A DNA stretch of 28,058 bases from a virus: positions 1 through 28,058 of the IMG/VR virus record IMGVR_UViG_3300032462_001988, one strand, 5' to 3'. Below the pieces are notes generated by a model that worked only from the letters and a program-made list of their open reading frames with translations, did not search any database and was not told the DNA's origin. Below are positions 1-28,058 of the stretch, piece by piece. Position 1 is the stretch's first letter, and each line of letters opens with the position of its first letter. A program made the position numbers and the translations under genes.

Positions 1-90
1 GCGAGGCTCTAGGCGAGGCGTGAGCGTCTAGGCGAGGCGTGAGCGTCTAGGTGAGGCGTGAGGCACAGCGAGGCTCTAGGCGAGGCGTGA
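1..90. repeat. Short tandem/direct repeats, 19-23 bp
   Basis: A 23-bp stretch beginning GCGAGGCTCTAGG occurs at 1-23 and again at 68-90. Between the copies the 19-bp unit GGCGAGGCGTGAGCGTCTA recurs with small changes. The repeats lie ahead of a promoter and gene on the plus strand and contain no reading frame worth calling. They may be the end of a larger repeat array cut by the window edge, or protein-binding sites. The repeat itself is plain in the sequence; its role is unknown. Confidence 0.8.
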
Positions 91-91
91 A

Positions 92-115
92 AGGTCAAGA
101 GGTCAAGAGGTCAAG
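92..115. repeat. Three tandem copies of AGGTCAAG
   Basis: The octamer AGGTCAAG is repeated exactly at 92-99, 100-107 and 108-115, directly after the longer repeats and about 60 bp ahead of the -35 box at 175. Perfect 8-bp periodicity could be a binding site for a regulator or a slippage product. Confidence 0.8.
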
Positions 116-174
116 ATCTGGGGATTAGCCATAACGGGAATAAAATGACACGGGTTGGCTTTTTAGAACAATGC

Positions 175-203
175 TTGACATCTCATTATCAGTAGGCTAC
201 GCT
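175..203 (+). promoter_or_regulatory. Sigma70-type promoter for the LysM-like gene
   Basis: TTGACA at 175-180, a 17-nt spacer and TACGCT at 198-203. The start codon at 260 lies about 50 nt downstream of the expected transcription start. The resulting 5' UTR carries three copies of CATCAACCAA and a GAGAGGA ribosome binding site. Confidence 0.65.
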
Positions 204-220
204 CTTATTGCCAAGATGAA

Positions 221-248
221 CATCAACCAACATCAACCAACATCAACC
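221..248 (+). repeat. Three 10-bp repeats in a 5' UTR
   Basis: CATCAACCAA is repeated at 221-230 and 231-240 and begins a third time at 241, running into the ribosome binding site at 249-255. It sits between promoter and start codon, so it would be an unstructured, G-poor leader segment in the mRNA. A translation-enhancing role is possible but not shown. Confidence 0.75.
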
Positions 249-259
249 GAGAGGACACA

Positions 260-559
260 ATGAACAGGACACTTAGAGGGTTAGTGGTGATAGGGATAGT
301 CGGCATCTTTGCTATGGTTCTGTCCCAACAGCAAGAGAGTGGCTTTACCTGCTCTCCGAATAGGCAAGTAGTCAAGTCTGGCGACACGATATATCACATA
401 GTCCGTAGAAACTGCACGGGTGATACACAGAAGGTAACTGACAGCGTTGTAGATACCTATGGTTCTGGCATCTATGTAGGGCAGGTCATCTACCTACCAA
501 CAACAGAGAAGTGTGGCGTGATACCTAATGAGACTAAAGAGACGCAGAGAGGTTGCTAA
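260..559 (+). CDS. Small membrane-anchored LysM-like protein
   Basis: A 99-residue protein with an N-terminal hydrophobic segment (about residues 7-22, LVVIGIVGIFAMVL), which is either a signal anchor or an uncleaved signal peptide. The segment from about residue 37 reads VKSGDTIYHIVRRNC and later GQVIYLP, matching the LysM pattern of a GDT-I start and a G-I-LP end around about 45 residues. LysM domains bind peptidoglycan-type glycans, so the protein probably acts at the cell envelope, perhaps in lysis or surface alteration. Several Cys residues (31, 52, 85, 99) could form disulfides outside the membrane. The start has GAGAGGA four nt upstream. It is a single-gene transcript with a stem-loop at 674-710 downstream. 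The LysM call is by eye. Confidence 0.65.
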   Translation: MNRTLRGLVVIGIVGIFAMVLSQQQESGFTCSPNRQVVKSGDTIYHIVRRNCTGDTQKVTDSVVDTYGSGIYVGQVIYLPTTEKCGVIPNETKETQRGC

Positions 560-673
560 TTGCATGAGGTCGCCACAACAGCAAGAGGTGGAGTGTCGCA
601 CCGCTACATCAGTCGGAGGACAGAGCCAAAGAGTTCGCACGGGTGCGATAATTCGGTGTTACTGTGAGTATGT

Positions 674-710
674 CGTCGCAGGGAATTTCCTTTCCTTTCG
701 CCCTGCGACG
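674..710. terminator. Stem-loop between convergent genes
   Basis: A perfect 10-bp stem, CGTCGCAGGG at 674-683 and CCCTGCGACG at 701-710, with a 17-nt loop. It lies between the plus-strand gene ending at 559 and the minus-strand gene ending at 714, the usual place for a bidirectional terminator. Neither side has a strong T-run, so termination may be weak or the hairpin may protect the 3' ends. Confidence 0.5.
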
Positions 711-713
711 GCA

Positions 714-1355
714 CTAAACCATTGAGTGTGCATCAAACCCAATGTCTTTCAGCCCGTCAACAAGTACTGCATAAAATGCCTTCTGTTCGCTGCCCATCTT
801 CTCTTCGTCAAAGCCTACGATATCCAGTTCTAATGCCTTGCTGAATAGCAATGGATACATACGTGGCGGCCCCCTCACCAATGTTGTGCCTGGAGTGAAC
901 ACCTCCTCGTCCCACACCACCTGTCGTGGCACAGAAACGACATACGACTTGCTAACAAATGAGATTTCGTCCCCAGCCACATGGGTGACTGTTATGCACT
1001 CCTTTATCGTCTTGTTCCCGTTTGCAAACTCCCTAACAAAGTCCACTCCATCTGTATCCGATGGAGAGTCACTCACATACCCCTCGGCAACCATGCTTAG
1101 CGCATCAACACCCCAGCCCTGTCTCATCACCGCCACAGCATCTCCGCACTTCCGTAGTCGGACCATGTTGCTCTTCTTCCGGAGCCGGTCAGTCATCCGG
1201 CATATAACGACGAGATCCGGGCCCTTCCATCCATACAGCACCTGGGACAGGTCTTCCCCTATCCCGTATTGAAGCACCAAATCGGACTTGGCCTCTACTG
1301 CGGTGACGAGAACGATAGTGAGCTTGGACATCCGGTCCTCATAGCGTCCGTTCAT
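714..1355 (-). CDS. Hypothetical phage protein
   Basis: A 213-residue, mixed-charge soluble protein without a recognised domain. There are no membrane segments and no cysteine clusters. The N-terminus offers two starts, MNGRYEDRMSKLTIVLV, and the second Met (residue 9) would begin a beta-strand-rich fold (SKLTIVLVTAV). The gene faces the same way as the replication operon but is separated from it by the small plus-strand gene at 1420, so it probably has its own promoter. Function cannot be inferred. Confidence 0.7.
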   Translation of the reverse strand: MNGRYEDRMSKLTIVLVTAVEAKSDLVLQYGIGEDLSQVLYGWKGPDLVVICRMTDRLRKKSNMVRLRKCGDAVAVMRQGWGVDALSMVAEGYVSDSPSDTDGVDFVREFANGNKTIKECITVTHVAGDEISFVSKSYVVSVPRQVVWDEEVFTPGTTLVRGPPRMYPLLFSKALELDIVGFDEEKMGSEQKAFYAVLVDGLKDIGFDAHSMV

Positions 1356-1406
1356 TTTCGTAGTTTAGGCCACGGGTGCGTTCCCTAGTGGCACCACCTA
1401 TACGAC

Positions 1407-1412
1407 TAGTAT
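1407..1412 (+). promoter_or_regulatory. -10 box (TAGTAT) of a leaderless gene
   Basis: TAGTAT at 1407-1412 followed by exactly 7 nt and then ATG at 1420. This spacing puts the transcription start at or next to the start codon, the usual arrangement for leaderless mRNAs in Actinobacteria. No ribosome binding site is present. Confidence 0.5.
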
Positions 1413-1419
1413 CTACCCC

Positions 1420-1581
1420 ATGACAACAAACAAGAAAGCCCCACAGAAGAAAGCAACACCCAAGAAGACGACAGCAAAGGTTGCCGTAGCAAAACCGGTT
1501 GCGCCGCCGATCGTAAATATCACGGTCGCACCAGTCGTTAAACCAAAGAAGAAAACCTGGTGGAACCGTTTATTTGGGTAA
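1420..1581 (+). CDS. Small Lys/Ala/Pro-rich basic protein
   Basis: A 53-residue frame beginning MTTNKKAPQKKATPKKTT, with alternating K, A, P and T and ending KKKTWWNRLFG. The first 30 residues resemble the basic tails of histone-like or nucleoid-associated proteins; the WWNRLFG end may be amphipathic and touch membrane or protein. There is no Shine-Dalgarno site, but a TAGTAT -10 box lies 7 nt before the ATG, so it is probably leaderless. Its 3' end overlaps the minus-strand gene at 1538 by 44 nt, tail to tail. The amino-acid bias supports a real product, but the short length leaves doubt. DNA or RNA binding is inference. Confidence 0.5.
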   Translation: MTTNKKAPQKKATPKKTTAKVAVAKPVAPPIVNITVAPVVKPKKKTWWNRLFG

Positions 1582-1864
1582 CCATCCAAGGCATGCTGTA
1601 CTTCCCCACGCTGGGGCCCATCTTCACTCCGAATGGCGTAATGCGCCAGCGATCAATCGCCCCATGAACCTGTTCTACAACGTTGCGCTTGATCATCTGA
1701 TTTAGGCACTGAATGGTCTTCTCTTCGTCGCCGAACCTAAGTGCATTGTGATTGAGTAGATCGGCGTGAGTGAACAGGTTGTTCCTCTGTTGCCGTTTTG
1801 TTATTCCGAAGTAATAGATAGATGTGATGTTGGGATTATTGCTAATCCATTGTGGCGTGTCCAT
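1538..1864 (-). CDS. Small winged-helix-like protein
   Basis: A 108-residue protein. Residues about 30-75 (LFTHADLLNHNALRFGDEEKTIQCLNQMIKRNVVEQV) followed by WRITPFGVKMG fit a winged-helix layout: three helices, then a beta wing ending in a T-x-G turn. This suggests DNA binding, probably as a phage regulator. Its ATG shares a base with the TAA of the gene upstream (TAATG), so the two are translationally coupled. That neighbour also ends its helical part in a similar wing, so the pair may be diverged paralogues or work together. The fold is inferred by eye only. Confidence 0.55.
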   Translation of the reverse strand: MDTPQWISNNPNITSIYYFGITKRQQRNNLFTHADLLNHNALRFGDEEKTIQCLNQMIKRNVVEQVHGAIDRWRITPFGVKMGPSVGKYSMPWMVTQINGSTRFSSLV

Positions 1865-2235
1865 TAGTAATCGTTCATGATGGCTCGCATGGCGTTACCG
1901 CGTGCGCCGTGCACGGTATTTATTCGCGACAGTTGCTTTTGTTTGTTTTTACCAAGAGCGTAAAGAGCATGATCCCCCCATGACGTGATCTGGTAGAAGA
2001 CACGACTATTGTCGTTCATCTTATCCAAGAAGCCATTCCGATGCAGAGTATCTAGACTGCGTTGAGAATCCTTGCACATTCGCGCCCGATGCAACTGCAT
2101 CGCGTTGTAATCAACACGGGTGAACCATGTCTTCTTCATCTTTGCGTAGCACAGCACTGTGTACGGTTTCCCGCCATATTTTAAGGAAGTCCCTATCGCC
2201 TGGGGTCGACTGGCAGTCTCGTTATGTATAGTCAT
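1864..2235 (-). CDS. Winged-helix-like hypothetical protein
   Basis: The frame is open from 2271 (TTG), but the best start is the ATG at 2235, with AGGG 8 nt upstream, giving 123 residues starting MTIHNETASRP. The middle (YNAMQLHRARMCKDSQRS, LDTLHRNGFLDKMND) then SRVFYQITSWGDHAL resembles a helix-turn-helix followed by a beta wing, as in MarR/PadR-type transcription factors. The C-terminus is basic (GKNKQKQL, GARGN). It is part of the minus-strand operon and overlaps the next gene by one base. A DNA-binding role is inferred. Confidence 0.55.
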   Translation of the reverse strand: MTIHNETASRPQAIGTSLKYGGKPYTVLCYAKMKKTWFTRVDYNAMQLHRARMCKDSQRSLDTLHRNGFLDKMNDNSRVFYQITSWGDHALYALGKNKQKQLSRINTVHGARGNAMRAIMNDY

Positions 2236-2293
2236 TACATAAACCCTATCCGCCTCTAGGGAATAGAACAACCCGGTAGTCAGTTATCTCGGA

Positions 2294-2521
2294 TTACCAC
2301 AATCCCTCAATGAACACATGAGTCTCTGGGGATATTACATTCTTGTGAAATGGGTCATGCAGTGTTCCGCGCAGGGCTTCTGCCACATCCGGTCGTACAT
2401 TGCTTGCCATATTGAAAAACATTTGGCCATATCGCCACTTCCCCGGGGTGAGCCTATTTTGCTTCTCATACTTAATGCTGACATCGGCAATGAAATCCGA
2501 ATAGGAAAGATAATCCGTCAC
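2294..2521 (-). CDS. Small hypothetical phage protein
   Basis: A 75-residue protein with the segment LTPGKWRYGQMFFNMASNVRPDVAEALRGT. This kind of short acidic/aromatic protein, with a TPGKWRYGQ-like stretch, is common among phage early genes, but I know no function for it. It sits 3 nt after the RHH gene stop and belongs to the same operon. No motif identifies a partner. Confidence 0.6.
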   Translation of the reverse strand: MTDYLSYSDFIADVSIKYEKQNRLTPGKWRYGQMFFNMASNVRPDVAEALRGTLHDPFHKNVISPETHVFIEGLW

Positions 2522-2524
2522 GGG

Positions 2525-2848
2525 TTACTTTAAGCGCTTTCCGCATAGCGTGCATGTATCAGACCAGGAATATGTGCGCCGATACTCTCGTGGATGCTGG
2601 CACTCAAGAAACGATGAAGCTTCATTGCAGGCAGTTCGCACAAACTCCGATAGCGATACCCCTTTATGCTCTGCGGCCCTCTGCCAAAGATCTTTATCTT
2701 TATCGGTAGCCCTAATCAATACCTGTTTCGTGGCCGGCATCCCAGGGACAGAACCAGTGCTTGGTTTTCGTACCAATGTCTCTTGCTCCATTACTTTGTC
2801 AACAGCGGCACGTAGGTTATTAGGTAGTTCATCTTCAGGGGGACTCAT
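2525..2848 (-). CDS. Ribbon-helix-helix protein with C-terminal Cys motif
   Basis: A 107-residue protein. Residues about 43-75 (QVLIRATDKDKDLWQRAAEHKGVSLSEFVRTACNEAS) match the ribbon-helix-helix pattern: a short strand, a first helix ending in GVSLSEFV, and a second helix. This is the DUF1778/CopG type found in antitoxins and phage repressors. The tail has C-x-H and C-x2-C (ECQHPREY, DTCTLCGKRL), a possible zinc knuckle that ordinary antitoxins lack. No toxin-like acetyltransferase lies next to it, so a transcription regulator is more likely than an antitoxin. Confidence 0.65.
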   Translation of the reverse strand: MSPPEDELPNNLRAAVDKVMEQETLVRKPSTGSVPGMPATKQVLIRATDKDKDLWQRAAEHKGVSLSEFVRTACNEASSFLECQHPREYRRTYSWSDTCTLCGKRLK

Positions 2849-2869
2849 TGGGGCTCATCCGGCATACTA

Positions 2870-3511
2870 TCAATCTACTAGGTCGTCGGCGTTTTCAGAC
2901 ACGGGTATTAATTCATCATCTGGAGAGCCATTTATAGCCAATGGGACCCCCATGATTTCATTCACGATATTCGCCGGTAGCACGCCAGTACGACCCATGA
3001 TTTCCAGCAATTTCCTGGCTTCTGCTTCGGGAGAGAATGAATGGACATTAGACACAGTAATTGCCCCAGACAGAGTGGATCGCACGTCCACCCGAGAATT
3101 CACATCCATTTGAACATTGACATTAGTCTGCTCCATGCCTAGAAGCTTTGTCCGTCTATCCATTATTGCCAATACCTGTTGAATCGCTTTGAAATCCGGC
3201 TCCACTTGTACTTCGTTACCGTCATCCATTGTAACCCTTCTGTGTTGGGTCATTGGCCAAATGGCCGCCTGAAGAGAATCCAGTCTTTCTAGTTCCATCC
3301 GGAGTAGTTCCGGATAGGCCATTAAGGCTTCCGAACTGAAACGCTCTAACTGCCGTCTAACCGCATTAGTAACGGCACGGGTTGACATATTGAATCGTTT
3401 AGCGATCTCTGACTGCGTGACGCCCGCTTGTCTCAGTTTGAATATTCTCGTATCACGCTCTGTTAGGAACTCTTTAGATAATGCTCCGTCGTTCTTACTC
3501 AAACTACCCAA
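2870..3511 (-). CDS. HTH protein, possible terminase small subunit
   Basis: A 213-residue protein. Residues 17-55 contain a clear helix-turn-helix (IFKLRQAGVTQSEIAKRF, then NMSTRAVTNAVRRQLERF). It is followed by a helical region (PELLRMELERLDSLQAAIWPM) and a second helix pair (DFKAIQQVLAIMDRRTKLLGME). The order HTH, ELxRLDxLQxAIWP, RxxRLLGM is typical of small-terminase-like DNA-binding proteins of actinophages. No large terminase is in view, and the gene sits beside the primase-helicase, so a replication or transcription regulator is an alternative. Its start overlaps the end of the primase-helicase by 8 nt. Confidence 0.55.
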   Translation of the reverse strand: MGSLSKNDGALSKEFLTERDTRIFKLRQAGVTQSEIAKRFNMSTRAVTNAVRRQLERFSSEALMAYPELLRMELERLDSLQAAIWPMTQHRRVTMDDGNEVQVEPDFKAIQQVLAIMDRRTKLLGMEQTNVNVQMDVNSRVDVRSTLSGAITVSNVHSFSPEAEARKLLEIMGRTGVLPANIVNEIMGVPLAINGSPDDELIPVSENADDLVD

Positions 3512-6269
3512 CCTTCCTAAATTCTACCACTTCAAAAGGAAACAGTTTCCCACGACGCATTTTAGTCGGCCAGGCACGCTCATCACGTGCACCACGAAAA
3601 TGGCCAACATCATAGACATATTCTCCTAATGCACTGGGATCAGGCTTGAGAGATATGCCAAACTCCGGCCAGCGAGACCACACAGCGGAACCAAAGGGAC
3701 GAAGCTCTCGCGTGCTGGCGTTACCCAGTGGGGCGTGATGCTCGAGCCACAATGCACAATTATAAGTGTCGCGAATGTAGTCAAGATACTTGGCCACATC
3801 AACAGCAACAGCTTCGCTTGTACGGGTTCCGCTATCAACGAAGGCTTTATATAGGGGACCGAGTAGGAGTATGTCCGGACGTATTTGATCTACTATCTGT
3901 TCTATATGGGCGCGATCAGCGGTTCCTATTAGGTCAATCCCGGCCGGTTTTATCAGTAGATGAGCACCGACTGCACTAATCCGTTTTCCGGATAGAAGCT
4001 GTGTCCTTGCTATCGCGGCATTCATAATGTTGCGAGATGTACGACGGATGATTCGTTCTGGGTTTTCAAGGTCGATCGTTAAAGTCACTACGGGCTTCAT
4101 CGCCTGATAAGTGAATGGATTAATCCCGGCGGCCGACAGTATGGCCACCTGGCGAGCAAGCATCGTGTTATGAGTTGGGATATAAGCGTCTCCGATTAGA
4201 TAGGTGTTATCAGGGCTATCAACAGAGATACAGCGCATTGGGGCTGGCGGTATCGGCTCTACTGAAATAATGTAACGATACAGAGAACGAGACGTAGGGA
4301 GACCAGTTGGTAACCGATCCAATTTCCGCTTTAACCTAAATACCGGAAGATCGGTTTTGAATGACATCCGGTATCTAGTCCCCGTGATTCTGCCATAAAG
4401 TTTAGACAAACCTGTTCTCATTGTAACCTTGATGCCTAATGTTTGAATCAGATCAAGAAAACCACGGGCAAGTACTTCATTGTTAACAGAAAACTCACAT
4501 GTCCCATTTTTGCCGACATAACCATCGGTGTCCATAAGACCTTGAACCAATGCAAGTCGCTGCTCGTAAGAGCCACGGGTGTAAACAAGGGGTATGTGCT
4601 TGTGTCCTAGGCAGCCGAGTTCACGCAATTGGACCTGCAAGCCCAGAATGCCGTACATATTCGTCGTAGATTCGCGCTTGCGAACGGCATATCCATCTTG
4701 GCGAATGTTTTCAAGTACCCCATTATCTTCGCTACAAATAGAACCGTTTAATGTTGTCCCATCTCCGAGCCACGCCCCCAGGGTATACGGCGGAATTGAT
4801 AGTTGCGCCCTGGGGAGACAGAGCGGTTTAGTTGTAGGGATAGCGTGTGTGACTGCCCTATTGGAACGACCCGAACCCAATGTTGCCTTGATCTCCTGAG
4901 TCGTTCGGACTTTACCAAGTCGTCGCTTTTCCCTCTCATCCAGTGTCTCGGTGTACCACTGGTGTTCGGCATCGGCATCAACATGATTACCATCAGAGAA
5001 TGTCACCCGGTACGCATCGGGGTTATTCTCTATAGGGCTGATGTAGGTAACGGAACAAGGATTACCAAACCTATCAATTACTTGGTCCCCAACACGCACA
5101 TCCCCAAGTGTCGTCCAGCCAGAAGGAGTGGGTATCACGCTACTTATTATAGCACGCTTGCCGACCCCCTCCGAAGCCACAACAATCACACGTTCTTTGC
5201 GCTCAAGCAAACCGGGGATTACCCAATCGTAGTTATCGTCATCTGTTTCGGATATAAACTGTTCCCAATTGACAAGACGCCCGGTATCTGCGACCTTGGT
5301 AACAACTGATGCACTTATCGCGATAGATGCACGGTTTAACTTTTGCTCATCGGAAAGCTTATCGCTTGCAAAAATCTCTTCTATCTTAAGGAACACAGTT
5401 TCAATCTTGGAGCTCTGTTCTTTTATCTCCACGGGTTCAATCGGGAGGGCGAGAACGGCCGGGTCATACAAAACAAAATCTTCAACAGCATGACCGGCCG
5501 CAAAGTGGTCATAGGTATCTTTGCCAGAAGCGGCAAGCCAGATATTTGCTACACAGCCCGCTTCAACTAACTCTTCATGGATGCCAACTGCAAACATTAT
5601 TCCAACTTCATCTTTGTCTGCAATGATTTCAACATGAGCGCCAGCCAATGCCGCAGTAAATTGCGAGTCCCATTTAGAACGACCAGCACCGCCGGGGCCA
5701 GTTGTGGCCGTGATGCCACGGGCTATTAATACATCTGCATCTTTTTCACCCTCAACCACCCAGACCGGTTCCTTAGCCTTAACGGCCGCGAGAACTGCCG
5801 GGAGATTATAAAGTACCCGTTGAATCCCCTCCAATGAATAGATCCATGCCCCAGCCTTATTCTCGTCTGGTCGTCGCTGAGAGAAGGTCTTCTTCCCGTC
5901 TGATGTTTTATACCGCAACTTCTCATACACAACTACACCATCAGCATCGTGGTATTTATATGTGTTGGTTAAAATCTTTTGAGGGGCTTTGCCCTTATCC
6001 CCATTAGCCCAGTCATTCTTGTCTTGCTTAGGAAACAAAGCTTCGCGAACCGTGGTGTTCAGAGCGTCGCATATCTGATTTGCATTACACGGGTTGCCCC
6101 GATGGCAATGGACAATGACCTTCCCGCCTTCGCCTTCCGCAATAGATAGCGATGGATTTTCGTCATCGTCGCGACACGGGCAACGAGCCTGCCATTCATC
6201 GCCAGACCGCCGGACGCCTTGTAACCGCGATAGAAAGTCACTAACTGTTGCGGATGGGACACCGGACAT
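3504..6269 (-). CDS. Primase-helicase (TOPRIM + RecA-like ATPase) with class 3 intein
   Basis: A 921-residue precursor. Residues 30-61 hold a zinc-binding primase-like motif (CPC, CHRGNPC). Residues about 168-225 form a TOPRIM fold (VVEGEKDAD with E173; ADKDEVG with D218/D220). From about 349 a RecA-fold ATPase starts (DWVIPGLLERKERVIVVASEGVGK), with a Walker B-like strand VVTLTIDLENPE after residue 726 and PDILLLGPLYKAF near 799. Walker A is split after K371 by an intein (372-701); splicing restores GVGKT and gives a mature protein of about 591 residues. Such proteins prime and unwind DNA at the phage fork. The ATG overlaps the WhiB stop by one base, and the C-terminus overlaps the HTH gene. 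Confidence 0.85.
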   Translation of the reverse strand: MSGVPSATVSDFLSRLQGVRRSGDEWQARCPCRDDDENPSLSIAEGEGGKVIVHCHRGNPCNANQICDALNTTVREALFPKQDKNDWANGDKGKAPQKILTNTYKYHDADGVVVYEKLRYKTSDGKKTFSQRRPDENKAGAWIYSLEGIQRVLYNLPAVLAAVKAKEPVWVVEGEKDADVLIARGITATTGPGGAGRSKWDSQFTAALAGAHVEIIADKDEVGIMFAVGIHEELVEAGCVANIWLAASGKDTYDHFAAGHAVEDFVLYDPAVLALPIEPVEIKEQSSKIETVFLKIEEIFASDKLSDEQKLNRASIAISASVVTKVADTGRLVNWEQFISETDDDNYDWVIPGLLERKERVIVVASEGVGKRAIISSVIPTPSGWTTLGDVRVGDQVIDRFGNPCSVTYISPIENNPDAYRVTFSDGNHVDADAEHQWYTETLDEREKRRLGKVRTTQEIKATLGSGRSNRAVTHAIPTTKPLCLPRAQLSIPPYTLGAWLGDGTTLNGSICSEDNGVLENIRQDGYAVRKRESTTNMYGILGLQVQLRELGCLGHKHIPLVYTRGSYEQRLALVQGLMDTDGYVGKNGTCEFSVNNEVLARGFLDLIQTLGIKVTMRTGLSKLYGRITGTRYRMSFKTDLPVFRLKRKLDRLPTGLPTSRSLYRYIISVEPIPPAPMRCISVDSPDNTYLIGDAYIPTHNTMLARQVAILSAAGINPFTYQAMKPVVTLTIDLENPERIIRRTSRNIMNAAIARTQLLSGKRISAVGAHLLIKPAGIDLIGTADRAHIEQIVDQIRPDILLLGPLYKAFVDSGTRTSEAVAVDVAKYLDYIRDTYNCALWLEHHAPLGNASTRELRPFGSAVWSRWPEFGISLKPDPSALGEYVYDVGHFRGARDERAWPTKMRRGKLFPFEVVEFRKVG
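4167..5156 (-). other. Class 3 intein with LAGLIDADG endonuclease in Walker A
   Basis: Residues 372-701 of the primase-helicase (330 residues). The N-terminal block reads IPTPSGWTTLGDVRVGD, block B is DADAEHQW, block F is RCISVDSPDNTYLIGD and block G is IPTHN followed by extein Thr702. There is no Cys or Ser at position 1 (Arg372); instead Trp438 in block B, Cys680 in block F and Thr+1 form the WCT set known from class 3 inteins such as the one in a mycobacteriophage DnaB. LGAWLGDG (about 497-504) and VQGLMDTDGYVG (about 575-586) are the two LAGLIDADG helices of a homing endonuclease that appears intact. Boundaries follow from restoring the Walker A GVGK-T. Confidence 0.85.
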
Positions 6270-6640
6270 TATAGCTCCATGAGATTATTGAGACGGACGG
6301 CCTCGTCGGAACGACGGGATGTTACTTGTAACTTACGACGCAAATAAATACGCTGGCTCTCGGTATGACCACCCCAGATACCGTAAGGTTCCCATTCAAG
6401 GGCATAAACCAAACATTGCGTCTGCACGCGACACTGTGCACAAATCTTTTTAGCTTCCTTTATCTTGAGCCGGTCCCCGATGTTTCCATTCGGGCCAGGA
6501 AAAAATAAATCCGTCGGCGTGTTTACGCATGCACCGCCAGATGGGGGCTTTGGTGGACCATCCGTATCAAGGTGCCGATACTTCATTCGCTGGCGACGGG
6601 CTACGGCAACATCCTGATCCTGAATTGTCATGTCGATCAC
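6269..6640 (-). CDS. WhiB-like iron-sulfur transcription factor
   Basis: A 123-residue protein with the four WhiB cysteines, C38, C67, C70 and C76 (spacing C-x2-C-x5-C), the preceding DLFFP segment (44-48), and the G-I-W-G-G turn at 87-91 before a basic tail (RRKLQVTSRR). WhiB proteins bind a [4Fe-4S] cluster and contact the main sigma factor to adjust transcription; phages of Actinobacteria often carry them. It lies inside the replication operon, joined to the genes on both sides by one-base overlaps. The N-terminus (about 35 residues before C38) is longer than in the second WhiB at 9612. Confidence 0.9.
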   Translation of the reverse strand: MIDMTIQDQDVAVARRQRMKYRHLDTDGPPKPPSGGACVNTPTDLFFPGPNGNIGDRLKIKEAKKICAQCRVQTQCLVYALEWEPYGIWGGHTESQRIYLRRKLQVTSRRSDEAVRLNNLMEL

Positions 6641-7194
6641 TATACGTTGCGTGACATCCGTTCGTCAAGCGCAGACCAAAAAGACCATAAAAACTTTCTG
6701 ACGGAGGCTCGTATCTTGGATGAGGGCATCGACCCCATTATGTATATACGGGTTGCGTCACTAACAAATTTATCCATGACGTGCGATGCCTGATAAATTG
6801 CGTCCTGCCACTGATCGCTATTTCTTATTCGGTCCCATGCATTTGGATCGAACTTATTGTATCTACTCATTAATATATCGTCTACTTGAGATCGTGAGCC
6901 CATTATTTCTAAATGCCAACCCGTAACCTGCTCGATTGCGAAAACCATCTTGAGAACGCCAGACTCTCCCTCGCTCGTCTTTAATTCATCAATCGCGCCA
7001 ATAAATTCGCGTTCAGAAATCATTGCACAATACACGCCGATCTCATCCGCATAATTTGAGATTTGCGCAACTGCTACGGGGTCGTCAATTTGACCTTCGT
7101 ATTCGTATGACTCGTAGTTGCTCCCATACCCGGCACTCTCGGGGTATTGGTCAGCATCGTCCCACGGGTTGTCATCTGCGTAATGCTCACTCAT
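6640..7194 (-). CDS. Acidic hypothetical protein
   Basis: A 184-residue protein with a very acidic, Tyr/Asp/Glu-rich first 40 residues (DDNPWDDADQYPES, YESYEYEGQIDD), probably disordered, followed by a helical domain with ISEREFIGAIDELKT and FDPNAWDRIRNSDQWQDAI. No catalytic motif is visible. It lies between DUF932 and WhiB in an operon. GGAG stands about 9 nt before the ATG. Low-complexity acidic heads of this kind can mimic DNA or bind partner proteins, but this is speculation. Confidence 0.65.
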   Translation of the reverse strand: MSEHYADDNPWDDADQYPESAGYGSNYESYEYEGQIDDPVAVAQISNYADEIGVYCAMISEREFIGAIDELKTSEGESGVLKMVFAIEQVTGWHLEIMGSRSQVDDILMSRYNKFDPNAWDRIRNSDQWQDAIYQASHVMDKFVSDATRIYIMGSMPSSKIRASVRKFLWSFWSALDERMSRNV

Positions 7195-7209
7195 AACGAC
7201 TCCGATCCA

Positions 7210-8226
7210 TTAGTTTAAAAGCAGTTGCTGTATTTGTAGTTTCTTTTTTGTTACAGATGAATTTTCATCCATGCTCGCGAGCGCATGCTCCTCTGGCGTT
7301 GTATACCGATAATGGTCCAGGAGCTCGCACACTGCGTTATAGGCCGTCCAGCCATTGTTGCCATAACTGCCGGCGTTGCGTTTGTTCCGGTAAATCTCAT
7401 TCAACATATCGCCGAGAGAATCCCTATAGTCTTTTGAGCGCTTGGATGACTTTTTATCCACGGGTGCGAGCACATCTATAACCTTATCGGGGAGGTAGCT
7501 CGGCAACATCTTTACGGACAACAATTCTTCTGCGCTTTTGCGAAATTCACTTGCCCAAACCGTAGAAATACCCAACACCGTTTGGGCGTCATCTATGACC
7601 GTATCCATATTTCGCGTGTGCCGAGCCGTATAAACACGACGGGCTGATTTCTGAGCCAGGACAACGGTGTTATTGCACACCGCTCTTATTTCCGTATTGG
7701 AATATCTAATCGGCCAGACGCCATCATGTCCTGTCGATATAACTAAGTACCGTTCAAGTTTGTCATTTATGCCTGTCGGGTCAAGAACTAACGGGCCCAA
7801 ATCAATGGTTGCAAAAAACCGCGCTCCGCCCTTCAGGCATCCACACGTATCCATAACGGCATCACCACGCGACGCTCCAACAACCGCGAGTGCACGCTCA
7901 AGCACTTCGCGATTCTGTCTAACCTCGTAGCGTGTACCAACCGTAGCCAACGCATCAAATGTGCCATCTATGTTTTGGCGGAGGGTGGCCCGACTGTCAT
8001 TTACGAACACGGGTTCGCCGTCGGGGTTTCTTATTAGGTTCCCCAAGTCATCAACCGCAGCGACCTTGGTAAGGATTACATCGTAATCAGCTTCAGCCGC
8101 CTGGAGCATTGTCTCCATGGTCTGTAGACCGGCCAATGGGGTTCCAAGCCTATGCCACGGGATAAGACGGTCGTTATACGCCATCCTGATTCTGCCGGTT
8201 TTCGTTCTATCTAATCCGTGTGGCAT
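7210..8226 (-). CDS. DUF932 phage/plasmid-like protein
   Basis: A 338-residue protein with the DUF932 (TIGR03299-type) pattern: an early PWHRLGTPL segment (about 24-32), then a long region with RNAVV-like RAVCNNTVVLA (about 183-193), a core of beta strands (FDALATVGTRYEVRQNREVLERAL), and a C-terminal YGNNGWTAYNAVCELLDHY segment near 290. The family is common in phages and plasmids of Actinobacteria and Proteobacteria. Its biochemical role is not established; links to DNA recombination or anti-restriction have been suggested. It is the first gene of the minus-strand operon, with a strong AAGGAGG site 4 nt upstream of ATG and an ATAATA-like -10 further up. Confidence 0.85.
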   Translation of the reverse strand: MPHGLDRTKTGRIRMAYNDRLIPWHRLGTPLAGLQTMETMLQAAEADYDVILTKVAAVDDLGNLIRNPDGEPVFVNDSRATLRQNIDGTFDALATVGTRYEVRQNREVLERALAVVGASRGDAVMDTCGCLKGGARFFATIDLGPLVLDPTGINDKLERYLVISTGHDGVWPIRYSNTEIRAVCNNTVVLAQKSARRVYTARHTRNMDTVIDDAQTVLGISTVWASEFRKSAEELLSVKMLPSYLPDKVIDVLAPVDKKSSKRSKDYRDSLGDMLNEIYRNKRNAGSYGNNGWTAYNAVCELLDHYRYTTPEEHALASMDENSSVTKKKLQIQQLLLN

Positions 8227-8273
8227 AGACCCTCCTTGAATATTATCTCACATAAAAAGATTAACCCTAAAAA

Positions 8274-8302
8274 TTGCTTTATTGACATTCTACAGATACT
8301 AT
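8274..8302 (+). promoter_or_regulatory. Promoter of the leaderless gene at 8310
   Basis: TTGCTT at 8274-8279, 17-nt spacer, TACTAT at 8297-8302, then 7 nt to the ATG at 8310. No ribosome binding site separates them, so the mRNA probably begins at the start codon. TTGACA at 8282 is nearby but lies too close to TACTAT to be its -35. Confidence 0.55.
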
Positions 8303-8309
8303 TCCATGG

Positions 8310-9014
8310 ATGACACCTAACCATACTCCCAAAACCGCAGAGTTTCTCACCACACGGGCCGCCCAGGCAATCACATCTTTGCAGATGATAAAGATGCTCT
8401 CTTGCAAATTGCGTCATGGGCCGGACGATGTTCCCTCAATCATGCTTTATGCAATGCCGGCAAACGAAGTTAACGAAAAAATCGGAGAACCCATTGACGA
8501 CGACGCATCTGATGAGCGGGTTGTATTTTGTGAATTACACAACCAATCGGAGAATGAAAGCGACTTCGTATTTGCCGCGTTGACCGACGCCTACAACGGT
8601 CTTTCAATTCTCCCTACGTGGTTTGTTTTTGTTTTTGATTGCGTCGCCTGTAATGCGGGTAAGGGTGAAAAACAATCAATACAAAAAGAATACTCCGGTC
8701 TGAGCCTTCAGGAAATACACGCTCAATTCCCCCACGACACCCGTTTATCAGAAGCCTTCACGGCACTTTGCTTTGACAGCCGTGGGAACTACTGTTCCGG
8801 GATATCCTTGTACGGGTATAACGACGAAGGCATGCCGGCGTTCCAGGAAATAGAAACGACTTATCATGGGAATGTTTTTGATACATCGCTTGACAACATT
8901 TTGGGACAACGCTTAATTAAGCAGATCGTAGCGTTTCTTGTAATAACAGAAGTAGCACGTACCGGGTCAACGATTAGCCCCAGTTCATTATTTGAGAAAC
9001 ACCGACCAAAGTAA
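8310..9014 (+). CDS. Hypothetical phage protein
   Basis: A 234-residue soluble protein without a recognised domain. Features seen: an acidic segment (NEKIGEPIDDDASDERVV), a hydrophobic strand (LPTWFVFVFDCVACNAG, about 101-117) with a C-x2-C, and a mixed alpha/beta C-terminal half. It is the first gene of the plus-strand operon that leads to the SNF2 helicase. Start chosen because the TACTAT -10 box lies 7 nt before it. No function can be given. Confidence 0.65.
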   Translation: MTPNHTPKTAEFLTTRAAQAITSLQMIKMLSCKLRHGPDDVPSIMLYAMPANEVNEKIGEPIDDDASDERVVFCELHNQSENESDFVFAALTDAYNGLSILPTWFVFVFDCVACNAGKGEKQSIQKEYSGLSLQEIHAQFPHDTRLSEAFTALCFDSRGNYCSGISLYGYNDEGMPAFQEIETTYHGNVFDTSLDNILGQRLIKQIVAFLVITEVARTGSTISPSSLFEKHRPK

Positions 9015-9030
9015 AGGAATATACAACAAC

Positions 9031-9333
9031 GTGAAATTACCAGACCCCCAAAAACGGGCACCCTCGTGGATGTTGGAAGAGCGGGCCCTAATGGGGACAC
9101 TCTCTAGGACCCACGACACGTTAAATAATGTCCTTGACCTAAACTCAAATGGGTTTATTCTGGACGCAGAGACGATCTCCAATATAAGGGATGTTCTCGT
9201 CGGCATATCGGCGCTACTTGAAAATGATCTTTTCCCCGGTTATATATCAGAGGAACGTTTCTCGTACGAGAAGGCAACCAAACCATTTCTTGAATGGTGG
9301 GAAACGGCATCAAACCCATCTGGTTGCGTATAG
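9031..9333 (+). CDS. Small hypothetical protein (GTG start)
   Basis: The frame is open from 8992, but a GTG at 9031 gives a 100-residue protein beginning MKLPDPQKRAPSWMLEERALMG and avoids overlap with the gene before. AAAGGA lies 12 nt upstream, a loose ribosome binding site; TATACA at 9020 would also allow a near-leaderless start. The middle (DTLNNVLDLNS, DAETISNIRDVLVGISALLEND) is helical. The acidic helix TISNIRDVLVGISALLEND resembles the VVDILLDLRNLLD helix of the next gene, so the two may be related. Confidence 0.5.
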   Translation: MKLPDPQKRAPSWMLEERALMGTLSRTHDTLNNVLDLNSNGFILDAETISNIRDVLVGISALLENDLFPGYISEERFSYEKATKPFLEWWETASNPSGCV

Positions 9334-9364
9334 GACATATATATAAGTAGTTTTTTTACGATGT

Positions 9365-9370
9365 TATACT
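9365..9370 (+). promoter_or_regulatory. -10 box (TATACT) of a leaderless gene
   Basis: TATACT at 9365-9370, 7 nt, ATG at 9378. The arrangement is the same as at 1407 and 8297. No good -35 is visible. Confidence 0.5.
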
Positions 9371-9377
9371 TGTATCT

Positions 9378-9530
9378 ATGACCGATTCCGAAGTGGCTAT
9401 CATTGACAAGGCTATACTCGGTTTGGCAAAGCGTTACAAGCACGATCACCATCTAACAATGCGGGTAAGCGAAGTTGTTGACATTCTTTTGGATCTGCGC
9501 AACCTTCTGGATGCCCCCGAGGGCGGTTAA
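9378..9530 (+). CDS. Small helical protein, leaderless
   Basis: A 50-residue protein beginning MTDSEVAIIDKAILGLAKRY and ending LRNLLDAPEGG. It is predicted to be two amphipathic helices (IIDKAILGLAKRYK and RVSEVVDILLDLRNLLD) joined by a HDHH turn. The start is chosen for the perfect TATACT-N7-ATG arrangement. It may form a coiled dimer or bind a partner. Short length limits the call, but the helix pattern and promoter fit support it. Confidence 0.5.
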   Translation: MTDSEVAIIDKAILGLAKRYKHDHHLTMRVSEVVDILLDLRNLLDAPEGG

Positions 9531-9611
9531 CAAAGAACCCCGTGCAGAATGTTGTGTTCTAGGTGCGACAATGATAAATTGTAAAGAACACCAAAATATC
9601 ACTGGGGAGCT

Positions 9612-9842
9612 ATGAACTACGTATTACAAGCATGGCGCGAACTGCGTGCATGTATCGACCAAGACATGAAACTCTTTTTCCCGCGCACGGGTAAACAAAA
9701 GCGCACCGCACTGTCGTACTGTATGGTGTGCCCAGTATCAACAGAGTGCCTTCAATATGCAATCGACAATGAAATCCAATTTGGGATTTGGGGCGGGAAG
9801 ACAGAAGACGAGCGCAAAGTCATTGTGAGGAGTCTGCGTTGA
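9612..9842 (+). CDS. Short WhiB-like iron-sulfur protein
   Basis: A 76-residue minimal WhiB: C14, C37, C40 and C46 (C-x2-C-x5-C), LFFP at 21-24, and GIWGG at 58-62 followed by KTEDERKVIVRSL. The whole protein is little more than the [4Fe-4S] domain; the basic DNA-contacting tail found in long WhiBs is almost absent, as in many phage WhiBs that act by occupying the sigma factor. GGGGAG precedes the ATG by only 2 nt. Its stop TGA overlaps the TTG start of the SNF2 helicase. It is a paralogue of the WhiB at 6269, on the opposite strand. Confidence 0.9.
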   Translation: MNYVLQAWRELRACIDQDMKLFFPRTGKQKRTALSYCMVCPVSTECLQYAIDNEIQFGIWGGKTEDERKVIVRSLR

Positions 9843-11794
9843 GCAATAAAACCCTGTGGCTACACAACGATGAATTAATACTTGATTTTCCGTTTAGTAG
9901 CGACGAGGTGCACATAATTAAACAGATACAGGGCGCCAAGTGGGACAAGGTTAACAAGGTATGGAAAGCTCCGGCCACCAGCATTGGTGAAGTCCGCGAG
10001 TTCGCCATAAAACACGATTTCGTAATAGACAATAGCGTTTTAACGTTTGATCTTCCCAAAAAACTCAATAAAGCAGCAGGGATGACCCACGACGAATCAT
10101 TCATATATCTTGGGTTTAACTACGACCCAGTTAAGGTCAGGTCCGTTAAAACAATACCCGGCGCTACCTGGCATCCACCATCCAAGGCATGGAGGATACC
10201 CAAAACGGCGATTCAAGAGGCAATCCGATGGGCCACAATGTTCAAAATGGAAATTCCACCCGAACTCCGCATTGAGTCTGATGTGGTTGTCTCCACCGGC
10301 AGAGAGCGTGCAGATGCATCACGGGCTAGTAGTGCATCGCTATCAATACCGACAATCTCCGGTCAGCTATTGCCTTATCAGGCGGCCGGCGTGGCGTATG
10401 TCGCTGAGGCCAGGCGTTGCTTCATCGCCGACGACATGGGTCTTGGCAAGACATTACAGGCAATTGCATCCCTTGAATACTGTACGTCACTGGGTCAATC
10501 CGTATACCCGGCAATAGTCATATGCCCGCCGAATCTTATTCTTAATTGGAAAAACGAAGTGAGTAAGTGGGCGCCACATCGGAGCGTGGCTGTGACACTG
10601 GATCGTTCAACATTACCCCTGTTGGGTGAATCGCCACACGACTTCATGATTATCGGGTACTCCAACATAGGCCACTGGGCGAAAGCGATTAAAGGTTACA
10701 AGTCTCTAATTTGTGATGAGTCACATTTTCTTAAGACTCCAACCGCATTACGCACGAAAGCTGCACTAAAGATCGCGAAAACAGTCACGGGTGGTCTTGT
10801 TCTGTGTCTAACGGGGACGCCGGTCACAAATCGTCCGGCCGAATACGCAAGCCAATTGGAGGTAATCGGTCGGTTAAATGATCTTGGCGGCACATGGGGC
10901 TTTTATCGCCGGTACTGTGGCGCATTCAAAGACAAGTGGGGGCACTGGAATATCTCTGGAGCGACAAACCTAGAGGAGCTAAACGAAACCCTGCGTTCTA
11001 ACTGTTACATCAGGCGCACAAAGAAACATGTTTTAAAAGAACTACCAGACGTACTGCACGATACTTTCATGATTCAAATATCCGATAAAGCAATGGAGGA
11101 ATACAAAAAGGCAGAAGATGACATAGTTGAATTCTTGGTGCTACGGGCAAAAGCTATCGCTTTAGAATTAGGTAAGTCCCCCCATTCGGCTGCCGTGGTT
11201 TCCCGGTTCAAGACTGAATCAAACGAGCACTTAGTCCGTCTTTCTGTGCTACGTCGCTTGGCGGCAAAAGCAAAAATGGGGTCCGTGAAAGAATGGGTTC
11301 AATCTCAGATAGATGCGGGTGAAAAGGTTGTAATCGCCGCCCACCATCGTGACATCGTTGACATGCTTGCTAATACGTTTGGCGGTTTAAAGATTCAGGG
11401 CGGGATGAAGGTGGACGCCGTGGAACAAGCAAAGAAGGACTTCCAGGAATTATCAATAGAGGATGCTCCAGTCATTGTTCTGTCGATCCAGGCTGCCAAA
11501 ACCGGGCACACTCTAACAGCCGCCCAAAAGGTGCTCTTTGTTGAACTGCCGTGGACGCCAGCAGATGTTGACCAGCTGTACTCTCGTTGTCACAGGCTCG
11601 GTCAGAAAGGATCAGTGATGGTGACCTACGGGATAGCTTCTGGGACTATTGATGAAGACATACTTCGGCTAATCAAAAGCAAGCGTCGCGTCACTACGGT
11701 TGCGATTGAGGGATCTTTCGGTGAAGAAGAGGAGGAATACGCACAAGGAGAACTCATGTTGGGTCTATTGCGCCGCGGGCTTGATAATATATAA
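9839..11794 (+). CDS. SNF2-family helicase with N-terminal HARP-like repeats
   Basis: 651 residues from TTG at 9839, with AGGAG 6 nt upstream and TTGA overlapping the WhiB stop. Residues about 13-62 and 88-137 are two similar repeats (QGAKWDKVNKVWKAP; PGATWHPPSKAWRIP) of the kind found in HARP/SMARCAL1-type annealing helicases. The ATPase motifs follow: LLPYQAAGVAY (177-187), Walker A DDMGLGKT (198-205), DESH (293-296), TGTP (325-328), and motif VI QLYSRCHRLGQK (579-590). Such enzymes move on double-stranded DNA or rewind bubbles and stalled forks. It probably helps phage DNA replication or recombination. It is complete, with an acidic GEEEEEYAQGE tail. Confidence 0.9.
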   Translation: MSNKTLWLHNDELILDFPFSSDEVHIIKQIQGAKWDKVNKVWKAPATSIGEVREFAIKHDFVIDNSVLTFDLPKKLNKAAGMTHDESFIYLGFNYDPVKVRSVKTIPGATWHPPSKAWRIPKTAIQEAIRWATMFKMEIPPELRIESDVVVSTGRERADASRASSASLSIPTISGQLLPYQAAGVAYVAEARRCFIADDMGLGKTLQAIASLEYCTSLGQSVYPAIVICPPNLILNWKNEVSKWAPHRSVAVTLDRSTLPLLGESPHDFMIIGYSNIGHWAKAIKGYKSLICDESHFLKTPTALRTKAALKIAKTVTGGLVLCLTGTPVTNRPAEYASQLEVIGRLNDLGGTWGFYRRYCGAFKDKWGHWNISGATNLEELNETLRSNCYIRRTKKHVLKELPDVLHDTFMIQISDKAMEEYKKAEDDIVEFLVLRAKAIALELGKSPHSAAVVSRFKTESNEHLVRLSVLRRLAAKAKMGSVKEWVQSQIDAGEKVVIAAHHRDIVDMLANTFGGLKIQGGMKVDAVEQAKKDFQELSIEDAPVIVLSIQAAKTGHTLTAAQKVLFVELPWTPADVDQLYSRCHRLGQKGSVMVTYGIASGTIDEDILRLIKSKRRVTTVAIEGSFGEEEEEYAQGELMLGLLRRGLDNI

Positions 11795-11796
11795 TC

Positions 11797-11865
11797 ATGA
11801 TTAAATATTTAATAATAGCCTCGTGCGTGGCTATAATCTGTTTTATATTTATGTGGACTGCTTAA
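11797..11865 (+). CDS. 22-residue membrane peptide
   Basis: A 22-codon frame beginning 2 nt after the helicase stop, MIKYLIIASCVAI and on to FMWTA: a single hydrophobic helix with one Lys at the N-terminal end, so it would insert in the membrane. There is no ribosome binding site of its own; it would be translated by reinitiation from the helicase. A similar tiny hydrophobic peptide ends the operon at 25867. This could be a holin-like or regulatory peptide, or chance. The AT-rich composition of this stretch calls for caution. Confidence 0.35.
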   Translation: MIKYLIIASCVAIICFIFMWTA

Positions 11866-11870
11866 CCGGA

Positions 11871-11944
11871 GCATCATGTCAGGCTTGAACTGACCGCATT
11901 CAGTTTGGAAAACTGACACTCTACCAACGATGAGTTAATGATGC
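11871..11944 (-). tRNA. tRNA-Gly (TCC)
   Basis: Minus strand, 74 nt. The acceptor stem GCATCAT/ATGATGC pairs perfectly, the D stem is ACTC/GAGT, the anticodon stem TCAGT/ACTGA carries loop TTTCCAA (anticodon TCC, codon GGA), and the T arm is GTCAG-TTCAAGC-CTGAC. The sequence after the acceptor is TCCG, so CCA is not fully encoded. Confidence 0.9.
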
Positions 11945-11951
11945 AAAATTT

Positions 11952-12042
11952 GGAATACCAGCCAGTGCCCGCATATCCACAGCATCCCTTGCGCGGGAGT
12001 ATGGCGACTTTAGCGGGAAAACCAATCACCGGCTGGTACTCC
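11952..12042 (-). ncRNA. Structured tRNA-cluster element of unknown type
   Basis: 91 nt bounded by a near-perfect 16-bp stem, GGAATACCAGCCAGTG at 11952-11967 and its partner at 12027-12042, with a second inner stem CCCGC/GCGGG. It lies between tRNA-Gly and tRNA-Thr in the same strand context. The length is like a class II tRNA but no T-loop TTCGA is present and no anticodon arm can be drawn. It may be a degenerate tRNA, a processing signal or a small RNA. Confidence 0.55.
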
Positions 12043-12076
12043 TAGTCGGTGCGACGCGCATGCCGCACCTCCTTGA

Positions 12077-12148
12077 GCCCGCGAGAGGATTCGGACCTCC
12101 TGTGTCCTCATTACAAGTGAGGTCCTAGTCCCAACCAGGTCCACGGGC
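12077..12148 (-). tRNA. tRNA-Thr (TGT)
   Basis: Minus strand. Acceptor GCCCGTG/CGCGGGC with a T-G pair, anticodon stem CCTCA/TGAGG with loop CTTGTAA (anticodon TGT). The T-loop is TCCGAAT, so the usual TTC is TCC. The D stem is short (CCT/AGG). A fairly good tRNA, with an unusual T-loop start. Confidence 0.75.
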
Positions 12149-12177
12149 ATAAATAGTATACGTATAGATTGTAACGC

Positions 12178-12249
12178 CGACGCGGATGGAGTCGAACCAC
12201 CAACCCTCTGCACTTCACACAGATGCTCTGCCGTTTGAGCTACACGCCG
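12178..12249 (-). tRNA. tRNA-Phe (GAA)
   Basis: Minus strand, 72 nt. Acceptor CGGCGTG/CGCGTCG pairs with two G-T pairs, D stem GCTC/GAGC, anticodon stem TCTGT/GCAGA with loop GTGAAGT (GAA), T arm GGTGG-TTCGACT-CCATC. G37 in place of the usual A is odd. Confidence 0.8.
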
Positions 12250-12253
12250 TTTG

Positions 12254-12324
12254 GGTGACCAGTAGGAATCGAACCTACGTGACGGGGACCACAACCCCGC
12301 GTTCTGCCATTGGACTACAGCCAC
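12254..12324 (-). tRNA. tRNA-His (GTG)
   Basis: Minus strand. Acceptor GTGGCTG/TGGTCAC with C discriminator, anticodon stem CGGGG/CCCCG with loop TTGTGGT (GTG), T arm GTAGG-TTCGATT-CCTAC. The C73 discriminator is the expected histidine identity base. Confidence 0.9.
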
Positions 12325-12330
12325 ATACGT

Positions 12331-12402
12331 CGGGGTGGGTGGTCTCGAACCACCGGCCTCCTGGTCCCAAACCAGGCGCGCTGCCAACTGCGCTACACTC
12401 CG
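12331..12402 (-). tRNA. tRNA-Pro (TGG)
   Basis: Minus strand. Acceptor CGGAGTG/CACCCCG has one A-C mismatch at the fourth pair. The anticodon stem CCTGG/CCAGG carries loop TTTGGGA (TGG), T arm GGTGG-TTCGAGA-CCACC. D stem GCGC/GCGC. Confidence 0.88.
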
Positions 12403-12413
12403 TTATTTTTCGT

Positions 12414-12485
12414 GTCAAGAGAGGGAGTCGAACCCCCATCGCTAGTTCCGTAAACTAGCATTCTCGTCCATTGAACTACCCTGAC
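12414..12485 (-). tRNA. tRNA-Arg (ACG)
   Basis: Minus strand. Acceptor GTCAGGG/TCTTGAC, D stem GTTC/GAGA-type, anticodon stem CTAGT/ACTAG with loop TTACGGA (ACG, reading CGN after A-to-I editing), T arm GGGGG-TTCGACT-CCCTC. Confidence 0.88.
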
Positions 12486-12490
12486 TTAGT

Positions 12491-12561
12491 GGCGGAAGTG
12501 GGAATCGGACCCACTACATCCGAGTTATGAGCCCGGCGAACTACCAATGTTCTATTCCGCT
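12491..12561 (-). tRNA. tRNA with CAT anticodon (Met or Ile2)
   Basis: Minus strand, 71 nt. The anticodon stem CCGGG/CTCGG carries loop CTCATAA (CAT). The T arm is GTGGG-TCCGATT-CCCAC, so TTC is again TCC. The first acceptor pair is an A-C mismatch (A1, C72), a feature known from initiator tRNAs with reversed bases, but the three G-C pairs at the anticodon stem bottom are absent. Elongator Met, or Ile with lysidine, cannot be separated by sequence alone. Confidence 0.85.
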
Positions 12562-12600
12562 CTATCAGCATAACACCAAGAGGAGATAATAACAACTTGG

Positions 12601-12653
12601 GGTGGGGTAGGGGGGTCTAGACCGACACCCTCCTCGGGCACCGCACCCCCCAC
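12601..12653. other. GC-rich hairpin within tRNA cluster
   Basis: A 53-nt segment closed by GGTGGGG at 12601-12607 and CCCCACC at 12647-12653, with an internal palindrome GGTCTAGACC. It lies between two tRNA-type elements, and its size (53 nt) is too small for a normal tRNA. It might be a remnant tRNA or a transcription terminator for the cluster. Confidence 0.45.
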
Positions 12654-12661
12654 CCGTCCGT

Positions 12662-12726
12662 GAATGTAATGGGAATCGAACCCAACCCCTACGAGTGCCC
12701 CGAGAGGGATAGCCACCTATACGTTC
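12662..12726 (-). ncRNA. Degenerate or non-canonical tRNA-like element
   Basis: Minus strand, 65 nt. The 3' side looks like a tRNA: T arm TTGGG-TTCGATT-CCCAT followed by TACATTC, which pairs with GAACGTA at the 5' end (one C-A mismatch), then TA as usual at positions 8-9. The middle is only 32 nt, about 7 short, and no standard D and anticodon arms can be drawn, although CCCT/AGGG may pair. It could be a decayed tRNA or one with reduced arms. Confidence 0.45.
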
Positions 12727-12729
12727 TGG

Positions 12730-12801
12730 CACCGATGAGAGGAGTCGAACCCCCGACGCGCAGTTTTGGAAGCTGCCGTTCTACCGTTGAACTACACCGA
12801 T
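12730..12801 (-). tRNA. tRNA-Trp (CCA), probable
   Basis: Minus strand. Acceptor ATCGGTG/CATCGGT with G discriminator, D stem GTTC/GAAC, T arm GGGGG-TTCGACT-CCTCT. The anticodon arm GCAGC-TTCCAAA-ACTGC reads CCA (Trp) with a C-A mismatch at the stem top. Shifting the arm would give TCC (Gly), but needs a 9-nt loop, and the G73 discriminator favours Trp. Confidence 0.75.
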
Positions 12802-12826
12802 GCATTCACTATATCAGTAAATTGGA

Positions 12827-12908
12827 GGAACGAGTGGGATTTGAACCCACGGGGCGCTAGCCCGTTGCCTTAGCAAGGCAGTACCTTAAACCACTCGGTC
12901 ACCGTTCC
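12827..12908 (-). tRNA. tRNA-Ser (GCT)
   Basis: Minus strand, 82 nt, class II with a long variable arm (CGGGCTAGCGCCCCG). Acceptor GGAACGG/TCGTTCC, anticodon stem CTGCC/GGCAA with loop TTGCTAA (GCT), T arm GTGGG-TTCAAAT-CCCAC. Length and variable arm fit serine. Confidence 0.92.
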
Positions 12909-12916
12909 ATTTTTAA

Positions 12917-13621
12917 CTATATCAGAGAAGACGTACTGATCCTATATCTATTTCGCAGGGTGGCACTTATTTTCGCCCTGTGTTCAGGAGATAATACTCT
13001 CCCCTTGTGCGCTGCGCCTATTTTTGCCCGATGCTCTGGTGACTTTGGTTTCCCCAATCCCGCAGCACTCATTTTGGCCCTAGCTTCCAGCGAGGGCTTT
13101 ATCCCTAAATGCCCAGCCCCAATTTTTGTCCGATGCTCAGGCGACTGTACTCTCCCCAATCCTGCGGCGCTTATTTTAGCTCTGGTTTCTGGCGAGCGCT
13201 TATTCCCCAATTGTGCGACTCTAATTTTTGCCCGATGTTCAAGCGAATGTACTCTCCCTAAATTTGCGGCACTCATTTTCGCACGTGCTTCAACAGAATG
13301 AATGAATCCAATGACGCCATCACCACCGTCTGTCATATTTGTTAAATCATACCCGACACTTTTATAATGAGCAATATGGAAAATCTCTCTTTGGCCAGAC
13401 TCCCCCCATGAAAGCCCAGATTCTAAAACCAAACTCACTATTGAGCCTCCTTGTTTGAGAACACTCCTAATCCAATTATTTTTATGACCTAAATTTTGAC
13501 TATTCCGAGCCAGGAATAGATGTTTACCCAACCTATTTCCGGCGGTATCCAATTTAGAACGACCGACATAACGCACTATATCTGGAGCGAGAGACGAGGA
13601 TAACGCATACACGCAGGCCAT
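12917..13621 (-). CDS. GIY-YIG homing endonuclease with NUMOD3 repeats
   Basis: A 234-residue protein. The N-terminus has the GIY-YIG signature in its variant form (VYALSSS at about 4 and YVGRSKL at about 18), with R30 and a probable catalytic Glu in the following helices (SGQREIFHIAHY, about 76-87). From about residue 110 there are six tandem NUMOD3 DNA-binding repeats of the form SxEARAKMSAAxLG / SPEHRAKIGAAHKG, each about 17 residues. It probably nicks or cuts a specific target and spreads with its flanking DNA. It is free-standing and inserted between tRNA-Ser and tRNA-Arg. The repeat number may be variable. Confidence 0.88.
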   Translation of the reverse strand: MACVYALSSSLAPDIVRYVGRSKLDTAGNRLGKHLFLARNSQNLGHKNNWIRSVLKQGGSIVSLVLESGLSWGESGQREIFHIAHYKSVGYDLTNMTDGGDGVIGFIHSVEARAKMSAANLGRVHSLEHRAKIRVAQLGNKRSPETRAKISAAGLGRVQSPEHRTKIGAGHLGIKPSLEARAKMSAAGLGKPKSPEHRAKIGAAHKGRVLSPEHRAKISATLRNRYRISTSSLI

Positions 13622-13643
13622 ATATGAACTATATCATTATCGT

Positions 13644-13715
13644 GCGCCCGAAGGGAATCGAACCCCCGACACGCAGGGTAGAAACCTGCTGCTCTATCCA
13701 CTGAGCTACGGACGC
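13644..13715 (-). tRNA. tRNA-Arg (TCT)
   Basis: Minus strand. Acceptor GCGTCCG/CGGGCGC with one T-G pair, D stem GCTC/GAGC, anticodon stem GCAGG/CCTGC with loop TTTCTAC (TCT), T arm GGGGG-TTCGATT-CCCTT. The stop codon of the HNH gene upstream lies inside its 5' acceptor strand (13706-13715 overlap). Confidence 0.9.
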
Positions 13716-14158
13716 GATGAAGAACATGCAAGAGATGCCGATCTATTAGCAGCTTTTTTACACGTAAGGCATATGCGCCACGACCTGCCCTTATAGACAT
13801 ATACACGATGCCCATCTATTTCAAAGGAGTGACCGTGCTTGCACCTTTCCTGCTTTTTATTAGCTGCGCACTGTCTGCCCTTCTTAATCATATCCTGCAT
13901 GTTGTCGGTTGCGGTTCCAACCCATAAATGATCTGGATTTACACAATTTCTGACATCACACGAGTGACAGACATGCATCCCATCCGGTATCTCTCCTTTG
14001 TGGATTTTGTAAGAATGTCTATGGGCACTAACCGATTTGCCGTCTACCCTAAATACACCGTATCCCTGTGTGGCAATACCCCCGGTCCACAACCAGCAAG
14101 AATCTGTTTTAAGAACCTTTTGGAAAAACCTGTCTTCTAATGACATGTGCTTAGACAT
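13706..14158 (-). CDS. HNH endonuclease (HNH_3 type)
   Basis: A 150-residue protein with the HNH_3 layout: CWLWTGG at about 21-27, YGVFRVDGKSVSAHRHSY (33-50), then GMHVCHSCDVRNCVNPDHLWVGT (60-82), containing the Cys/His zinc and catalytic His residues, followed by NMQDMIKKGR. The last third has C-x-H-G-H and CLTCKKAAN, a second zinc-ribbon-like motif. It is probably a free-standing homing endonuclease. The last codons SSSRP and the stop run into tRNA-Arg, so the gene may have been inserted right against the tRNA, or its C-terminus was acquired from the tRNA end. Confidence 0.85.
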   Translation of the reverse strand: MSKHMSLEDRFFQKVLKTDSCWLWTGGIATQGYGVFRVDGKSVSAHRHSYKIHKGEIPDGMHVCHSCDVRNCVNPDHLWVGTATDNMQDMIKKGRQCAANKKQERCKHGHSFEIDGHRVYVYKGRSWRICLTCKKAANRSASLACSSSRP

Positions 14159-14194
14159 GTATCAATCCTATCCAGGCTGAGCTATTGACGCTAG

Positions 14195-14362
14195 TTATTT
14201 CTTGAGCCATGTGGCTATACATTTCTCACAATCAACAAGGCTCTTGTTTCCGCTGAAGTAATGATTTGTACCAGGACGATTGCATGCAGTTAGGTACATT
14301 GAAATCCCATGAAATCCAGTTGAGAAGTGTACCGTCTCGGGATCTTCGGTTTCCTCATCCAT
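14195..14362 (-). CDS. Small Cys-containing protein downstream of methyltransferase
   Basis: A 55-residue frame that begins at the base directly after the methyltransferase TAG (TAG-ATG). It starts MDEETEDPETVHFSTGFHG and ends DCEKCIATWLKK. Cys27, Cys45 and Cys48 with nearby His34 could bind zinc. Immediate adjacency implies translational coupling and a shared mRNA with SSB and methyltransferase. It may be a partner of the methyltransferase or simply another small phage gene. I do not recognise the family. Confidence 0.6.
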   Translation of the reverse strand: MDEETEDPETVHFSTGFHGISMYLTACNRPGTNHYFSGNKSLVDCEKCIATWLKK

Positions 14363-15628
14363 CTAGGCCTGCGTTAAAACCGCTCCGAATTTTTTACCAA
14401 TCCATTTTGCCACGGGAGCGACAACACCATTACCACACTGTTTATAGCGATGGGTGTCTGCCTGTATTGTACCGTCAGCAGTCCATTTCGTGTGCCCGTC
14501 CGGCCAGCCCATTAAACGTTCGCACTCTAATGGTGACAGACGGCGGACAACCATATCCTGGAGAACGCCATTTGATTGACGCGTTCCGGCTCGCAAAGAA
14601 TGGTGTACCCTGCCCGGTACAAGAGTATCATTGTATTCATCGTACGCAATAGCTTCAATTACTAAGTTCTCTCCGCGACTAGACGGCACGCCACCGTCAC
14701 CACCACTGCGTAGTGTCATGGCCATATTATTATTTAAATCTAAGGGCTGAGCAACCATTGGCGTGTTAAGGCCACCGGTTCCCATGAACGCAGTTAACGT
14801 ATTGATCGTTTCTCCTTGCAGTCGCACGCCATCTTGGCGGTGCGGGTGAAACACAATTGGGGGTTCAACCATGATCGTCCCAGGGCCCTTGTAGTCTCGC
14901 TCGCGTAATGTCATGGCTTTATCTGTTTCTTGCCACTTAGCGAAACCGCTATTCTCAAAGGCCATCATTCCTTGTTCGTCACCGCTTCCAGTGCTTCCCT
15001 CAAACGACTTGGAAGAATCTTTCCCCGCCTGTCGGCCCGCCTGAGAATGCCGGCGCACGCCTTCTTTGAAAGATAGTACCGGCGCTCCACATCGCTCTGC
15101 GTCAGCAGGATTGAAGACAGCACACACGAAGACTCGCCGGCGTCGCTGGGGCACTCCGAAATATTGTGCATCCAAGACTGCCCATTCAAGATAAACACTC
15201 CCTGCGTTGACCATTTCGTCAAGGATGACCCCGAAGTCTGCTCCACGATTAGAGGTGAGTGCTCCTGGGACATTTTCCCAAATAGCGAGGCGTGGAAACT
15301 CTCCGTTGGTTGCATGGCGCATCTCCTTTATGATTCGCATCGCTTCGTGGAATAATCCAGAGCGTTCTCCGCTCAATCCTTTGCGCTTACCCGCAACTGA
15401 TAGATCCTGACATGGTGATCCAAAATTTATGCAGTCCACGGGCTCCAGCAGGTCGCCCCGAACATCACGCACATCTAAGTGCTTTGGAATATCGGGCCAA
15501 ACTTTATTCAATACCTTTTGACAATCCTTATTCCATTCAACTTGCCAACGACAACGCCAATCGGCGGCTTCAAACCCAAGATCAAAGCCGCCGACTCCGG
15601 CGAATAGCGAGCCGAATGTAAGGCTCAG
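14363..15628 (-). CDS. C5-cytosine DNA methyltransferase, apparent CTG start
   Basis: From CTG at 15628 the protein is 421 residues and complete: motif I FAGVGGFDLGFE (9-20), motif IV GSPCQDLS with catalytic Cys73, motif VI ENV (118-120), motif VIII QRRRR (161-165), a target-recognition region, then RRLSPLECERLMGWPDGH and the closing motif X region CGNGVVAPVA. It methylates carbon 5 of cytosine at an unknown sequence, probably protecting phage DNA from restriction. The frame contains no ATG, GTG or TTG before motif I; the first codon is CTG overlapping the SSB stop (CTGA). The next usable start, TTG at 15511, would remove motif I. No restriction enzyme lies nearby. Confidence 0.85.
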   Translation of the reverse strand: MSLTFGSLFAGVGGFDLGFEAADWRCRWQVEWNKDCQKVLNKVWPDIPKHLDVRDVRGDLLEPVDCINFGSPCQDLSVAGKRKGLSGERSGLFHEAMRIIKEMRHATNGEFPRLAIWENVPGALTSNRGADFGVILDEMVNAGSVYLEWAVLDAQYFGVPQRRRRVFVCAVFNPADAERCGAPVLSFKEGVRRHSQAGRQAGKDSSKSFEGSTGSGDEQGMMAFENSGFAKWQETDKAMTLRERDYKGPGTIMVEPPIVFHPHRQDGVRLQGETINTLTAFMGTGGLNTPMVAQPLDLNNNMAMTLRSGGDGGVPSSRGENLVIEAIAYDEYNDTLVPGRVHHSLRAGTRQSNGVLQDMVVRRLSPLECERLMGWPDGHTKWTADGTIQADTHRYKQCGNGVVAPVAKWIGKKFGAVLTQA

Positions 15629-16113
15629 AAGGGCGCTACGCCTTCTTCATACTGATCGGCTTCCTGGCGGGTTGTGGCTGGGCGCGTTGCAGTACGTGTT
15701 GCGGTTTTGGCGCCCCCACGTGATGCGGAAGGATATCCATCTGCTGACGCTTCGGTTTTTGGCTTGCGGCGGATGCTCTCGATACCACGGACAGAGATGC
15801 CGATTTCGTCGGCGAGGATATTAACGGTTGAACGCTTTTTCCCAGTCTCTTTGTCGTCCCATGACTCTTGCTCGAGACGGCCGGTCACTACTACGCGTAG
15901 GCCTTTCTCCAATGTTTTGACGGCATCGTCTGCGAGGTTGCGCCAGGCAACGACGTTGAAGAAGGACGTTTTTTCTTGCTTTTCACCTTTTGCGTCGGTC
16001 CAGAAATTGTTGACCGCGACTGAGAACGAGAGCTTTTGGGCTCCCGAATCAAAGAAACGGACCTCCGGATCGGCGGTAAGATTACCGGTGATTGTTACAG
16101 GCGCTGATGACAT
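15625..16113 (-). CDS. ssb: Single-stranded DNA-binding protein
   Basis: A 162-residue protein: OB fold starting VTITGNLTADPEVRFFDSGAQKLSFSVAVN, with NFWTDAKGEKQEKTSFFNVVAWRNLADDA and VVVTGRLEQESWDDKETGKKRSTVNI, typical of bacterial and phage SSBs. A disordered Arg/Thr/Ala-rich linker follows, then an acidic tip ending EEGVAPF, which stands in for the usual DDDIPF that recruits partners. The start is the ATG with AAGGAG 9 nt upstream. It is the first gene of an operon with the methyltransferase. Confidence 0.92.
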   Translation of the reverse strand: MSSAPVTITGNLTADPEVRFFDSGAQKLSFSVAVNNFWTDAKGEKQEKTSFFNVVAWRNLADDAVKTLEKGLRVVVTGRLEQESWDDKETGKKRSTVNILADEIGISVRGIESIRRKPKTEASADGYPSASRGGAKTATRTATRPATTRQEADQYEEGVAPF

Positions 16114-16154
16114 GTTCGGATTCTCCTTGTGTTGTCGTGAATGTGCCTTGCAGT

Positions 16155-16184
16155 AGCATACCGTCATCTGGTAGCCTTTGTCAA
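16155..16184 (-). promoter_or_regulatory. Promoter of the ssb operon
   Basis: On the minus strand TTGACA (16179-16184) is followed by an 18-nt spacer and TATGCT (16155-16160). The ssb ATG at 16113 is about 35 nt downstream of the expected start. The -35 box overlaps the start of the divergent plus-strand gene at 16184, so the two could interfere. Confidence 0.65.
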
Positions 16185-16405
16185 TGGTCTTAAACCCGCA
16201 TGAAGCAAGGCTTTCAATAGTCAACCAGATAGCAGACACCTTATTTGACATCTCCTTTGAGGAGGGGTTTTCGGATAATGAGCTGAGAAAACTGTATAGC
16301 CAGATGAGCGATGTGGCCGACACAATACTGGATGAACTCGGGTTGGAGGTTAATGATGTTGACGGAGACACAATCCGTGTGACATTAAAGATTGAACAAA
16401 AGTAA
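16184..16405 (+). CDS. Acidic small protein directly before the RNA array
   Basis: A 73-residue acidic protein, MVLNPHEARLSIVNQI..., with a long amphipathic helix (ELRKLYSQMSDVADTILDELG) and a C-terminal DGDTIRVTLKIEQK strand. It is read divergently from ssb, with TAGCCT 6 nt before the ATG, so it may be leaderless. The first array box CGGGACT begins at 16406, directly after its TAA. If the array is co-transcribed with a protein, this is the gene. A role in array RNA binding is speculation; the protein is acidic, which argues against direct RNA binding. Confidence 0.6.
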   Translation: MVLNPHEARLSIVNQIADTLFDISFEEGFSDNELRKLYSQMSDVADTILDELGLEVNDVDGDTIRVTLKIEQK

Positions 16406-16713
16406 CGGGACTCCTGAGTACAACACGGATAGGCGTTGTCTAAAACGAGCGCTCGGATTGTGAGAGTGTACCGACGGCCGGGCGCCGACGATTTTTGAAC
16501 TTTGGTGCACGAACGAAGCCGCAGGCGAAGTGAAGCGACGAAGGAGCGAGTGCGCAAAGTGAGAAAATGGAGTAGCACAGCCGTCGGGGAGCGAGCGCAT
16601 ACGAGATAGCGAGTTTGCTTCGCCACTAACTATTCGGGACTCCCCAACGGACACGACTCCAGGGGCGTATGGCGTTGGTTCCGATGCTCGTAGCGAAGTA
16701 TGAGCGAAGATAT

Positions 16714-16963
16714 CGGGAACATAAGCCTACGCCTTCCCATAGAGAAGATTGCGGAAAGTCAAAGCGTGCCAGCTGAAGCGAATGAGCGAAGCGAGAGAGC
16801 AAGGGTAGTTTTTTCAAAAGTCGGCGGAGCTTTCGGAAATGTTTTGAGCGACGCAGGAGCGGGAAGCAGTGGTTTTCTGCGCAAACATTTCAGAATGCGG
16901 GGGAGCACTTTTGAAATAACCTGGTTAGGGCTTTGGGTTCCGTAATCGCAGACATATAACAAT
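16714..16963 (+). ncRNA. Array module, type C (pair with 18535)
   Basis: Shares with the module at 18535 the segments GAGAGAG-CAAGGGTAG plus a T-run, then GCGACGCAGGAGCG and GGGGGAG-type blocks, in the same order and at similar distances from the box, with the intervening sequence changed. The box here reads CGGGAAC, the only such variant. Confidence 0.6.
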
Positions 16964-17127
16964 CGGGACTCTGGAGTGCTCCGTCTCCGGGGATAGCATT
17001 TTCTTTGCGGACGCGTACTGCGTAGCGCTGAAGTACACGGATCCGCAGGATCCAGCGAAGCGTGTTTACTTCGTGCGTAGCTTACGCGGGGAGCAAAAAA
17101 TGCGGGGAGTCAGTGGTCTAAAACATT

Positions 17128-17379
17128 CGGGACTAGGAAATAGTGGCGCGAGCCCCCCGCTCGCGACGGGTGCGCACCGCGCATCCCGTAACGGACATTT
17201 ATAGTAACCGGGATACCTAGGCGTAAGACTAATAGCCCAGAGTAAAGAAATCCGATTGAGCGTAGCGAAGGCGTGATTTCGTGGTTCCAGGTGCTAGGGC
17301 TTCGGTAAGCGAAGCGTCCGACGGCGTAGTACCGGGAAACTCTGGGATATTCGGATTAGGCCGCGCCCTATCGGGTAGT
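17128..17379 (+). ncRNA. Array module, type A (pair with 18159)
   Basis: The hairpin CGCGAGC (17147-17153) with GCTCGCG (17159-17165) is matched in the module at 18159 by CGCGAAC/GTTCGCG, so a G-C pair is replaced by A-T. The next hairpin GGGTGCG/CGCATCCC becomes GGGAACG/CGTTTCCC. The two modules then share TTTATAGTAACC, GTAAAGAAATCCGA and GTGATTTCGTG in the same order. Compensatory changes on both sides argue for a conserved RNA fold. Confidence 0.75.
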
Positions 17380-17601
17380 CGGGACTCGTGAGTGCCGGGA
17401 CTCCAGCCATAAAAGAGTGTCCGTATGGCAACTGTTGATCGGGTAGCGCAACGCCGACATTTTTTGAGTGTTGTTTTCGCACCGAAGTCGGAGACAAGGT
17501 GAGCGACGAAGGAGCGTCAAAGCAACACGGTGGAAATGGAGAAGATAGCGTCACGAGAGACAGTTGACTACGGATACGGTTAGTTGTTATCCCAATGTAT
17601 T

Positions 17602-17788
17602 CGGGACTAGGTAGTTCATGATGAGGGCCGCCCTTGTGGCGGGCCGATTAAGGAAACTATCCGATCACAAACTCGTATCTTTTCTTGCGATGACTGGCAG
17701 CGAAGCGTCATCGCCGAGTGCGCAGCGGTACGAGCGATGTGCGGAGCGTAGAGTCATAAGCAAAAAAGTACGGTCAGTTGTTCACATT
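17602..17788 (+). ncRNA. Array module (pair with 17956)
   Basis: Near the 5' end the hairpin CCGCC-CTTGT-GGCGG (17628-17642) is matched at 17982-17996 of the other module by ACGCC-CTTGT-GGCGT: same loop, same position, one pair changed from C-G to A-T. Both are followed by GCCGATT and, further on, by ACGGTC before the next box. Confidence 0.7.
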
Positions 17789-17955
17789 CGGGACTCTATA
17801 GTAGTTGTAGTTGACACCAACACGACAGCCTTTTTTTGCGGACAGCACGGCAGCGTAGCATCAACAGAGCAAGGCCCCCAGGGCCTAGCGAAGCGGTGCG
17901 AATGTTGTGCGCAGGTTCCGTGGTGGAGCACAAAGGGCGGGAAGCCGTTTACATT

Positions 17956-18158
17956 CGGGACTCGGGAGTTGTTAGTGAGGGACGCCCTTGTGGCGTGCCG
18001 ATTGAAGTAAAGTCCGCAATCACGAACTAGTGTCTTTTGTGCGTTGCGACACGCAGTAACAAAGTACATAAGCCCGCAGGGCTAGCGAAGCGGTATTTAC
18101 TTTTTGCGTAGTGGTCGCATAAGCATAAAGATACGGTCGATCGTTATTCAACATAGTG
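17956..18158 (+). ncRNA. Array module (pair with 17602)
   Basis: Second copy of the type described at 17602, with the compensatory ACGCC/GGCGT stem. The middle region holds GCCCGCAGGGCTAGCGAAGCGG, also echoed in the module at 17789 (GCCCCCAGGGCCTAGCGAAGCGG), so parts are exchanged between types. Confidence 0.65.
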
Positions 18159-18413
18159 CGGGACTAGGGAATAACAGCGCGAACCCCTAGTTCGCGACGG
18201 GAACGCACCGCGTTTCCCGTAGTGGAAGTTTATAGTAACCAGGGTATTCAGGCATAAGACAAATAGGCTGAAGTAAAGAAATCCGACCGGGCGAAGCAAG
18301 GGCGTGATTTCGTGATTTTTCGTGCAGCGGTGCCCGTAGGAGCGTAGCGACAAGGGGGCCAGCGTGCGAAAAACTTCAGGGTATTTGGATTACGCCGTAA
18401 CTTGTAAGATAGT
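18159..18413 (+). ncRNA. Array module, type A (second copy)
   Basis: Homologue of the module at 17128: stems CGCGAAC (18178-18184) with GTTCGCG (18190-18196), loop CCCTA, then GGGAACG/CGTTTCCC. Five modules separate the two copies, so duplication was followed by divergence or insertion. Confidence 0.7.
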
Positions 18414-18534
18414 CGGGACTCAGAAGGGCGAGACCTATAGCAACCCGTTGTTGCGATGCGCCCGCTTAGTGGCAGCGTACTGCGAAGCGGGAGCGCCGCG
18501 GCGCGGTGGGCGAGCTGACACGGGTTGCGATAGA

Positions 18535-18777
18535 CGGGACTATCTAGTTGAAACTAGATTATCGAGTAATCAAAGTGTGCTCGCCGAAACGAACGAGCAA
18601 CGCGAGAGAGTAAGGGTAGGTTTTTAAATATTCCGGGGGAAACTATGTTTGTTATTTCTAGCGACGCAGGAGCGAAGAGCAGTGTATTTCTGCGTAAATA
18701 ACAAAATAGTTGGAGGAGAAATATTTGAAAAGCCAGCAAACACTTTGGTGCGAGGTAATCGTCATTGTTATTGAAGT
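18535..18777 (+). ncRNA. Array module, type C (second copy)
   Basis: Contains GAGAGAGTAAGGGTAGG plus T-run and GCGACGCAGGAGCG like the module at 16714, in the same order. ACTAGATTA-type pairing right after the box differs from its partner. Confidence 0.6.
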
Positions 18778-19144
18778 CGGGACTAGGTAGTGGTCCTTGC
18801 CGACCCCGGGTGGGACTTCCGTTAAGTTGAGAACCGGCAGTTTGAATAATTGAGCGAAAGACGTAGGCGCACCGAAGAGCCGCAGGCGATGAGGTAGAGC
18901 CAATTAATCAAACGAGAGGGTCCGACTTGACGGAGTCCCAAATTGAAATTCCCCAGTTTGTAAATCATTAGATTCGGGACTATAGAGTTACATTGAGAGT
19001 AGGGAGCAAGCGGGGCGACGCATAGCGTCTGACCCGTGTCTTGCCGGGCGTAGGTTCCGAACTAGTGCGAAGCACGGATTCGGAGACGGAGCCGGCAACG
19101 TGCGAAGTACACGAGATGTAATGATGATGTTAGGGATATTGCTA

Positions 19145-19454
19145 CGGGACTTGTAAGCGGGAACCAGGCGTCGTTGGGCAATTGTCGTTCCATTGGCTTT
19201 GGGGTTCGCACGCGGAGGGAGCGGCATCAGCACACGGTTCTATGTCCTGCGTGCCGAAGAAAGCGAGAAGCCAGGTTTGGAACGTAGTGAACAAACTGGG
19301 CGCTAACGAAGTTATCGAGCCTGAGGCATACGCAGGACATAGACGTACCGCGAATACAACGTGTGAGTGGCGTGTGATGCGGCAGCGTACGTGCGTGGGA
19401 GCCCAAGCCTGGAAGGACTTGCCGAAAACGCGCCGTAAGATTTGTTTTATTGAT
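19145..19454 (+). ncRNA. Longest array module, with 14-bp long-range stem
   Basis: TCTATGTCCTGCGT at 19239-19252 is exactly complementary to ACGCAGGACATAGA at 19330-19343, and the pairing extends by GCC/GGC past a two-base bulge. The 77 nt enclosed hold a second stem, CCAGGTTT with AAACTGG. At 310 nt it is the longest module. Confidence 0.65.
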
Positions 19455-19709
19455 CGGGACTCAGTAGTACAGGACACGATAATCGGCAGATTTGGCGTGT
19501 TGCTCAGCCGGAACTCGTTTGGTGTTACGCGAACGAGCGAGATTTACGCGCCGGGGCTGATTTTTCTAAATCAGCGTCCGAATGGCGTAGCCATTTCGGA
19601 AGGTGCTGTAAATCGACGTGACTGAAGCTGTAACTTCAAACGGTGTAGGCGTGGCAACATAGACGAAGATGGCGTTATTGGGTCCGCGAACATTACAGTA
19701 ATGCCGATA

Positions 19710-19869
19710 CGGGACTAAGTAGCCGGGAACGGTGATACGGCTGTAACAAAATTGAGTAGTGTCATTTCGGCGCTCCCCCCGTCCTAACGCCTTGCGATGG
19801 GCACATCGCATTGGCGTTACGGCGCCAAATTACACGGGTTAAAGTTTTCTGCAACATGGCTCACATGGT
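19710..19869 (+). ncRNA. Array module with strong central hairpin
   Basis: TAACGCC (19785-19791) pairs with GGCGTTA (19813-19819), and inside it GCGATG (19794-19799) pairs with CATCGC (19804-19809) around GGCA. The module at 20583 has an analogous arrangement, GATGCGC/GCGCATC around GTTGGC/GCCAAC (20667-20698), with no sequence in common. Confidence 0.6.
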
Positions 19870-20582
19870 CGGGACTAGGGAACCAGGTTGTTTATGTCCA
19901 TTCCCAAATGAGGTTAAGCGTCCTGCGTTGCGTGAGCGGGTCGTCAAAGAGACAGAACCGTGTAGCGAAAAACGCTGCTAGCACAACGTGCGAAGCAAAG
20001 TTGTGCCTTGCAAGCGTAGCGAACACGGTTGGTGGCGATTTGACGGGAAAGCGAAACGCACGCAGGGAGCGGTACCTATTTGGGACGGACTAAGCAACCG
20101 TGAGTTGTTAGGGGCGGGACCAGGAAGTTCTTTGTCGGTTGTGCTGGTCGCCAGAAGCGAAAGACGTCCAGTAAGCAAGCGGGGGAGCCATTTTTCTGGC
20201 GTTAGCCGGGCTTGGAACGTAGTGGAAAGCAGGGCGTTACGCTCAGACAATGGATCCGGTAGCGTCACGAGGCTGTTGTGTGCAACAGGGGAGTGTGCTT
20301 CTGGATAGTTTTCGCGTCTTGGCGTCGGCACCGATTGTTCATTAAAAGTCGGGACTAGAAACTAGATGCTCCGCCTCTTACGATGACCTTGGTCGGAGAA
20401 CGAGCCTTTTATTTATTTACGGAGAGGAGCCCGGGCGCAACACCAAACAAGCATTGGAGCGTACGCGAAAATGCCGTTTGGCTCAGCGGTTTTTGCTGAA
20501 GTTGCGCTCTGGCACCCGTAGTGAATACATAAAGGTGAGGGCGGAGACCTCGGTCAGAATAAGGGCGGGCATCGGAAGATTG
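19870..20582 (+). ncRNA. Array block E-F-G, first copy (three modules)
   Basis: Modules at 19870 (E), 20115 (F) and 20350 (G) recur in the same order at 20869, 21116 and 21355. E shares GTTGTGCCTTGC and AGCGTAGCGAACACGG; F shares GAAGTTCTTTGTC, CGCCAGAAGCGAA, AAGCGGGG and GGAACGTAGTGGAA; G shares the hairpin TCAGCGGTTTTTGCTGA (20483-20499). An E stem GCACAAC/GTTGTGC becomes GCACGAC/GTTGTGC, which keeps pairing through G-T. Confidence 0.7.
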
Positions 20583-20868
20583 CGGGACCAGGAACCAGAT
20601 GGTTTTGTTTTTTATGCGGACAGAAGCCACTAGCGAGCATTTCATTTTTTACGGTAGGGATGTGCCGATGCGCTGGTTGGCATTGCCAACGGCGCATCAA
20701 GGATCCCGCGTACAAAATGACTGCGAGCGGCGTGGCGGTTGTCGGAATAAAAACAGACCATCGGAAAGAAATCTCATCGGGACTATGAAGCGGTCTAGAT
20801 TGCTAGACGAAGCATCTTGATCTACCGGCCGCCGTGGGGCCGGGAGTCAGATGCGTGATTTGTACTAT

Positions 20869-21793
20869 CGGGACCCACTAGTGCTAGTTCTTTTTAGTTA
20901 GCGAGCGGCTTTCGTGGAGCAACTGGTTCCGACGAACCGATGTGTAAAAAGGCAAAAGCGTGTAGCGGAAAACGCGTGGCGAGCACGACCGTGCGCAGCA
21001 AGGTTGTGCCTTGCTAGCGTAGCGAACACGGTTTATGGCGCATTTACACTAAAGGGAGGCGGACCGTTGCGACACGAATGTAGACGAGGTGGCTAAAAGA
21101 ACGGGGATTGTGATTCGGGACTATGAAGTTCTTTGTCATTTCGGGGCGCCAGAAGCGAAGTTATCCAGTACGCAAGCGGGGGGGACATCTGTCTGACGCA
21201 AGCCAGGCTTGGAGATGACGTGGAACGTAGTGGAACGTGGCGGAAAGCCGGCGTAGCGGCAGAGAGTGGCTCCACTAGCGGTAGCATTCTGAAAGGATGC
21301 GTATGTGTCTGGATAACGCCGTGCCTTGGCGCAACGCGAACCAGTAATAAAACTCGGGACTCTAAAGAAGAGATGCTCATTCTTTATGCCGATCCCGCAC
21401 GCGAGCGAGGCTTCGGCATTGCTTGCGAGGGAGTTTCTGACAAGGAAAGAAATCCATTACAACGTAATGTGATTTCTATCAGCGTTTTTTGCTGATGGAC
21501 TTGTCAGGAGCGGACGTGGCAAGCAGAGCCGAGCCGACCGGCGGTAGGGATAGGTATAAGATGAGCGTCGGAAAGTTGAAACAGCGGGACTAGAAACCAG
21601 ATGGTCTGTCTCTTGGCATCACCAGTAGCTGGCGTGCGGAGCATCAATTTTATTTGGGGTCAACTAACTAAACTGACTGAAGCGTAGCGGAATGTCAGTT
21701 TCATCAGCGGTTTTTGCTGATGGTTGGCCGCGGATAAAATGGCGCGTAGCGTCGCCGAGCGATGGTGAAGACAAGGACGACTGTCTGGTTTAT
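20869..21793 (+). ncRNA. Array block E-F-G-G, second copy
   Basis: Modules at 20869 (E), 21116 (F), 21355 and 21585 (both G). The G hairpin TCAGCG-T-run-GCTGA lies at 21479-21495 and 21704-21720, at 124 and 119 nt from their boxes compared with 133 nt in the first copy. Two other modules (20583, 20778) separate the two blocks. A segment of three modules was therefore probably duplicated. Confidence 0.7.
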
Positions 21794-22419
21794 CGGGACT
21801 AATAAGTTGACCTTTGGCGCAAAGGGGCATTCGTTTGATTTTACCCGTTTGGTGTAGCCAGAATTCCGCCGAATGAACTGAGCCCGCCGTGCAGCCGCTT
21901 CGGCGCACGGTTCCAGGGCCGCAGGCTCTTGGAACGAAGGAATGGGGCGGTTTCTGGCGGTACCGAGAGGGTAAGTCAACGAATGACTTGCATTTGACAT
22001 TCGGGACTAATAAGTGATGTCTCCAAGCAATGTAGTAGGGCATTTCGTTTTGTGAAACCCGGGGGGCAGAGCCAGGGTGTGGTGAGCGAACTAAGCCTGC
22101 TGCGCGGCCGGGTGCGGCAAGCGCGGTTTCATGGCCGTAGGCCACTGAAACGAAGGAAGTGAACCACTGCTGGCGTTGCCCGAAGGGTTACACAAACGAA
22201 TGGCCGCGACTTGGGTTCGGGACTAGTAAGTCAATTGTCGCCGGGTCAGTACTGCAACCCAGCTATTTCGTTTATGCGACATGGTTCTTGCGTAGCTCCG
22301 TGAGTGAGGGACTCATACCCCCCGTGGGTATGAGACACATGACCGCAGGGCATTGTGGCGAGCGAGCGGGTGAAGCAAGCGCGATGTCGCAAGAAACGAA
22401 CAGCGGTGACTCGGTGCGT
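21794..22419 (+). ncRNA. Array triplet, type H (three modules) with covarying long stem
   Basis: Modules at 21794, 22002 and 22218 each close with a long-range stem starting TTCGTT and ending AACGAA, but with different sequence beyond: TTCGTTTGATTTTACCC (21830-21846) with 21969-21983; TTCGTTTTGTGAAACCC (22044-22060) with 22185-22200; TTCGTTTATGCGACAT (22267-22282) with 22384-22400. All three pair almost fully. Two also share a hairpin followed by GAAC or GAAAC plus GAAGGAA, with stem bases changed together. This is the clearest covariation in the window. Confidence 0.8.
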
Positions 22420-22743
22420 CGGGACTGCATTGTCCTGGGTTGTATTTTCTCCAGCTTTTTTACCGGTGCCGCTCGAACGCCGCGATGCCTACTCCGTATC
22501 CAGAAAAGGGTTTTCTAGTCCTTTGCAGATTGGGCATTTCTCGGTTCGTACCGGGTATTGTTCCGTTAATCCGAATATCGCTTGATAAAGGCGATGGTCG
22601 CGACGGTGTGACTCAATTTCATTCTTTGGCATCAGTTATCCTTTCCCCGTAAGGGTTTAGAGTGGATTGTTGTTATTACCTGTAGTGTGCGTGTAGGGTG
22701 TGACAATTCCGAAAAAGTAAACATCCGCCAAAAGAGGACGTCT

Positions 22744-22983
22744 ATGGGGCAAACTATTATGATTATGAGTAAATTCCACCTAGTCAGCCAAAAGCATGAG
22801 AAATGGATTTGTCCACGCTGCGAAGAGACATTGGAAACAGGTGTACCTGTGGCAGAGGCAACTTGTAATAATCGCAAAAGCCATTCAGCCTTGTCCATCC
22901 AGATGCACTTAATGTTTTCTCATTGGGCACTAGACCACGGCGGTCGGGAAGCGAAGGCGTATGTAAAGGGAGCGACGGAATAG
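22744..22983 (+). CDS. Small C2H2-like zinc-finger protein
   Basis: 79 residues from the ATG at 22744 (AGAGGA 5 nt upstream). CPRC at 23-26 and a downstream H55-x4-H60 (MHLMFSH) form a C2H2-like pair, with C41 and H47 between them. Basic segments (NNRKSH) flank it. It could bind DNA or RNA. It is the first gene after the array, and the related element E1 begins 9 nt past its stop. Confidence 0.6.
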   Translation: MGQTIMIMSKFHLVSQKHEKWICPRCEETLETGVPVAEATCNNRKSHSALSIQMHLMFSHWALDHGGREAKAYVKGATE

Positions 22984-22991
22984 TTGGAATT

Positions 22992-23117
22992 GAGTCCCGA
23001 CTCGCACAACTCTACCCGTTCCCCAGTCTCACCCGTCGGGATACCCCTCCCCCCCATACGGCGGGACTCCAGACCACATTTTCTATTTGCAAAATAAAGT
23101 CGACGGTGGCGGATGAC
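22992..23117 (+). ncRNA. Intergenic element E1 (AGTCCCG ... CGGGACT ... GACGGTGGCGG)
   Basis: GAGTCCCG at 22992-22999, CCCCAGTCT near 23023, the array-type box CGGGACTCCAGACC from 23062, and CGACGGTGGCGGATGA at 23101-23116. The AGTCCCG and CGGGACT can pair locally. Two relatives lie at 26477 and 26913 with the same order and similar spacing (35-42 nt from box to the 3' block). It sits between two plus-strand genes and could be a leader or trailer RNA, or an unlinked array module. Confidence 0.65.
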
Positions 23118-23204
23118 CTTCTTCCAGGAAATTAAAGCGCCGCTAAAGCAGACTTTATTCCCTTAGGGGTTGTAAGGGACAGGGGGCGACCATAGGATGT
23201 CCGT

Positions 23205-23438
23205 ATGAACGAACCAACGAATGAAGTTACTGAGGCGATGAAGGCGATTGGCGAGGATTGGGCCACCCGTACTATGACTATATATGCCGCTGCGAAAGTT
23301 CTTGAGGCCGAAGTGAAGCGGCTACAAGCACGAAACGCCGCGCTAGTTACTGGGTACGGTTTCTTGTTTGGCGAGAATGAGCGGCTAGAGGCGGAAGTGG
23401 AACGGCTAGAGGCACGAAACGCCGAGCACCCCGTATGA
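23205..23438 (+). CDS. Coiled-coil protein
   Basis: 77 residues. Residues about 28-75 show a heptad pattern with Leu/Val/Ala at a/d positions (AAKVLEAEVKRLQARNAALV, then ERLEAEVERLEARNAEHP), a parallel coiled coil with an RLxARNA repeat. TAGGAT 6 nt before the ATG suggests a leaderless start. Element E1 lies about 90 nt upstream. The stop overlaps the next ATG as ATGA. Confidence 0.65.
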   Translation: MNEPTNEVTEAMKAIGEDWATRTMTIYAAAKVLEAEVKRLQARNAALVTGYGFLFGENERLEAEVERLEARNAEHPV

Positions 23439-23647
23439 ACATCGCGACGGTGATGCGTGACGCCCGGGCGAACGAGTGTTTGCCCATCAGCCGCTGGCGA
23501 CTTCACAGCCCCTGTTTCTTTATCCGCCGACTCGACCTTATGATTCATGTAATACTCCCTGAGCTCATTGCTGGCGTCCTGCCGGGCATAACGGCCTACC
23601 TCCGCAGGACATCGCCCCGTTGGGGTCGCTCTTGGCGGGCTTGGTGA
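23435..23647 (+). CDS. Small protein with one hydrophobic segment
   Basis: 70 residues beginning in an ATGA overlap with the coiled-coil gene. Residues about 35-57 (LMIHVILPELIAGVLPGITAYL) are hydrophobic enough for a single membrane span, with a basic C-terminal tail (RRTSPRWGRSWRAW), so the N-terminus may be outside. This could be a holin- or antiholin-like protein. The first half is less convincing, so overlap-driven coupling is the main support. Confidence 0.45.
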   Translation: MNIATVMRDARANECLPISRWRLHSPCFFIRRLDLMIHVILPELIAGVLPGITAYLRRTSPRWGRSWRAW

Positions 23648-23735
23648 TATATTACAAACTTTATGTTGCTTTCCATGCAGACTTGGCATAGTCTGCCCAT
23701 ATGGATACAAAGTCTGCATACCGTGGAGATGTCAA

Positions 23736-23966
23736 ATGACGGCCGCCATGATAGGCACTGATGTCATGGCGATTCTTAAAGAACTGCTGAAGAGCCATCA
23801 GGATGTGTTGGAGATGTGCGGCGAGGTAACAACGATTAGCGCTATCGACCACTCGGCTTTTGTCGAGCAGGCAACGCGAATCGCCGGCCGGAACCGCGAA
23901 GACATACAACGGCAAAAAGTTTTAAACAAAGAATTCCGAACGTTTCGGCGCAAGGAGATGAGGTAA
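23736..23966 (+). CDS. Small helical hypothetical protein
   Basis: 76 residues from ATG, with GGAG about 8 nt upstream; a second Met at residue 5 is an alternative start. It is mainly helical (VMAILKELLKSHQDVLEMCG) with a basic C-terminus (REDIQRQKVLNKEFRTFRRKEMR). It lies just before the ATPase gene, and may be its partner. No family recognised. Confidence 0.6.
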   Translation: MTAAMIGTDVMAILKELLKSHQDVLEMCGEVTTISAIDHSAFVEQATRIAGRNREDIQRQKVLNKEFRTFRRKEMR

Positions 23967-23970
23967 CCCA

Positions 23971-23994
23971 ATGAATCAAAAGGAGCTCTTGTGA
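23971..23994 (+). other. Seven-codon upstream frame before the ATPase gene
   Basis: ATG at 23971 opens MNQKELL and ends in TGA at 23992-23994, overlapping the GTG start of the ATPase gene as GTGA. It contains the AGGAG site of that gene. It may control initiation there, or be chance. Confidence 0.25.
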
Positions 23995-24626
23995 TTGTTT
24001 GCTTTTCGGTAAAAGGTGGAAGCGGTACCACCGTGGTTTCCGCCGCGCTCGGAGTGATGCTTGCGGGCCGTTCAGATTCCGGTGCACGAATTGTCGACCT
24101 AGCCGGCGACCTACCGGCCGCGATGGGCATGGGCGAACCAAAGGGCCCAGGGGTTTCGGACTGGCTGATGTCGCAGGACGATGCCGGCATCCTTGAGGAT
24201 CTACTAGTCCCCGCCAACAACTCACTCTCGCTGATCCCGCTCGGTAGCAAGGAGCTCGACGACCTAGCGCGTTACGAATCGCTTGCGAAGGCATTGACGA
24301 ACATGTCGGTACCTGTCGTCGTCGATGCCGGCAGCGGCGCATGTCGCTCACCGTTCGTTGATTACGCCGATGTTTCATACCTCGTAATCCGGCCGTGTTA
24401 CTTGGCGCTGCGTCATGCCGCTGCGCTCAAGCAACCACCCACCGGCATCATCTTGATTTTTGAAGAAGGCCGCGCGCTCAATAAAGCTGATGTTGAGGCT
24501 GTTGTCGGCGCGCCGGTGATCGCCGAAATACCTTACGAGTCTGCGATCGCACGCTCGGTCGACGCCGGTCTACTCGCAGGACGGCTGCCCACCACGCTGG
24601 GCCAACGACTCGCGGTAGCGGTATGA
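23991..24626 (+). CDS. MinD/ParA-like ATPase, GC-rich
   Basis: 211 residues from GTG, AGGAG 5 nt upstream. The N-terminus CFSVKGGSGTTVVSAALGVML carries a deviant Walker A (KGGSGTT) of the MinD/ParA type; VVVDAGSG (about 108-115) may act as the Walker B strand and IPLGSKELDDLARYE follows a switch-like segment. The protein lacks the C-terminal amphipathic membrane helix of MinD. Codons are much richer in GC at third positions than in neighbours, suggesting recent gain from a high-GC host. Its role is open: partition, polar placement, or a TadZ/CpaE-like protein. Confidence 0.7.
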   Translation: MIVCFSVKGGSGTTVVSAALGVMLAGRSDSGARIVDLAGDLPAAMGMGEPKGPGVSDWLMSQDDAGILEDLLVPANNSLSLIPLGSKELDDLARYESLAKALTNMSVPVVVDAGSGACRSPFVDYADVSYLVIRPCYLALRHAAALKQPPTGIILIFEEGRALNKADVEAVVGAPVIAEIPYESAIARSVDAGLLAGRLPTTLGQRLAVAV

Positions 24627-24856
24627 GCGACACGGATATTATTTTTGAAATGCGCGAGGAAGCCAAATGGCTTGTCGATTTGGGCGAAGCCCCTGCAATG
24701 TCACAAACGGTACAGCGATGGATTACTGAAGTAGAACGGCTCCGGGAACAACTCAATGACGCCACATTTGTGAACTTTTTATTGAATGACGAGTTAAAGC
24801 TGTTGAAAGTGGATTACGACGAATTATTAACAAAACAAACAGGAGACACGAAATGA
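24623..24856 (+). CDS. Small acidic helical protein
   Basis: 77 residues, starting in an ATGA overlap with the ATPase gene. Mostly helical with a possible coiled coil (VQRWITEVERLREQLNDATF, then DELKLLKVDYDELLTKQ). Coupled with both neighbours by ATGA overlaps. Function unknown; a link to the ATPase is possible from gene order. Confidence 0.6.
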   Translation: MSDTDIIFEMREEAKWLVDLGEAPAMSQTVQRWITEVERLREQLNDATFVNFLLNDELKLLKVDYDELLTKQTGDTK

Positions 24857-25314
24857 AACTTGCAGAACAGATACAATTTGCCTACGAAAATTTATCTGGA
24901 GAGAGTCCGGATCCATTTCACCTTGGCAAAGCCCGGCTATTCACAATGACTGGGGACGAGATCAAAACACTCGGCTTTTACGGCGACGCGTACGACGGGA
25001 TAGATGAAGTCTCCCATATCAGTACCCCTCTCGGCAAATACGACCTACTGGGTGTTGAGACATGCGGGTGGGCAGCGCCAATGCATCCGGATGTACCGTT
25101 TGATGGGTCACCAAGCGAACACCCGCTGAGGCGCCGGGTCCGGCTCGTCACTGGAATCGATCACAATCTTGAAGTGGCCAGCGCTATGCAGTTTGCAGAT
25201 GAAACCAAAGATGTAGAAGTAATGCTTGGTGGCTCTGGTGCGCTTGCGGAGCAATTGAAGATGGCGATGCTAATCATAATGGCCAGGGCCATATTTGAAA
25301 TGGATAATGCATGA
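24853..25314 (+). CDS. Hypothetical phage protein
   Basis: 153 residues of alpha/beta type, with AYENLSGESPDPFHLGKARLF near the start and MLGGSGALAEQLKMAMLIIMA in the last third. No catalytic motif recognised. It is embedded in a chain of overlapping genes (24623-25923) that are presumably translated together. Confidence 0.65.
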   Translation: MKLAEQIQFAYENLSGESPDPFHLGKARLFTMTGDEIKTLGFYGDAYDGIDEVSHISTPLGKYDLLGVETCGWAAPMHPDVPFDGSPSEHPLRRRVRLVTGIDHNLEVASAMQFADETKDVEVMLGGSGALAEQLKMAMLIIMARAIFEMDNA

Positions 25315-25604
25315 AGACAAAACTTGCGCCGACTGCAATCACTCTTACTTTAAACAATCTTGAATTCGCCTGGTACGGCGGACCATACTGTGAGATTTTC
25401 CCCAAACGTTGCAAAATCCCGTTTGCGGTAATCAATGTATGGGACTACGCATTGGATGTGCCGCGAATTGGCAAATTATCCGATAAAGGAGTTGCCGATA
25501 AATTGGTAGCAGAATGCCGCGAATGGATCGAGACCGAATTCCCTGATTGGGTTACTTCCGGCGAACTTGATCGTCACATCCAGCGCTATAACAAAGGAGA
25601 ATAA
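25311..25604 (+). CDS. Hypothetical phage protein
   Basis: 97 residues. Strand-rich start (TAITLTLNNLEFAWYGGPYCEIF) and a helical end (DKLVAECREWIETEFPDWVTSGELDRHIQRY). It overlaps the gene before it by 4 nt (ATGA) and shares one base with the next (TAATG). Function not recognised. Confidence 0.6.
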   Translation: MKTKLAPTAITLTLNNLEFAWYGGPYCEIFPKRCKIPFAVINVWDYALDVPRIGKLSDKGVADKLVAECREWIETEFPDWVTSGELDRHIQRYNKGE

Positions 25605-25870
25605 TGAGTACTAAAATCGGTTATGTCGTTAACACGATTAACGGCAATTCAATTCCTATTGAGTCAGTTTTGGTTGTCGGTTTCGGTGACGGCACCGCCG
25701 CGTACGACAAAAGCAATGGTCTGCGGTATGGCCCAGACAAACACATGCTCGTATTGGGTGCGGACGAATCCCGACCAGAAGTAATGCAACATCCGGCATT
25801 TTGCGTAAAGATGATAACCAAAGCATTAGCCACGGGACAACCCCTAGCCAAAATCTGGAGTGCCTTATGA
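25604..25870 (+). CDS. Hypothetical phage protein
   Basis: 88 residues, beta-rich start (IGYVVNTINGNSIPIESVLVVGFGDGTAAY) with a short helical end (VKMITKALATGQPLAKIWS). Follows an AAAGGAG site in the previous gene end. Its stop overlaps the next ATG (ATGA). No family recognised. Confidence 0.6.
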   Translation: MSTKIGYVVNTINGNSIPIESVLVVGFGDGTAAYDKSNGLRYGPDKHMLVLGADESRPEVMQHPAFCVKMITKALATGQPLAKIWSAL

Positions 25871-25923
25871 TGGACTATCTTGCGCTATTTTTTGTAGTCA
25901 TATTTTTCGTGGCGATAAGTTAA
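25867..25923 (+). CDS. 18-residue membrane peptide
   Basis: Frame MMDYLALFFVVIFFVAIS, starting in an ATGA overlap with the gene before it. It is one hydrophobic helix with a single acidic residue near the front. It resembles the 22-residue peptide at 11797 in size, in its position as last gene of an operon, and in lacking its own ribosome binding site. It overlaps the end of the minus-strand gene at 25920 by 4 nt. Real translation is plausible but unproven. Confidence 0.4.
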   Translation: MMDYLALFFVVIFFVAIS

Positions 25924-26108
25924 AACAACGTGTCCATTTCAACGACTTCTTTTCCTTGAACGCAAATCCGATGACCGTACATGAATAAGTCCACGGCCTG
26001 TATTACGCCCGACGACGAGCCACAGGGAATCCACGCCCGGACAAGTCGCATTGTGGATTTATTGCTTATGTCCACGGGGTGTTTGCAAAAATGGCATACA
26101 TAAATCAC
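25920..26108 (-). CDS. Small Cys/His protein, leaderless on minus strand
   Basis: 62 residues from GTG at 26108. It starts MIYVCHFCKHPVDIS with C5-x2-C8 and H10, and has WIPC at about 27-30 and H46, so it may bind zinc. On the minus strand TAGTAT (26115-26120) is followed by 6 nt and then the GTG, an arrangement the same as three plus-strand leaderless genes. It is the only minus-strand gene in the right third of the window and is convergent with 25867. Confidence 0.5.
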   Translation of the reverse strand: MIYVCHFCKHPVDISNKSTMRLVRAWIPCGSSSGVIQAVDLFMYGHRICVQGKEVVEMDTLF

Positions 26109-26114
26109 TGTTAC

Positions 26115-26120
26115 ATACTA
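26115..26120 (-). promoter_or_regulatory. -10 box (TAGTAT) of leaderless minus-strand gene
   Basis: Minus-strand TAGTAT, then 6 nt and GTG at 26108. Its complement lies next to the AGGAGG site of the divergent plus-strand gene at 26134, so the two transcripts start back to back. Confidence 0.45.
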
Positions 26121-26133
26121 GGAGGTCTTACCG

Positions 26134-26328
26134 GTGCCAGTCAATACTAAAGAGCAGAAAGCTGCAAAGCGGAAAATCTACGAGCGAGAGCGCAAAAACC
26201 GTAAGCGGGTTGAGGCATACAGCCGTCTTCGGGAGCCAGAACGCTCACGGAAACTAGCAACCAACGCTCTGCGCCGCTCCTATAAGATGCGTCACAAGAA
26301 ATATGACGACTCAGGTCGTCTTCTATGA
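26134..26328 (+). CDS. Small, highly basic protein
   Basis: 64 residues from GTG, AGGAGG about 7 nt upstream. Almost all helical and strongly basic (KEQKAAKRKIYERERKNRKR; NALRRSYKMRHKKYDD). The pattern resembles the basic arm that precedes a zinc motif in some HNH and recombination endonucleases, but no Cys or His pair follows. Nucleic-acid binding is likely; nothing more can be said. Its stop overlaps the following ATG (ATGA). Confidence 0.65.
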   Translation: MPVNTKEQKAAKRKIYERERKNRKRVEAYSRLREPERSRKLATNALRRSYKMRHKKYDDSGRLL

Positions 26329-26453
26329 CCGACGAAGAGGTAACCGCTGTCACTGTGGCATTGGTCGAGTTCTGGTTTGCCCCGCGCCCTCAACCAATGG
26401 TTATCCAAGATACAACATGGCGTTTTAGCAATCGCTGGTGGCCCGCTAGATAA
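26325..26453 (+). CDS. 42-residue Trp-rich protein
   Basis: 42 residues, beginning MTDEEVTAVTVALVEFW in an ATGA overlap with the basic protein and ending WRFSNRWWPAR, with five Trp. An acidic helix is followed by a Pro-rich turn (APRPQP) and a basic aromatic tail. No family known. Coupling to the upstream gene supports expression. Element E2 follows 24 nt after its stop. Confidence 0.5.
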   Translation: MTDEEVTAVTVALVEFWFAPRPQPMVIQDTTWRFSNRWWPAR

Positions 26454-26476
26454 AAGTAAATACAATTCCGAGTATG

Positions 26477-26627
26477 GAGTCCCGCCCCGACTCCCAGCGC
26501 CTCTGAAGGCCGACATCTCGGCCATCTGGTTCGCCTTAAAGCCCCGCCCCCAGTCTTTCCCCCAAAAGAGCCCCTCGGGACCGCGTAGCGCTTCCCGTGC
26601 GGATTTACAGCGACGGTGACGGATGAG
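26477..26627 (+). ncRNA. Intergenic element E2, related to E1 and E3
   Basis: GAGTCCCG (26477-26484), a hairpin GGCCGA-CATC-TCGGCC inside, CCCCCAGTCT near 26548, the box CGGGACCGCGTAGC from 26576, and CGACGGTGACGGATGA at 26611-26626. Order and spacing match E1 and E3, with one base changed in the 3' block. The CGGGACC arm pairs with GTCCCG upstream. Confidence 0.6.
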
Positions 26628-26660
26628 CTGCCCACGTCTACACGTGCGAATCCTTCGCTA

Positions 26661-26709
26661 AAACAAAATGTGAGATTCTTAAACTTTATTTTGTTTGGGG
26701 TTGTTTTTT
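26661..26709 (+). terminator. AT-rich hairpin, possible terminator
   Basis: AAACAAAAT (26661-26669) pairs with ATTTTGTTT (26688-26696) and is followed by TTGTTTTTT. The stem is AT-rich, so termination would be weak. It closes the transcript after E2. Confidence 0.35.
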
Positions 26710-26751
26710 AATGTGGGCTTCTATATATTGGCATTAACCCTAGGGGGCACT

Positions 26752-26865
26752 ATGACCAGAAGATGGTTAGCGCCGCCAGACTACCGAAAGGATGTCTGGC
26801 GGCGCTTTTATATTCCCCGGCAGCCTTCAGAAATGCTTTTACATCTGGTTGAATCGTCAAGCTGA
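26752..26865 (+). CDS. 37-residue frame containing a terminator hairpin
   Basis: ATG with a strong AGGGGG 5 nt upstream opens MTRRWLAPPDYRKDVWRRF and ends LVESSS. The hairpin at 26769-26806 lies within the coding sequence, so translating ribosomes would disrupt it. The basic, Trp-containing start is reminiscent of a regulatory leader peptide rather than an enzyme. It may control readthrough to the gene at 27148, or be a chance frame over a terminator. Confidence 0.4.
   Translation: MTRRWLAPPDYRKDVWRRFYIPRQPSEMLLHLVESSS
26769..26811 (+). terminator. Rho-independent terminator
   Basis: AGCGCCGCCAGAC (26769-26781) pairs perfectly with GTCTGGCGGCGCT (26794-26806), 13 bp with a 12-nt loop, followed by a T-run. 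The strongest terminator in the window. It overlaps the short frame at 26752. Confidence 0.85.
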
Positions 26866-26912
26866 AGACGCGCCGGTAAAGTTCTTAGAATAAATCCCCC
26901 AGGCAAAGACTG

Positions 26913-27019
26913 TAGTCCCGCCCCGGTCTTTTTCTCTGCCTTCTGCCCCGTGCGGGCGTGCGGGACTGCCGAATCCTTATTTTTTACTCTTCGCGTTACC
27001 GGCGACGGTGGCGGATGAC
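26913..27019 (+). ncRNA. Intergenic element E3, related to E1 and E2
   Basis: TAGTCCCG (26913-26920), CCCCGGTCTTTTT, GCCCC..GTGC..GGGC hairpin, the box CGGGACTGCCGAAT from 26961, and CGACGGTGGCGGATGA at 27003-27018. TAGTCCCG is the exact complement of the commonest array box CGGGACTA. It lies about 130 nt before the gene at 27148; the stretch 26866-27147 has no credible gene otherwise. Confidence 0.65.
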
Positions 27020-27147
27020 AGCCTTCAGATAAATCTAAGCCGCACGCGATACCGGTATCCAGCTGATTTATCAAAAAAGTCTTTTAAATGTGTTGCCTTA
27101 TCCCTTGTAGGGCGTTAGGCTACGAGTACCTACCGAAAGAAGGATCC

Positions 27148-27750
27148 ATGAAAAACATCACTCAGACATTCCAGCTATTTAACTGGGGCGAGCTCAACGA
27201 CCGTATTAAGCCGGGGCTAATTGAGATCGCACGCGATACTTTTTACGAAGCGATCGAGAACCAGGATCTGGGCGATGAGATTAACGGCTTCATCCTGACC
27301 CAGCTGAACCTAGCTAAGTCTAACGGAGCAGTTTCAGCTAAGACGCTCGGAGAGCTTGTAGGCCTTAAGGCTGAATGGTCACTATCTAATGCCCAGGGTG
27401 ACGGCGTAGCAATCTATGGCACCATCAACTCAAAGGATGCACCAGATCTGCCATGGGGAGAAATAACTACAGCCAAACTAGTTCGCAATTCATGGGGTAT
27501 CCATTACACGCATCAAAATTGCTTTGAGGTCACCTGTTACGCAGATGATTTAGAGATACCGGCCGCCGAGGTGCAGGCAGTCGCACTGTGGGACGCATTG
27601 CGCGATGTCTGCAACGCCACCGAGCGTTACGGTTACAACGTGATCGATGACTATGTAAGCGATGACGCGATTATATCCAACATGGAAAGCCTGGGCGATG
27701 TATTCCATTCCGATGGCCAGATCTACACGAGCACAGTGGTTCTATTATGA
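27148..27750 (+). CDS. Hypothetical phage protein
   Basis: 200 residues from the ATG with AGAAGGA 4 nt upstream. N-terminal helical part (FQLFNWGELNDRIKPGLIEIARDTFYEA) and a later part with GDGVAIYGTINSK and VRNSWGIHYTHQNC. No family I can name. It is coupled to the next gene by an ATGA overlap. The leader contains element E3. Confidence 0.65.
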   Translation: MKNITQTFQLFNWGELNDRIKPGLIEIARDTFYEAIENQDLGDEINGFILTQLNLAKSNGAVSAKTLGELVGLKAEWSLSNAQGDGVAIYGTINSKDAPDLPWGEITTAKLVRNSWGIHYTHQNCFEVTCYADDLEIPAAEVQAVALWDALRDVCNATERYGYNVIDDYVSDDAIISNMESLGDVFHSDGQIYTSTVVLL

Positions 27751-28058
27751 CGACGATGGTACTCGCAGCTGCTCACTGGGATAAGGAATATTTCCAACGC
27801 GACGTTAAGTTCCGTATTGCGGCCACTGGTGAGCTAACGCACCGCGAGGGGAACCCACGACCATATTTCAGCATCACCGGACAAGTCCAGGAGCAACGCA
27901 AAAATTATCATTGGGCTGATGTCTCGGCCGGTGCTATCCATGAAGAAATACTGGAAGCATTCCCCGGCTTGGAGCCCTTGGTCAAAGTCCATCTATCTGA
28001 TGATCTCGGCGTGCCGATGCATGCATATTCCAACGCCGCCTATTTCGCCGGTTGTTAC
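27747..28058 (+). CDS. Hypothetical phage protein, cut by window end
   Basis: 104 codons seen, reading off the right edge. Starts MTTMVLAAAHWDKEYFQRDV in an ATGA overlap with the gene before. Segment YFSITGQVQEQ followed by HWADVSAGAIHEEILEAFPGLEPLVKVHLSDD and GVPMHAYSNAAYFAG is a pattern seen in uncharacterised phage proteins. Function unknown. Confidence 0.6.
   Translation, partial: MTTMVLAAAHWDKEYFQRDVKFRIAATGELTHREGNPRPYFSITGQVQEQRKNYHWADVSAGAIHEEILEAFPGLEPLVKVHLSDDLGVPMHAYSNAAYFAGCY

Follow-up and report, generated by a model that had tools for sequence, protein, structure and literature searches.

Why does a short box that recurs throughout a large structured array of a phage genome return in three intergenic elements close by, joined there to an anti-box and to a third conserved motif? 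The question is raised by the window, i.e. the whole stretch of DNA that was analyzed, a 28 kb IMG/VR viral fragment (28,058 nucleotides). As the window encodes a WhiB-like regulator, the host of the phage is probably an actinobacterium; the label "freshwater" is one that we infer from the metagenome series of the relatives. Elsewhere, the window contains a primase/helicase-like gene (3504-6269) with a LAGLIDADG-like domain that is probably an intein, ten tRNA genes clustered on the minus strand (11868-13715), an HNH endonuclease gene close to this cluster (13706-14158), and short tandem repeats with the unit GCGAGGCTCTAGGCGAGGCGTGA at positions 1-90.

All three elements are on the plus strand and have the order that the earlier note had described, namely an anti-box AGTCCCG, a box CGGGACY and a 16-nt block. 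E1 (22993-23116) is located just past a small plus-strand zinc-ribbon gene (22765-22983), which comes after the array; its anti-box (22993-22999) begins 10 nt past the zinc-ribbon stop and may pair locally with the box CGGGACT at 23062-23068, and its block CGACGGTGGCGGATGA at 23101-23116 is exact. E3 (26914-27018) is built likewise, with the anti-box at 26914-26920, the box CGGGACT at 26961-26967, and an exact block CGACGGTGGCGGATGA at 27003-27018. In case of E2 (26478-26626), the box is also present, as had been claimed, but it reads CGGGACC (26576-26582), and a second anti-box, AGCCCCG at 26540-26546, which was missing from the earlier note, lies closer to it than the AGTCCCG at 26478-26484; the block CGACGGTGACGGATGA at 26611-26626 has one mismatch (GTGACGG). 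As read from the sequence, E2 and E3 follow small plus-strand reading frames. The distances from box to block, counted from start to start, are 39 nt (E1), 35 nt (E2) and 42 nt (E3) and agree with the range given before. The spacing between the box and a following A-V-Y triplet (ACC, AGC, AAT) is kept in all three as well, but among the window's relatives only 1 of 11 element boxes has this spacing. On the plus strand, AGTCCCG occurs only at 22993, 26478 and 26914, so that the array is indeed devoid of it; the other 29 matches in the window are reverse complements of array or element boxes.

Are these elements peculiar to one phage? A search of other phages for the block together with the box, which the earlier note had proposed, found 64 IMG/VR stretches, many of them with 2-3 copies, and 124 distinct box-plus-block elements were counted. 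A scan for the block only gave 69 stretches, many of which are expected by chance according to our own estimate, with repeated matches in several contigs. Among 173 non-redundant copies, the block consensus is sharply limited to 16 nt, YGACGGTGRYGGAWGA, and no fixed signal follows downstream. Among 74 non-redundant blocks from 14 contigs, 55 have the box, as CGGGRCY, at most 60 nt upstream, as compared to about 6% at random, and 28 have an anti-box within 170 nt; the contigs were picked through block or box-plus-block patterns and include relatives that are not independent. Most relatives have the box variant CGGGGCT, whereas CGGGACT is typical of the window's group. Bacterial genomes, searched over 257 Gb, contained just 7 matches to the box-plus-block pattern, scattered across unrelated phyla. 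No relevant mention of the block was found in the open-access literature, the element was not found in annotated phages at megablast sensitivity, and no Rfam covariance model matched the array or the elements in the window or its relatives, so that a known RNA family was rejected. E1 to E3 belong to an apparently undescribed family of dispersed intergenic repeats in many lake actinophages.

A further property of this family is its fixed orientation. In 24 whole contigs, all 129 copies of ACGGTGRYGGAWGA lie on one single strand within each contig, and a reversed-pattern control in the same 24 contigs gave 0 matches. In the window, the 16-nt block is found three times with up to 3 mismatches, as compared to 0.17 expected by chance, and together with the one-strand counts and their control this rules out a chance origin of the pattern. 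The strand is kept irrespective of the surrounding genes, as same-strand elements adjoin plus- and minus-strand genes alike (assigned by a rough gene caller). The elements are placed between gene units, and homology between related phages (G001, G014, G018 and L009) breaks at block edges: G014 holds two gene units at a site at which G001 and L009 have one each, and at a second mosaic site a gene differs in its 3' part, with the difference ending precisely at GACGGTGGCGTATGA, although many such breakpoints could simply arise from the block being the sole conserved stretch.

What connects the elements to the array? The array (16406-22608, plus strand, roughly 6 kb) lies beside ssb and consists of structured modules of mostly 160-250 nt with about 30 boxes of the form CGGGACY-N4-A-V-Y; its last module terminates in GCGACGGTG at about 22600, as noted before. 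Homologous arrays exist in L074, L078, L089, L093, L100 and L104, and further arrays in L046, L094 and L110. The relatives' arrays occupy the equivalent place, with the order array, zinc-ribbon gene, E1 and promoter-like site, and the region preceding the window's array (14.9-16.3 kb, ssb included) aligns to the region preceding theirs. Flanking genes are about 70% identical between the window and its relatives, and the arrays do not align; the box with its spaced triplet is nevertheless kept, in 26 of 30 cases in the window and in 15-21 of 21-29 in the relatives. The plus strand of the arrays folds better than the minus strand by 11-15 kcal/mol per 200 nt, a difference to which base composition contributes, compensatory changes are seen in 114 of the 1023 consensus pairs of homologous modules from the relatives' arrays, and insertions or deletions of modules stop at boxes, which may in part come from conservation being limited to these motifs. 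Furthermore, GCGNAGC occurs 78 times on the plus strand and 7 times on the other strand of the arrays of the window and its relatives, i.e. with an about 11-fold bias. Single-stranded DNA mini-hairpins of this motif were rejected, as its flanks are unpaired and it does not form a hairpin apex. The variable A/G letter of the element box tracks the letter found in the remaining same-strand boxes of its contig (rho 0.65 among relatives that are not independent of each other; opposite-strand control 0.43). That the letter follows the array points to a single viral factor reading the box in elements and array alike.

Near the box, inverted repeats are frequent. In the relatives, AGYCCCG is found at most 120 nt upstream of a box 42 times, about tenfold above the 4.3 expected, and 18 nt is the favored spacing. 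The local hairpins envisaged in the earlier note do form in E1 (GAGUCCCG/CGGGACUC) and E3 when these are folded alone, with stems of 8-10 bp (10 bp in E3, with the box at 26961), but not in E2, and in a longer E1 segment a different fold wins. Covariation does not back the pairing of anti-box and box itself, as their variable positions are uncoupled; the outer flanks of anti-box and box pair slightly more than shuffled sequences (p 0.01), the inner flanks not above them. In other elements, the box is instead part of a strong hairpin, whose loop holds it at the 3' side: among 75 non-redundant elements that have no anti-box nearby, 15 have such stems with a score of at least 25, as compared to 0.9% after permutation. 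A general rule that hairpin loops hold the box at their 3' side was not seen in the arrays and is true for part of the elements only. In L094 and L123, which belong to the CGGGGCT group, an additional box hairpin (AGYCCCG...CGGGGCT) precedes the element box by 217-219 nt and recurs in several separate units with differing intervening sequence.

If a factor reads these sites, the small zinc-ribbon gene that separates the array from E1 is a candidate for encoding it. A profile of its protein matched in 14 of 25 mostly fragmentary records (13 strong matches, 1 weak) and did not find it in the other 11. All records with strong matches, the window included, have a same-strand block just after or overlapping the end of the zinc-ribbon gene, which in G018 is the variant GACGGTGGCGTATGA. 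Searches of IMG/VR seeded with the protein gave 13 loci, 2 of them in contigs new to the set, and in all 13 a block is found at most 124 nt from the end of the match. Blocks that adjoin the zinc-ribbon gene are frequently without a box. In L046 (about 4080-4115), the block is itself part of the zinc-ribbon coding sequence, at its 3' end, and is translated in frame as TVVDD. No Pfam family reached its cut-off with the protein, the weak matches being zinc ribbons, and none of the solved structures was significantly similar.

A family of fixed strand, placed between gene units, linked to the zinc-ribbon gene and sharing its box with the array could be explained by a composite, oriented cis element of cassette borders that is read by a phage factor common to the array, and we tentatively prefer this explanation with a confidence just short of even. 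Its parts would be an optional anti-box or hairpin, then the box CGGGRCY and, after a linker of about 10-43 nt, the 16-nt site YGACGGTGRYGGAWGA. Block and/or box would be recognized, in elements and array, by a factor that the phage encodes and for which the small zinc-ribbon protein is the simplest choice, and a local hairpin may present or strengthen the box. Wherever cassettes border on each other, the site could then serve, at the level of DNA or RNA, as a regulatory or insulating boundary. As all copies are direct repeats, they would in addition offer short homology for the shuffling of accessory genes. Binding, boundary function and the role of the zinc-ribbon protein as partner are what we infer from these arrangements. 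A wider version is rather unlikely to hold as a whole: a two-part phage system, in which a giant modular structured RNA with up to about 30 box units and strand-fixed border elements are both read by one zinc-ribbon protein, which would tie the RNA scaffold to gene expression and to the shuffling of cassettes. In large actinophages, the accessory regions are packed with small unknown genes, and a widespread oriented border element, tied to one gene and to a very large structured array, gives a handle on their organization, regulation and exchange. One protein and one 16-bp site are named, both directly testable, and a common binder of array and elements, if it exists, would define a new type of nucleic-acid system in phages.

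What alternatives exist for such a border element? It could be a transcribed RNA signal, i.e. a terminator in the 3' untranslated region, for example a Rho-dependent one, or a small RNA, which we consider not very probable. In the window, all three elements do come after plus-strand genes, the stretch from anti-box to box in E1 and E2 is rich in C (46-49%) and poor in G (16-19%), and in the relatives a promoter-like site comes after E1. However, in other phages the strand is unchanged beside minus-strand genes, the composition outside the window's group is 31% C and 29% G and thus lacks this bias, and folding of the element gives no clear strand difference (plus minus minus strand only -1.4 +/- 0.8 kcal/mol). 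Intrinsic terminators, i.e. a hairpin followed by a T run, were not found at E1 to E3. Promoter-like sites flank the element and point outward on both sides, those of the minus strand being most frequent at 150-200 nt upstream of the block (22 as compared to about 4 expected) and those of the plus strand raised in number from 0 to 175 nt after it; upstream of the element, plus-strand sigma70-like promoters are not enriched, and an independent small RNA was rejected for this reason. The block is no promoter -35 region either, as no fixed -10 follows over 173 blocks, although a few blocks do suit such a role, namely those beside some zinc-ribbon genes and those in L054 and L122 that abut TTGACA. 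Tandem repeats of the GTGTCGGGCGTCACAC type lie between the minus-strand promoter-like site and the element in L121 (about 4150-4400) and on the reverse strand of L009 (about 2750-2900), and possibly are the operator of another regulator.

It is improbable that the elements are polar replication, packaging or partition signals whose strand is fixed by a one-way fork or motor. Such a signal would agree with a block strand that is independent of gene direction, and a ParA-like gene lies near E1, with a similar gene beside blocks in L054, but in long contigs (138-174 kb) the copies are confined to about 3-19 kb, and a range of at most about 20 kb is unlike the genome-wide distribution of Chi or KOPS. 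Slightly more doubtful still is that the elements serve site-specific recombination of cassettes, in the manner of integrons or otherwise, and that the hairpin is the folded single-strand substrate. Sites of one orientation indeed lie between small genes of either orientation, as in integrons, with units of about 700 bp that border at blocks. Against this, none of 12 records, those of 138-174 kb included, contained a tyrosine or serine recombinase (the integrase family PF00589 was found in 0 of 12 records, which may be fragments), short-homology recombination accounts for the breaks, and the conserved motifs of the elements presumably differ from attC core sites.

Finally, it is very improbable, and not supported by the data, that the anti-box pairs in trans with the boxes of array RNAs and makes the elements regulated targets akin to anti-repeats: anti-box and array box are complementary over 6-7 nt and the arrays are structured and strand-specific, but the elements themselves contain the box, oriented as in the array, an anti-box is lacking within 130 nt in 81 of the 124 elements with a box, the anti-box letter fails to follow the array letter, and the variable positions are uncoupled (anti-box C/T versus box A/G: C/A 20, C/G 13, T/A 6, T/G 4). 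The window's nearest relatives mostly have AGCCCCG as anti-box though their element and array boxes are CGGGACT. The earlier note had named two observations that would speak against its proposal, namely blocks without a box and drift without matching change, and both were made: 19 of 74 non-redundant blocks have no box within 60 nt, and drift occurs, albeit in the anti-boxes. The link of the elements to the array is therefore better explained by the common box than by pairing in trans.

Among known systems, CRISPR-like anti-repeats are complementary to the array repeat and covary with it, which is not the case here. The large phage ncRNAs GOLLD and ROOL (PMC12286853) resemble the array as large structured sequences associated with phages and lakes, but the array has no Rfam match and is made up of recurring modules that contain a short box. 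Conserved boundary sequences that are discussed for phage mosaic junctions (PMC3029335) also provide short homology at module borders, whereas here one conserved composite family is tied to a specific gene and an array. PeSL promoter-stem-loop cassettes of T4-type phages (cited in PMC4503421) are likewise repeated intergenic stem-loop elements in gene-shuffling regions; they contain an early promoter, whereas our elements have promoter-like sites at variable distance only. Cluster O mycobacteriophages have 17-bp palindromic repeats in more than 30 dispersed copies, many of them intergenic like the blocks and about a third within genes, and recombination between copies gives deletions (PMC4351075). 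Unlike the blocks, these sites are symmetric and without an array, and they have no sequence in common with them. Also comparable are the SAS/ESAS elements of Cluster K mycobacteriophages, an asymmetric 13-bp repeat of unknown function and mostly uniform orientation, about half of whose copies have inverted repeats, separated by a spacer that varies, in front of them (PMC3203893). Both are asymmetric actinophage repeats with inverted repeats upstream and largely one orientation. SAS, with no sequence in common with the block, is located at translation starts and follows gene direction (PMC3203893), whereas our elements ignore gene orientation and often lie at 3' ends, and their box recurs in a structured array.
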